Below, piece by piece: positions 1-64,000 of a stretch of DNA of 64,000 bases. The position numbers were made by a program, and so were the translations under genes. This stretch comes from Anadara kagoshimensis. Taxonomy: Eukaryota > Mollusca > Bivalvia > Arcoida > Arcidae. The DNA is taken from the NCBI GenBank assembly GCA_021292105.1, contig CM037869.1:28721536-28785535 (forward strand), read 5' to 3'. Position 1 is the stretch's first letter, and each line of letters starts with the position of its first letter. The notes below the pieces were generated by a model that had not been told where the DNA came from, did not search any database, and worked only from the letters and a program-made list of their open reading frames with translations.

Positions 1-870
1 AAGTAAAAACTTTGGAACTGACAAGTTAGGTTAGACACGTGAACGTCCACCAGGGAAGTGAGGCCGGGTTCTCCGGAAGGATAAGCACTTCCTGTTTAGC
101 TAGCTACACCTACCATGTGTGTAATCAAAATTGTGTGAAAGGAACATGGAACTATGAGACGTCAAATATATCCAGGGCAATCCTGGACACAGAGACATCA
201 AACTTATCAACAATAATGTGATGACGGCCATAAAACTTTTTGAGGGCCTTGATTGTTTTGTTGTGCAAAGTCCCCGTAGTGGGAAAAAGCTCTACTATAG
301 CGTTCTAATTGGGAAACAAATACACCATATACAGGAGAAGCAGGTATATTGCTGCATAAAAACGAAGTTGACAGTAGACAAATTAAAGTCATCACGTTTG
401 TCATAGAGTTTCAAATGTAGCCTTTCGTGTGCGTCATAATTCAGGTATAAGTCTAAATATGAAGCAGAACTTGAGGAATCAGTCGTGTCTTTTATTTCAA
501 GCTCACTAGGATAGATGACATTTACATAGTCTCCAAATTTAGGATTGTTAAGAGACAGAACGTCATCTATATATCTGTATGTTGAGTTTAATGATTTTGC
601 GACAGTATTATCATCAGATTTAACAAGGTTCTGCATATAAATTCTGCTTCGTAAGAATAAAGAAACAAATCAGCAAGCAATGGTGCACAGTTTGTTCCAA
701 TTGGTATACCGATTGTTTGCTGAAAAACTATATTACCAAACACAATAACTATGTTGTGTATCAAAAACTCCAACATTTTGTTGATGGTATCTTCAGTATA
801 ATTTTGTTTGGAATCAGTATTGGTGTCTTGGGGAGAGCTTTTTTCCACAAGAGAACTGTTGTTGGGTGAA
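1..870 (-). mobile_element. YIDD-type retroelement, 3' half (Penelope-like candidate)
   Basis: Read on the minus strand, this block runs from a reverse-transcriptase core near 850 down to a 3' untranslated tail at position 1. The tail (about 1-130) is the same sequence that recurs about a dozen times in the window, mostly as 3' scraps. Around 200-240 it encodes a KFYGRHH motif just before the 3' end, which ties the scattered tails to this RT family. The element is cut by the window edge and broken by frameshifts. Family assignment to Penelope-like elements rests on the RT motif style only; no GIY-YIG domain is visible. Confidence 0.6.
207..848 (-). pseudogene. Reverse transcriptase fragment, frameshifted
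   Basis: Three overlapping minus-strand frames carry successive RT pieces. Positions 848-588 contain GIPIGTNCAPLLADLFLYSY, a palm-domain motif. Positions 636-295 contain YRYIDDVLSLNN, the catalytic YIDD box, then LYDKRDDFN. Positions 404-207 contain SNIPASPVYGVFVSQL. The protein therefore runs through all three frames and needs at least two indels to be whole, so it is dead. I recognise the motif order from RT elements common in aquatic invertebrates; the clade is not certain. Confidence 0.65.
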
Positions 871-1470
871 CAGAGCAGGCAAACAAAAACGGCATGTTAA
901 CATTTGTAAAGTTTTAAAAACCTTATATCAATGGTCTTGTGACTCTTGCCGCTGCTCTGCCTGTCATAGTGTCATGATGGATTTTTCCTTAATTTTCATA
1001 CGGTTTTGAAAATGGCCTATCTTTTTGCAATATAAACATTGCTTATTTGATGGACATATACTAGTAGATCTTATATGATAAGTTTTACCTCCTTAAATCT
1101 CTCACATGGAGATTCAAAATTATTATTCTGTACAAGTTGTCCTGATTGACTATGGATAGGGTTTATTGGTGTTGATTGCTGTTTGTCCATAGATGGGGCG
1201 TGGAACTGAGGGTCGTTGATGTCCGTACTCTCGTTATTTTATCGTTGCTGGCTGGTCCGGTTTTGTCTATATGTCGGTTTTACTGTATGGTGTTCTTGTT
1301 AAGCAGACAGTGTTGTATCCACACTGTCCATGCGCGAAACAAGTTTGTTGAATTGATGATACTGCTGATACCACTGCTTAGTTAATTGTGAACGTAATGT
1401 CATTTGAATAGCTATTATTTATTATCGACAGTGTAATTTCAGCAACAGCGGCGTGTTCACACTGTTCGTC
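870..1470. other. No gene recognised
   Basis: I see no coding exon, tRNA or clear repeat here. It may include the unrecognised 5' part of the adjoining RT element. Confidence 0.4.
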
Positions 1471-1477
1471 CATGAAT

Positions 1478-2062
1478 CTAGACCGTTTTTGGGATGATAA
1501 TTTTGGCTAAGTCAGTATGAAATCCTTTTTGCGTTAATGAAACTAGGAATTGTTCCATAACGAAGTTTTCAGAATTTAACACCACAGCTCGATGTATATA
1601 GCTATCCACTGTTTCCCCAGGTTTCTGTTTCAATTCACTCAAGTCAAATCCTTGTTTTATCACGGACTGCCACCTTTTCATAAATTCGACTTTAATAGAA
1701 TTTAAATGTTAGATTTTTTAATTGTCGAGTGCCATGAACCATTGTCTGGGGACTCCCACTAAATGAAAAGGCAACAATAAAATCACATCTGTCTTTGGCA
1801 TTTTTAATATTTTCTGAAGTGTAATAAACATCACACACATTTGTCATCATGTTGTTGAATCGGAATGTCAATCAAACCTATTAATTATAACATTATACCG
1901 CTGTTGAAATCTAGGCGGAGGCGGCGGCATTAAAGAATGTAATGTCACTGGTGTAATGACTGGCGACAATGTCGATGACTTTGACGGCCCTAAAGACCTT
2001 GTTGTCACTGTTGAATTTTCTGGATGCATACTTCTATTTAATTTCACTTTTTCAAAGGGCAA
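1478..2062 (-). pseudogene. Gag-like retroelement remnant
   Basis: The minus-strand frame 1681-1478 reads WQSVIKQGFDLSELKQKPGE and then a TVDSYIHRA segment. A Trp, then a run ending in a PGE(S/T)V(D)xYI-type motif, then a hydrophobic segment ending in P, is the layout of retrotransposon Gag proteins. A second, Pro-rich minus-strand frame lies at 2062-1868. No protease or RT follows, so this is at most a degenerate fragment. Confidence is limited by the short length. Confidence 0.35.
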
Positions 2063-2189
2063 TCCTTTTGGCCTAATTTTTATCTATATGACATTCACTA
2101 CGTTTTTGGATCTCTGCGATACACTCCACCAATTAACATGGGGTGTCTATAGTTGACCCGTATACATTTCGGGGATGTTAAAATATATG

Positions 2190-2262
2190 CATATAATAGT
2201 GAAAACGGTTGTTTTCAAGTTTACTTGTTTTTATTTCGCAAAGCGTAGCATAACAGTGACAT
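2190..2262. repeat. Direct repeat, copy 1 (partner 3273-3345)
   Basis: A block with GTGAAAACGGTTGTTTTCAA and then CGCAAAGCGTAGCATAA recurs with a few changes near 3273-3345. Together with RT-element tails at 2630-2745 and 3675-4015, this suggests a duplicated composite around 2.2-4.0 kb. No coding capacity. Confidence 0.5.
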
Positions 2263-2629
2263 AACAAAACAATAAGCATGTGGTAAATAATGATATTAAA
2301 AGAACACATTTATATCAGAATTCAAAATATAACTTGTAATAGAGTACCTAATAAAAATTAAATTTTAAAACAAATTTGACCCAAAACGAACCCAATTCTG
2401 AGCATATGCTTACATTAAACAATATATAAGCATAAACCGTCTAAGGAATTAACTTGGCTACGAGAGGAACAGAAAAATGCATGTCGTTATGATTTGTAAT
2501 GAAAATACGAATCTACACTAGAAATGGCACAAAAGTTAGCCGAAGTGAAAAAAATATAACCACGATATCCCGATTAACAAAGTAATTTTTAAGAATTGAA
2601 AAAATGTTTAAAAATCTGAAAATGTTTTA

Positions 2630-2750
2630 TACCCGGCCTCACTTCCCTGGTGGAAGTTCACGTGGTTAACCTGACTTGTCAGTTCCAAAGTTTTTACTTT
2701 GCTTCTGGATTGTGATTCGGACATGGATGAGTATAGATGTTTTGATTACT
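2630..2750 (+). mobile_element. RT-element 3' tail fragment
   Basis: This matches, in opposite orientation, the tail at positions 1-75: CACTTCCCTGGTGGAAGTTC, then the segment ending in AACTTTGGAACTGACAAG on the other strand. No coding part is present. Confidence 0.7.
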
Positions 2751-3672
2751 AGTCATCATAACATCAGACATATTGAAGTCAGCAATATGCATGACGCTTG
2801 GTATTTCACACAAATAACGTATAACAAAATATCTCCCCTTAGAACATGTTGTAGTATTATTTCAAAAATAATAAATGGTCAAAACTGCATTCTCATAATT
2901 TTAAGAATAAAATAAAACTGATGTGAAATAAAAGTTGCATCCCGAACAACGCAATATAAACAAAGAAATCGGAAACTCGCATAACAATAAAATGCAAAAT
3001 CTCTTGGCTGAAAAATATACAATTTTACGTCTAAGCAAAGGAATGATTCTGTTTCACAATACAAATGTAGAATGGAAATAATAAAAATGTGATATTAATG
3101 AGTTACATTTGTTGTGCCAAAAATATCCGAAGGAAAACTTTTAAACAATAAATTTATAAAATGAAATCATTGCGAAAAGGTCAGTTTTAACGAGAATGTA
3201 AGAATAAAATGTGAGAACTGTAAAATTCAACTTACAAATATTCTATAAAATAAAGTTTACCGTATATTTTAACTAGTGAAAACAGTTGTTTTCAAAGTCG
3301 CTTGTCTTTTTTTCGCAAAGCGTAGCATAAAAATGACGCTTTCTGAAATATCGACAACTATTAAAATTTGGGACTTTCAGGTAATAGCCAATCAACTTTA
3401 AAATTAATCAGAATCCAAGTCAACGGCATACTTATTTTTGTGCATGGATTACGCAGTAAATTGGTTGTAAGATATGTGTCGTGAGAACACATTTTGTTGT
3501 TAAATCATTTGCCTAATTGCAATAATTTTTCTATATTCCTGAACAAAAATCAAAACAGTCGGCCGCGACACACTTTGGACCTATAGAACTCAAAGCCGAA
3601 TAAAAAACTATAGGAAGACTGTCAGATGTCAGCAATCCCTAGGTTTAACAATTTACCTGTCTGAGAATCAAA
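2750..3672. other. No gene recognised
   Basis: AT-rich sequence. Apart from the 3273-3345 copy of the 2190-2262 repeat, no exon, RNA gene or element end is supported. Confidence 0.4.
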
Positions 3673-3674
3673 AA

Positions 3675-4015
3675 CAAACACACTTATCCTTGTCCGAATC
3701 ACAATCCAGAAGGAAAGTAAATACTTTGGAACTGACAAGTTAGGTTAGGCACGTGAACTTTCTACCAAGGAAGTGAAGCCAGTTGCTCCGGAAGGGCAAG
3801 CACCTCCTGTTTAGCAAGCTACATCCGCCACGTATGTAATCAAAATTGTGTGAAACGAACATGAAATTATGGGACGTCAACTTTATCCAGAACAATTTTG
3901 GACATAAGAGACATCAGACTTATCAACAATACTGTGATGACGGCCTTGATAAGCCTAGGCTTGCATGCAGCCGGCTCCGTTGTACAAAGTCCTTGTAGTG
4001 GGAACAGAGCTCTAC
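3675..4015 (-). mobile_element. RT-element 3' end fragment
   Basis: On the minus strand this starts with a decayed copy of the C-terminal coding part and continues through the GGAGGTGCTTGCCCTTCCGG segment and the final CAAAGTATTTACTTTCC region. It is a longer tail fragment than its neighbours and is clearly degenerate. Confidence 0.7.
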
Positions 4016-4167
4016 CATCACAAGATTTGACCAATCACATGGCATTTACCAAAACGACCTATATTTACAATTATTAAATGTTAAATAATTCTTACAAGAG
4101 AATGCCAGATTTTCCGCTAGTGAAAATATCTCAAAGGTTGAAGGCGGTGATTTTGTGATTGAAAACC

Positions 4168-4193
4168 AAAAAAAAAAAAAAAAAAAAAAAAAA
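4168..4193. repeat. Homopolymer A tract
   Basis: A run of 26 A residues. It could be the poly-A of an old retrocopy or a simple repeat. No flanking gene supports the former. Confidence 0.6.
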
Positions 4194-4689
4194 GAACGAA
4201 ATGTCTGCCATCCGGCCTTCTTGCTGAAAATTGACAGATTAGACAAAGTGAGAATATTTTATTTCTATTAAATTCATGTTTTAAACATATTTAATATCGT
4301 ATGCAATTATATGAAGAGTACATAAATTTATTCCTGATTTGTTTAGGACAAAACTATTTGAAACTTTGTTTTGGCACATATCCCTACATATTGACAGTGC
4401 ACACAGTAGCTACTCATATCAACGCTACACCGCATCCAAAGAACATTTTCTGTAAGTTGGTCTTTGTTACAAATTTTGCAATTTGGTCCTCTGTTCCCTC
4501 TGTGTTTAAAAAAGACAAAGTAGTCTGGGTTCCGGACTTTTTTGTCGAAGCAGAGATAGAATACAATTCCGTTTCAATTTCATTTTCTTCTGTCTTTCTG
4601 CACGATTCCTAAATAACAAAAGTAAGAGATGGTGTTAATGAAAGAGTATGACGCGAAAATCAAAATGATATATTCAATATTATATTTAT

Positions 4690-4900
4690 ACCCGCCACAA
4701 ACTAGTTTGAGGAGATATATAGGAATCACCCTGTCTGTCTATCTGTGTAAAATCGTGCCCGGGTCATATCTCATAATTGGTTCGGACGACTGTCTTAAAA
4801 CTTCACATGAACAATTTTCAAGGCCCATAGGTGCGCCATGACCTATAACCAAGGTAATATTAAAGAGGTCAAGGTATCAAGGTCTTGTAAATGTTGTGGC
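4690..4900. repeat. Possible molluscan interspersed repeat
   Basis: The stretch with CACAAACTAGTTTGAGGAGA, then TATATAGGAATCACC and CTGTCTGTCTATCTGTG, resembles a motif I associate with dispersed molluscan repeats. Only one copy is in this window, so repeat status is from recall rather than shown here. Confidence 0.3.
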
Positions 4901-5256
4901 GGACTGTATTTGGCTCTCAGAAGTTTTCGTGTTAATTTGTATGTTTAAATTATGCCAAGTTTCAAGTTACTTACATACCTCTTCCAATGTCTTATCCTGT
5001 GGATGTTATGGACTTTGGCATTTATATACATTTTCGGCCTGTGGTTGAATTATAAGAGTTACTTTTACTCCTGTCCTGTATTTCCTTAGCATGCCAATTA
5101 AAATTGTTACTTTCAAACGGTATATAAAGATCGCTGAACAAAAGTAGAAAATGTTTTATGGGCATGTAGCCTTTTAAAATGCAGGTGTATTACAGTGCTT
5201 AGGAAAAATGACACATTGCCAAATTAATACAGAAAAAGCAAACAAAAATAATAATG

Positions 5257-5556
5257 AGTTGAGTAATGGTGTTTAACGTCCCAGTCAATAATAGTTCACT
5301 TATATCGAGACGTCGCCAGCTATAGGCGAAAGTGCAGAAATTTTGCCTGTGCGTTGCGCTGATGGCATTGTACAACAGGGTTCTTTAGCGTGCCAAGCCC
5401 ACCGTGACACGGGACATCGTTTATTTTAAGTTCCCATCCGAAAGAACCGTGACTTGCCCGAGTGCTTGGCGAAAGAACAGTCACTACCCACATTCAAGTC
5501 GTGGGTCAGACCCGGTCGGGGTTCGAACCCACGACCTCCCACTTACGGAGCGAGCA
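5257..5556 (-). mobile_element. tRNA-derived SINE, head truncated
   Basis: On the minus strand it carries the B-box GGTTCGAACCC, a central domain (GGTAGTGACTGTTCTTTCGC, then CGGTTCTTTCGGATGGGAAC) and the 3' tail GGGACGTTAAACACCATTAC. The A-box part of the tRNA-like head is missing at the 5556 end. It shares all later segments with the SINEs at 7537, 23858, 28735, 29543 and 54003. Confidence 0.85.
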
Positions 5557-5559
5557 CAA

Positions 5560-6525
5560 ATAATGATAAAGACATGTTTCAGTATACTTATCTCTTGCAA
5601 ATACTTTCATTTGCAACCCTACTCAAATTGTTTTATATTTTCATGGTAAGATGGTATGACAATTATAAATAAGGCAAATTTAAAAAATACAATTTGGTTT
5701 TGACATGCGATAAGGGGGTGTAAAAGAAAGTTTCACCCAAAATTTAGAATATTGTATGAGGAAAGTCACTTAATGCTACATAATTTGATATTTTCATATT
5801 TGTTCAAAGTTCGTACAGTATTTATGAATAGCAGATGTGAATCCCGATTATATATTTATGAATATGATCTAACAACAAGAATAAAGCATTTCTGTGGCTG
5901 TAAGCATACGTTCAACTTTCTACAGTACAGAAAAACTTACCGACGATTTCTATAATGATCAGCTCTTTATACAGACCACCTGTAAAAAAATTCTTATTTT
6001 CGTTACAAAAAATTGTTCGAAGCAATAGATGTTTGAAAAAATCTGTTCCTCTTCACACGCAACGACGTCTACTTAAATCTTAGGCGGAAATCTGGTCTTT
6101 AATGAAATCTTTAAAGAGAAAAATTAGGTTTTTATTATCAAATGTGCAAAAAATTAATTGTCTAGAAAACTCCAATTTTTATACTTGCCGATAACTTTTT
6201 AAAGATAAAGTATTTATCACAGGTTGCTTTTGTTTTAGGGCCTTGCAAAAGCATTGGTGATCATCAATTCACTTGATACATGGTGCAGAAACAGTAACTT
6301 TCATTACTACTAGCCATTTTATATTATTGAATTATTGTTCAATATTTTCATGACACGTACCTCGTTATCCAAACCAAAACAACCAACAAGGTCTTTGCGC
6401 AATCAACAAAATGTGTGAAGATTTTAATTAGTGTTAACCCTCAAGGATTTTCAGTATTTGTTTCAGTTATAACCAGAAAAACTTTTGCAATGACATATCA
6501 AAATTCAAAATTACAATAAAAGCAT
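5560..6525. other. No gene recognised
   Basis: AT-rich, with only short, uncharacteristic reading frames and no repeats shared with the rest of the window. Confidence 0.4.
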
Positions 6526-6529
6526 TAGC

Positions 6530-6580
6530 TTAAGATGTATGATAATATATGTCTACCATATATGTTATCATACATCTTAA
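6530..6580. repeat. Near-perfect palindrome
   Basis: Arms TTAAGATGTATGATAATATA and its reverse complement meet across a loop of about 5 nt; the right arm has a 2-nt insertion. It lies just past the poly-A signal of the zinc-finger gene (minus strand), so it could be a 3' UTR or downstream hairpin, or a small foldback element. Confidence 0.7.
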
Positions 6581-6607
6581 CCCGAGCTGAGCGACGAGGA
6601 CGCTGCT

Positions 6608-6613
6608 TTTATT
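6608..6613 (-). terminator. Candidate poly-A signal of the zinc-finger gene
   Basis: AATAAA on the minus strand, 272 nt beyond the stop codon of the zinc-finger gene. It is the first plausible hexamer I noted in a sensible setting, but AATAAA is frequent in AT-rich DNA. Confidence 0.35.
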
Positions 6614-6830
6614 CAGCCCATCTGAAAATAAAAAAGGGAAATAAACATGGGATAAGTTTAGATAATTTTTTTTTAAAGAAACTTAGACATTTGAGGATTA
6701 CTTTCAAAACATAAAAATAAAAATATTTATCTTGTATTTTTTTCTAAAATGATCTTTGGTTTAAATATTCTGGAGATTTGTTTTGAGTTTATAATTCTTA
6801 AGCATTATAAAAATAACAAAATTTAACTCC

Positions 6831-6854
6831 AACACACACACACACACACACACA
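6831..6854. repeat. (CA)n microsatellite
   Basis: About eleven CA units in the predicted 3' UTR of the zinc-finger gene. Confidence 0.9.
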
Positions 6855-6884
6855 AAATAAATAATTAACAGTTAATTAACAATG

Positions 6885-7474
6885 TCAGTTGTCCTTTAGA
6901 ACCCTGACTTTGTCAATCAACTGCTTTACTGTAAATTCCTGTCCCAAGCGTTCTCTTGCTCTGTCTTGTAGAATCCGCAAATCTTCGTTTTCAAGTATAA
7001 TTCGTCTCATCTCCTTGGCTAGTACATGCTGCCGTCTTGTAAAAATCCTTCTTAAAATGGCATTGTCCTCCTCCGTAAATCCAGCCCGTCTTCCATGTCT
7101 TTTAACATTATATGATGCTGGCTGCGGTATTTCGTTTGATGTTGGCTGCGATACTTCATTTGATGTTGGCTCTGATGGTTGTTCTCGTGTTGGCTCTGAT
7201 GGTTGTTCTCGTGCTGGCTCTGATGGTTGCTCTCGTGCTGACTCTGATGGTTGTTCTCGTGCTGACTCTGATGGTTGTTCTCGTGCTGACTCTGATGCTT
7301 GCACTGGTGCTGGTTCTGAATTTGAACTGTCAATCCGCTTTGTCGTTTTTCTGATAAACCTATAGACCGTCAATTTCTTGAACATTGTCGATATCTCCTC
7401 TTCATTTCTAGCTTGCTCTTCAAACTCCAATACTTTTTTCTGCAATTCAGTCTTAATATAACTGTCTATATATT
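6885..7474 (-). CDS. Zinc-finger gene, exon 6 (terminal)
   Basis: The acceptor is TTTTTTTCAG before AATATATAGAC. It encodes a coiled-coil-like stretch (YIDSYIKTELQKKVLEFEEQ), six to seven copies of an octapeptide like SESAREQP (a 24-bp coding minisatellite at about 7165-7300), and the SANT-like C-terminus ending VRVLKDN. The repeat length is likely to vary between alleles. Confidence 0.8.
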
Positions 7475-10400
7475 CTGAAAAAAATTATTACAAGTGGATA
7501 TCAACAAGCAAATAAACTTCTTCAAAATCCTGTAACCACTGCAGTAGCTCGTTGGTAGAGTGCACGCTCCATTAGTGGGAGGTCGTGGGTTCGAACCCCG
7601 ATCGGGTCTGACCCAAGACTTGAATTTGGGTAGTGACTGTTCTTTTGCCAAGTGCTCAGGCAATACGAAATGATTGTCACGGTTCTTTCGGATGGGAACT
7701 TAAAATAAACGAGGACTCGTGTCACGGTGGGCTTGGCACGAGAACCCTGCTGTATAACGCCCTTAGCGCAATGCACAGGCGCAATTTCTGCACCTTCGCT
7801 TATAGCTGGCGACGTCTCGATATAAGTTAAATATTCTTGACTGAGATGTGAAACACCATTACTGAACACAAAAACCTGTGAAATTGGAATGATAGTTTTA
7901 AATGTTCTACTTACCATTAAATTCTTCGGTATTTACAGGGGTGGTTTTTCTGGCTTCATCAATGGTCATTAGTCTTTCTGCTTTCTCTTTATCGTCTTGG
8001 TCTGGAACTTAGAGAAAATAGGTGTTAAACTCCAGTTACAATTAATACGCCAGATATAAATCGAAAATACTATTAACTAATATAATCAATTAACCCTGTG
8101 CTTATTATTTCATGTTATATCTATCATTAATTGAAAAACAATCGAAACTACTAATTTGAAATTCCTCAAAAACTAAGGTTTACTCCCTCATGCAAGTATT
8201 TCCTTGCATGCTGAATTTGGTAAAATATATGTTGCCCCTTTGGTTTTCTTTTCAACAATCTTTATAAACGTTTTGGTTTCAGAATTTTGGTCAAAGCACT
8301 TGAGGAATTGTAATCCGAAACGGTCGTCTAGTGCTGTAAAATTAAAACTGGTATAATATGTAATATCTTAATGACATTTAATGCTAACCTTCTGGGTTCT
8401 TTTCCTTTTGTTCTGGTGTTTCCTGGTCTTTGTGTATGCTCCGCATGTGGCGTGTGATATTAATGACGAAGGTCTTGCATATCTGACATTGTTTCTTCTT
8501 TCGGGGTTGGTTTTGGCTTCCTCTTCTGTGGGTTTCTGCTTTCACCCTAAAAAGTAATATATAAATTATTTAAATAAATAAATACAACATGACTTCATAA
8601 ATTACAAAGTTTATGAAACATTTCACAGATGTAATTTGAAATTGTTTATTTTGAGTTTATCAGTATTAAATTAAATCTTTTATTCTAAACTAAACTATGA
8701 AATTGTTTATATTCTGAGACTTACTGGCGCCAATTTCGTCCTCCAAAAGCTTCATAATCATTTGGATGTTTATTCCTCATGTGTCTGGCTATACCTCCTG
8801 TAAATGGCAACTGGCAAACTGGACAGAATGTTTCTAAAATGGATATAGACAATCATCAATTGTAGCTTTGGTATTTTATTTATTATTGAAAGCAAGTCCA
8901 CGATTATTTTTTTCATTAAATAATAAATATGATAACTTACTTTTCCTTTCAGATTTTATCTCTGGTTGTGCAGCATCCTTGTTGGTAGGGTCATTTGTTG
9001 CTCCATCCATCAGATTCTTGGATTCTGAAAGAGAAGGACCTAAAATAGAAGTATCTGAAATAGAAATACTTGAAGTGGAAGGACCTGCAATAGAAGGACC
9101 TGAAATTAAAGAACCTGAAGTGGAAGGACCTGCAATAGAAGAACCTGAAGTGGAAGGACCTGCAATAGAAGGACCTGAAATTGAAGAACCTGAAGTGGAA
9201 GGACATGAAGTGGAAGGACCTGCAATAGAAGAACCTACAATAAAAGGACATGAAACAGAAAGATATGGCAAACGGCAAATGGACACAAAACAATCCTGGA
9301 GGGTTTTGGCAGCTGCTTCAGCCAACTTGCGCCTCTTCAAAGTAGTATCCTCGGATCTAGGTGTTGAAGCTGTAGCAGTAGCTCCGGCATCCATCTCCCT
9401 TTTTATGCTTTCCTCTTTCACCACGGTCTTCATGTAGGTGTCATCTGAAGATCCACCCTCCGTTTTTGGCACGAACTCATAGCTGGAATAACCATAACCA
9501 GATTGCACCTCCAATTCATTTTCTTCTTTGATAATAGTGTTGATCTGAAAAGCAATAAAAATGTAAATACGTGTAACTAATTAGTTTATACCGATACGAG
9601 TGCATTATCAAAAATTTGAACTTTATCTGAGGAAATTTTGATTTTATGACCCAAAATATTATTACAAATTTTTATATCATCTTTAACCAGTATAGAGTAA
9701 TCGTAAGACTTGACATTTTGAAAACAAATTATTAGAACATTGTAAGGTACTATGCACAGTTACTTTATACAAAATTTGAACTTTATCTCGGCAATATTTT
9801 AGATTTGATGACCCAAAAAAGTGTCAATGTTCTGTACTAATACCAAGCAAATCAAAATTGCTGAATATTTTATAACTATACTAAATGCACAAAAATGGCA
9901 TGGTGTATTGTACAGTTTGTTGTACTAGAAAAACAACAATTAACTTGAAACCCCAAAATGAGCGCCCCCTGACATATTAGATCTTATGAGATAAATGGTG
10001 ACTTAAGTAGCTTTATAAAGACTTTCTAACCACAAAATTAAAAAAAAAAGATTTTAAATGTTTATTCACAAGTTTAATCAGTTACATAATAATCATATTG
10101 TCATGTACTTTACAGTTATTGTTGACTCAGGGATATTGCAAGCCTAGGCTTATCAAGGCTCTAAAAAAGTTTTATGGCCGTCATCACAGTATTGTTGATA
10201 AGTTTGATGTCTCTGTGTCCAGGATTGCCCTGGATATATTTGACGTCTCACAATTCCATGCTCCTTTCACACAATTTTGATTACACACGTGACGGGTGTA
10301 GCTAGCTAAACAGGAGGTGCTTACCCTTCCGGAGCACCCGGCATCACTTCCCTGGTGGAAGTTCACGTGTCTAACATAACTTGTCAGTTCCAAAGTTTTT

Positions 10401-12568
10401 ATTATGCTTCTGGATTATGATTCGGATATGGATTAGTATGTTTGTTTTTGATTAATACATCTAGGCAATATTGTGGATTTTATGACATGATGTAAACAGT
10501 GAAAATCTATATTGCATTAAATCGCATTTAACTGCTATAGGGAACCCCTTAGATCTAACATTTTGAAAAAAAACAGTTTTATTATTAAATGATGTATATT
10601 ATAAAGTACTGTAAGGTACTATATACACAGTAACTTTATACAAAATTTGAAATTAGGCAATATTTTTTTTTTATTTTTACTCTAAATGATACGAAAACCA
10701 TGATAATATATATCACATTAAACTGCTTAAGGGAAACCTAAGATCTGAAATTCTTAAATAATTATATAATATTGGAACTAATTTACTGTTACTTTATACA
10801 ACATTTGAACTTTATCTGAACAATATTTTTGATTTTATGATCTAATATGATATTAAAACTTTGCAAATTTTATGTCACCTCTTGGGTCAGTATTTCGTAA
10901 ATCAATTTTATAATATATATTGTAAACACAAACATAATTATGAATCTTAATATTAAAAAATTACTCTGCTTAAAGAAGCACAAATAAGAATTTTACTATA
11001 AAATAACCACTGTTTTCATGCTGAACATATTGGTGTTATCTGGAAATTAGATCGGTAGTTTAAAAACCGATAGCTTTGGTTATCGCAATGGTAGTCAATA
11101 GAATTGACACAGTGCAACAAGCAAGTGTGAATGTTCCCGAATAAACTGGACATTTTGCAGTCTTATATACTAAATATAGGTTCCCACACATATTCCAGGA
11201 CCAATAAAATCGAAAGCATTCTAAAAGAATAAAACACATTTCTCCCCCTTTTAAACATCCAATCGAATATACATACCCAGAGGGATTAAATTACCTTAAA
11301 AAATTGACACCTTGTTATTTATAAAATTAAATAAGAAGAAGAATGATACCTTGAAAAATGTGTTAATTAAAAATGATAAATATCTTGCTTGTAAACAAAT
11401 TAGATCTTATGAAAAATAATTTTGAAACGAGTAGCTTTATGAAGACTTTCTAACTCCAAAATTTAATTTAATATTTTTTTAGATATTTATTCACGAATTC
11501 AATCAAAAATACATAATAATCATATTGTAAGGTACTATATACAATTTCTTTATACAAAATGTGAACTTTATCTGAACAATTTTTGTTAGATTTTATTACC
11601 TAATATGATATACAAACTTTGACCAATCACTACTGATGAGGAAACGTATTCTGAAACGTCCGTCTAGTGGTGTAAAATTAATTCTGGTACAATATGTAAT
11701 TTGGCCAGTATTTTGAAAATAAATTTTATATTATTAGAAATCGATATAAATATTCAAATACAAATTTAAATTAAATATTTATAAATTAATCTAATTATGA
11801 AGAAACAAATCAGAATTTTACTATAAAATACCCACTGTAGATCAATAGTTGAAAAATGAAAGCTTTGGTTATTGCAATAGCAGTCAATGGGAGTGACACA
11901 GTGCAACAAGCAATTTTGAATGTTCACGAATAAACTGGAAATTGTGCAGTCTTATAATTATAGGTTCCCACCCATATTCAGGGACAAATAAATTCAAAAG
12001 CATTCTAAAGCCATAAAACACTACTCCCTCTGTTAAACATCCAATCAAATGTATATACCCAGAGGAATTAGAGTATCTTAAATTTAATTAACACGTTGGT
12101 ATTACTTAAATCAAATAATAATAAGAATAATACTTTGAAACGGGTGAAAATTACAAATGATAACTATTTTGCTTGCAAACAAATTGGATCTTTTGAAAAA
12201 AAATTGTAACCCGAGTACCTTTATGAAGACTTTCTAACTCCAAATTTTAAAAAAATAATAATGAATTTTTAAATATTTATTCATGATTTAATCAATGATA
12301 AATTATAATCATATTATTATAGTCATATTGTAAGGTACTATATACAGTTACTTTGTACAAAATTTAAACTTTACCTGAGCAATATTATGAAATTTCGACC
12401 TAATATGATATAAAAATTCTGGGTTACCATGGACCAGTTTTTTGTAAATCAATTTTATAATATTGGAAATGCAAAACAAATATTCAAATTTAAATTTATA
12501 TATTAAAAATTAACCTAATTTTAAAGCAACAAATAAGAATATAACTATACAATACTCACTGTTTCCAT
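6885..12568 (-). CDS. C2H2 zinc-finger protein with SANT-like C-terminus, six exons
   Basis: Join of 12568-12560, 9544-8941, 8833-8725, 8546-8389, 8007-7915 and 7474-6885. All introns have GT/AG ends, the phases agree at every junction, and the sum is 1,563 nt: 520 residues plus stop. The order is: an acidic start rich in psi-K-x-E motifs; Ser/Gly/Pro repeats (about residues 90-185); finger 1 CPVCQLPF...HMRNKH; finger 2 CQICKTFV...HMRSIH; then an E/Q/P/S octapeptide repeat and a C-terminal FTEEDNAIL...FTVKQLIDKVR segment that resembles a Myb/SANT helix-turn-helix. It is probably a nuclear DNA-binding protein; a domesticated transposon protein is an alternative. I do not recognise an ortholog. 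The first-exon choice is explained under the promoter entries. Confidence 0.8.
7537..7866 (+). mobile_element. tRNA-derived SINE in intron 5 of the zinc-finger gene
   Basis: A near-complete copy: A-box-like region (GTAGCTCGTTGGTAGAG), B-box GGTTCGAACCC, central domain, and tail ending ACACCATTACTGAAC. It lies antisense to the host gene between exons 6 and 5. It is one of the best-preserved copies in the window. Confidence 0.9.
7915..8007 (-). CDS. Zinc-finger gene, exon 5
   Basis: A 93-nt exon with acceptor CTCTAAG and donor AATG|GTAAGT. It encodes the charged linker PDQDDKEKAERLMTIDEARK and onward. No domain is recognised, but the phases match both neighbours exactly. Confidence 0.75.
8185..8356 (-). 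repeat. Interspersed repeat with GACGACCGTTTCGGATT core
   Basis: On the minus strand this has ATTTTACAGCACTAGACGAC, then CGTTTCGGATTACAATTCCT, then the CAAGTGCTTTGACCAAAATT segment. Related blocks occur at 11625-11700, 30600-30690, 54590-54680, 55690-55770 and 56400-56520. No coding capacity or ends are defined. It lies in intron 4 of the zinc-finger gene. Confidence 0.6.
8389..8546 (-). CDS. Zinc-finger gene, exon 4 (finger 2)
   Basis: A 158-nt exon with acceptor TTTTTAG and donor GAAG|GTTAGC. A basic stretch (QPRKKKQ) precedes CQICKTFVINITRHMRSIH, a C-x2-C-x9-H-x4-H finger. The basic run could be a nuclear localisation signal. Confidence 0.85.
8725..8833 (-). CDS. Zinc-finger gene, exon 3 (finger 1)
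   Basis: A 109-nt exon with acceptor TTTTAG and donor CCA|GTAAGT. It encodes TFCPVCQLPFTGGIARHMRN and continues KHP. The spacing C-x2-C-x10-H-x4-H fits a C2H2 finger. Confidence 0.85.
8941..9544 (-). CDS. Zinc-finger gene, exon 2
   Basis: Acceptor TTTTCAG before ATCAACACT and donor AAAA|GTAAGT. It encodes the acidic N-terminus with IKEE, VKEE, IKRE and IKSE, then about 95 residues of repeats such as GPSTSGSSIAGPS built from 15- to 30-bp DNA units. The plus-strand reading frame across the same bases is an antisense shadow of this repeat. Confidence 0.8.
9600..9835. repeat. Isolated satellite-like units in intron 1
   Basis: Two diverged copies of the 189-bp satellite unit (TTTGAACTTTATCTGAG, then GATTTTATGACC) lie here, about 3.5 kb from the main array. 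Confidence 0.6.
10135..10450 (+). mobile_element. RT-element 3' end fragment in intron 1 of the zinc-finger gene
   Basis: It starts with a short coding remnant (LIKALKKFYGRHH, then VDKFDVSVSRIALDIFDVS) and continues through CTAAACAGGAGGTGCTTACC and the CACTTCCCTGGTGGAAGTTC tail. This is the fullest plus-strand copy of the tail family and links it to the RT coding region at 207-848. Confidence 0.75.
11140..11210 (-). promoter_or_regulatory. Duplicate core promoter, copy 1 (inside intron 1)
   Basis: CCAAT box at 11205-11201 and TATATAAG at 11169-11162, again 32 nt apart. The associated start codon (11019-11017) reads ATG AAA ACA, but the following GTGGTT is a poor donor compared with GTGAGT in copy 3. 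It could act as an alternative promoter. Confidence 0.5.
11830..12000 (-). pseudogene. Decayed promoter and first-exon copy 2
   Basis: Clearly homologous to copies 1 and 3 through CAGTCAAT...GACACAGTGCAACAAG and the GCAGTCTTATA region. The segment holding the start codon is deleted, the TATA box is disrupted (TATAATTATAAG), and the CCAAT box has become an AAAT-type sequence. Confidence 0.65.
12560..12568 (-). CDS. Zinc-finger gene, exon 1 coding part
   Basis: Only three codons, ATG GAA ACA, followed by the strong donor GTGAGT. Joining to exon 2 is phase 0 and gives METINTIIKEENE. It is too short for ORF scanning and was found by following the promoter block. The 5' UTR would run from about 12690 to 12569. 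Confidence 0.7.
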
Positions 12569-12689
12569 GCTGAACGTGTTAATTTAATCTGGAAATTAGA
12601 TCAGTAGTTTCTTTCAAAAAGAAAGTTTTAGTTGTCGCAATAGCAGTCAATAGAATTGACACAGTGCCACAAGCAAGTGTGAATGTTCA

Positions 12690-12760
12690 CAATTAAACTG
12701 GAAATTTTGCAGTCTTATATACTTGTTTAAAACTCCCATCTACATTCAAGAACCAATAAA
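12690..12760 (-). promoter_or_regulatory. Core promoter of the zinc-finger gene, copy 3
   Basis: On the minus strand an ATTGG (CCAAT box, 12757-12753) lies 32 nt before TATATAAG (12721-12714), and transcription would start about 30 nt further, near 12690. The same boxes at the same spacing occur in copy 1. The downstream first exon ends in a strong GTGAGT donor, which makes this the likeliest active copy. Confidence 0.65.
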
Positions 12761-13229
12761 ATAAAGAGACCATACTAAAACAATAAATTATACTCCTCCT
12801 ACTTTTAAACATCCAATCCAATGTATACGCCTAGAGGGATTAGTGTACCTAAAAATTAATTAAAACATTTTTACTAATAAAACCCAATAATAAGAATAAC
12901 ACTTTGAAAAAGGTGTAAATTAAAAAGATAACTATCTTCCTGGTAATCCACTTGACTGATGAATTAATGTGTATGTACAAAAGGTAAATAGCCAGAGGGT
13001 CTTTACATGAAGTTCAGGTGTTAATTAATATTTTAATTAGTGTTAATCCTAAAGAATTTTAAATATTTCTTTCATAAATAATCAGTAATGCAGTTATTCT
13101 TTGTTCTAATTAATTAAAACATAATATTCTGAAAAAATAAGAATATTCAATTAAAATGAATTAATGAATTTCTAAATAAATTTTAATTGATATATTATGA
13201 TTCATTCTATCGTATTGTTAAATGTAAGA

Positions 13230-16200
13230 TTTTAAAAAAAGTTGTTAAAAGTTATTGAATAAATTATAAAATATTATAAACAGTTACTCTGTGCACAATT
13301 TGAACTTTATCTGAGCAATATTTTTTTTTATTTTCTGGCTTAAAATAATACAAAACTTTAGAAATAGTGTATTGCCATAGACCAGTTTATGGGAAATATA
13401 ATATCTTACATTGTGAACAAATCTTTACAGTGATTTTAAAAATTGTAAAATAGAAATAAAAAGTATTATAAACAGATACTTGGTACAAATTTTTAACTTT
13501 ATCAAAGCAATATTTTGTATTTTATGGCCTAAAATGATATAAAACTTTGAAAATTCTGTGACGCTTTAGACCGGTATAGGGAAAACCTAAGATCTTACAT
13601 TTTGAAAAATTCACTAGAGCAATTCCATTATTTGTTTAACAGAATTGTAAAGTATTATAAACAGTTACTAAGTAAACAAATTTTAACTTTATCTGAGCAA
13701 TATATCAATATTTTGTATTTTATGACCTAAAATGATATAAAACTTTGAAAATTTTGTAACGCTTTAAACCGGTATAGGGAAAACATAAGATCTTACATTT
13801 TAAAAAATTCATTAGAGCAATCCAATAATTTGTATAATAGAATTGTAAAGTATTATAAACAGTTACTAAGTAAAAAAAATTTAACTTTATCTGAGCAATA
13901 TATTTGATTTTATGGCCTAAAATGATATTAAACTTTGAAAATTCTGTAACACTTTAGACCGGTATAGGGAAAACCTAAGATCTTACATTTTGAAAAATTC
14001 ATTAGAGGAATTCAACAATTTGTATAATAGGATTGTAAAGTATTTAATACAGATACTTAATACAAATTTTAAACTTTATCTGAGCAATATATTTGATTTT
14101 ATGGCCTAAAATGATTTTAAACTTTGAAAATTCTGTAACACTTTAGACCGGTATATGGAAAACCTAAGATCTTACATTTTGAAAAATTCATTAGAGGAAT
14201 TCAATAATTTGTATAATAGGATTGTAAAGTATTTAATACAGATACTCAATACAAATTTTAATCTTTTTCTGAGCAATATTTTTTATTTTATGACCTAAAA
14301 TGATATAAAACTTTGAAGGTTTTGTAACGCTTTAGACCGATATTGTGAAAACCTAAGATCTTACATTTTGAAAAATTCATTAGAACAATTCAATAATTTG
14401 TATAATAGGATTGTAAAGTATTATAAACAGGTACTAAGTAAAAAACATTAACTTTATCTGAGCAATATATTTGATTTTATGGCCTAAAATGATTTTAAAC
14501 TTTGAAAATTCTGTGATGCTTTAGACCGGTATAGGGAAAACCTAAGATCTTACATTTTGAAAAATTCATTAAAGGAATTCAATAATTTGTATAATAGGAT
14601 TGTAAAGTTTTATAAAAAGTTACTAAGTAAAAAAAAAATTAACTTTATCTGAGCAATATATTTGATTTTATGACCTAAAATGATATTAAACTTTGAAAAT
14701 TCTGTAACACTGTAGACCGGTATAGGGAAAACCTAAGATCTTACATTTTGAAAAATTCATTAGAGGAATTCAATAATTTGTATAATAGGATTGTAAAGTG
14801 TTTAATACAGATACTTACTACAAATTTTAAACTTTATCTGAGCAATATTTTCTATTTTATGGCTTAAAATGATACAAAACTTTAAAAATTCTGTAGCGCT
14901 TTAGACCAGTATAAGGAAAACCTAAGATCTTACATTTTAAAAAATTCATTAGAGCAATCCAATAATTTGTATAATAGAATTGTAAAGTATTATAAACAGT
15001 TACTTAGTAAAAAAAATTTAACTTTATCTGAGCAATATATTTGATTTTATGGCCTAAAATGATATTAAACTTTGAAAATTCTGTAACACTTTAGACCGGT
15101 ATAGGGAAAACCTAAGATCTTACATTTTGAAAAATTCATTAGAGGAATTCAACAATTTGTATAATAGGATTGTAAAGTATTTAATACAGATACTTAATAC
15201 AAATTTTAAACTTTTTGTGAGCAATATTTTTTATTTTATAGCTTAAAATGATATAAAACTTTGAAAATTCTGTAGCGCTTTAGACCAGTATAAGGAAAAC
15301 CTAAGATCTTACATTTTAAAAAATTCATTAGAGCAATCCAATAATTTGTATAATAGAATTGTAAAGTATTATAAACAGTTACTTAGTAAAAAAATTTAAC
15401 TTTATCTGAGCAATATTTTTTATTTTATGGCCTAAAATGATATAAAACTTTGAAAATTCTGTAGCGCTTTAGATCGGTATAGGGAAAACCTAAGGTCTTA
15501 CATTTTGAAAAATTCATTAGAGCAATCCAATAATTTGTATAATAGAATAGTTAGGTTTGATATACAGTTACTTAGTACAAATTTTTAACTTTATGTGAGC
15601 TTTTCATTTTATTTGACATTTTGAAAAAGATTTTTAAAAATATTTGAAAATTTTATACAGTATCATAATCAGTTATTTTATCCACAATTTGAAGTTTATC
15701 AGAGTAATGAATTTGATTTTATGGTTTAAAATAATATAAAACTTTAAAATCTGTTTTGCCTTAGACCGGTAGAGGGAAAAATAAAAAAAAATTGCATTTT
15801 AAAAAAATATTATTACAGCAATTCAAAAATTTGTATAATAGAATTGTAAAGTATTATATACAGTTACTTAGTACAAATTTTAACTTTATCTGAGCAATAT
15901 ATTTGATTTTATGGCCTAAACAGATGGAGAATTTTGAAAAATGTGTATAGTCTTAGACAGGTATAGGGAAAACATAATAATTCAAATTTTGAAAAAAGTT
16001 TTTAAATTTATTGAAAAAACTGTTTTAAAGCTTTATACAGTTAATTATCGAAAACTTGAACTTGATCTGAGCAGTCCTTTTCATTTTGTAACCTAAAATG
16101 GTATATAAAATTTTCAAAATCCTGTATTGCCTATGCCAATTATAGGGAAAATCTAATATCTTATATTTTGAAAAAAGTTTTAAAGTTATTGAGTAAACTG

Positions 16201-19200
16201 TTTTAGTTTTATAAAGTAATATAAACAGTTACTTTATCCACAATTTGAACTTTATCTGAGCAATATTGTTGATTTTATGGCCTAAAATGATATAAAACTT
16301 TGAAATTCTGCATAGCCTTGGACTGGTATAGGGAAAATCTAATATCCTATATTTTGAAAAAATCTTTACAGTAATTCAAACATTTGTATAATAGAATAGT
16401 AAAGTATTATATACAGGTACTCAGTACAAAATTTTAACTTTATCTGAGCATTATTTTTGATTTTATGGCCTAAAATGATATAAAATTTTCAAAATTCTAT
16501 ATTGCCTATGACTATTACAGGAGAAATCTAATATCTTATATTTTGAAAAAAGTTTTAAAGTTATTGATTAAACTGTTTTAAAGTTTGTTTTATAAAGTAT
16601 CATATACAGTTACTTAGTACAAAATTTTAACTTTATCTGAGCAATATATTTGATTTTATGGCCTAAAATAATATAAAACTTTGAAAATTTTGTATCACCT
16701 TACACCTGTATAGAGAAAACCTTATATTTCAAGTTAAAAAAAGTTTTTTAGGTTATTTAATTTTTTTTAAAGTTTTATTAAATAGTACTTACAGTATTCA
16801 ACATTTGAACTTTATCTGAGCATTATTGATGATTTTATGGTCTAAAATTATATAAAACTTTGAAAATTCTGTATCACCTTAGACCGGTATATGGAAAATC
16901 TAATATCTCACATTTTAAAAAACAATTATAACAGATATTCATAACTTTGTATTATAGCATAATGTACTATATAAAGTTACTTTATACAACATTTAAACTT
17001 TATCGCAGCAAAAATTATAATATAATGACCTATAATTATGTAAACTTTTGAAAATTCTGTAAAACTTAGACAGGTGTATGGAAAATCTATTATCTTACAA
17101 TTTGAAAAATAATTTAAAAATTTGTATAATAGAATTGTAAAGTATTATATAGTTACTTTGTAAATTTTAAACTTTATCTCAGCAATAGTTTTGATTTTAT
17201 GACCTAAAATGACTTAACTAAACCTTTGAAAATTCTGCCTTAGATCTGGATATGGAAAACCTAATACCTTACATTTTGAAAAAAAAATATTATAGTTGTT
17301 CAAATTTTTTTTAAAAGTATTGTGAAGTGCTATACAGTTACTTTATCCACAATTTGAACTTTATCTGAGCAATATTGATTTTATTTTGAGGCCTAAAATG
17401 ATATAAAACTTTGAGAATTCTGCTTAGAATGGTACAGAGCAAACATAATATCTTACATTTTTTGAAAAAGATTTTTAAATTATTGAATTAACTTTTTAAA
17501 AGTTTTATAAAGTATTATAAACAGTTACAATATACAAAATTTGAACTTTAGCAGAGCAATATTGTTGATTTTATGGCCTAAAATGATATAAAACTGAAAT
17601 TCTGCATCACCTTAGATCGGTATAGGTAAAATCTAATATCTTGCATTTTGAAAAAAAAATCATTATAGTAATTCAATAGTTTATATAATACAATCATAAA
17701 GAATTATATACAGTTACTTAGTATTAATTTTTAACATTTTCTCAACAGTATTTTTGATTTTATGACCTAAAATGACTGTAAATTTTGAAAATTCTGTATT
17801 GCCTTACACTAGTAAAGGGCAAACCTAACAAATTACATTTTTTTAAAGTTTTTGAAAAAACTTTAAAGTTGTATAAAGCAGTTACTCCATCCACAATTTG
17901 AACTTGATTAGAGCAATATTGTTGATTTCATGGCCGAAATTGATACAAAACTATGAAAAATCTGTATCGCCTTATTCCGGTATAGGGAAAATCTAATATT
18001 GCACATTTTGTAAACAATCATTACAGTAATTCAATAGATTGCAAAGTGGTATATACGGTTACTTAGTACAAAATTTAAACTTTATCTGAGCAATATATTT
18101 GATTTTATGACCTAAAATGATATAAAACTTTTAAAAATTCTATATCTACTATGACCAGTGAAGTGTAATCCTAAGATCTGACATTTTGAAAAAAAGTTTT
18201 AAAGTTATTAAAACATTTTTTTAAAATACTATATAGCATTGATTTCAGTTACATTATCTACAATTTGAACTCTATCTGAGCAATATTTTTGATGTTATGG
18301 CCTAAAATGACGTATCACATTACACCGATATCTAATCTAATACCCTACATTTTGAAAAATAATTATTAGTTATTCACAACTTTGTATTATAGTATTGTAA
18401 ATTACTACATTAAGTTACTTTTTTAAAAAAAATGAACTTTGTGTTGCAATAATGTTGATTTTATGACCTAAAGTGATATAAAAATTTGAAAATTCTGTAT
18501 CGCCTTATATCGGTATATGGAAAATCTAATATCTTACATTTTGAAAAAAAAATTGAAGTAATTGAATAAACTGTTTTTTAAGTTTTATAAAGTATTGAAA
18601 TCAGTTAATTTATCTGTAATTTGAACTTGATCTGAGCAATAACTTTGATTTTATAGTCTGAATTGATAAAAACTTTGAAAATTCTCTATTGCCTTAGACC
18701 GGTATAGGGAAAATCTAATATCTTACATTTAGAAAAAATCATTAGAGCAATTCAATAATTTGTATAATAGAATTATATACAGTTACTAAGTACAGATTTT
18801 TAACTTTATTTGAGCAATATTTTTTATTTTATGGCTAAAAGTGATATAAATCTTTAAAAATTCTGTATCGCCTCACACCAGTATTGGGAAAACCTTATAT
18901 TTCAAATTTTGAAAAAGTTTTAAAAGTTATATGTTTATACAGTTACTGTACCCACAATTTGAACTTTATCAGAGTAAGGTTTTTTATATTTTTTGGTTTA
19001 AAATTATATTAGATTTTGAAAATTCTGTATTGCCTTAGATCGGTAGGGGAAATCTAATATCTTACATTTTGAAAAAATAATTATACTAATTTAACAATAT
19101 GTATAATTGAAGGATGCATAATAATACAATTTTTAATTTGATGGCCTAAAATGATATAAAGCTTTGAAAATTTTTTTAAAGTTTCATAAAGTTTTATGAT

Positions 19201-19400
19201 CAGTTACTTATCGACAATTTGATCTTTATCAGAGCAATAAATACTGTTGAATTTATGGCCTAAAATGATGTAAAACTTTGAACATTCTGCATCACATTTG
19301 ACCAGTATAGAGTTCATAAAAGATCTGACATTTTGAAAAAGTTTTTTGAAGTAATTAATTACATTATGTTAAATTTTGTTAAATGTAATAAACAGTTTAC
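13230..19400. repeat. 189-bp AT-rich satellite array, about 33 units
   Basis: The unit includes AACTTTATCTGAGCAATAT, then TTGATTTTATGGCCTAAAAT, then TTAGACCGGTATAGGGAAAA, then CTAAGATCTTACATTTTGAA. Successive TTAGACCGG marks fall about 189-190 bp apart in the core. Units at about 13.43-15.59 kb are very similar to one another, and those toward 19.4 kb are increasingly diverged with indels. There is no open frame. The array lies immediately upstream of the zinc-finger gene promoter. Confidence 0.9.
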
Positions 19401-19900
19401 ATTATCTAGAATTTTATCTGAGGATTTTTTATTCGATGGCACATAAACATCTAAATGTACCAATACCAAGGAAATCACAAATTGTGAATATATTTTATAA
19501 TACTTAATAAATAATAATTTATAGTGTCACATGTCAAAAAACAGTATATACATATAAGAATTACGACATCCAACCTAAAAGACTTATGAGACACTTTTAT
19601 CACATAATGCATAAAAATCAATTCTCAACCATATAAGATACTATTAAAAACCCTGGATAATGAGTAAAAATCACATATAAGAAACCCTTTATAAACTTAC
19701 TCCATAGTAGCGTCACATATTTAAAAAACTTTGCAGTAGCATTAAAAATAATATCACAGATTCTAAAAATGCTTAAAAATGAAACTATAAAAATTCGGAA
19801 AAATGTTTTCTTCGTTTTAAAAGGTTACATAGAGTACTAGCTAAAATGTTTTGTATTTCATCACAGTTCATAATACTATAAAACTTTTCATAATCATTAA
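19400..19900. other. No gene recognised
   Basis: AT-rich flank of the satellite. Nothing supported. Confidence 0.4.
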
Positions 19901-19905
19901 AACTA

Positions 19906-20457
19906 TTAAAACCTTGGATATATTAAATGGCAAAATAAAGAAGGGTAAAACGAATATAACTGTAAAGGGGACAATTCATTAAAAATGCATCTCCGTTTCC
20001 ACGGCGTTACCGTTACAAAAATTACATTTGCGTTCATCAAAAGGGACTTGCGGTCTGGTGAATCGACCTGTCTCGACGGCCAGCGGCAGTGATCCATCAC
20101 GGAACATCGACAGCGTTCTACGGTTCTGTCGTGACATATTCTGACACACATATGATTCGGTAACGGCATTTTGTTTGTATTGCCTATAAGTACGCAATTT
20201 ATCTCCCCTCTCTTTATTATTCTTGTCTTATAAAGTTCCTTTTTCTATTCTGAATTATCGAGTCCATGTAACGCTTCCGAGACTAATTGCATCATAGATT
20301 TAGTGGACAAATTATCATTCCAGACTAAATGTTGTAGATTTAATTTATCAACAAGTTTACTAATTTGACAAATCCAGCTATTCTTCCGTCTGGCGGACCA
20401 CCAAAATAATTTTTGAACCAATCTATTGTTATTTACACGAGCAATACACTCTGACAA
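19906..20457 (-). pseudogene. LINE ORF2 C-terminal fragment
   Basis: Minus-strand frames contain VETGRFTRPQVPFDERKCNF, then CNGNAVETEMHF. The L-x-x-E-x-GR...P-x-x-ER-x-C-x-x-C...E-x-HF pattern is the Cys-rich tail downstream of RT in CR1/Jockey-like LINEs; LINE B has the same motif. The upstream frame (20457-20245) is the preceding linker with a frameshift between. No RT core remains. Confidence 0.6.
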
Positions 20458-20469
20458 AAATAGTCTGGT

Positions 20470-21735
20470 GTATTATACTTGTAAATAGTTTCTCGTACTA
20501 GACCACAGCAACAATTTACTTAAAACAAAAATTTGAAAATCTTCAGACACGATATTAGATCTTATAAAAAATCTGTTACCTGAGTAGCTTTATGAGGATT
20601 TTCTAATCCTCTAATCCCAAAATTAAAAAAGAATTTTCAAATATGTACATATATATAACAATTAAATCAGGTAAATATATAAATTTAGGTTTTATATTTA
20701 TAGAAATTATATGTTTAGAAGTTAGAAATGAAACTTTTTGGAAAATTAAAAAATTATTATCGGAGTGTCAAACCTATCCCCAAATATATGTGATTGCGAC
20801 TGGGAAAATGGGTCCAGTTGCGCTCTGACGTCAAACTGAGAAAATTGGACAGAAAATTTGACGTCATCAGATTGTGCACCTTGCATTGAAAATGATGGAG
20901 TTCACGCAAACATGTTTTATTATAACCCGACAGAATTAAACGTAGATTAACACTCGCCAAAACAACTTGCGATGGTCGGTGAAACATTTCTTTTGCAAGC
21001 TTTTATGTTGATTATATAGAAAATGTTTTAATTTTAAATTATGTTGTACTGACCTGTCAAATATCGTGGTGGTCAAGAGACAATCTTGAAAGTGCATATC
21101 TCCCATGTATTTCCTCATCCTCCATCAATCGCTGAACTGTTGTAAACGTTTGTACACCCAAATCTCATTTTATTAATCTCATAAAATCAATATTATTACC
21201 TGCAAATGCTGTCTCATATTTATGTTTTTCCTCTACTTCAACTTGCCAAGTTTTAGACGGTCGTTTGCAAATTCAATAAACCACCTAATTTGTGTAACGA
21301 GACGGGATTAGTTTGCTTCAGACGAAGAGTGTTGTTTTTGAGACTTGGTGGGAAATTCTGGAGATTTTATTTGGAATCCACATTTCGAAAGAAGTCAAGA
21401 GTTGCCCCAAAATCTTCTATCTAGAATGAAAACGTCATTAGGTTTGAATCAGATTATCATGTTTTGAGAATTTGACGTTATCATATTTTGCAAGTTACTG
21501 GCATAATTATTTTTGCCTTCCGTATAGAACGCGGTCCAATAGCGCCCAAAATGTAGCAATCCGTTGTTGTCACCATCATGGGTTTGAAAATTGGTCTGTT
21601 TTTGTGCATTGAGTAACGACGACTTTGGAATTTGTATTCAGCACTACGTTCTCTCAAGCACAATAAGAAGCGTATCATCAATCCAATCGGAGAAAAACTC
21701 CTTTGCCAATGTGGTACTGTGATCATTTATCACAC
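20470..21735. other. No gene recognised
   Basis: I found no exon with convincing splice signals and coding content. One weak candidate at 21030-21118 is listed among the rejected items. Confidence 0.4.
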
Positions 21736-21736
21736 A

Positions 21737-22028
21737 CAGTGGCGGATTCAGCGGGGGGCGTATGCCCCCCCCCCCCTTTATGTCGCTAATAATACAAATT
21801 GTTCACACTTTTTTCATACTATGATACAGGCATTTTGAATGAAAGATTTTTTTCCTCTTTGATGCAGCTCAGATTGCACCAAAATGCAGGATTTTGCGCC
21901 ATTTTTTTCAAAAATTTTCAGAAATTTTCAGGGGAACATGCCCCTGGGCCCCCTAGCAAGTTCGAGCCTTCGGCTCTCACATTATACGCCCCCCCCCCCC
22001 CCTTTCTAAAATTCTGGATCCGCCTCTG
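21737..22028. mobile_element. hAT-like MITE, 292 bp
   Basis: The ends are CAGTGGCGGATTC and, inverted, CAGAGGCGGATCC, matching the CAGNGGCGGATC ends of non-autonomous hAT elements. Poly-C/poly-G runs lie just inside both ends. An exact 8-bp duplication is not visible (ATCACACA versus ACACATTG), so the copy is old or rearranged. Confidence 0.75.
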
Positions 22029-22388
22029 ACACATTGTCTACTAATATGATCAAAGCAAAGTCTTAGAGGGACAATATCTGTTGTAAGAGTCAGTCATGCT
22101 GCAGAGACAATTATTGATACCATTGGTTTCCTATGTTTTTTAATTTTTGTCTTTAGCTCTGACATTTCTTCTATTTTGGTGTTTTACTGCTCTCGTTGTC
22201 CAAATTTTCTATGGCTAATCTTCCAATCTTCTTGCCGTTTTAATTAAAGTTTGAAAATTTTCAACAATGTCTGTCAGATAGCCGTTCTATATTTATGAAC
22301 AAGAAATATGAATTCGGAAGGGCAAGGAAACTGTGGTCAGAAAAATATGCGTTGTCGGTATGAGTGGTATAAAATGAATCTCAACTTT

Positions 22389-23352
22389 AAAGAGGTATGG
22401 CGGGTTTGATGTGATTTTGTCCTAAATGGACCGTTTTTGGTTTTTGAAAAATAAAAGTATAAATATTCTTGCACTAAATTTATAAAGCAGCAGTATTTTA
22501 TTTGGCTTTTCAGATTTTGCCTCATACAAAGGTATATTTTATTGGTATTTTTCTTAATAAGCTCATCTTTGTGCTCTATTATGCTAAAAAATGAAAAATG
22601 AGGGGGTTTTCCCGTCTTTGATAATTATTTTCAAAGTGTTCTCCTAGGAAGACCATTTTTTATGTTATTGTTTCTGAAAATATTTTCAAAATGCAATCAT
22701 TACGAGTTTTCAAAAAATTGGTCCTCTTAGGAGAAAATGGTCAATTTTTGAAAATTAGGGAAAATTAAAACTGATCACTGCACATATAATTGGTGTTGCA
22801 TTTTAATTCGGCTGGCACTTAGTGCTGTGGTTAGCTCAGTCGGTAGCGAGGACGCTTTGCAACCTGTACGGCATGGGTTCAAATCCAACCCGGACACCTT
22901 TTAATTCTTCTTGTTTTTTTATTTTTTTTATTTTTATCTTTATAAAAACTGTTAGATTTTTCCTTTACAAATATTATTTTTTAAAAATGAGCATTATCTT
23001 CTTTAAAAACACTACTAGCAGATCAAGCCAGGTTACATTTTATACAATACATCTACGCATATCACCCGTGAATTCTTAGTGAAGCGTGATGTAAGTTAAT
23101 ACTTTATTGTTCAAGTGTTTCTGTTTATTGTATAAAGATAAAAAATGAAGATTATGGATGTTAAGGTTTGTTCAATACTTCGGTTCTTCAAGGAAAAACA
23201 AGTTTACACAAACAAAGCGCTTGTTTTTCATAAACCTGGTCTAATTATAGAACGCGAAATCGTCAGGTGTTTAAAAATACACCGTTACGTCATTCATCCA
23301 TTCAAGCAGGGGACAATGTGAAAAGCGCCTATCAAACCCGCCATACCTCTTT
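22389..23352. mobile_element. TIR element, 964 bp, non-autonomous
   Basis: A perfect 22-bp terminal inverted repeat (containing GAGGTATGGCGGGTTTGAT) lies at 22389-22410 and 23331-23352. The interior has no transposase frame. It includes a tRNA-like segment at 22822-22900. No clear target duplication is seen, so the superfamily is open. Confidence 0.6.
22820..22902 (+). repeat. tRNA-like pseudogene or SINE head
   Basis: It has A-box GGTTAGCTCAGTCGGTAG and B-box GGTTCAAATCC at tRNA spacing, but the two acceptor arms do not pair, so a working tRNA is unlikely. It is probably a SINE head inside the TIR element. Confidence 0.5.
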
Positions 23353-23444
23353 CACTCTTTTTCTTTCCTCCACCAACATTAACCTCGCGGTAGCGGTAGA
23401 ATTAAAACACTATTTCGCTAATCCTATTCATATTCCATGGTTTA

Positions 23445-23540
23445 GTGGTAATATTTCACTTCCCTGGTGGAAGTTCACATAACTTGTCAGGTTCAAAGAT
23501 ATTACTTCTGGGATTGTGATTTAGACATGAATTTGTATTT
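23445..23540 (+). mobile_element. RT-element 3' tail fragment
   Basis: It contains CACTTCCCTGGTGGAAGTTC followed by ACATAACTTGTCAGGTTCAA and the CTTCTGGGATTGTGATTTAG segment. Short, decayed tail. Confidence 0.65.
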
Positions 23541-23857
23541 TGTTATTGAGCATTTTATAATGAACATAATAATGTTTTCAGAATGTTCGCGTTGAAACGG
23601 TACTAGTAATATCTACTAGTTAATACGAGTTTTAGCTCACTTGAGCTGCAAACTGTCTTGTGGAGACTGGTTGTTACTTCATTCACTTGTATTGTTTTGG
23701 TGGCGTTGACTGTTGCCAAGTACGTTTTCAGTTAAAAATCAATCTTAAAATCAAATCTTAAAATTATCTAAATTTTCTTAATGAAGTGCACTACATATAA
23801 ATGAACAGTTTTTGTTTTTACTTTTCCGCTAATGTTTTCATCATTTATTAATGTAAA

Positions 23858-24195
23858 CCACTGTTTTAGCTCAGTTGGGAGCGTGCTCGCTACGTAAGCA
23901 GGAGGTCGTGTGGTAAAACTCCGATCGGGTTTGACCGAAGACTTGAAAGTGGGAAGTGACTGTTCTTTCGCTAAGCACTTGGCATTACCTAATCAAAGTC
24001 ACGGTCCTTTCCTATGGAAACTTAAAATAAACGAGGTCCCGTGTCATGGTAGGCATGACACGACAAAGAACCCTGCTGTATAGTGCCATCAGCGCCACCC
24101 ACAGGCAAAATTTCTGCACCTTCGCCTTTAGCTGGCAACGTCTCAATATAAGTGAAATATTCTTGACTGGGACGTTAAACACCATTACTCAATTC
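23858..24195 (+). mobile_element. tRNA-derived SINE
   Basis: Full-length family member with A-box-like TTTTAGCTCAGTTGGGAG, a decayed B-box, the central domain (GTGACTGTTCTTTCGC) and tail GGGACGTTAAACACCATTAC. The head has a small rearrangement around 23905-23920. Confidence 0.85.
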
Positions 24196-24359
24196 ATGTA
24201 ATTTTACAGTACATTTTGTAATGTGACTTGTTGGTAAAACAAGAGACCACCCTTGTTGCTTCTAGAACTTCAGATTTAGCAAAAACTAAATCAAAACGCG
24301 ATTTAACCGCCGAGCAACCATACATAAACTATCATGTAGGTGTAGGTAAGACATTTTTT

Positions 24360-24453
24360 TCTCATCTAACTTGAGGAGACTGTGGAGTGGATCAATGTGT
24401 TCAAGATTCTGTTAGTTGTATACTGGCGGTCTATTCAAGGATGGTAGAGTAAA
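24360..24453 (+). repeat. 134-bp tandem repeat, part interrupted by LINE C
   Basis: This is the same unit as at 26605-26912 (GTATACTGGCGGTCTATTCA, then AGGATGGTAGAGTAAA). It stops exactly at the LINE C insertion point and resumes after it. Confidence 0.8.
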
Positions 24454-24542
24454 TCAAATTTGACACCACCAAGCTACAACAGCCTGAGAGTAAGAGAGCA
24501 TTCTCCATCGCACTTAAAAACAGATTCCAGGTACTAGAGCAC

Positions 24543-24788
24543 ATGGAAGCAGTTGAGGATATCTGGGAAACAATGGAAAAGGGCTATATCGAAACTTCAA
24601 AGAACATTCTCGGAGTAAAGAAAAGAGGACATAAACCATGGATAAGTAAAGAGTCCTGGAAACTTGTTGATGAACGAAAACAAGTAAAACAGCAACTAAA
24701 CAACAGCAGATCCGAAAGATTGAAAGAGAACCTAAGATCAAAATATAGTAGAATAGACAGAGGTAAAGTCCAACATTCGAAAAGATAG
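24543..24788 (+). pseudogene. LINE C linker region, frameshifted from the RT
   Basis: Encodes a basic linker (KPWISKESWKLVDERKQVK) of the type preceding RT in LINE ORF2 proteins. The next frame opens at about 24760 and continues into the RT, so a one-base indel near 24755-24770 separates them. Confidence 0.7.
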
Positions 24789-24846
24789 AAGAAATTGGAC
24801 AGAAGACCTAATAGAAGAGGCAGAAACAGCAGCCAATAGTGGTCAT

Positions 24847-26592
24847 ATGAAAACAGTTTACGAGGTTACACGGGTGCTAAGTAATGAGAAGAGAACAGAA
24901 ACGTCAAAAATAAAAGACAGAGATGGGAACATTCTGAGCAGCCAGACTGAAATAAAGAACAGATGGAAAGAGCATTTCAGCAATGTCCTGAATCGACCTC
25001 AACCAGACGATCCATTAATAGCAGAAAATGACGACAACTTGATAGATGAGATAAACACAGGTGTCATAGAGAAAGATGAAATTATAAAGGCAATGAAAAA
25101 GCTTAAGAATGGAAAATCAGGAGGAATTGATGGTATAACAACTGAGATTCTAAAGGCAGATTTGACAACAACTGTAAAGTATCTCGAAAAACTGTTTACA
25201 GCTATATGGAACAAAGAAACAATACCAGATGACTGGAACAAAGGATTGATTGTAAAAATCCCGAAAAAGGGCGACAAGTCAATATGCGACAATTACAGAG
25301 GCATAACCCTACTATCAGTGCCAAGCAAGATCTTCTCTAGAGTGATCAGTCAAAGAATACAAAATGGAATAGATGACAAACTGCGAGAAGAACAAGCTGG
25401 ATTCAGAAAGGGGAGAAATACCACTGAACAACTGTTTACACTTAGAAACATTCTTGAACAGTGTAATGAATGGAATGCACCACTATTCATCAACTTCGTC
25501 GACTTTGAAAAGGCGTTCGACTCAATTCACAGAGACAGCCTATGGTCCATCATGAAACACTATGGCATACCAGAAAAATTAATCAAGATGATAAAGCTGC
25601 TTTATGACACCTTCCAGTGTTCTGTAATAGTTGATGGTGAGGAAACAGAGTGGTTCAGAGTAACAACTGGTGTGAAACAAGGCTGCACTATGTCCGGATT
25701 CCTATTCCTACTCGTCATCGACTACATCATGAAGAAGACAACCGAAAGGGAACCAACTGGATTAAGGTGGAAGTTTACAACTAAACTTGAAGACTTAGAT
25801 TTTGCCGACGATCTGGCACTCCCGTCATCAAAATACCAAGACATTCAAAGCAAAACTCAAAAACTACATGAAAATGCAAAGCAGGTCGGCCTTAAAATAA
25901 ACGCCAGTAAAACTAAAGTAATGAGGCTCAACACCACCATACAAGACCCAGTAAAAATAGGCGATCAACAAATAGAAGATGTAGAGACTTTCACTTATTT
26001 AGGGGGCATTGTAACAACAGAAGGAGGGTGCGATCAGGATATAAACAGTAGATTAGGAAAAGCAAAACAACAGTTTAGACGATTAAAGAAGATTTGGACC
26101 ACCTCAAAATTTTCAATCCAAACAAAGATACGATTGTTTAACAGCTTGGTTGTATCAGTACTCACCTACGGAAGCGAAACTTGGAAAACCACAGAAAGAG
26201 ACAAGAAAAAGCTGGACACATTTCAAAACAGGTGCTTGAGAAACATACTTCGAGTCAGATGGCCAGATAAAATAACAAATAAAGAGCTCCATGAAAGAAC
26301 AAATACTAAAAACATCAGTGCAACCATAATGATTAGAAAGTGGAAATGGATTGGGCATATCCTCCGATTCAACAGCAGTAAGAGGATATGCACAACAGCC
26401 CTTACATGGCATCCGGAGGGCAGAAGGAAAGTAGGTCGGGCAAAAACAACATGGAGGAGAGCAACAGAGCAGGAAAGAGACCAACTGGGATGGACCACAT
26501 GGGCACAGGCAAGAGTAGCAGCAAAAGACCGGCCAAATTGGAAGAGGTGTATCGGGACCTTATGTGCCAATGGGCACGAAGAGGATAGGTGA
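24847..26592 (+). CDS. LINE C reverse transcriptase, 581 residues
   Basis: RT motifs in order: NGKSGGIDGITTEILKA (about residue 90), NYRGITLLSVPSKI (about 150), FVDFEKAFDSIHRD (motif A, about 220), GVKQGCTMSGFLF (motif B, about 280), LDFADDLAL (motif C, FADD, about 320), then the thumb segment YLGGIVTTEGG and VLTYGSETW. The reading frame actually opens upstream of the first ATG. It would copy element RNA at the target site, but lacks endonuclease. The clade is uncertain; RTE- or I-related are options. Confidence 0.85.
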   Translation: MKTVYEVTRVLSNEKRTETSKIKDRDGNILSSQTEIKNRWKEHFSNVLNRPQPDDPLIAENDDNLIDEINTGVIEKDEIIKAMKKLKNGKSGGIDGITTEILKADLTTTVKYLEKLFTAIWNKETIPDDWNKGLIVKIPKKGDKSICDNYRGITLLSVPSKIFSRVISQRIQNGIDDKLREEQAGFRKGRNTTEQLFTLRNILEQCNEWNAPLFINFVDFEKAFDSIHRDSLWSIMKHYGIPEKLIKMIKLLYDTFQCSVIVDGEETEWFRVTTGVKQGCTMSGFLFLLVIDYIMKKTTEREPTGLRWKFTTKLEDLDFADDLALPSSKYQDIQSKTQKLHENAKQVGLKINASKTKVMRLNTTIQDPVKIGDQQIEDVETFTYLGGIVTTEGGCDQDINSRLGKAKQQFRRLKKIWTTSKFSIQTKIRLFNSLVVSVLTYGSETWKTTERDKKKLDTFQNRCLRNILRVRWPDKITNKELHERTNTKNISATIMIRKWKWIGHILRFNSSKRICTTALTWHPEGRRKVGRAKTTWRRATEQERDQLGWTTWAQARVAAKDRPNWKRCIGTLCANGHEEDR

Positions 26593-26604
26593 GGTGAGAG
26601 TAAA

Positions 26605-26912
26605 CCGCAGTGACCGGATAGTGCCAGCTATCTTCGCAAATTTTTTCTCATTTAACTTAGGAGAGGTTGGAGTGGAACAATGGGTTCAAGATTCTCGTAG
26701 TTTTATACTGGCGGTCTATTCAAGGATGGTAGAGTAAACCGCAGTGACCGGATAGTGCCACCTATCTTCGCAATTTTTTTCTCATTTAACTTAGGAGAGG
26801 TTGGAGTGGAAAAATGGGTTCAAGATTCTCGTAGTTGTATACTGGCGGTCTATTCAAGGATGGTAGAGTAAACCGCAGTGACCGGATAGTGCCACCTATC
26901 TTCGCAAAAAAT
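26605..26912 (+). repeat. 134-bp tandem repeat, downstream part
   Basis: CCGCAGTGACCGGATAGTGC starts at 26605, 26739 and 26873, exactly 134 bp apart. Each unit includes TTTAACTTAGGAGAGGTTGG and TACTGGCGGTCTATTCAAGG. Units differ by only a few bases, so the expansion is recent. Confidence 0.85.
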
Positions 26913-26914
26913 AC

Positions 26915-28285
26915 TTTCTTCCAATAAGGTCAATCCAAGCGTGGTTGTATACATAATTATACAATTTCCTTTTTTAATGTGTCTACATGTTATTAAAACA
27001 TTTTGAAGGTGCTACAATTTCTTGCCAAATTATTGAATTATCGTATTAGAGCAAATCAGTTCACAGTAAGGAAAAACAAACCTCCTATAACAGATCATTA
27101 ATTTATTCTCTTTATTCTCTTTTTACATCACAAAACGTTTTGATTATTATTATTATTTAACCATACAAGTGATCTCCCTTCTATAAACATTCACAAGTTG
27201 TAAATTGGAGGGAAAATACGTCTTACAGCGTTATCAAATAGTCCAAATGATAAAAGTGGATGTACAAATTGAACCGTTTGATGCAATAGCGGTCATGATC
27301 ACGAAGGATCGTCAGTGGAAACAAAAACATCGTACGGTAGTGATAATACAGCCAAATCTGCCTTAAAAGCCACCTCTAGGTAAGGATCACTTGCTTTTAA
27401 AGACCACTTTCACTGGTTCCCTTTGGTGGCATATATAGACAGGAATGTTTTTAACATATGAACATTTAACATACGGTTTTCATGAAAGAAATTTGTTCGA
27501 ACCTTTATTTTGTATTAAGGATTTATATACAAACTCCTAATTATAAGAAATAAGAACAATGTTTAGGTTCCCAAACAAGCCAATGTAACATAACACCAAA
27601 CAAGACTACTAGGTATTTTATCGAAAAATAATTAAATTCTCCTTTGTTTTAAGCATTTTGATCGATCATATTTTTCTGTTACGTTTTCATGAATGGATTG
27701 GCTCTCAGTGACGTCATTTTTATTATGGATGATGCACAGAGGCATTTGAATTCCTAGCCATAGCGATGCTATTTTTTACTTTAAATTGTTGATTTGTTGT
27801 TGAAAAAAGTTCTAAAAATTGAATATGCAAATTATGTTATGTGTGCAATGTCCTATACTTTTATAGTTCAATAACAAAAAGAAAAATTAACTTCATTCCT
27901 TAATAATGATCAAACATCTCTATTAACATGAAGATATAAAATGGATCTAACAGAAATTTCCATCGCAACAAGAAGCAATTCTTGGCATTTACGAAATCTT
28001 CATCATATCAGCCATTGACAACTAATAGTACAACATCATGGAAAATTGCTGGCTTTTACAGAAATCGCCAAAACATCGGCTCTCTGTAGCTCTGTTAAAC
28101 AAAAATGAATCTAAACTTACAAGCAAAAAAACGTAATTATAGTATCTTGCATTGTTTGTATTAGAACTGACACATATTGAAAATAGCATATTTGGTGGTT
28201 GCATTTTAGTTAATTTAAATATACTTGATGAGACGCACCAGTTGATGCTATCAATGCCCGATTTTTCGGAATTACTTTTTAAAAT
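26915..28285. other. No gene recognised; one possible dispersed repeat
   Basis: No supported exon. Around 27370-27450 the phrase TTTAAAGACCACTTTCACTG, then TCCCTTTGGTGGCATATATA, resembles a repeat I recall from molluscs. Only one copy is in this window. Confidence 0.35.
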
Positions 28286-28291
28286 ATTTCA

Positions 28292-28585
28292 AACCTAGGC
28301 TTATCAAAGTCCTCAAAAGATTTTATGGCCGTAATCACAATGTTGATAAATATTATGTTTCTGGCTAAATGTGATATCCCATATTTCCATGTTCGTTTCA
28401 TTCCCGCTTTTAAATACACGCGTGTAGCTAGCTAATCAAGAGGTGCTTACCTTCCGGAGGACCCGGTCTCGCTTATATGGTGTAAGTTCACGTGTTTAAT
28501 TTAATTTGTTAGATTCAAAGTTTTCACTTTGCTTTTAATTGTGTTCGGTCATGGATTAGTATGTTTGTTTTTGATCAATCAGAAG
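28292..28585 (+). mobile_element. RT-element 3' end fragment
   Basis: It runs from AGGCTTATCAAAGTCCTC through GGTGCTTACCTTCCGGAGGA to the GGATTAGTATGTTTGTTTTT end. The terminal coding part is degraded. Confidence 0.7.
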
Positions 28586-28734
28586 TTAATGACTGATACA
28601 TCTTCTTATTTGAGATTTAGATAATCGGACATATTCATACATGTTTAATGTATTTATCAATTATTTTAAGAGATGAAATGGAAATTTGTTACATAAAAAT
28701 TATATTTTAATGGTATTTGATGCCCTTAGTATAT

Positions 28735-29060
28735 CTACAATAAGGTAGGTCAGTGGTAGAGTACTCCCTTCGTATGTAGAGGTGGGTTTGAACCCCGGCC
28801 GGGTCTGACCAATACCTAAAATAGGTAGTGACTGTATTTTCGCGAAGCACTCGGCATTCAGAAATAAAAGTCACGAGGTCCTTCGGAAGGGGCCTAAAAA
28901 ACCGATGATCCGTGTCACGGGTACATTAAAGAACACGCCCTGTACATTGCCCTGAGCGCACTGAAAAGGTCGAAATTTCTGCTACATCACTTTTAGTTGG
29001 TGCAGTCTCGATTTAATTGAAATGTTCTTGACTTGGACGTAAAACCCTATTCAACCAATC
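28735..29060 (+). mobile_element. tRNA-derived SINE, diverged
   Basis: Head with GGTCAGTGGTAGAGTA and B-box GGTTTGAACCC, central domain TAGTGACTGTATTTTCGCG, and tail TTCTTGACTTGGACGTAAAA. More substitutions than the copy at 7537, so older. Confidence 0.8.
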
Positions 29061-29164
29061 TTTTGTATATTTAATTAGTTTCATGGATTGGTTTCACTTG
29101 CCGAAGGTGTTTTTCTTCTTGCTTTTTTCATCTCGGACCTGACTGCTTTCATATAATTAACAAA

Positions 29165-29262
29165 CAAACAAACTACTCAATGCCAAAATCAAAATCCAGA
29201 AGCAAAGTAAAAACTTTTGAAACTGAAAAATTAGGTTCAACAAGGGAACCGAGGCAGGGTGG
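29165..29262 (-). mobile_element. RT-element 3' tail fragment
   Basis: Minus-strand tail with AAGTTTTTACTTTGCTTCTG and the preceding CCTCGGTTCCC part. A SINE 3'-end scrap (TTTTGACATGGACGTAAAAC) follows at 29270-29310. Confidence 0.6.
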
Positions 29263-29316
29263 CAAATGAAAGAATTTTGACATGGACGTAAAACTTCATT
29301 ACTGTACTTAACATAC

Positions 29317-29477
29317 CTGTCGCAGAATGACAATATGTGCTGAATGGTGAGTACGTAAAAGCTGGAGAATACGCTGGATAATCCCATACACAGGGGTTAC
29401 TTTCTGACACTGCCATCCAACCATTGTCAACATTACAACCACCGTGATTCCTCTGTATGTAAAACATCCTTTTTCCA
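29317..29477 (-). CDS. Sushi-type gene, exon with YIQRNHGGC...NGWM
   Basis: Acceptor ATCACAG before TGGAAAAAGG and donor ACAG|GTATGT. It encodes GKRMFYIQRNHGGCNVDNGW and continues MAVSESNPCVWDYP with four Cys. It starts in phase 2 to match the previous exon and ends in phase 1, so another exon must follow; I did not find it. Confidence 0.7.
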
Positions 29478-32400
29478 CTGTGATGTTATATAAAATGAAG
29501 AAAACAAATTCATTTACAAAACGATACCCAAAATACAAATGATCACTTTGGTAGCTCAGTTGGTAGAGTACTCGCTCCGTAATTTGGAGGTCAGAGGTTT
29601 GAGTACCGATCGGCATTACGAAATGAAAGTCATGGTTCTTTTGGATGAGAACTTAATTAATCGAGGTCCCGTGTCGCGGTGGGGTTGGTATGATAAAGAA
29701 CTCTGTGGTGTAATGCCATCAGCACAAAATTTCTGCACCTTCGCCTATAGATGGCGACGTATCAATATAAGTGAAATAATCTTGATTGGAAAAACACAAT
29801 TATTCAATTCAACTACCCTTTCGGAGCACCATGGCTCTCTTTACTGGTTGAAGTTCGTATTAAAACTCATTTTCCAGCTTCAAATCTTTTACCTCCCTTT
29901 GCTATTGTGATTTGGACATGGATTGGTATATTTTTAATTTAAAGGTAGATCGACACCATATGCATGGTTCTCGATTTGAAATGTCTGCTTTTATGTTTGT
30001 AACTGTGACATGCATGTGATCTTCAGCGCCTTTCGAATTTAATACCGTCGAACAAAATATCAAATATATATATATTCTCACCTAAAACCATCAAAACCAA
30101 AATAAAGGATTGTTTGTCCGACATATATATCTGTCCATCCTGATGATATATATTGATTTAAGCTAAACCAAGATATACTTGTAGTACCAGCACCATAGAA
30201 ATGTACATTTGCTTTAAGAACGCCAAGTTTATACATCTCTATCTTTACCTGAAATAAGCAATTCAGTGAATTAGGATCCAACGCAAGCAGATTCTTTTTT
30301 TTTTTAGTAATTTGCAATTATGTTCAAAGGGCCATAACTCCGAAGGAGAATAAACAAACCAAATCGGGTTAACGATATAAGCATTTTCTATCTATGTATA
30401 TACTTTGTACCAAGTTTCGTAAAAAATTGCTTCATGGTTTTGAAGAATTATCGCAGACAAGAATTTTGGACTGATGGAAAGAAGGACTAAACTCGAATTT
30501 AATATCCCCATCTATATCAAATAGAAATATCTATGTAGCGTGGCTTGCTAAATTGATTTTTCCAATGAGGGAAAAACACAGGTCATATTAGTATTATTAT
30601 TTCTAAATCTGTTTTAGTTTTGCAACACTTGACAGCCGTTTCGGAATACAAATCCTTATCAGTAGTATTTTGGGACAAAAATTGTGTATTTTGTATTGTC
30701 TCCTTGACACGGATAACATATAGGCCGGGCAAAATCTAATGGAAACGAGTTGACACGGATAACATATAGGCCAGACACAATCCAATGGCAACGAGTTCAC
30801 ACGAATAACATATAGACCGGACGCAATCCAATGGCAACGAGTTGACACGGATAACATATAGGCCGTACGCAATCCAATGGCAACGAGTCGACACGGATTA
30901 CATATAGGCCGGACACAATCCAATGGCAACGAGTCGACACGGATAACTTATAGGCCAGACACAATCCGATGGCAACGAGTTGACACGGATAACATAAAGA
31001 CCGGACACAATCTGACAACGAGTTGAGACGGATAACATATAGGCCAGACAACGAGTTGACACGGATAACATATAAGCCAGACGCAATCCAATGGCAACGA
31101 TTCTGTTTTGCGTAATAGGTGTGACAGGTATACAAACATTCGTAATGATATATTATATAATCGATACGTCAGTCGTTGTTGATAGATGTCAGTCCCCTAT
31201 TTACAAAAATAAACTGGTCCAAAAACATAAACACTCTTCCATCAGATCGTATTGACAAACAACATTGACCTGTCCGTTTGAACTTTCAATAGGAATACTT
31301 ATATAGAAGAATCCACTTAATACATATGCCATCAGATCGTACAAACAACAATGACCTGTCCGTTTGAACTTTCAAAAGGAATTCTTATATAGAAGAATCC
31401 ACCTAATATATTTTTATAAGCACTCTGCCATCAGATCGTATTGACAAACAAAATTGACTTGTCCGTTTAAACTTTTAATAGGAATACTTATATAGAAGAA
31501 TCCACCTGATACATTTTATAAGCACTCTGCCATCAGATCGTATTGACAAACATTAATCTGTCCTTTTGAACTTTCAATAGGAATACTCATATACAAGGAT
31601 CCACCGGTACCTGTTTAGTGTTCTCATTATGTATGCAAAGTAAACCAGTGTGATCCCTATACATGAATGAATTCGTCCGTAATAAATATATAAATAAAGG
31701 TCAAATGGACAGGTCAAAATATTTTGCCTATACACGGCCTTTACGGAATTTCTAAATGTTGGGGTATACAAACTTTTGTGATGATATATCATATAATCGA
31801 TACGTCAGTCGTTGTTGATAGATCAGTCCCCTATTTACAACAATAAATGGTCCAAACACATATAGTCCAAGAGATCATGGCTAAAATCCGGGTGAACGAG
31901 GCCAAAAGGTTTGAAGGTTGATTCTTGTAGGAAAATGTCCCTAGTTACTGAAAACCCATTTCTTACGCGTCAAATCGTTTCCGATTTTTTAATCAGAAAC
32001 AGTTTTTGAAGAAAAGCCTCTGCAAATGTTAAATTTTGGTAAAAAATAAAAATTCCAGATTTTGAAGCATTTTGTGGCAAAAACAACACAAAAATGTTCA
32101 TTCTATCTTTCATTGTGGACACACGATAGATTAAAATGCAAAACATCCTGACAGTTTTCCGATTTTGTGTCAAAATTTTAAAATAAGCGATAAAATCGAT
32201 GCTGTAAACTGCGTTTTTATCATATCTACCGTCTTTCGATTCTTGTAAATCTGTTGTTTATGCATTAAATATGACAAACTATATATTTTTATAAAGCCTT
32301 GGTAGTGCTGTAGATAAAAATGTTACAAAACTTCGGAAATATGGAACCTTAATACCGTAGCAAATTTTTATGTTTCCCCTACCCCAAAAATACGAAAATG

Positions 32401-35400
32401 TAAAAAATTCATTATTTTGGCCCATGCTTGCCGATAAGTGTTTAAAACAAATCATTATTGTTTGTTACATCTCCCGTCTGTTCCCGACATATTTATAAAA
32501 CAATTATATGCAGAGTGCTTGGTGATTTTATATGAAAATTTGCACTTTTCATGTAACAGTAGTTTGGAAAATGAGTTTTCATTAAATCATTTGTACTCTA
32601 CTTCTTGTAATTTTGTTATATAGGCATTGAATCTCAAGATTTATATATTTCTGTATTGCCATGGTATATTTGAGTCTGACAACATAAAAAACTATCGGAA
32701 ATACCGAAGTTTATAGACGAAACGGATAAATTTATTTCCCCTACCCCAAAATTGAAAAACATGTGAAAATCCATTTTTATGCAATATATGTCGATTTGTG
32801 TTTCTAATGAAGATTTCGAGCAAAAGTACCGGCAACAATGATAAAACAAGCTTCGAGGATTTTAAATATTTGTGAAATGCTTTAGCTTAAGGACAGATAG
32901 GACTAACTAATATAATAAAATGGCTTATTTTATTCATTTATATGTAAAATGCTGTAAGAAAAAAGGAGCTTTGCCTCTCGTATTTTTGTTATTTAGGCAT
33001 TGAATCTCGACTGTTATCTATTGACGTAATTCCTTGACATATAAGAGTCTAATTACACCAAAATCTGTCGGAAATAGCAAAGCTTGTAGATGAGGCAAAT
33101 AAATTTATTTCCCCTACCCCAAAATTGCAAAAAATGTGAAAACCCTGTTTTAGCCAATATGTAACAATTAGTATTTCTAATGGAAGTTTCAAGCAAATTT
33201 GCATGTAAGAATGGAAAAAGAAACTTGAAGGATACAAAAAAATTTACAAAATGCATCATTTCAATGGCAGATTGGTCTAATTATTCATAGAAAAATGCCT
33301 ACTTCTTTCATTTTCAATTCAATGTGCTATGACAAAAAAGAATCTTCGCTGTTTGTATTTTTGTTATATAGGCATTGACTTTCAAATATCAGATATTGAT
33401 TCAATGCGTTTACACTAAAATTATTAAAAACATGAAAATATTTCGGAAATGTCAATTTTGGTAGCTGTCATGAATCAATTGATTTCCCCGTCTCCAAAAT
33501 ATGAAAACATAGAAACCCTCTCCAGGCTAAGAAGTCATAGCTTACCTTTTTGCATTAGAAGAAGAAATATAAAAAAAATTGTCATATGAATTCACAAAAG
33601 GGGATACTAGTATTTGAGGCATGTATGTAAATAATAGTACAAATGTAAGTGAACGGATATGTTTTCAGATTGGTAAAAAAGCAATGTCATGAACCATATG
33701 CATGCGTTTAAATTCTACTCTGTATTCATAGAATGACAAGAAGAACACTAGCAATTCGGTAAATTACTATACTTGAAAAGTTACAGTATGAATGCCGCAT
33801 TCAAGTTAAGAAACATACTAGATCACAACTACAAATATAGAATACAGGGTCAAGTATGGAAAGTGAGGGTGAAAGGCATGGATGAATTTTATGTTGAACC
33901 ACATTTGAATAAAACACATCGTAACTATTAAAACAACGACTGGACCCTCTGGCAAAAGACTAAAAAGTCAACTGATAGAAATCCAAAATATTTGCAAATA
34001 AGACAATGCGCAAAAATAATTCTGTAAGTGTTACGCACTCTAAATATTTAAAATAATCAACACTATGTTTTTTGGAAGGCAGTGTCAGTCAGTCTTCGGA
34101 CGAATCCTTAAAATCATCTTCAAAATTACAAACCATTTACTTGGACATGCATAAAAATCTACACCCTTCCTCTTAAAATGATTAAAGACACATTAAGGCG
34201 ACACAGGTCTGTTTGTCGAACAGTACCTGATGGGATGGCAGAGAGTGGTTACTATGATCAGCTCTTCTTTGGTTTCTGTTAATCTCTAACAATAAATTCC
34301 CCCGTGGGGAACCCGGGTTAGAATAGGTCCCCAGTACCTCATGCTTGTCGTAAAAGGCGACTCAAATGAGGCATTCTGTTTGCCGTGGAATGCAATCCTT
34401 GATGGTGGAGGACGGGATTCTGGTGATTGAGGATCGTGTAGATTGCGGTTTGCTCTGACCCAACACATCACTTTGACCCTTACTTCATCTAGAAGGACGA
34501 TTGGCATCGGCCCGTGTCCAATCAATCGGCTGGTCACGCACATGCCCTACAGGCAAGGCATTTCTATTTACCCCCAAAAATCCTCTATTTTTACTTTTTC
34601 TTTTTCATAACCTTAGTATTTCCCTTGCCTGTAGAAGGCGGTGGCTCATGGGTCAAATCTGGTCACTTTGTGATGTTCGATTATATCTCTTAACTTGGCA
34701 TTCATGAATTATTTACTCGCTAAATCTTTCTGAATGTCGACTTATCATTGTTAATCGTGAATTTATATTTGATCATCACAATTTTACTATGGTGTATATC
34801 TTCTTTGTAGTCCTTGGTGCTGTTCCGAGTTGGTTTCCCCGGAACATTCAGCATTGCCCTTGGTTGGCACTCCGGATTGGCGGGTGGGGAGCAAGGAGGA
34901 TGAAAATCCCACATCTTCAATATGGGTACCAAAACAAATATTTCCAATAGTTCTTCTAAAAGATTGAGACAGGAGAGTGATGAAGAGTCTGATGTCTTTG
35001 TTGCTTGGTCAAGGTTTGTCGTAGTTCAATCCTCTACTGACCAACCATTAAAAATAAATCCTTTTGTAGTTAGTAAAGCAGTTAAAGGCATTGCAGGAGA
35101 TGTAGCAGACATTAAAAAATTACGCTCTGGCTCTCTCCTAATAGAATGTAAAACTCGACAACAGTCAGTTAGTTTACTCGCGGCAAAACATTTTGCCAAT
35201 ATTCCAATTAAAGTGACACCTCATGGAACCTTAAATTCCAGCAAAGGTATTTTACGTGATAGAGAGCGTTCAATGTCTGAGATGAGCGAGTCAGAAATTG
35301 CATCTGAACTTGCTCCTCAGGGCGTTATTCAAGTACGACGTTTCTCTTTCAAAAAAGATGGGTCGCTTATACCTTCAAACACCTATTTGATAACGTTTTC

Positions 35401-38115
35401 GATGCCTTCCCCACCAAAGGGGATTAAAGCTGGGTATTACAATATTAAAGTAGAGCCATTTATTCCTAGGCCTCTAAGGTGTTACAAATGCCAAAAATTC
35501 GGTCATGGCTCGAAGGCATGTAAATCTGTTGATGTTTGTTGTCGCTGTGGTGAAAAGGGTCACCAAAGCAATGGTTGTTCAAATCCTCCTAAATGCGCCA
35601 ACTGTAAAAATAATCACATGGCTTCCTCTAGGGATTGTCCCATATGGAAGCGTGAGTACGAGATTAATAAACTAAAAGTTAACAAAAATATCACTTTTCC
35701 TGAAGCCAGAACTCTGTACTCACAGACCCAAAGTGCTTCAGCTTCATATGCTTCAGTTGCTTCTGGGTCATCTTCTAAGAAACTTATCTCTGTTGCTTGT
35801 CAGACAGACTTTTCATCTGTTATTGATATAAACGCTAAACAATCAACAAAGTCGGCAGAATCTTCATCAATCATGAATGATAAACAAAATTTGACCAGTA
35901 ATACTAAAGGCAACAAAACTAACTCTTCATCTTCAAATAGTAAAAATACTCAAAATACACAAGCAAAGACTCAAAATTCACAAGCAAAGTCTAAGAAACA
36001 AAATATTGATTCAAATAAACAAATTGCTCGGGAGCAAAAGTCTGCTCCTGCTTCCTCTGATACAGATGCTTGTTCGCAAGCTTCATCAAAACCAGTATCA
36101 AAGGAAGCAAAATCTGGAAAGGGTAAACCCGCTCCAGTTAATACTAAACCAAAATCAGGAAAGAACGAGCAAGTCTTATATGTTCCTGATACAAGTCCCG
36201 ATGCATTGCTTCGGAAAAACCCAATATCAGATTCCCCAAATAGATATGAAGCACTGGAGGATGAATCCAGTTCATCCGATGAAAATGCTTCATCAATGCG
36301 TACTGATGAAGATGGTTTCACTCAAGTACGTAGGGGGCGAACTAATCGGTGGCGTGGGTCTGGACGCCATCGCCGTCGTAGTCTTTCTGAGGACTGTGAC
36401 ATGGAAACTACACCGTCACAGATTTCCCCTGTTCGCCCTCCTAATAATGGGTAATCCAAAAATAATACAGTGGAATTGCAGAGGTTTTAAAAATAATATT
36501 GATGAATTAGCAGTGTTGGCACAGGATTTTAATCCGGTTGCATTTTGTCTTCAAGAAACGCATATTAAGGAATCCGACAATGAAGTAAAATTTCGTCATT
36601 ACAAACCATATCACCTTTATTCTCCTAATGCAGACAGAGCTTCAGGAGGTTCTTCTATTTTTATTCGAAATGGGATAATCCATAGTCCCATATCTCTTAA
36701 TACCAATCTCCAAGCCATTGCAGTTCGCATAACGCTACAAATAACTATAACATTATGCTCAATATATATTCCTCCATCATCAGCATTATCTCTCACCGAC
36801 ATACAGAATTTAGTTGAACAGCTACCTAAACCATTTCTATTAGTTGGTGATTTTAATGGACACAACCCTCTTTGGGGAAGTTCGCGCCTTGATAATAAAG
36901 GCAGAATAATAGAAAACTTGATGTCTAACAATGATCTATGTATATTAAATGACGGGTCTAAAACATTTCTATCTGATGCGACTGGTACTTATTCAGCTTT
37001 AGACCTGTCGCTATTGGATCCTAATATTTTAAATGATTTTTCATGGAAAGTCCATGATGATCGTTGTGGTAGCGATCATTTTCCAATAATAATGGAATAT
37101 ACATCCGGATCAAATGATCTTTCTATTCCTAGATGGAACTTTGCAAAAGCTGATTGGAATCAGTTTCGAAATCTCTGCGCGGAAAAGATTTCTATCGAGA
37201 GATTTGAAAATGAAACTGATAAAATTCAGAGTTTTACCGATGTTCTTATTGAAATTGCTAATAACTGCATTCCTAAAACCTCTGCAAATCCTCGTATTCA
37301 TAAACCATGGTACAACGAAGAATACAAACAAGCTAGGAAAAGTCGAAAACAAGTCGAGAGACAATTTAATAAGTCTCCTACACAAAAAATTTACAGTTAG
37401 TCCGTTTATTTCGAGCAAAGGCTCGTAGAACAGCTAAAAATTGCAGAAGAGATTCTTGGAGAAAATATGTCTCTAAAATCAATTCTCGCACTCCATTAAA
37501 TAAAGTTTGGAATATGGTGCGCAAAATAAAAGGCAAAGGTTCTTCAGATTCTGTTAAACATCTTAAAATAAATGATACAATTTTAACATCTGAAAAAGAT
37601 ATTTCAAACAAAATAGCTGAGACGATATCTAAAAATTCGTCATCAGTTAATTATACATCAGAATTCCAGAAACATAAAAACATACAAGAAAGGAATAAAT
37701 TATCTTTTAAATCTGACAATACCGAGGATTACAATGATATATTTTCATTTGAAGAACTCCAAAATGCTCTTTCGAAGGCACATGATACGGCAGTTGGTCC
37801 TGATGATGTACACTATCAACTCCTTAAACATTTGCCTTCACAAGACCAACTCCCTCCTTTAAGGGTCTTTAAGGAATCCTTAAAGATCCTTAAAGATGTC
37901 CTTAAAGATCCTTAAAGCCTCCTTAAAGACCCCTTTAAGGACCACCATCTTTTTTAAGGATCTTTAAGGCTTCCTTACAGATCCTTAATGGAACTGAAAT
38001 TTTAAGGATCTTTAATGCGGCTTTAAGGATCTTTAAGGATCACCCTGACATACACATGTATTTAAATGATATAATGGTGTTTTTTCAACCACCCTGAATT
38101 GGCTAAGAATGCACC

Positions 38116-38155
<40 letters not shown>

Positions 38156-38704
38156 TTTGGTATATATTACACAAAAATAATTGGAGAAAAACGCGATTAA
38201 AAATAAATGTCCGGTGATAAAATTTCATGATTGTTTTCAAAGTAATTTATTTATTTTTTATTTATTTATTTATTTTTATTGATAATCTATACTGCTCCAA
38301 TTATTATGTACCAGCTCTAAATTGATTCAATGTACAACTTCTTATTTATTTATTTATTTATTTATTTATTATTTATTTATTAAACTAAAAAAAGTGTAGT
38401 TTTGACTATTTATCATTATGGATTTATGCCCATAGGTAATAAACAGATCATGGTTCCTAATTGATGATCATCAACATTTCCCCGGTATCTCATCAACAAC
38501 TTACCTAACTAATTGATAACAGAAGCAAATTCAAACTCATTTTAACCAGACGATAGTATATTCTACCTGAAAAATTTACCATATGTTGTTAATCTCTTTA
38601 ATTACCTAGATGGATTTGAATTTTAATAGAATTTGATGATTAATCTACATGAGTAGTAATGTTAGGGATACTTTAGATACTTTTTACCAATTGTTATTTG
38701 TGTG

Positions 38705-38743
<39 letters not shown>

Positions 38744-38774
38744 ATATTTTTAAAAACTTTAATAAGTATATGAA

Positions 38775-38820
<46 letters not shown>

Positions 38821-39215
38821 TAGGACAGAGCGAAGACTTGAACATCATCAGTTTTTAAACTACCATTATTTGATATTTCTTATTTCATGACCTTGAAATG
38901 TGCATTCATATATAAATAAATAAATAAATAAATAAATAAACAAATAAATAAATAAATAATCAAATAAATAAATAAATAAATTATCATAAAAATTAATAAA
39001 TAAATAATCAAATAAATATATAAATAATTATATAAATAAATAAATTACCAAATAAATAAATAAACATTCATACAATAAATAAATAAATAAATAAATAAAT
39101 AAACAAACCACAATTTCATAGACAAAACTGGTAGATTCATTTTGCACTATCTTCTTCATGTAATAATTTCTCGATCGATCCAGTAAAATAACTTGTATTC
39201 TCTGATCAAGTTGTT

Positions 39216-39267
<52 letters not shown>

Positions 39268-42200
39268 CGGAGCTGAGAGTTGTCTATCGGAACTTTTTCC
39301 CACAAGTGAAAACTATAAGCATGATTTTCTAATCATAGAATAGGTCCGCAATCCAAGTTAACGAATTTCGGGCTAATAAAGTTGTGATTTATAATGAAAC
39401 AATTAAAAGAAAAAACCATTTATATCATCGGCATTTATCGTTTTAATTTGTTTTCTTGCCGAAAATGGGGTTCTCTGTGTGTTTCCGTTTCATTAATAAT
39501 CCTAGAACTGACAGCCTCAATATAACTAGCAAAATCTTGATCTCACTGTCTTGGTTCACATCTTTAGGGAAAATCTAGTGTGAAAAAACTCGCTTGTCGA
39601 ATATTGGTTCTAATCTCAATGCACTTCGATTTCTTTCACTATCCTTGAACTTAAAGTCTCTACACAAGACTATACAATTTTGTTACAAACTGACAAAATA
39701 TTAAACTGGGACAGACCATAATCTCAGAAAATTTGTCAGTTCGCTCAGGTTTTACATTCTTGGTCATTCTAGAATTCTTATTCATTGAATCAAATAATGA
39801 TATAAGTGAAATAATCTTGACACAGGAATGAAACTCTATACTCTGCTATCCCGTTATCCTGATTATGTTGAGAAAAAAGTAAAAAAGTTTTCTCCAGAAA
39901 TAAATCAAATGGTGTTGTTCAAACACAAAAAGATATTAGCAGTCTGCAGCTGACGTTGGAATATTGTCATATCTAGGATAGAAAGAGAGAGAGAGGAGAG
40001 ATAATTTGGATTTGCAGTGTCGTGTACTTTTTTCGTTCTGTTTAAAAATAATTCAAAAATGGTAAATCATGCAGTGTCAGATCCAGCGGGATGGAGGTAG
40101 GTGGGCGGGGAGGGGGCACCCCAACATTTGCCCCTGCTTTCCGACTTTTTTCCCTCTCGATGGTGCGCATGCGTGAGTAACAGCGGGTTGTTTAAATTTC
40201 TTGCTCTACATTTATCCTTCAAAAACATGTTTTTTTGGATTTTAAAATTACTGAAAATGTACTGGAGTTATATAAATGACATTAGTGTTCAATGAATTCG
40301 AAAGAGGAGCAAAAAAATTCAAAGAAAAAGAAGAAATCTGGACAAAAACGAAAGAAAGACAGTCAGAATGTGAGTAGTAATAGCGATAGTCAGATTAATA
40401 CAAAGGTACACGTACAGGGTGTTAACGACGCTCATATTAACGATACATGTTTACAAACTATATCAACCCCTGTTCCTTGTTTTATGCCATCAAGGACACT
40501 AGATATGGCTCAGAATTCAACACATAATCAATCAACGCCATTAAATTTAAATTTTGTACCGCCAAATATGAGTTATGGTGTTTCTCCAGTTGGTGCATAC
40601 CCTGTTCATTCCCAGTCTTATTCTCAAGGATATTCACAATTTGATAATATCAGCTATGGGGAGAAAATGGATGTGCTCTGTACAAAGCTTGATTCTGTGT
40701 TCAAGAAACTAGAAAAACTAGATATTATAGAACAAAGACTACAAAACTTTGAAACTTCTATAAATACCGTAACAAAGGATGTGAAAGTATTAAAGGATCA
40801 AATGAAAGACATTGACACTAGTTTAAATTTCATAAATGACAAATTTGAAGAAAATATCCAAAGAGTTGATGAAATTACTTTATCTGTAGAGGAAATGAAA
40901 GCTGAAAATGCGTCACTAAGAGAGGAAATCAACGGTCTTAATGAAAAACATGTTGATCTACAGGCAAGAAGTATGAGAGACAATCTTATATTCACGGGCT
41001 TTCAGGAACTAGAAGAAGAGAATACAGAGGAATTATTGAAAGATTTTATAGTGAAAGATTTAGAAATAGGAAAAAATATAGAATTTCATAGAGTACATAG
41101 AATGGGTAGAAAATTCCAAACCGGACGCCCCAGACCAATAGTGGCGAAATTTGTTAATTTCAAGGATAGGGAAATGATTAGAAAATCCGCACCTGAAAAA
41201 CTAAAGGCCTTGAACAATCACAAATACGGTGTAAACGAACAATTTCCAAAAGAAATAAATGACAGAAGGAAAGCTTTGTATCCACACTTAAAATCTGCTA
41301 AAAGGAACAATAAAAGGGCAAATTTAGTATATGACAAACTGTACATCGATGGGCGCCTCTTTATTCCAGATACACGAGAAACTCAACAGAACGAAACACC
41401 TAGACGCACAACTCAGAACAACGTTGGAGCCTACCACGGGAGTAAACAACGTGCAAAGGGAAATAACTCGCGCAACAATCGCGACTAGGATTACCACGGA
41501 GGAAAAACAAATAACTTTTTATACAATGTAAATATAAACAATAGTACCGATTCACGAAGTGATTATGACAATGTCTACAAAAACGTTAAAATCTTAACTT
41601 TAAATGTTTGTGGATTAAATCGTCGTCTGCAATACCCGGAATTTCTGGATTTAATACAAAAATATGACATATTATGTTTCGTTGAAACAAAAACAGATGA
41701 TTGTGACGAATTTAACATTCCTGGATATGAATTTAAATCAAAGAACCGAAGTGTTATATCAAAAACTCGTTCTGGTGGAATTATCTTAGGATATAAAAGT
41801 TACCTGTCGGATTATATTATTCCTTTGGAAACTGATTGTAAATATATTCTCTGGTTTGTGCTTAAAGGTGATATAATTAACTCCGAAAAGGATATATTGT
41901 TCGGAATTACATACATTCCACCTGAAGGAACAAAGTACAGTTCAAAAGACGCTTATAGCGATATAGAAAATGAATATACGACCTTAAACTGTAAGTATGA
42001 TATTATATGTCTTACAGGTGACTTTAATAGCCGTGTTTCTAACTGTAGTGACTTTATTAATGATATCGATTTGTCAAATTATGAAATAATAACAGAAGAT
42101 CCGTTTTTAGATGGTAATGCAGATCTACAAAAACTTGACAATTTAAATTTTCCACGTATTAGATCTAATAAGGACTTAAAGAAAAATAATTTTGGTAATA

Positions 42201-45200
42201 ATTTATTACAGTTTTGTAAAAACAATAATTTATTTATTCTCAATGGACGTGTTGGTAATGATAAAGGTGTTGGAGATTACACAACATGTAATTCAACGGT
42301 GATTGATTATTTTATTGGAAATGTAGATTTCTTAAATATTGTTGAAAATTTTTGTATACTTGAATTTACCAAACTGTATTCAGATGTTCACTGTCCCTTA
42401 ACGTGTAATATAACTTGTAATATATTGCTTAATGATACTGATTGTAATGTGAATACTCATGGAGATGAAATGTTAGATAACATCAAACCGTTTAATATAA
42501 CTAAATGTACAGATTTTTGTAATAACATTAGTGTTGATAAGATTGTATCTATTTTTGATAATTTGAACATGGTTGATGTAAATACTATTGATAAAAAAGA
42601 ATTAGATGTTTTATTTACACAAGTTTGTGATGTTTTAGTTGAAGCTGCTAAGCAAACTTTTGGTACATTTAAAACTATTAAAAATAAAGGTACATCCATT
42701 GCCAATAAACGTAAATCTAAAGACTGGTTTACAACTGAATGTTTTGTAGCTAGGAAACAGTTCCGTAAAACACAAAGAATGTATAGAAAATATAAATCGA
42801 ATTGTTTTAAATTAGAAATGCGAAATGCCGAGAAACACTATAAGAATGTTATGGATTGTAGTATTAAGAATTATAGAATTGCTTTACAAAGAAAGATTAA
42901 AAAGTTGAGATCATCTAATCCAGGTGAATATTGGAAACTAATAAATAAGAAAAAAACAAATGGTACACAGAGTAATATTTCAGTTCATGATTTTTACACA
43001 CATTTTAAAAATATAAATACCAGTACTGATTCTATGGGTGGGGATGATATTTTAAATAATTATACTAATTCAAATAATGATGGTAATATTTTAAATGAAT
43101 GCATCACTGGTGATGAAATTATGTCATGTGTAAGAAATCTAAAGACTAATAAGTCTTCGGGAATAGACAGAATTTCCAACGAATATATTATATCTAGTAT
43201 CGACGTTATGTTGCCTATATATGTTAAATTATTTAATATTGTATTAGAAACAGGTATTATACCAGAATCATGGCTGGTTGGTAATATTATTCCAGTTTTT
43301 AAAAATAAAGGTAGTATTAATGATGTGAATAATTATAGACCTATTACTTTGCTTAGTTGTATGGGTAAACTTTTTACTTCTATTATGAACATTAGACTTA
43401 ATAATTATGTTGAAGAGTTTGAAATTTTATGTGAAAATCAATCTGGATTTAGGAAGAATTATTCAACTGTTGATAATATTTTTATTTTACATTCTTTAAT
43501 TGAGTTATTACAACTCAAGAAAAGAAAGCTTTATTGTGCTTTTATAGATTTTCAGTCTGCTTTTGATAAAGTATGGCGTTATGGGTTGTGGCAAAAATTA
43601 TTAAGATATAACATTACTGGTAAATGTTTTAAAGTTATTGTTAATATGTATAGAAATACAAAATCTAGAATATCTGTAGATGGTCATGTTTCTGAGTTCT
43701 TCTCATGTAACATTGGTGTACGACAAGGAGAAAATTTATCTCCTCTATTATTTGCATTGTACATGAATGATCTTGAACAATTTTTTATAGACAGTAATAT
43801 ATCAGGTATCAAGTGTATAAGTGAAGAATTAGCAGATGAACTTAATATTTATTTAAAGTTGTTTCTACTTTTGTATGCGGACGACACTGTGTTAATGTCC
43901 GAATCTATATCTGACCTCCAGTGTCAATTAGATAATTTTTCTATTTATTGTAAAATGTGGAAATTAACTGTTAATATTAAGAAAACAAAAGTTATGGTTT
44001 TTTCAAAAGGTAAAGTTCCAAATAATGTTTCTTTTCACATTGATGGTATAGATTTAGAAATAGTAAAGGAAATAAAATATTTAGGTGTGTTTTTTAGTAG
44101 ATACGGATCATTTTTATGTACAAAAAAGTATTTAGCTGAAAGAGGTACAAAAGCTATGTATGGGATTATTAAGAAAGCTAGAACTTTAAATTTATCAATT
44201 GACTGCCAAATAGATATGTTTGATAAAATGGTTTTACCAATTTTGTTGTATGGTTCAGAAATATGGGGTTTTGAAAAATTAGATATATTAGAAAGGGTCC
44301 ATTTAAAATTTTGTAAACTTATTTTAAAAGTTAGAAAAAGTACGCCAAGTTTTATTGTATATGGCGAATTAGGCAGGGTACCATTATATGTTTATGTCAA
44401 AACTAGAATTATAAGTTACTGGTCAAATATTATTGAGAAAAGTGATACGAAATATACGTCAATTATTTACAAATTATTATATAACTATTTTTCAAATGGT
44501 GTTAAAACTAAGTGGATTAGCTCAGTTGAAGCAATTTTTCAAGAATGTGGTATGAATAATATATGGCTATTTCATAATTATAGCAACCGTACCTGGTTAA
44601 TTAAATGTGTTAAACAAAAATTATATGATCAATTTTTACAAAGTTGGTATACAAATTCTACCTTTTCAAGGGGAATCTCTTATAATTTATTTACTCATTT
44701 TGATTTTAAACTACAATTGTATTTAACTTCAGATCTCTCTGATAGAAACAAAACTACTTTAAGTAATTTTAGATGTAGTAATCATAAACTACCTATTGAA
44801 GTTGGACGTTGGAAAAATATCCCAAGAGAGAATAGATTATGTGAACTTTGTAACACCGATTTAGGTGATGAATATCACTATATTTTGTGTTGTACTGCTT
44901 TGTCTGCAGAAAGAAGTATGTTTATTCCTAAATGGTATATTGTCAAACCAAATACTTTAAAATTTTATTCATTATTCAACAATACAAATTTATCTCTACA
45001 AATTAAATTAAGTAAGTTTATAAAGATTATTAATGAAAGAATCGGTACTACCGGTCCTCCGGGTTAACATAATGTGTAATTGTATAGTTATGTTATGCTG
45101 TTACTCATGCATTATTTGTTATATATATGTGTGTTTATATATTCTCAATTTGTAAAATTGCAATATGAGAAATAAAGAAACTTGAAACTTGCTTACCGCA

Positions 45201-45574
45201 AATTGTCAAGCAACTAGTGGATGGACCAGTTAATTAGTGGTACTGATTAATTAATTCGTGTACAGGTAGGTAATTGCAATCAGAGGATGGTGTAATGTAC
45301 CAGTTCGCTGAGGTATGAAAGAATTCATATAGTGCTGACCAGTCTTAGGTGATAATGTTATTTACCTGATCACTTAGGCATGAAAGAACCCAGTTAGTAT
45401 TAGTAAATGACGTTAATTAGTAATACTAATTAAGACACTTCTGTCTTGTCAGAAAGCATGAATTTTAAACTGGGCTGTTATCAGTACTTCAAAAATAATT
45501 CTTATTCAAGGACAGATTCCATAAAGAGTGATTCCATTAATCATAAATGAATATTGGGACCAAGGGTCAGGGCC

Positions 45575-45605
<31 letters not shown>

Positions 45606-48600
45606 CTAATTAGAATGGTACATTTTTAGCACATAAGATTATCTTTTTGTATATTTTTATAGCGCAAAGTCCTATTTTCATATAAAAGTCCCAATTTTTG
45701 TACATTTTTTGTACATTTTTTTAATTTTTAATTGGTTTTAATAGATAAATTCCATCTCATTTGACTTTTTATTCTATCCGTCCGTTATTGGCTTTAGGGA
45801 ACAAATCTAAAATGATAAGTGCTATTTTCTGGTAAAAAGGATTCTTGTGTGTTGCACCATTATACTGATTATTTAGTATAATAATGTAATAATTTAATTA
45901 ATATAATAAAATTAACTTGAATGTTCAGATGGATGTCATATAGATAATTTTAAACAAGTGTGGAAAAAAGGGAGGAAGGAGACCTTCCACTTCGGTAGCA
46001 GCCAGCTCGGTAGAGTGTCGACTGTCCGCTCCAGAAGTGGAAGGTCGCGGGTTTGGTCTCTGGCCGGGTCTGATCCAAAACTTGAAAAAGGGTAGTGACT
46101 ATCCACTCGGATCCGCTTTTGAGTATGACAAAGGTAATATTTTTTTTACCAGATTTATAACAGTAGGAAATGTCGCTAGTTCTACTGTTTCAATTTGTAA
46201 AGAGTACTATTATTATAATGTTTAACATCATGTGCACCCCCTTTTCTCTCTCTCTCTCTCACAGTGAATTGAATTAATTTCTGAAATTATTTTTTTAACA
46301 TTCTCACTGTTTCCCTCATAAAACAGTCATTTAAGTTAAATGCAAGATTTTGAAGGATAGATTAAGATTCAAGATAACAAATTATCATTAAAACTCGTCC
46401 TTCCATTTTGTACAGATTATTAAATGTCGCTGGTACAATATTATAGTTGTTTATCAAACAAGGAAATAAGTATTGGTATTACAACAAAAATGTAACTAAA
46501 TTATAAAAGACAATTTTAAATAAAATTTACTTAAAATTATTATTTTAATTTCAAGAAATATTGAAATATTTTAATAAAAAAAGCAGTAGTATGATTAAGA
46601 TTATACAAATAGGAATGGATATCTGATCGATAATTGATCTTTATAAAAGTGATGTTTGCCAGTCAGATAAATAAGTGTATTACAGGTAAAGGTTTCATAT
46701 GCCCATCTTCCTTTGATCAGAAATCTTAAGTCAGTTAAATTAACCTAAAAATTATTCCTCTCAAGAATGAAAGAGCAAACTATAATAATAATTATTATAT
46801 AATAATAAAATATCTTTTAAATGGAGTAAAACATTTTATTTATATATTTTATTATTAAATCTGAAAGATTTAGAGCTAGTCACGTGATCCTTAGGCTACC
46901 GGGTACTTATATAGTTTAAAAATATTAAGCGCAAATTCATGTCTTCCGTGGCCTAATGGATAAGGATGTAGAGTCATGAATGGATGTAACCTGGGGAACT
47001 AAGGGTAGTGAGTTCAAGTCCCGCTGCGAGCGAAATTAGGTAAGTAAATTTGTAATAAATGATATTAATTAATGTGTTTTTCTTTATTTGTGATTTCAGG
47101 ACTACTTGCAAAACAACCAAAATTAGCATAAATTGATAAAGAAAAATGATTAAATAAATATGTTTATTTTTTATAAATTTACAAATTTTATAAATAAATA
47201 AAAAAAAAATAAAAAAAAAATAAAATAATTTTTTTTAAATAAAACAAAATAAAATAAAAACAGTGTAAGAGTATAATAAGTTTAATAATTATATTTAACA
47301 TCACATTTATATAAATTTAAAATTTAAAAAAATGTAAAGAAATTTGTTTTCTGTGTTTATTAAACGAATCCTTAAAGATCCTTAAAGCCGCCTTAAAGAT
47401 CCTTAAAATTTCAGTTCCATTAAGGATCTTTAAGGATGTCCTTAAAGAGACCTTAAAGACACATTTAAGGTCCTTAAAGACCCCTTAAAGATCCTTAAAG
47501 CCCCATTTAATGAGTCTTTAAGGGGGCTTTAAGGATCCTTAAAGGTGACTTTTCTTCTTGTGCTTCTTCTTGTCTTTCTACTCTGTTAGATATATTTAAT
47601 GATATATGGCAGAGTGATAATTTTCCATCATCTTGGCACAAAGCTGTCATTATTCCTATTCCAAAGCCAGGAAAGGATCACTCTGATCCATCTAACTATA
47701 GGCCTATTGCCTTAACTAGCTGCGTTTGTAAAACCATGGAAAGGATGATCAATAATAGACTCGTTTATTATCTTGAGTCTAACAATCTCCTCTCGCATAT
47801 TCAGTGTGGTTTTAGGCGTAACAGAAGTACTTTGGATCACTTAGTTCGCCTTGAATTATTTATTAAAAATGCCTTTATAAACAAACAACATGCGGTCTCT
47901 ATATTCTTTGACCTAGAAAAGGCATATGATACCACTTGGAAATATGGTATCCTTAAAGATCTTCATGAAATGGGTCTTAGGGGTCATACTCCTAATTTTA
48001 TTAAAAACTTTCTCGAAAATCGAGAATTCAAAGTTCGGTTGGGGTCAACCCTCTCTGATGTCTTTGATCAAGAGATGGGTGTCCCGCAAGGTAGTATTTT
48101 ATCTGTAACTCTTTTTAGCATTAAAATAAATAGCTTAGCTAAAGTTTTAAACAATAGCATAGATGGATCTCTCTTTGTTGATGACTTTGGCATCTCCTGT
48201 AGAGGGACACATATGCATGCTATTGAAAGGCAACTTCAACTTTGCCTCAATAAAATACAAAAATGGTCATTAGAAAACGGGTTTAAGTTTTCAAAAACTA
48301 AAACTTCCTGTATCCATTTCTGTAATTAACGCAAAATGCATAATGATCCTGAACTTTATATCAATGGCAGTATTATTAAAGTCGTAAAAGAAGCTAAGTT
48401 TTTAGGAGTCTTATTTGATTCCAAATTATCTTTTATTCCCCATATTAAAAGTCTCAAGGCTAAATGTCTTAAGGCATTGGATATTTTAAAGGTTTTATCC
48501 AATACACACTGGGGTGGTGATCAACCAACGTTACTTCATTTATACAGGTCACTTATCAGATCTAAACTGGATTACGGGTCTATTATTTATGGATCTGCCC

Positions 48601-51600
48601 GTAAATCATATTTAAAAGACCTTGATACAATTCATCACCAAGGTCTACGAATATGTTTGGGAGCTTTTAAAACGTCTCCAATTGATAGTTTATACGTGGA
48701 AGCTAATGAACCTCCACTGCATTTAAGGCGTACTAAATTATCTCTGCAATATGCCACAAAATTATTTGCAAATCCATCAAATCCGGCATTTCACTGTGTT
48801 TTTAATCCTCCTTATCAAGAGTTATACAATAAAAAGGTTAATGCTATTGCACCTTTAGGAATACGTTTAAAACCACATTTGGAGGAATGTAATTTACAAC
48901 TAGATCTTATTAAAAAACACAAATTAACAGATGATCCGCCTTGGCTTCTTGATAAACCAGAAGTCAATTTGGATTTAACAAACTATAAAAAGTCAGAAAC
49001 AAGCCAAGACGTTTATCAACAGGAATTTGCATTTATTAAAGATAGATATAGTCGTTTAATTCCTCCAATTATTAGAGAGGAACTACGACAGTGGCATCCA
49101 ATTTATACTGATGGATCAAAAACTGCTGGTCGGGTATCAGCAGCCGCAGTTATTGGAGACGAAACAATAAGTATTCGCCTTCCAAATGAAAGCTCCATAT
49201 TCACAGCTGAGGCTAAAGCAATATTGCTTGCTTTACAGTTTATTTCAAAATCGCCTCATAACAATTTTATTATATGCTCCGACTCTTTATCTGTCCTTCG
49301 GGCAATAAAGAGCAGAAATTTTGATCACCCTCTAATCAGTGAAATTCTGGAATTGCATACTTCAATTACATATGCAGTTTCAGATTTTAATAAAATAATA
49401 CATTATTGTTGGTTGCCTAGCCATGTTGGTATTAAAGGCAACACAAAAGCCGATTCAGCTGCTAAAGCAGCATTGTCTAAAAATATAACTTCTTGCGTAA
49501 TTCCGCATACTGATTTAAAACCATTGATATACAATTATATCAATGATCAATGGTCAAAACATTGGAATAGCCAAGAACGTAATAAATTATTTTCAATTCA
49601 GCCTTGTCTGGGATTTACACCTTTGTCCCAGTACAATAGGCATGAAAGTATTGTTCTTCGGCGCTGTAGAATCGGCCATAGTTATTTTACACATTCTTTT
49701 ATATTAAAGGGAGAACAACCTCCCCAGTGTATCCCTTGTCAAGGTCAACAATCTATCCAGCACATTTTGCTGGATTGTGTTGACTTTGCACATACAAGGG
49801 ATACTTTTTATTCAGCATTATCAATGCAAGATCTTTTTAGTAATGTCAGTGGACATCAAATTTTAAACTTCCTTCGGGAAATTAACTTGTATCATAAGAT
49901 ATAATTGTTTTAATATATATAACCCAGTGTTTTATTTATAAATTGTCTGTGATATAACTGGTTTTTATCAGTTTAGCAATAGTTTTATTCAAAATTTATT
50001 TGTTGTTATTTTTAATTTTACATTTTATACTTTGTGTTATAGATACTATTGTATCTTACTTTTTCTAGCCGCGAATAGCTGCAATAATGCTGATGCGGCT
50101 TTAAACAATAACTCACTCACTCTAACAATAAATTAGTTTGTTCAATTGCCTTCCAAACGGTCTGAATTGAAATGACTTTTCTTGTTACTACTTTCACTCT
50201 CAATTTTGATTTCACATGTGGTGACAGGAGGCGGTTACCCTTCCCGAGCACCCAGATTTTTCCCCTGACAATGTTTACGTGTTTAACTTTGCCAGTTTTT
50301 AAACTTCGTTTTTGTTATTGTGATATAATAATTATGTTTGTGTTTATGTTTACTGATTTACACAGCGCATTTAATCAGTTCTCTATTGCCTCAATTCAAA
50401 AATTTTTTTCATGACATTGATCTCTTTCTATTTGTCAGTTGAACACTTTACTCATATCATCATACCCATTGTTCCATCGATCTTTGCAACTCCGATAATG
50501 TTAGCAATTCACTTTTTCAATCCGTCCTTTGCTGTCCATATCTACTTATTTTAGCTAAAACATAAGTATCTACGGGGTTTATATTCCTAATCCGAAAGCA
50601 TTTTTTATATCCGTGATTCTCCTTTTTTTCTGGTTTTCTATGACCTGGGCTATATTATGTTGTAGTGTTTACCTATTATTCGTGATTATATGGCAAAAGA
50701 AGTTTACTAAACCATATTTGTTATTACTAAAACCCCGTTTATCAAAGATTGCAGCCACATTTTACATAACTTTGCAACTTTTTTTCTGGAGCCATCATTT
50801 TATTAAGAATTGACCTAATGTACTATTTCAGTCTCTGCTCAAAAACGTGTATTCTTAAAAGAACGTGGCACTGGGCACCTGGTAACAGGCTTATGGTTGA
50901 AAGGTGTCCAATACAACTTTGTTTTATCATTATAATATGGCCAGGCAATTTGTGATGTGATAGCTATTAATAATTCCTTTAAAAGATACAAAGATGGAGT
51001 TATTGGACATAGAAATTTTGTCAGTTTGAAGTGAAATTAAAAATGTGTGCAGACTTTTTAAAATAAGATTTAACGGAGACCGACAATGTACATTAGGTCA
51101 CTTCAAAATTAAATGATTCCACAAGAATAAATTGCAAAGTTTTGTAAAATGTGGCTACAATCTTTGATGTCTATCAAAGATTGTAGCCACATTTTACAAA
51201 ACTTTGGTAATAATGAATATGGTTTAGAAAGCTCCTGGATCTGATTGAACTTTATCGAATGGAGATATGTCTTATAAAACCCAATAGCTTTATATAAAAC
51301 CATAACCAGAAATGCCTTACACTAAGTTTTACCATATTTTAATATTATGTTTAACTAGAGATGACATTATTTGCAATTATTATTTTATAGTATTAGGTTG
51401 TTCGAAAAGATATGTGTATTCTTAATTTTCACACGTGGCGGGTGTAATAGCTAAACAGGAGGTGCTTAAGGAGTACCCCGCCAAATTTGCTGTTTTGGAA
51501 GATTTTACCTTTGTGGGGATTGTGATCTTGACAAGGATTGGTATCTTTGTTTTTGATTTTCAAGTTTAAATATGAATATTTCACAATTTCTTTCCTTAAT

Positions 51601-54600
51601 TTAAAAAAAAACATTTTGCTATGACTTTGAACCATTAAAACATAACTTGCTTAAAACCTTCACCAAAAGCATACATGGCCTAGAAAGTTTTTTTCACACT
51701 TTTGGGGTAGGGGAAATAAATTTATTGGCCTTATTTACAAGCTTTGCTATTTCCGACAGATTTTGGTGTTGTTAGACTCTTATATGTCAAGGAATTACGT
51801 CAATAGATAACAGTCGAAATTCAATGCCTAAATAACAAAAATACGAGAGGCAAAGCTCCTTTTTTCTTACAGCATTTAACATATAAATGAATAAAATAAG
51901 CCATTTTATTATATTAGTTAGTCCTATCTGTCCTTAAGCTAAAGCATTTCACAAATATTTAAAATCCTCGAAGCTTGTTTTATCATTGTTGCCGGTACTT
52001 TTGCTCGAAATCTTCATTAGAAACACAAATCGGCATATATTGCATAAAAATGGATTTTCACATGTTTTTCAATTTTGGGGTAGGGGAAATAAATTTATCC
52101 GTTTCGTCTATAAACTTCGGTATTTCCGATAGTTTTTTATGTTGTCAGACTCAAATATACCATGGCAATACAGAAATATATAAATCTTGAGATTCCATGC
52201 CTATATAACAAAATTACAAGAAGTAGAGTACAAATGATTTAATGAAAACTCATTTTCCAAACTACTGTTACATGAAAAGTGCAAATTTTCATATAAAATC
52301 ACCAAGCACTCTGCATATAATTGTTTTATAAATATGTCGGGAACAGACGGGAGATGTAACAAACAATAATGATTTGTTTTAAACACTTATCGGCAAGCAT
52401 GGGCCAAAATAATGAATTTTTGACATTTTCGTATTTTTGGGGTAGGGGAAACATAAAAATTTGCTACGGTATTAAGGTTCCATAATTCCGAAGTTTTGTA
52501 ACATTTTTATCTACAGCACTACCAAGGCTTTATAAAAATATTTAGTTTGTCATATTTAATGCATAAACAACAGATTTACAAGAATCGAAAGACGGTAGAT
52601 ATGATAAAAACGCAGTTTACAGCATCGATTTTATCGCTTATTTTAAAATTTTGACACAAAATCGGAAAACTGTCAGGATGTTTTGCATTTTAATCTATCG
52701 TGTGTCCACAATGAAAGATAGAATGAACATTTTTGTGTTGTTTTTGCCACAAAATGCTTCAAAATCTGGAATTTTTATTTTTTACCAAAATTTAACATTT
52801 GCAGAGCCTTTTCTTCAAAAACTGTTTCTGATTACAAAATCGGAAACGATTTGACGCGTAAGAAATGGGTTTTCAGTAACTAGGGACATTTTCCTACAAG
52901 AATCAACCTTCAAACCTTTTGGCCTCGTTCACCCGGATTTTAGCCATGATCTCTTGGACTAATAAACACTCTGCTATAACATCGTACACGACCTATACCA
53001 AATTTCTGAATATGGGGGGTATTCATATTAGTTTATGTATAACCTCCATGATGCCGACCTATACCAAATTTCTGTTTTTAGGTGGAGAGTATAAATTTGT
53101 ATTAGTTGATGTATTACCTCCGAGATACCGACCTATACCAAATTTCTGTTTTTAGGGGTAGGTTATTTGTATTAGTTTATGTATTACTTCCGTGATACCG
53201 AGCTATACTATATTTTTGTTTTTAGGGGGTATTTGTATTAGTTTATATATTACCTCCGTGATACCGAGTACCGACCAATCGTCTACAAGACTAGTCCTGT
53301 AATGCTTTGTACACGTGTCTCTATAATCCATAGATGTACACCCATTCTCCACACTGAAGTCTGTTTCACTTGACGTACCCGCTGACACCCAACTATCACG
53401 TACAGAATCACCGATTGCTGTCTTGAATCGTGCCAATAATATCCAATCTCCATATAATGTATCTATAATTGAATATTAATGATAAATGATGTGGGATTTG
53501 TTTAACAATCATTTATCAACTAGGACTCTATCTTAAATTTGAAATATTTAAAACAACAGTAAGATGCAATAACTTTAGAGAAATGTACAAAAGGATAATA
53601 AAAGTAGATAATGAAACGGGCACTGAACGGTCAATTAAAGATTGCATTTCGTGTACCCAAACCATCACGTACACTCACATCAAATATCCAGTGTTCCATT
53701 TAACACTAATAACACGACATTTCTATGCTATCTTAAATCTATATATAAATACAGATTTTTATTGACGTTTGATGACAAAATTTTATACCGTAAAATCAAA
53801 CATTGCTATAACACTTTTAATTCCATTATTCGATCAAAAACAAACATACTAATCCATGTCAAAATCACAATATAGTATCGAAATTCTACTCTTTTTTTTG
53901 TCATAACAACTGTGTAAATGTTGACAATTTATTTACACAGATACTTAACGTAATCTATATGTAATAATATACAAGACAAATTATTCAGTTAATCTTTTTA
54001 ACACTGTGGTAGCTCATTTGGTAGAGTGCTCGCTCAGTAAGTGGAGGTCGCGAGTTTGGGACACCTGTTACGCCTGATCCAATACTTAAAAGCGGTTAGT
54101 GATGGTTCTCTCGCCATGAAATTGGCATTACGAAATGAAAGTCGCAGTTTTTCGGATGGAATTTTCAACTGAACGAGGTATCGTGTACCGGAAGGCGTGG
54201 CACGAAAAAAGAATCTTGCTGAATTAATGCCACCAGTGTAAAGCACATGTACAATTTCTGCACCTTCATATATAGACGTCTCGATATAAGTGAAATATAC
54301 TTGACTGGGCATTAAATACCATTATGCAACTCAACTATTTATTTCTCATATACGTATTGCAATACTATACTAATATCTATTTTCTAATACAAACAATCAA
54401 ACTTGATGCAAGCAATTAATGCTTCTTATATGCGGGTCAGGGTTGTCAACTAGAATATTTTACAAAAAATCGGTGAATAAAAGTCTTTTATTATCATTAG
54501 CGACACTGTATTATATTTCGTAATGTGATCAACTACATTTTATCCTCCAATTTCCTCTGAATATGTTAAATGCATTACATATAATACAAGTGGTTATTTT

Positions 54601-56086
54601 ACAGCACTGGACGGCCGTTTCTCATTAAAATTCCTAGTAAGTAGTGCCTGGGCCAAAACTTTAAAATAAATTATTTTTGGACAGGTGTGTTTTATTTTAG
54701 TTATTACTTACAACACTTAAGATGTAAAGTTGACCATGCGGAGAGGCTAACGAGTGTTATATTAGGATTTCCTCGGCCTGTATATCCCACAGAACACTGG
54801 TATGTTCTGGTTCCTCCACAAGTCAGCGTATTTGTTGGTAAAACATAACCATTCTTAAGAACTGGTAAAGGTGGACATTCTAAGGTAAAAAAAAACCACA
54901 AACAATAAATCAAGCTAAAACAGGAAATATGATTTGCAATTAAAACGAAGAAAGGTTGTTAAAATCTATCATATAACACATGTGGCGACTGTAGTAAGCT
55001 ACACAAGAGGTGCTTATCCTTCCGGTCTCAGTTCCCTGGTGGATGTTTACGTGTTTAACTTAATTTGCCGGTTTCAAAGTGTTTTACTTTGACTTTGGAT
55101 TGCGATTTGGACATGAGTTGGTATGTATGTTTTTGATGCAGTACTGATAGTAGGAGGCAACTAACCAGCTGAAGGTGATACTTCGGATGTTTCTTTAGAT
55201 GTCATAAATGGAGAGAACTTTGGACGTCATGCCATTGCCTAGACATAACATAGAACTCTGTGTAACATCATGTCGTTGACTAGACATAACATAGAACTTC
55301 TCCGTGTAACATCATGTCGTTGACTAGACATAACATAGAACTTCTCCGTGTTTTATGACATTAATTGGCACAGATAATGGACGTCTTTATCGATATAAGA
55401 TTTAATGGAATCTGATTGGCTATTTCAAGATATCAAATCGGTAATTGACTACATTGATACTAAATCTGTAAAAGACTAGTCGTCTCTGATGAAATCAATA
55501 AATAAGGGAGTTTGTGTGGCTGGTGACATCAATAGGAAAAGATCTATGTTCGTCTGTATGATGACGTATATGATATGATTGAATATGAAGAAGTAAACAT
55601 TAAATCGACATTTGTTAATTACTTTCCAAATACATTAAAAAGTGTTTACACGTTCCTAATTTGCCCATTCACTCTTTAGGACCAATTACATATTAAAACA
55701 GCTTTAATTTTACAGTATTAGACGGCCGTTTCGGAATACAATTCCTCATTAGTAGTGCTTGGACCAAAATTATGAAACCAATACGTTTTTTTCTAAGATG
55801 TTGAAAAAAATCCAAATGACCAAAATATATTTTACCAAAATCAGCTAAGGAAAAACTTTGCATGAGGGAGTATACCTCTAAACAAATCACATCCCAGGAG
55901 ATAAACAGACATTTATTGTTCACAGGGATTGTGTTAATTTGTGTATCAATAGAATACATCCATGTACAGAAATGCCGCGTTATTTGATGTTTGCCGAGAA
56001 ATAAATATCTTACCAACAAGAAAACACTGGCTGAACAAACACTTGTCAGTGAGACTACAGCTAAGACCAGAACAATCCGGGAACCC
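29317..56086 (-). CDS. Putative secreted Sushi-domain protein, partial, at least four exons
   Basis: Join of 54879-54712, 53462-53254, 30248-30082 and 29477-29317, with a less certain exon at 56086-56014. All have AG/GT borders and the phases agree at every junction (1-1, 1-0, 0-2, 2-1). The order is one Sushi/CCP module, then a module rich in Trp, Gly and Cys: ...WVSAGTSS...YRTSLVDDWSVLGITE-VKIEMYKLG...SISWF...GFRSGKRMFYIQRNHGGC...NGWMAV. I associate this second module with large families of uncharacterised secreted bivalve proteins (from recall). Neither the first nor the last exon was found. The intron between 53254 and 30248 is about 23 kb and holds the nested transposons. Confidence 0.7.
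29543..29815 (+). mobile_element. tRNA-derived SINE, internally deleted
   Basis: Clear head (TGGTAGCTCAGTTGGTAGAG), then a deletion of the first part of the central domain, then GCATTACGAAATGAAAGTCA and the tail. It sits in the intron between the last two known exons of the Sushi-type gene, antisense to it. Confidence 0.85.
29818..29945 (+). mobile_element. RT-element 3' tail fragment
   Basis: Contains TTCGGAGCACCATGGCTCTC and CTATTGTGATTTGGACATGG. It directly abuts the SINE tail on its left. Confidence 0.6.
30082..30248 (-). CDS. Sushi-type gene, exon with VKIEMYKLG...SGWTDI
   Basis: Acceptor TATTTCAG before GTAAAGATAG and donor TTTTAG|GTGAGA. It encodes VKIEMYKLGVLKANVHFYGA, then TSISWFSLNQYISSGWTDIY. 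It joins in phase 0 to the exon that lies 23 kb upstream. Confidence 0.7.
30325..30480. repeat. Possible dispersed repeat with GGGCCATAACTCCGAAGG
   Basis: The phrase GGGCCATAACTCC followed by TTTGTACCAAGTTTCGTAAA and GAAGAATTATCGCAGACAAG resembles a repeat I recall from bivalve genomes. A related GGGGACATAACTCC occurs at the very end of the window. Confidence 0.35.
30600..30692 (+). repeat. Interspersed repeat with GACAGCCGTTTCGGAAT core
   Basis: Same family as at 8185-8356: ACTTGACAGCCGTTTCGGAA, then CCTTATCAGTAGTATTTTGG. Confidence 0.55.
30703..31106. repeat. 46-bp minisatellite, about nine units
   Basis: The unit contains GACACGGATAACATATAGGC and CAATCCAATGGCAACGAGT. Two later units are shortened by internal deletion. 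Because 46 is not a multiple of three and the unit has no stop on the minus strand, long minus-strand frames appear across it, but they are an artefact. Confidence 0.9.
31137..31870. repeat. Composite: 103-bp tandem units between direct repeats
   Basis: A block with ATAATCGATACGTCAGTCGT, then TGTTGATAGAT and CAGTCCCCTATTTACAA, occurs at 31137-31225 and again at 31771-31850. Between them are about four units of CATCAGATCGTATTGACAAA, then CCTGTCCGTTTGAACTTTCA, then TATATAGAAGAATCCACC (starts near 31240, 31328, 31430 and 31531). An inverted, decayed end lies near 31700-31735. A further partial copy is at 58725-58960. Confidence 0.7.
31864..33124. repeat. Left arm of a 1.26-kb inverted duplication
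   Basis: Nearly identical, inverted, to 51699-52960. Hypothetical peptides read from the two arms are identical or differ by one residue. The arm is itself made of 360- to 370-bp tandem units marked by TTTCCCCTACCCCAAAA. It lies in the 23-kb intron of the Sushi-type gene, 1.16 kb from the start of LINE A. Confidence 0.9.
32200..33565. repeat. 360- to 370-bp tandem repeat, four units
   Basis: The mark TTTCCCC(T/G)(A/T)C(C/T)CCAAAA occurs near 32375, 32740, 33108 and 33482. Each unit also carries a TGTTATATAGGCATTGA-type phrase. The fourth unit lies beyond the inverted-duplication boundary. Confidence 0.75.
33565..34283. other. No gene recognised
   Basis: Unique-looking intronic sequence up to the LINE A target site. 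Confidence 0.4.
34299..34921 (+). promoter_or_regulatory. LINE A 5' UTR and likely internal promoter
   Basis: Begins with a self-complementary CCCCGTGGGG and GGGTTAGAATAGGTCC(C)C. I recall this head also at the start of some molluscan SINE transcripts, which would mean a shared promoter head. LINEs of this type normally start transcription at their first base. Confidence 0.5.
34922..36454 (+). CDS. LINE A ORF1, Gag-like RNA-binding protein, 510 residues
   Basis: Three zinc knuckles sit at about residues 187-240: CYKCQKFGHGSKAC, CCRCGEKGHQSNGC and CANCKNNHMASSRDC. They are followed by PIWKREYEINKLK, typical of I-group ORF1 proteins. The C-terminal half is Ser/Lys/Gln-rich and disordered. It would coat element RNA. 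The ORF is intact. The ATG of ORF2 (36447) overlaps its stop by 8 nt, so ORF2 is likely translated by reinitiation. Confidence 0.9.
   Translation: MGTKTNISNSSSKRLRQESDEESDVFVAWSRFVVVQSSTDQPLKINPFVVSKAVKGIAGDVADIKKLRSGSLLIECKTRQQSVSLLAAKHFANIPIKVTPHGTLNSSKGILRDRERSMSEMSESEIASELAPQGVIQVRRFSFKKDGSLIPSNTYLITFSMPSPPKGIKAGYYNIKVEPFIPRPLRCYKCQKFGHGSKACKSVDVCCRCGEKGHQSNGCSNPPKCANCKNNHMASSRDCPIWKREYEINKLKVNKNITFPEARTLYSQTQSASASYASVASGSSSKKLISVACQTDFSSVIDINAKQSTKSAESSSIMNDKQNLTSNTKGNKTNSSSSNSKNTQNTQAKTQNSQAKSKKQNIDSNKQIAREQKSAPASSDTDACSQASSKPVSKEAKSGKGKPAPVNTKPKSGKNEQVLYVPDTSPDALLRKNPISDSPNRYEALEDESSSSDENASSMRTDEDGFTQVRRGRTNRWRGSGRHRRRSLSEDCDMETTPSQISPVRPPNNG
36447..37400 (+). pseudogene. LINE A ORF2, endonuclease part
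   Basis: Starts MGNPKIIQWNCRGFKNN and shows the APE-type endonuclease motifs: QWNCRG, CLQETH, GDFNGHNPLWG and the terminal SDHFPI. It nicks target DNA to prime reverse transcription. The frame ends at a premature TAG (37398). The protein continues in another frame from a run of A at 37383-37392, so one indel has broken it. Confidence 0.85.
37390..37838 (+). pseudogene. LINE A ORF2, linker and start of RT, up to the insertion
   Basis: Frame shifted relative to the endonuclease: LQLVRLFRAKARRTAKNCRR, then VWNMVRKIKGKG and the RT entry motif DTAVGPDDVHYQLLKHLP. Coding stops at 37838, where the DNA transposon begins. Residues read past that point derive from the transposon end. Confidence 0.8.
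37839..38045 (+). repeat. Left terminal and subterminal repeats of the CMC element
   Basis: CACAAGACC... then repeated CTTTAAGG/CCTTAAAG decamers. The inner part (from CCTTAATGGAACTGAAATTT) is inverted and nearly identical at the right end. Confidence 0.85.
38050..40080. repeat. Microsatellite-rich interior of the CMC element
   Basis: Includes (TTTA)n at 38117-38158 and 38340-38385, (TAAA)n at 38705-38745 and 38910-39110, and (GA)n at 38779-38819 and 39218-39264. No transposase or exon is visible. Long frames here reflect low complexity only. Confidence 0.85.
40078..40150 (+). repeat. Possible hAT-type MITE end remnant
   Basis: CAGTGTCAGATCCAGCGGGA followed by G-rich sequence resembles the CAGTGGCGGATTCAGCGGGG start of the MITE at 21737. 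No matching other end is found. Confidence 0.35.
40292..41488 (+). CDS. LINE B ORF1 protein, 398 residues
   Basis: A Lys-rich N-terminus (SKKKKKSGQKRKKD), a Gln/Ser/Tyr-rich linker, a long coiled coil (about residues 125-220), then RSMRDNLIFTGFQE and HRVHRMG...RPRPIVAKFVNFKDR, the RRM and C-terminal layout of L1-like ORF1 proteins. It would trimerise and bind element RNA. It ends at TAG 41486-41488, in the same frame as ORF2. Confidence 0.85.
   Translation: MNSKEEQKNSKKKKKSGQKRKKDSQNVSSNSDSQINTKVHVQGVNDAHINDTCLQTISTPVPCFMPSRTLDMAQNSTHNQSTPLNLNFVPPNMSYGVSPVGAYPVHSQSYSQGYSQFDNISYGEKMDVLCTKLDSVFKKLEKLDIIEQRLQNFETSINTVTKDVKVLKDQMKDIDTSLNFINDKFEENIQRVDEITLSVEEMKAENASLREEINGLNEKHVDLQARSMRDNLIFTGFQELEEENTEELLKDFIVKDLEIGKNIEFHRVHRMGRKFQTGRPRPIVAKFVNFKDREMIRKSAPEKLKALNNHKYGVNEQFPKEINDRRKALYPHLKSAKRNNKRANLVYDKLYIDGRLFIPDTRETQQNETPRRTTQNNVGAYHGSKQRAKGNNSRNNRD
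41489..45067 (+). CDS. LINE B ORF2, endonuclease and reverse transcriptase
   Basis: Open for 1,192 codons directly after the ORF1 TAG, with no in-frame ATG until 42470. Endonuclease motifs are LTLNVCGLN, CFVETK, LTGDFNSR and YSDVHCPL. RT motifs are NKSSGIDRIS, NYRPITLLSCMGK, FIDFQSAFDKVW, GVRQGENLSPLLFAL and LLYADDTVLM. The C-terminus has PIEVGRWKNIPRENRLCELC and EYHYILCC, the Cys/His tail of CR1/L2-like LINEs. The lack of a start codon suggests expression as a readthrough product of ORF1, or that TAG is a single nonsense change. Confidence 0.85.
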   Translation, partial: DYHGGKTNNFLYNVNINNSTDSRSDYDNVYKNVKILTLNVCGLNRRLQYPEFLDLIQKYDILCFVETKTDDCDEFNIPGYEFKSKNRSVISKTRSGGIILGYKSYLSDYIIPLETDCKYILWFVLKGDIINSEKDILFGITYIPPEGTKYSSKDAYSDIENEYTTLNCKYDIICLTGDFNSRVSNCSDFINDIDLSNYEIITEDPFLDGNADLQKLDNLNFPRIRSNKDLKKNNFGNNLLQFCKNNNLFILNGRVGNDKGVGDYTTCNSTVIDYFIGNVDFLNIVENFCILEFTKLYSDVHCPLTCNITCNILLNDTDCNVNTHGDEMLDNIKPFNITKCTDFCNNISVDKIVSIFDNLNMVDVNTIDKKELDVLFTQVCDVLVEAAKQTFGTFKTIKNKGTSIANKRKSKDWFTTECFVARKQFRKTQRMYRKYKSNCFKLEMRNAEKHYKNVMDCSIKNYRIALQRKIKKLRSSNPGEYWKLINKKKTNGTQSNISVHDFYTHFKNINTSTDSMGGDDILNNYTNSNNDGNILNECITGDEIMSCVRNLKTNKSSGIDRISNEYIISSIDVMLPIYVKLFNIVLETGIIPESWLVGNIIPVFKNKGSINDVNNYRPITLLSCMGKLFTSIMNIRLNNYVEEFEILCENQSGFRKNYSTVDNIFILHSLIELLQLKKRKLYCAFIDFQSAFDKVWRYGLWQKLLRYNITGKCFKVIVNMYRNTKSRISVDGHVSEFFSCNIGVRQGENLSPLLFALYMNDLEQFFIDSNISGIKCISEELADELNIYLKLFLLLYADDTVLMSESISDLQCQLDNFSIYCKMWKLTVNIKKTKVMVFSKGKVPNNVSFHIDGIDLEIVKEIKYLGVFFSRYGSFLCTKKYLAERGTKAMYGIIKKARTLNLSIDCQIDMFDKMVLPILLYGSEIWGFEKLDILERVHLKFCKLILKVRKSTPSFIVYGELGRVPLYVYVKTRIISYWSNIIEKSDTKYTSIIYKLLYNYFSNGVKTKWISSVEAIFQECGMNNIWLFHNYSNRTWLIKCVKQKLYDQFLQSWYTNSTFSRGISYNLFTHFDFKLQLYLTSDLSDRNKTTLSNFRCSNHKLPIEVGRWKNIPRENRLCELCNTDLGDEYHYILCCTALSAERSMFIPKWYIVKPNTLKFYSLFNNTNLSLQIKLSKFIKIINERIGTTGPPG
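45068..45195 (+). terminator. LINE B 3' UTR with AATAAA and repeat tail
   Basis: About 125 nt after the stop, ending in GAGAAATAAAGAAACTTGAA. AATAAA coincides with the start of the tail repeat. Confidence 0.6.
45994..46120 (+). mobile_element. SINE head fragment
   Basis: CAGCTCGGTAGAGTGTCGAC, then GGTCGCGGGTTTGGTCTC and the first part of the central domain, GGGTAGTGACTATCC. The 3' part is missing. A 13-bp inverted repeat (GACCTTCCACTTC, GAAGTGGAAGGTC) frames the head. Confidence 0.6.
46940..47035 (+). pseudogene. tRNA-Arg-like pseudogene
   Basis: GTGGCCTAATGGATAAGG matches the A-box region of tRNA-Arg and GTTCAAGTCCC is a B-box, but the spacer is enlarged and the acceptor arms do not pair. 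It is either a SINE head or a dead tRNA copy. Confidence 0.5.
47365..47562 (-). repeat. Right terminal and subterminal repeats of the CMC element
   Basis: Inverse of the left end: CCTTTAAGGATCC-type repeats outside and CCTTAATGGAACTGAAATTT inside, ending TCTTGTG. Confidence 0.85.
47566..48329 (+). pseudogene. LINE A ORF2, reverse-transcriptase core
   Basis: Continues LINE A after the DNA transposon: SNYRPIALTSCVCKTMERM, GFRRNRSTLDHL, FFDLEKAYDTTWKYG (motif A), MGVPQGSILSVTLFSI (motif B) and LFVDDFGISC (motif C, FVDD). The frame ends at TAA 48327-48329, and the same frame continues immediately after it, so this is a nonsense mutation and not a natural stop. Confidence 0.85.
48330..49904 (+). 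pseudogene. LINE A ORF2, RT thumb and RNase H
   Basis: Thumb segment FLGVLFDSKLSFIPHI, LDYGSIIYGSA. The RNase H domain has all four acidic residues in context: YTDGSKTAG, TAEAKAILLAL, ICSDSLSVL and GNTKADSAAKAA. The C-terminus has CRIGHSYFTHSF...CIPCQGQ...HILLDC. RNase H in a LINE points to the I group and relatives. Separated from the RT core by an in-frame TAA. Confidence 0.85.
49905..50119 (+). terminator. LINE A 3' UTR with terminal hairpin
   Basis: Stem AGCCGC/GCGGCT around 50069-50100, then AACAATAACTCACTCA up to the target duplication. Such 3' hairpins are where the RT recognises its own RNA in several LINE groups. Confidence 0.6.
50185..50350 (+). mobile_element. RT-element 3' tail fragment
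   Basis: Decayed tail: GGAGGCGGTTACCCTTCCCG, then AATGTTTACGTGTTTAAC. Confidence 0.5.
50741..51206. repeat. Foldback element with a perfect 34-bp hairpin
   Basis: ATCAAAGATTG(C/T)AGCCACA... occurs at 50741-50776, inverted at 51135-51168, and again direct at 51173-51206. The last two are perfect 34-bp complements around a GTCT loop. No coding content. Confidence 0.75.
51427..51567 (+). mobile_element. RT-element 3' tail fragment
   Basis: CACACGTGGCGGGTGTAATA, then CTAAACAGGAGGTGCTTA and GGATTGGTATCTTTGTTTTT. Confidence 0.65.
51699..52960. repeat. Right arm of the 1.26-kb inverted duplication
   Basis: Inverse partner of 31864-33124. It lies 0.3 kb from the 53254-53462 exon of the Sushi-type gene. 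The arms are much more alike than any two tandem units within one arm. Confidence 0.9.
52985..53265. repeat. 70-bp tandem repeat copying an exon-intron border
   Basis: Units with TACCTCCGTGATACCGA-type sequence start near 53039, 53113, 53183 and 53249. The last one is the real 3' end of the 53254-53462 exon and its donor (minus strand). Between them lies CTATACCAAATTTCTGTTTT. Confidence 0.8.
53254..53462 (-). CDS. Sushi-type gene, exon with WVSAGTSS...SLVDDW
   Basis: Acceptor CAATTATAG and donor GGAG|GTAATA. It completes a split Tyr codon from the Sushi exon and encodes YTLYGDWILLARFKTAIGDS, then the Cys-containing stretch ending LVDDWSVLGITE. Its 3' end and donor site are copied in the adjoining 70-bp tandem repeat. 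Confidence 0.7.
53834..53876 (-). mobile_element. RT-element terminal scrap
   Basis: Inverse of the extreme 3' tail (GACATGGATTAGTATGTTTG). Very short. Confidence 0.5.
54003..54327 (+). mobile_element. tRNA-derived SINE between two exons of the Sushi-type gene
   Basis: Head GTGGTAGCTCATTTGGTAGA, a decayed B-box, central domain GCATTACGAAATGAAAGTCG, and tail TACTTGACTGGGCATTAAAT. Confidence 0.85.
54590..54680 (+). repeat. Interspersed repeat with GGACGGCCGTTTCTC core
   Basis: Family shared with 55690-55770: TTTTACAGCACTGGACGGCC, then AAGTAGTGCCTGGGCCAAAA. Confidence 0.6.
54712..54879 (-). CDS. Sushi (CCP) domain exon, phase 1-1
   Basis: A 168-nt exon with acceptor TTTTTTTTACCTTAG and donor GTT|GTAAGT. 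It encodes ECPPLPVLKNGYVLPTN, then CGGTRTYQCSVGYTGRG and a final Trp...Cys. The four Cys, the NGYV after the first Cys, the GY before the third loop and the late Trp match a complete Sushi module. A symmetrical 1-1 exon is the usual unit for this domain, which mediates extracellular protein binding. Confidence 0.85.
54975..55145 (+). mobile_element. RT-element 3' tail fragment
   Basis: ACATGTGGCGACTGTAGTAA, then AAGAGGTGCTTATCCTTCCG, TTCCCTGGTGGATGTTTACG and GGATTGCGATTTGGACATGA. Confidence 0.7.
55228..55355. repeat. Minisatellite, about three 56-bp units
   Basis: TGACTAGACATAACATAGAA and CTTCTCCGTGTAACATCATG repeat. The last two units are nearly identical. Confidence 0.8.
55690..55770 (+). 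repeat. Interspersed repeat with GACGGCCGTTTCGGAAT core
   Basis: TTTTACAGTATTAGACGGCC, then GTTTCGGAATACAATTCCTC and TTAGTAGTGCTTGGACCAAA. Best-preserved copy. It is intronic if the 56014-56086 exon is real. Confidence 0.6.
56014..56086 (-). CDS. Candidate upstream exon of the Sushi-type gene
   Basis: A 73-nt block between TTATTACAG and GTAAGA. In the frame that splices in phase to the Sushi exon it gives a Cys-rich GFPDCSGLSCSLTDKCLFSQ. In another open frame it gives RIVLVLAVVSLTSVCSA, which looks like a signal peptide core with an A-x-A-like cleavage site, but then a further exon would be needed to restore phase. I cannot decide between them. Confidence 0.4.
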
Positions 56087-56399
56087 CTGTAATAAAAAAT
56101 AATAGCATATAATTATTGCAAAATTGAAAAAAGTAACAATTTCATAATACCAAGGCAATCATTATCAATTATATATACTAAACAAAAATGTTAAGGACGA
56201 CATCAATACATTATTTCAGTTTGTAGAACGTAAATCATTTCATATTCACAATTCTCATAATTTCATGACGGACATTCAATTTCATACACAAAACATTTAC
56301 TTCATAACATCATTTGAAACAAAAAAAGAATAAAAACAAATTACAGATGGATTTGACATTTTTCCAGTTTTTGGATTTGTATTTCAAATTTCACAATGG

Positions 56400-56520
56400 T
56401 CCCTAACTTTTTTTGTTAAGTATATTATACAAGTGTTAATTTTACAGCATTAGACTAGGTCAATAACTCGAAACGATCTTCTAATGCAGTAAATTGGTAT
56501 AATATGAAATGTCATTTTCA
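56400..56520 (+). repeat. Interspersed repeat, variant copy
   Basis: TTTTACAGCATTAGACTAGG and CTAATGCAGTAAATTGGTAT form a small foldback around AACTCGAAACGATC. Confidence 0.45.
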
Positions 56521-57265
56521 TTGTGTTTTTTTTTTTAATTTTGAATTGAAGGGTTGCGCATTTTTGAGATTTAGAATGTGTAACGTTGTTGTATAGGTTT
56601 AAGGATGCCAATTTTACACTTTGTTATCTCAGTTTATGAATTAGAATTAATTATAACAATTATATACAACATATCGTAGTGGACAACTGTTCAAATATTT
56701 TATACATACTTTAAACTCTAACTGTATGTTTTAAATAGAAGTGTCTCACAGGCCAAATTTGGCCGGGTATAACATTTTATTGCATTTTATTTCCATGTAT
56801 TGGCTTAGAAATTTTATACGTGACACAAAAATAATATGTTTTATTATTATAATTATCATGATTATTATTATTGTCATGTGCTACTTTTGAATTTTTATGA
56901 AATAATATAATTCAAAAGTAGCACATGAAAATTCAAAAGTAGCACATGACATTATTAATGTTATAACAATACAATTATTATTATAAAAATACAATTATGT
57001 TATAGTTATTAAATTACTAGGTTACAACCTGGAGGCGTGTGTTTTTATTCGTATATTTTGTTAATTAAGATTTGAATAATGAAAGGTAATTATTAGATAT
57101 TAGATTTAAGTTTAAACTGAGTAAAAGAAATATGAAAATCCTGTTAATTATTGATTGTCTTACGTTCGATAAAATGAATATTTAATGTAAAAGAAAATTT
57201 TTGCTTTTCAATAATTCTATTTTTAATAAATATCACAAAGGGATTTCTCACAATATCGTCTATAA
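56520..57265. other. No gene recognised; contains a hairpin
   Basis: AT-rich. The only structure I can support is the inverted repeat at 56873-56950. Confidence 0.4.
56873..56950. repeat. Perfect inverted repeat with an extra internal copy
   Basis: GTCATGTGCTACTTTTGAAT... is matched by its exact complement ending at about 56950, and a second AATTCAAAAGTAGCACATG lies between. RNA from either strand would fold into a stable hairpin. Confidence 0.75.
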
Positions 57266-57450
57266 AACTTTTTGGGGCCTTGATTGTTTCGTTATTCAGT
57301 CCCCGTAGTGGGAAAAAGCTCTACCATAGCGTATTAATTGGGAAACAATTACACCATAAGCAGGTGGAGCAGGTATATTGCTGCATAGAAAAAAATGACA
57401 AAAGAAAAATAAATTGAAGTCATCACGTTTGTCAAAAAGTTTCAAATGAA
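57266..57450 (-). mobile_element. RT-element internal fragment
   Basis: Aligns with 233-420 (CCCCGTAGTGGGAAAAAGCT, then GAAGTCATCACGTTTGTC on the plus strand), that is, the part of the RT gene after the YIDD box. It has many indels. Confidence 0.7.
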
Positions 57451-58018
57451 GGTTTGAATAATGAAATGAAATTCTTAGATATTGAATTTCAGCTTCAATA
57501 GAATTAAAGGAATATTAAATTCCTTCTAACTATTGATTGTCTCCAGTTCGATAAAATGAATATTTAATGTAAAACAAAAATTGTAGATGATTTGCTTTTC
57601 AATTAGTTAATTCTTAATCAATATCATAAGGGATTAATTAAATGTAAATGTAAATTATATATAGTCCAGGGTACAGAAGTAATTAAATTACTTGTATATG
57701 AAGTGCAGAATAAATTAATTGCTTTTACATTTATAATTCCCTTTAATTATGATTTTTGAAAATTGAACAGTAATCTATACTTTAGTCCAAAAATTGATCT
57801 AAGATAAATACTTGATGAAACAACAGAAAAATTGTCTGCATATTGAATCGAATATGAAATAGTTCAGCGACTCCATTAGACCGCAGCTGGTCAAAAAGGA
57901 CTTAACTGAACTTATAAGATAAATCAATGATAAATAACGACCTTAAATGAATGAGTTCATTGTAGGTCATGGCTGATCAATAGACTTTAAAAAAACTGAA
58001 ATAAACAATTGATAATCA
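57450..58018. other. No gene recognised
   Basis: AT-rich. Two phrases of the type GATAAAATGAATATTTAATG recur at 57170 and 57550, suggesting a local duplication of about 380 bp. Confidence 0.4.
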
Positions 58019-58112
58019 TAAAAAAAACATTCTAATCCATGTCCGAATCACAGTCCAGAAGCAAAGAAAAAACTTTGGAACTAACAAGTTAGGTTAGACA
58101 CGTAAACTTTCA
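58018..58112 (-). mobile_element. RT-element 3' tail fragment
   Basis: TCTAATCCATGTCCGAATCA, then AACTAACAAGTTAGGTTAGA on the plus strand, the inverse of the usual tail. Confidence 0.7.
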
Positions 58113-58725
58113 TAAATGATGTTCTTAAATAAGTGACTACATCATACAATGACTGGTTCCTAAAAACCATTTAAAATTAATGATAAAAATGGTATTAATT
58201 CAGTGAGTTCATAGGACCGTAAGTGCTCAATAAAGGCATAAAAACCTAATATAAATAAATAATAAACGATGGACTGAAATGAGGAACTTTAATTTTAAAC
58301 ACATGACTGGTTCGTAGAGTGTAATTGATATTAAAAAATAAAAGCTTGTTTTAAATGAACGACTCCTGCAGTCAATGACTTGTCCCTAGATACAGCGTAA
58401 TTGATGTAAAAAAAGAATCGCTTGTTTAAAACTGTCTAAAGATTAGTGCAATTTGAAAACAATGATTAATAAAAGTCGTCTTAATTATAGTGACTATCAT
58501 ATCGTTTCTAGACTAATTGTAATTTAAACAACAAACAAAATAAACAATGGTCTTTAATGGGGCTGTGGTGATCTAGGTAAAGCAACACTTTCAGTTGATG
58601 TGAAAACAAGGGTTATAACTTACTAGGCCAAAATTGTATCGGCACATAGCAGTAAACTTACATACATGATTTACCATCTACTGTATTGTTAATATTTGTA
58701 TGATAATTGTAATATATATAGGCAA
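58112..58725. other. No gene recognised
   Basis: AT-rich intergenic or intronic sequence. Nothing supported. Confidence 0.4.
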
Positions 58726-58960
58726 ACAACATTGACCTGTCCCTGTCCGTTTTACCTTCCACTAGGAATATTCATATAGGAGAGTCCACCACATACATAG
58801 ATAGCGCTAGTATTCGCATTTTATACAATGATTAGTGTTCACATCAGGTAGACGAAATATACACGCATGATTCCTATTACTTAAATTTGCTTGTCCATAA
58901 TGAATATTTAAATCAAGTTCAAGCGAACAGGTCAATGTTATTTACCTATACAGTGATTAA
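58725..58960. repeat. Single copy of the 103-bp unit with an inverted end
   Basis: CAAACAACATTGACCTGTCC and the TATAGGAGAGTCCACCAC phrase match the 31230-31610 units. An inverted AACAGGTCAATGTTATTTACC lies near 58927, as at 31700. This indicates one family with inverted ends of which the array at 31.2 kb is an expanded member. Confidence 0.65.
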
Positions 58961-59159
58961 TGTTTGTAAAAAATATTCTACAATAATGTGGATTAGACAA
59001 GGTGGTTTACACACAATTTTTTATAGCGTAAATTGGTTAAAATCCGTTTTTACAAAAATGGCATACTGACTTACAAAGCTCTTCAGTTTTTATCAACTAT
59101 ATAATAAAAATCCATATTTGGTAAATCTAGCATATAAAAATGCAAAACTATTTAAATAA

Positions 59160-60700
59160 TGTTTATAGTCCAGCAGATTCGTGCAAAAATTTGACAAAAT
59201 TGTGGGATTTTTGTTAAAAGCATGAAATTTGGCATGATTATAGTTTATGACCTGGAGATTATTTTCAGATATGGGGCCAACCAAAAAATCCAATATGGCC
59301 GCCATTTTCAATATGGCGGACAAAATGGCCGCCAAAATCACATAAACTGATTTAAATTTTGTTATCACCTATTTTGTTCACAAATATGCAGGAATTTTTT
59401 TTAGTTTTGATCTGCTTATTACTTTTACATAAAATTGCTGATGATTTAAATTTCAAAATGGCTGCCATTTCCAATATGGCGGACAAAATGGCGGCTCAAA
59501 TAATGAAAAACGTAGATTTAAGTATTTTTGTACCGATTTTTAATTAAGTATTGCATGAAAACATTTTGTATATGGTCTGTGATTACTCAGATATATATTT
59601 TAAAATTGTTTACAATTCAAAATGGCCGTCAAATCCAATATGGCGAACAAAATGGCGGCTAATTTATAACAAATAGCTGTACAGCTTCATTGTATTGAAC
59701 CGCGGGATATTTAAGAAATAGGTCTGTATATGACTTTTTGGCAATCTTTTGAAAACACAAACTTTGCTTGGTATTGCTTTAAGAAAAATTCCGGATAAAG
59801 GTTATGTAATAAATTTTTGAAAATTAATCAAAATTTATCACAATTTAAAATGGCTACCATTTCCAATATGGCGAACAAAATGGCTGCTTAAATGATAAAG
59901 AATGTAGATCTAAACATTTTGGTACTGATTCTAAAAATCAGAATTGTATGAAAACATTTTGACTTATGATTACCCATAGATACATCTTTTTTGTACTTGA
60001 CCTGTGTCATAAATACATCTTGAAGTTGTTTGCAGTCCAAAATGGCTGAACAAAATGGCGGATACATAGTAACAAATAGATATTGGTTGTTCAATATTAA
60101 TGATCACATCTGCAGATTATTTGACAATATTTTTTGCATATGGCTGTTTATTTGGTGATCGTTTGATAGCATAAACTTTATTAAATTATTAAATTAAGCT
60201 TGACTTAGCACAGTTCATAAGCTGGAGTTTATACTCAGATATGGGGCCAACCAAAAAATTCAATATGGCCGCCATTTTTCAATATGGCGGACAAATTGGT
60301 GGACAAAGTCACATTATATGTATTTACAGTGTGTTATTACCCATTTTTTGACAAATATACAGGAATTTATTTTGTATTTTCACCTGATTATTATTTTACA
60401 TATGTCTGCTGATGATTTGAAAATCAAAACGGCGGCCATTTCCAATATGGCGGACAAAATGGCCACCAAAATGATAAACAAAGTAGAGATTTAAGTATTT
60501 TTGTATTGATTTTCAATTAAATGTTGGACCTGGCCTATAGACCTGTTTGCAATTTGGTGTTGGGAGATTTCTCACTTGGATTTAGTTATCGGGTCACTGG
60601 ACACTATAAATCACCAAGTTGTTTTAAATTTCTGCCACCACGCCATAAATGCCGCTATTGCAAAATCAAACATGGTTGCCGTCGGCCATGATGTAAATCT
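59160..60700. repeat. Repeat block dense in ATGGCGG/CCGCCAT motifs
   Basis: Two copies of a longer unit start near 59220 and 60190, both with CAGATATGGGGCCAACCAAA followed by CAATATGGCCGCCATTTT. Pairs such as CAATATGGCGGACAAAATGG occur about every 190-240 bp. No open frame. Confidence 0.8.
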
Positions 60701-61220
60701 AACTTTTTTAATTTATTTCAGTAGATGTTAGTGTAATACCTATAATCCTACTAATTTTTGTGCGTAGAATTCATTTCTATTGTTGTTTTGCCGTTTAGAG
60801 TCATCTTGACCTTCTTAAGACAATGCCAAGGCCATTTTGCTACACCAATAACCATTTCCTTATCTGTATCCTCATATTATTCTGGTATTATATTCAACAC
60901 AAGAAGCTTACACTGATATACAAGGTTGAATGTCAGTGTTTTATAACATAACTAGAAACTGTTTTCTACACTCTTTACAGTGTTAGAAATAACAATTGAG
61001 ACATACCTTCATGTGTCACATTTGCTTGTACATCTGCATACTGTTAGAATAGTTTCTGGTAGGGGCTTCAGGCATTTTGATGCCTGCAATGCACAACAGT
61101 ATTCTCTCCAACCATGCTTTACTAATTGTAATGTTGCCTCCTGATCATTGGATGTCTCAAGCAGTTGACATGCCCTGTACACTAGCTGAATGTGGTCTTG
61201 TATAACTCGGCTTGTAGGAG
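60700..61220. other. No gene recognised
   Basis: Possibly the downstream part of the pseudogene at 61225-61835, but no further domain can be read. Confidence 0.35.
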
Positions 61221-61224
61221 GGAG

Positions 61225-61835
61225 TTAATCGATACCAGCGTCACCACCTATGTTGTTCTCCACCCTTAGTTGGTCAAACGTTTCAGCTGTTGTCATTGAT
61301 CTGGCTCCTGCCCAATCGTATACCAAGTAGTTTTCTGCTGAAGCAGCATCCTGCTCAGATAAGGTGTCAGTCTCTCCAAAATTGATAAGCCACTGTACTG
61401 GATCACAAGCCATAGCTGCATGTTTGGTGCCTACCTCCCTCATACAATCATCTCCGGTAAATATCTGAGCCTTGATTACTGCCTTCACCAGTGGTGCTCC
61501 AAGATGCTGGAAGCATCTGCCGTTTCTTAACGGTGCCATGCTGTTGCCATATTTCTATCAATCAGAGCCGTGGAGCGTTTGTAGTGTAGAAGTAATGCAA
61601 AGATGTCGGTGTCATTGGAAACTATAACAATTCTTTTACACCGTTTCACACGAACAACCCACGCCACATGCACCACTAGCCTCTGGTCTGTCTCTTTAAT
61701 CCAGTTCGACAAGTCTGGAATATCTGCACCATCTGGTTCTTTTGGAATCCGTATATTGCTAGACAAATCACCAGAATCCCTGTTCAGCACCAGATATTTG
61801 TATTTTGGCTTACCGTTTTTGTAAAAGAATGACAA
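61225..61835 (-). pseudogene. Broken transposon-type ORF with SNDTD motif
   Basis: The first minus-strand frame (61835-61527) reads DQRLVVHVAWVVRVKRCKRI, then VIVSNDTDIFALLLHY. The second (61539-61225) reads FTGDDCMREVGTKHAAMACD and WLINFG...AENYLVYDWAGA. Motifs of the type KRIVVVSNDTDVxxLLLHY and LTGCDTTSKxGTKxAA occur in this order in proteins encoded by repetitive elements of marine invertebrates (recall). A frameshift near 61530 and a GCD-to-GDD change mark decay. The acidic SNDTD core suggests a nuclease-like fold, but I cannot prove it. Confidence 0.5.
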
Positions 61836-61839
61836 TTGA

Positions 61840-62880
61840 AAATTTTTTAAGACGTTCTTTCACTTTATAATGAGGGATAGCAGTGTAAACTGTAGAAAAA
61901 TCAAATGTTTTTATACTTTTTACACAAGATAAAGTAATAGAAGCAAGATGTTTAAAAAATTCTTTAGAATTTTAAAGAATCCACATTTGATTGATTGCCA
62001 ATGTAGGTAGAACATAAACGGTATCAATTTTGGATGCAATAGATAGCGAAAACCTGAATTAATCTCTACAGGCAATCAAATAAAGCAAAATGTTCAAATA
62101 ATTCTTTAGAATTTTTAAGAATACACATTTAGTTGATTCCAGAGGTAGAATATACTTTTTCTGTATAAGACTGAAGACCATCTTTGACGATTGTCAAAAT
62201 TTACATGGCAAGTTCTGTGCTAAAAGATAAATATATAATTATGTAAATATATAGCTGAGAAAAATAACAGATTTTCAGTGAATGATGCCAAAAAATCTGT
62301 ATTTTTTTATTACTCAAGCATCCATTTTGTCTTCCATTTTTGAAAGGAATTCGTTTGAATTTTAAATGACAATAAATTTTAGATGTAGTTAAAAACTAGA
62401 ACAGACCCTTGACAGACAAATACCTCCTGTCCCCAACATCTGTTGCTTCTAAGATTTGACCTTGTGACGTATGCAACTAAATTTGGTATGCAACTTATCG
62501 TCTTATGCTGGTTTGTATTTGTTCCAAGTCTGATCAAAATCTATACATTGACATGTAAGGTTTGTAGTGGACACAATATTGGAATGGACAGAAAGATAAA
62601 TAGGTGGTTCCCATATATATGCTTCCTAATCATTTTTTTGTAAAAACCTATTACACATGTGAAATGCCCCATCTAATTTTGAATTTGAACAAATTCGGTT
62701 AAAAATTGAATGCACAATAGCTACTTTTGTATTTTTTTTAATTTATAGATAGTTCTCATGTACCTTTAGCAGACGAATTTTTCAGTAGAGTAGTCGCCAT
62801 TTTGATAGGCATTCTATATCATTTATCTATTTTAACCAAATTTGTTAATTTTTAAATTATTGTTTTTCAAAAAGTAATCG
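61840..62880. other. No gene recognised; a short direct repeat
   Basis: A phrase with AAAATTCTTTAGAATTTTAA recurs near 61960 and 62100. There is a weak stretch near 61850-62060 (ATTGATTGCCAATGTAGGTA) possibly from an RT element, too decayed to assign. Confidence 0.35.
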
Positions 62881-62884
62881 GAAT

Positions 62885-62940
62885 AACAAACAAGAAGCCC
62901 ATGGGCCTTATCGCTCACCTAAGGCTGAGTACATATTTCA
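62885..62940. repeat. Possible dispersed molluscan repeat
   Basis: AAGAAGCCCATGGGCCTTAT then CGCTCACCTAAGGC, a phrase I recall as repeated in bivalve genomes. Single copy here. Confidence 0.35.
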
Positions 62941-63104
62941 TGCAGAGGTTCAATGGTCAATGACATTAATAATAGAGAATTTCAAAATTTTCAGCAGTAA
63001 GGGACAATTTTATGCAAGTATTTTTGCAAATTAATTATAAAAATTATTATGTAAGAATGCTACATATAACATATCTAAAGTCTAGCTACAATATATTTAT
63101 AAAC

Positions 63105-63790
63105 AGCTAACATCTATATATCAAAATGTTCATTAGGCCAATACCTACAATATTCTTATACATGCAATATACATGCCTATACAAAAAGTTTACAGTTTTT
63201 GAGATAATTAACCATTTAAGTATTTGTTTGTGTCTATGACTTGACCTTTGAACCTATGACCTTCATTTATATATCAAAATGATCATTAGGCCAATACCTA
63301 CAATATTCCATATACATGCCTATACAAATTTTATAGTTTTTGAGATAATTAACCATTTAAGTATTGGTTTGCATCTATGACCTTGACCTTTGAACCATGA
63401 CCTTTCATTATATATAAAATGATCGTTGTGCAAATGCCTACAATATTCTAATATACATGCCTATACAAAAAGTTTGTAGTTTTTGAGATAATTAATGATT
63501 TAAGTATTTGTTGGCATCTATGACCTTGACCTTTGAACTTATGTCCTTCATTCATATATCAAAATGATACGTAGGCCAATACTTACAATATTCCAATATA
63601 CGTGCTTATACAAAAAGTTTATAGTTTTTGAGATAATTAATAATTTCAATATTCGTTTGCATCTATGTCCTTGACCTTTGAACCTATGACCTTCATTCAA
63701 ATATCAAAATGATCGTTGTGCAAATACCTACAATATTCTGATATACATGCTTATACAAAAAGTTTATAGTTTTCATGATATATTGACAAA
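63105..63790. repeat. 147-bp tandem repeat with nuclear-receptor-like sites
   Basis: About five units of TAGGCCAATACCTACAATAT, then TACATGCCTATACAAAAAGT, then TTTTTGAGATAATTAA and TGACCTTGACCTTTGAACCT. Starts fall near 63134, 63285, 63432, 63575 and 63720. The last phrase reads AGGTTCAAAGGTCAAGGTCA on the minus strand. Confidence 0.85.
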
Positions 63791-64000
63791 TACATTGATT
63801 TTAGCAATTTTCCACTTAAGTACCTTGCCATTTCCCCATTTTGGCCCCCACAGTTACGATTTGTGCAAATATAAAACTAGGTGCCCTAAGTATGTTTCAC
63901 ATTAAATGTCTTAGTTATATCTCTTGTAGGTTCAAAGGAGAAGATTCGTAAAGATTTTCACTATTTCCCCCTTTCTGGGCCCCAAGGGGACATAACTCCT

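What the first reader, a model, noticed from the sequence alone, without database searches (positions are those of the whole stretch)
37836..47565. A 9.7-kb CACTA-type element with decamer subterminal arrays splits a LINE
Seen: ends CACAAGA...TCTTGTG, CTT on both sides, about a dozen CCTTAAAGAT-like decamers in both orientations near each end, and exact restoration of the LINE A reading frame when the element and one CTT are removed. Known: CACTA/EnSpm elements have CAC ends, 3-bp duplications and short subterminal repeats bound by their transposase. No transposase was found, so the copy is non-autonomous and unusually large.
Basis: partly seen in the sequence, partly recalled or inferred. Interest (0 to 1): 0.8.

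Follow-up and report, generated by a model that had tools for sequence, protein, structure and literature searches.

The report
Young clam CACTA transposon with nested LINE
A jumping gene without its own enzyme, one of a young family of several hundred copies in what is probably a clam genome, landed inside an older retrotransposon and was later invaded by another; a likely source of its enzyme sits elsewhere in the same genome.

Summary
The element is 37839-47562, with CTT duplicated on both sides. The host genome holds 316 copies of its left 26 bp (up to 2 mismatches; reversed control 0). All 22 other copies whose two ends I paired have exact 3-bp duplications. Among 34 end pairs in a positional listing, 27 span 4.4-5.4 kb. 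The window copy is 9.7 kb because a complete 5,032-bp LINE (LINE B, 40160-45191) is nested in it; four fully read copies lack it. The family body has no long reading frame. LINE A, the interrupted host, is full length with a 15-bp duplication; 116 of 120 listed relatives run ungapped across the insertion point. One of 60 other left ends sampled carries a different interior with a 907-codon Transposase_21 (tnp2) frame, the CACTA transposase family; its other end was not found. Near two of three sister transposases examined lie CAC-starting ends with arrays of another unit, CCTATAAG instead of CCTTAAAG. Best reading: a non-autonomous CACTA family moved in trans, a new member of a known kind.

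The parts
34299..50119 (+). LINE A, full-length host non-LTR retrotransposon (about 6.1 kb without the insertion): zinc-knuckle-like ORF1 (by eye), endonuclease, reverse transcriptase, RNase H; frame change near 37.4 kb and stop at 48327
   Evidence: Pfam endonuclease, RVT_1 and RNase_H; ORFs; 15-bp duplication at both edges
34284..34298 (.). LINE A target-site duplication, 5' copy, CTCTAACAATAAATT (3' copy 50120-50134)
   Evidence: one search found 13 of the 15 bases twice; the other two read from its flanks and
37836..37838 (.). 3-bp target-site duplication CTT, left
37839..47562 (+). CACTA-type non-autonomous element, this copy, including nested LINE B (4,692 bp without it)
37839..38040 (+). 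left terminal inverted repeat with decamer array (11 exact CCTTAAAG/CTTTAAGG cores)
47368..47562 (-). right terminal inverted repeat with decamer array (12 exact cores)
38041..40159 (.). family interior, left part: non-coding, microsatellite-rich
   Evidence: 94-95% identical in L040 and L041, in two pieces at 93-94% in L042 and L043; no long ORF
40160..45191 (+). LINE B, nested, 5,032 bp, both ORFs open
   Evidence: absent from L040-L043; the join is read base by base in L040; RVT_1
40286..41485 (+). LINE B ORF1 (400 codons stop to stop; first ATG at 40292)
41489..45064 (+). LINE B ORF2 (1,192 codons stop to stop)
   Evidence: RVT_1 9.9e-38; LINE-1 ORF2p is the best PDB match
45192..47367 (.). 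family interior, right part, with two tRNA-like SINE-type stretches near 45.99-46.10 and 46.94-47.03 kb
   Evidence: shared with L040-L043; SINE assignment by eye only, ARAGORN and Rfam found nothing in the window
47563..47565 (.). 3-bp target-site duplication CTT, right

Best explanation
This is one copy of a young, non-coding, about 4.7-kb CACTA family. Its roughly 200-bp ends carry CCTTAAAG repeats in both orientations, mostly one helical turn apart. A Transposase_21 (tnp2) enzyme made elsewhere in the genome is inferred to bind these repeats, cut at the CAC/GTG termini and reinsert the element with a 3-bp duplication. Order of events: LINE A inserted first; the CACTA element landed in its reverse-transcriptase gene; LINE B then inserted into the CACTA body. 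Shown: boundaries, duplications, family, nesting order, absence of long coding frames, and a transposase frame next to a matching end. Inferred: binding of the decamers, movement in trans, and that this transposase lineage is the one that does it.
For: The left 26-mer occurs 316 times with up to 2 mismatches, 0 times read backwards. The degenerate two-end pattern occurs 557 times against 0. Of 20 further copies sampled at 4.5-5.1 kb from the left end, the right end lay in the stretch in 18, and 18 of 18 have an exact 3-bp duplication that does not extend to 4 bp; 4 of 4 fully read copies likewise have a 3-bp duplication. In all 30 loci (29 distinct flanks by eye, window included) the flank changes at CACAAGA. 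LINE B is missing from 4 of 4 fully read copies. L126 has the same 26-bp end and 19 cores, then a Transposase_21 frame at E 2.5e-17; all 120 listed homologues (of 832 hits) carry PF02992. In 2 of 3 places read near sister transposases there is a CAC-starting end with its own array; that array unit reaches 3 or more per 250 bp in no other of the 154 loci held and never in the window. The right array varies less than the adjacent interior: 6 of 162 against 58 of 509 sites, Fisher p = 0.003, 23 copies.
Against: The partner copy shows only one end in 15 kb, so its transposase is tied to these ends at one locus. Chance neighbours expected among 60 sampled ends, by my arithmetic (genes x 8 kb / 1.115 Gb x 60): about 0.02 if the genome has the 50 places scored, about 0.4 if all 942 first-look candidates are real. 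At the sister places I first looked for CCTTAAAG and did not find an array of it; the other unit came out of a tandem-repeat scan in the same script. The third place (L153) shows neither unit. Against the least variable interior block (16 of 221 sites) the array's lower variation is not significant, p = 0.18. 32 of 100 listed ends have no partner end in the listing. The termini read CACAA, not CACTA.
Confidence: 0.9

Rival explanations
1. A CACTA element that carries a LINE as standing cargo, so that DNA transposition spreads an intact retrotransposon.
For: The window copy does hold a complete LINE with both ORFs open. Five of 34 listed pairs are 7.0-13.7 kb and so probably hold insertions; one of these was read (L129) and its extra ~2 kb sits at another point of the body.
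Against: LINE B is absent from 4 of 4 fully read copies, and 18 others paired are too short to hold it (that stretch was chosen for the usual length, so it could not have shown a longer copy; 2 of 20 stay open). Near-identical LINE B copies exist elsewhere, several 5'-truncated (39 of 8,985 candidates scored); none of nine such places is within 15 kb of an end listed, a list that is incomplete.
Confidence: 0.03
2. Same family, but another superfamily with 3-bp duplications, such as Academ or Zator, which are reported as bivalve-rich.
For: Academ, Sola and Zator appear restricted to bivalves among the molluscs of PMC10294476 (passages). That Academ and Zator make 3-bp or 3-4-bp duplications is recalled.
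Against: The only coding copy found with these ends carries Transposase_21, the CACTA family, and two sister genes have a similar layout with CAC ends.
Confidence: 0.06
3. The arrays are plain tandem repeats without a role in transposition.
For: They are short, degenerate, near-palindromic units, and both ends share one origin as an inverted repeat. Some copies have part of the left array deleted (L111, L138, L148).
Against: They sit at the ends in the copies read; they vary less than the adjacent interior taken whole, though not significantly less than its least variable block; a sister lineage has an array of a different unit in the same place; a 201-bp copy is ends and array alone, with a 3-bp duplication.
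Confidence: 0.1

Closest known systems
CACTA/EnSpm elements of plants
   Same: CAC termini, 3-bp duplication, subterminal arrays of 10-20-bp units in direct and inverted orientation, transposase (PMC8978399, passages)
   Different: Termini CACAA not CACTA; host is an animal; the non-coding body shows no similarity to the partner beyond the ends
Animal TRC elements of the CACTA superfamily (SmTRC1)
   Same: Transposase_21 domain (PMC1636069, passages)
   Different: Those have CCC termini and 2-bp duplications; this family has CAC and 3 bp
MITEs and other non-autonomous CACTA derivatives
   Same: Short copies of 201 and about 212 bp with the same ends exist, as do internal-deletion derivatives
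   Different: The main non-coding form is about 4.7 kb, long for a non-autonomous form (recalled comparison): 27 of 34 listed pairs span 4.4-5.4 kb
CACTA annotated in bivalves
   Same: The disco clam genome paper tabulates CACTA at 8.2% of the genome (PMC11373642, passages)
   Different: The passages seen are a tally, without ends, arrays or transposase

Membership tests
CACTA/EnSpm | Terminal inverted repeats starting CAC (CACTA in plants) | tested here: met
   CACAAGA is where the flank changes in 30 of 30 loci and 18 of 18 right ends found stop at CTTGTG; the searches that found them used these letters. The full CACTA word is not present
CACTA/EnSpm | 3-bp target-site duplication | tested here: met
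   18 of 18 right ends found of 20 sampled, 4 of 4 fully read copies, and the window copy
CACTA/EnSpm | Subterminal arrays of short units in both orientations | tested here: met
   11 and 12 exact cores at the two ends, one elsewhere in the window
CACTA/EnSpm | Transposase_21 (tnp2) transposase in autonomous members with the same ends | tested here: inconclusive
   Transposase_21 frame 3.2 kb inside a matching left end at one locus, right end not found; two of three sister loci have a similar layout with another unit
CACTA/EnSpm | Transposase binds the subterminal repeats | not testable with these tools
   Needs protein-DNA binding assays
Animal TRC type of CACTA | CCC termini and 2-bp duplication | tested here: not met
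   CAC and 3 bp
PIF/Harbinger | 3-bp TWA target (recalled) | tested here: not met
   Duplications include CTT, CCT, AAC, TTG, AAT, ATG
Academ or Zator | Their own transposase in partner copies | tested here: inconclusive
   The only coding partner found is Transposase_21; Academ and Zator genes were not searched for

The most novel reading that the evidence does not exclude
Sister animal CACTA transposases have exchanged their subterminal recognition unit, CCTTAAAG against CCTATAAG, while keeping spacing, orientation and layout. The arrays would thus be a fast-evolving lock that isolates families, and the 4.7-kb non-coding family expanded by holding the lock of a transposase left in one or very few copies.
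Probability: 0.45. Interest if true: 0.55.

Novelty: new member of a known kind. Interest (0 to 1): 0.38.

Why it matters
The family is young, high in copy, cleanly bounded and has a candidate enzyme, so an animal CACTA with plant-like ends can be tested directly. Two related enzymes with two different end arrays in one genome would allow a swap test of what the subterminal repeats do. The locus is also a clear three-layer case for ordering insertions.

Tried and rejected
Rejected: LINE-as-cargo and the unusually large element. LINE B target-site duplication: no convincing one by exact matching; the empty site shows a join of 0-1 bp in L040. Array search outside the host: viral contigs gave one lone match, without an array by eye; genome contigs gave none for a longer pattern. 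Of the 60 left ends read to 500 bp, 49 pass the family-interior score and 11 were flagged: L087 is the partner, L107 and L108 the mini-elements, L111, L138, L139 and L148 were inspected and are internal-deletion derivatives of the family, L119 scored just under the cut-off, and L141, L143 and L144 were not inspected one by one but score like L138 and L139. L153, beside a 55% related transposase, showed neither unit in the 3 kb read. ORF1 of LINE B has no PDB match. Text search for the array motif found no paper; the left-end 12-mer found three unrelated ones, judged by title and abstract. For CACTA in ark clams, 12 of 247 papers were listed; one, on the disco clam, holds both words, and its passages tabulate CACTA for that clam only. 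The sister-end genome count did not complete.
Full report
What is there. The element runs from 37839 to 47562 (9,724 bp), with CTT repeated at 37836-37838 and 47563-47565. Its termini are CACAAGA and TCTTGTG. The outer ~200 bp of each side form one imperfect inverted repeat in register with the ends: 79% over 189 columns, 92% over an inner 78 bp. Within it sit 11 (left) and 12 (right) exact CCTTAAAG/CTTTAAGG cores, against one elsewhere in the window. Counting one-mismatch cores too, neighbours are mostly 9-12 bp apart, about one helical turn, with breaks of 17, 19 and 23 bp.

The host. LINE A is a full-length non-LTR retrotransposon, 34299-50119, bounded by the 15-bp duplication CTCTAACAATAAATT (sequence). 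It has endonuclease, reverse-transcriptase and RNase H domains. It carries a frame change near 37.4 kb and a stop at 48327, both outside the insertion point. Joining its flanks at the insertion, with one CTT, gives a continuous reverse-transcriptase sequence. All 120 listed relatives (of 2,268 hits) cover the point; 116 have no gap near it. One of the four with a gap, P0123, has it at the edge of the checked stretch; the other three were not displayed.

The family. The window lies in a 1.115-Gb assembly of 36 contigs. The left 26-mer occurs 316 times with up to two mismatches and never when read backwards. A pattern covering both kinds of end occurs 557 times, again with 0 backwards. A search with the left 222 bp scored 40 of 830 first-look candidates; the 39 other than the window score alike, and the 29 of them fetched are identical to each other and differ from the window by one base. 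Being the best-scoring, they cannot be used to measure conservation of that end. Four copies read in full are 4,684, 4,689, 4,773 and 4,791 bp with duplications ATA, CCT, TAT and TAC. For 20 more I read the stretch 4,500-5,099 bp from the left end; 18 have the right end there, all 18 with an exact 3-bp duplication and none with 4 bp, lengths 4,632-5,011 bp. That stretch could not show longer or shorter copies. A less selected view comes from the first 100 ends by position: they form 34 adjacent facing pairs, of which 27 span 4.4-5.4 kb, one 201 bp, one 4.2 kb and five 7.0-13.7 kb; 32 ends stay unpaired. In the 30 left flanks, the first duplicated base is T or A in 26, the middle one A or T in 29, and the base before the duplication is C in 16 (two of the 30 share a flank).

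The nested LINE. In the window copy, 40160-45191 is LINE B. All four fully read copies lack it, and in L040 the sequence runs directly from one side to the other. LINE B has two long ORFs in one frame with a reverse transcriptase. Near-identical genomic pieces exist, some 5'-truncated (39 of 8,985 candidates scored), and none of nine such places lies within 15 kb of an end listed. The protein database holds a 1,080-aa relative that differs inside at two positions and in its first residue, read as a start. It is therefore an ordinary LINE that inserted into this copy. Another copy, L129, is 7.0 kb because of about 2 kb of extra sequence at another place.

No coding capacity. Apart from LINE B, the family body has no reading frame that looks like a gene: the longest stop-to-stop frames in four copies are 93-133 codons of low-complexity, array or SINE-like sequence (not scanned against Pfam). 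The family is taken to be non-autonomous.

The partner. I read 500 bp inside 60 further left ends (classified). One, L087, has the end and then an unrelated interior. Two, L107 and L108, are mini-elements of about 212 and 201 bp, both flanked by GGA, that look like one duplicated locus. 49 pass the family-interior score; four of the eight other flagged ones were inspected and are family copies with internal deletions, and the remaining four score below the cut-off but well above the mini-elements. The L087 copy, read further as L126 and L131, has 19 exact cores at its left end and, 3.2 kb inside, a 907-codon frame pointing toward that end. The frame matches Pfam Transposase_21 at E 2.5e-17, above the family's cut-off. 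All 120 listed homologues (of 832 hits) carry PF02992; named ones come from Saccostrea, Tegillarca, Branchiostoma, Lingula and others, with 84-85% partial matches in the ark clam Tegillarca granosa. No right end was found in 15 kb, so the link rests on one end.

The sister test. Among 50 candidates scored of about 940, this transposase has no second close copy; the nearest long ones are 64-70% (C13), 55-68% (C3, broken) and 55% (C11). From the L126 layout I expected an array-bearing end some 3 kb past each stop codon and read 3 kb at each place. The CCTTAAAG array was not there. A tandem-repeat scan showed arrays of another unit at two of the three: at C13 and C3, CACAGGATGAAATGCC followed within about 200 bp by eight exact CCTATAAG cores, 160 of 160 bases identical between the two inside, with 2 shared bases just outside and 117 of 160 mismatches beyond, 4.2 and 3.5 kb from the stop. 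C11 showed neither unit. As a control, CCTATAAG occurs twice in the 64-kb window, never more than once per 250 bp, and of the 154 loci held (299,428 bases) only these two have three or more per 250 bp. So related transposases sit beside end arrays of the same design but a different unit. This supports the CACTA assignment and suggests, without proving, that the unit is what each enzyme reads.

Constraint. In 23 copies, 6 of 162 gap-free sites of the right array vary against 58 of 509 in the adjacent interior (Fisher p = 0.003). The interior is uneven (16 of 221, 17 of 165 and 25 of 123 sites in three blocks); against the least variable block alone p = 0.18. So the evidence for constraint is modest. 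Most interior variants are singletons (46 of 58), as expected of a young family.

Comparison with the known. Plant CACTA elements are described with 3-bp duplications and subterminal units of 10-20 bp in both orientations (PMC8978399, passages). Animal CACTA relatives of the TRC kind have CCC ends and 2-bp duplications (PMC1636069, passages; also PMC4298943, passages). This family has the plant-like combination in an animal. I recall animal EnSpm entries in Repbase with CAC ends but could not check them, so I do not claim novelty of kind. One bivalve survey says CMC types are present across all genomes it analysed and curated two such autonomous elements (PMC10294476, passages; that CMC contains CACTA is recalled); the disco clam paper tabulates CACTA at 8.2% of that genome (PMC11373642, passages). 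The host is probably an ark-clam-like bivalve, inferred only.

Noticed in passing
31863-33134 and 51690-52961: Two 1,272-bp inverted copies, 98.7% identical, flank LINE A on both sides; both begin TAGTCCAAGAG at the outer edge, and the flanks differ beyond it. Possibly a large foldback-type element that LINE A entered.
   Followed up: partly
41480-41640: LINE B ORF1 and ORF2 lie in one frame separated by a single TAG, and ORF2 has no in-frame ATG near its start by eye, which suggests readthrough or reinitiation.
   Followed up: no
9600-19400: Long arrays of tandem repeats with a period of about 190 bp, several diverged blocks.
   Followed up: no
24757-26586: Partial third LINE with RVT_1 and DUF6451.
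   Followed up: no
47551-47579: The element's right end TTCTTCTTGTG resembles the LINE A sequence just beyond it, CTTCTTCTTGTC; the right flanks of 18 other copies do not show this by eye, so probably chance.
   Followed up: partly
L123 about 1797-6800, L125 from about 1527, L124 from about 4836, L128: Copies with long runs of N inside or beside the element, withheld or gaps; not pursued.
   Followed up: no
G000:C7:3784159-5027618: Cluster of family copies on C7, five of which fall into two kinds with like scores and, where inspected, internal deletions; it looks like local segmental duplication.
   Followed up: no
G000, first 100 ends: Right-type ends outnumber left-type ends (58 to 42) and 32 ends are unpaired; three of four unpaired right-type ends read run into N, the fourth is a full copy whose left end misses the pattern.
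   Followed up: partly
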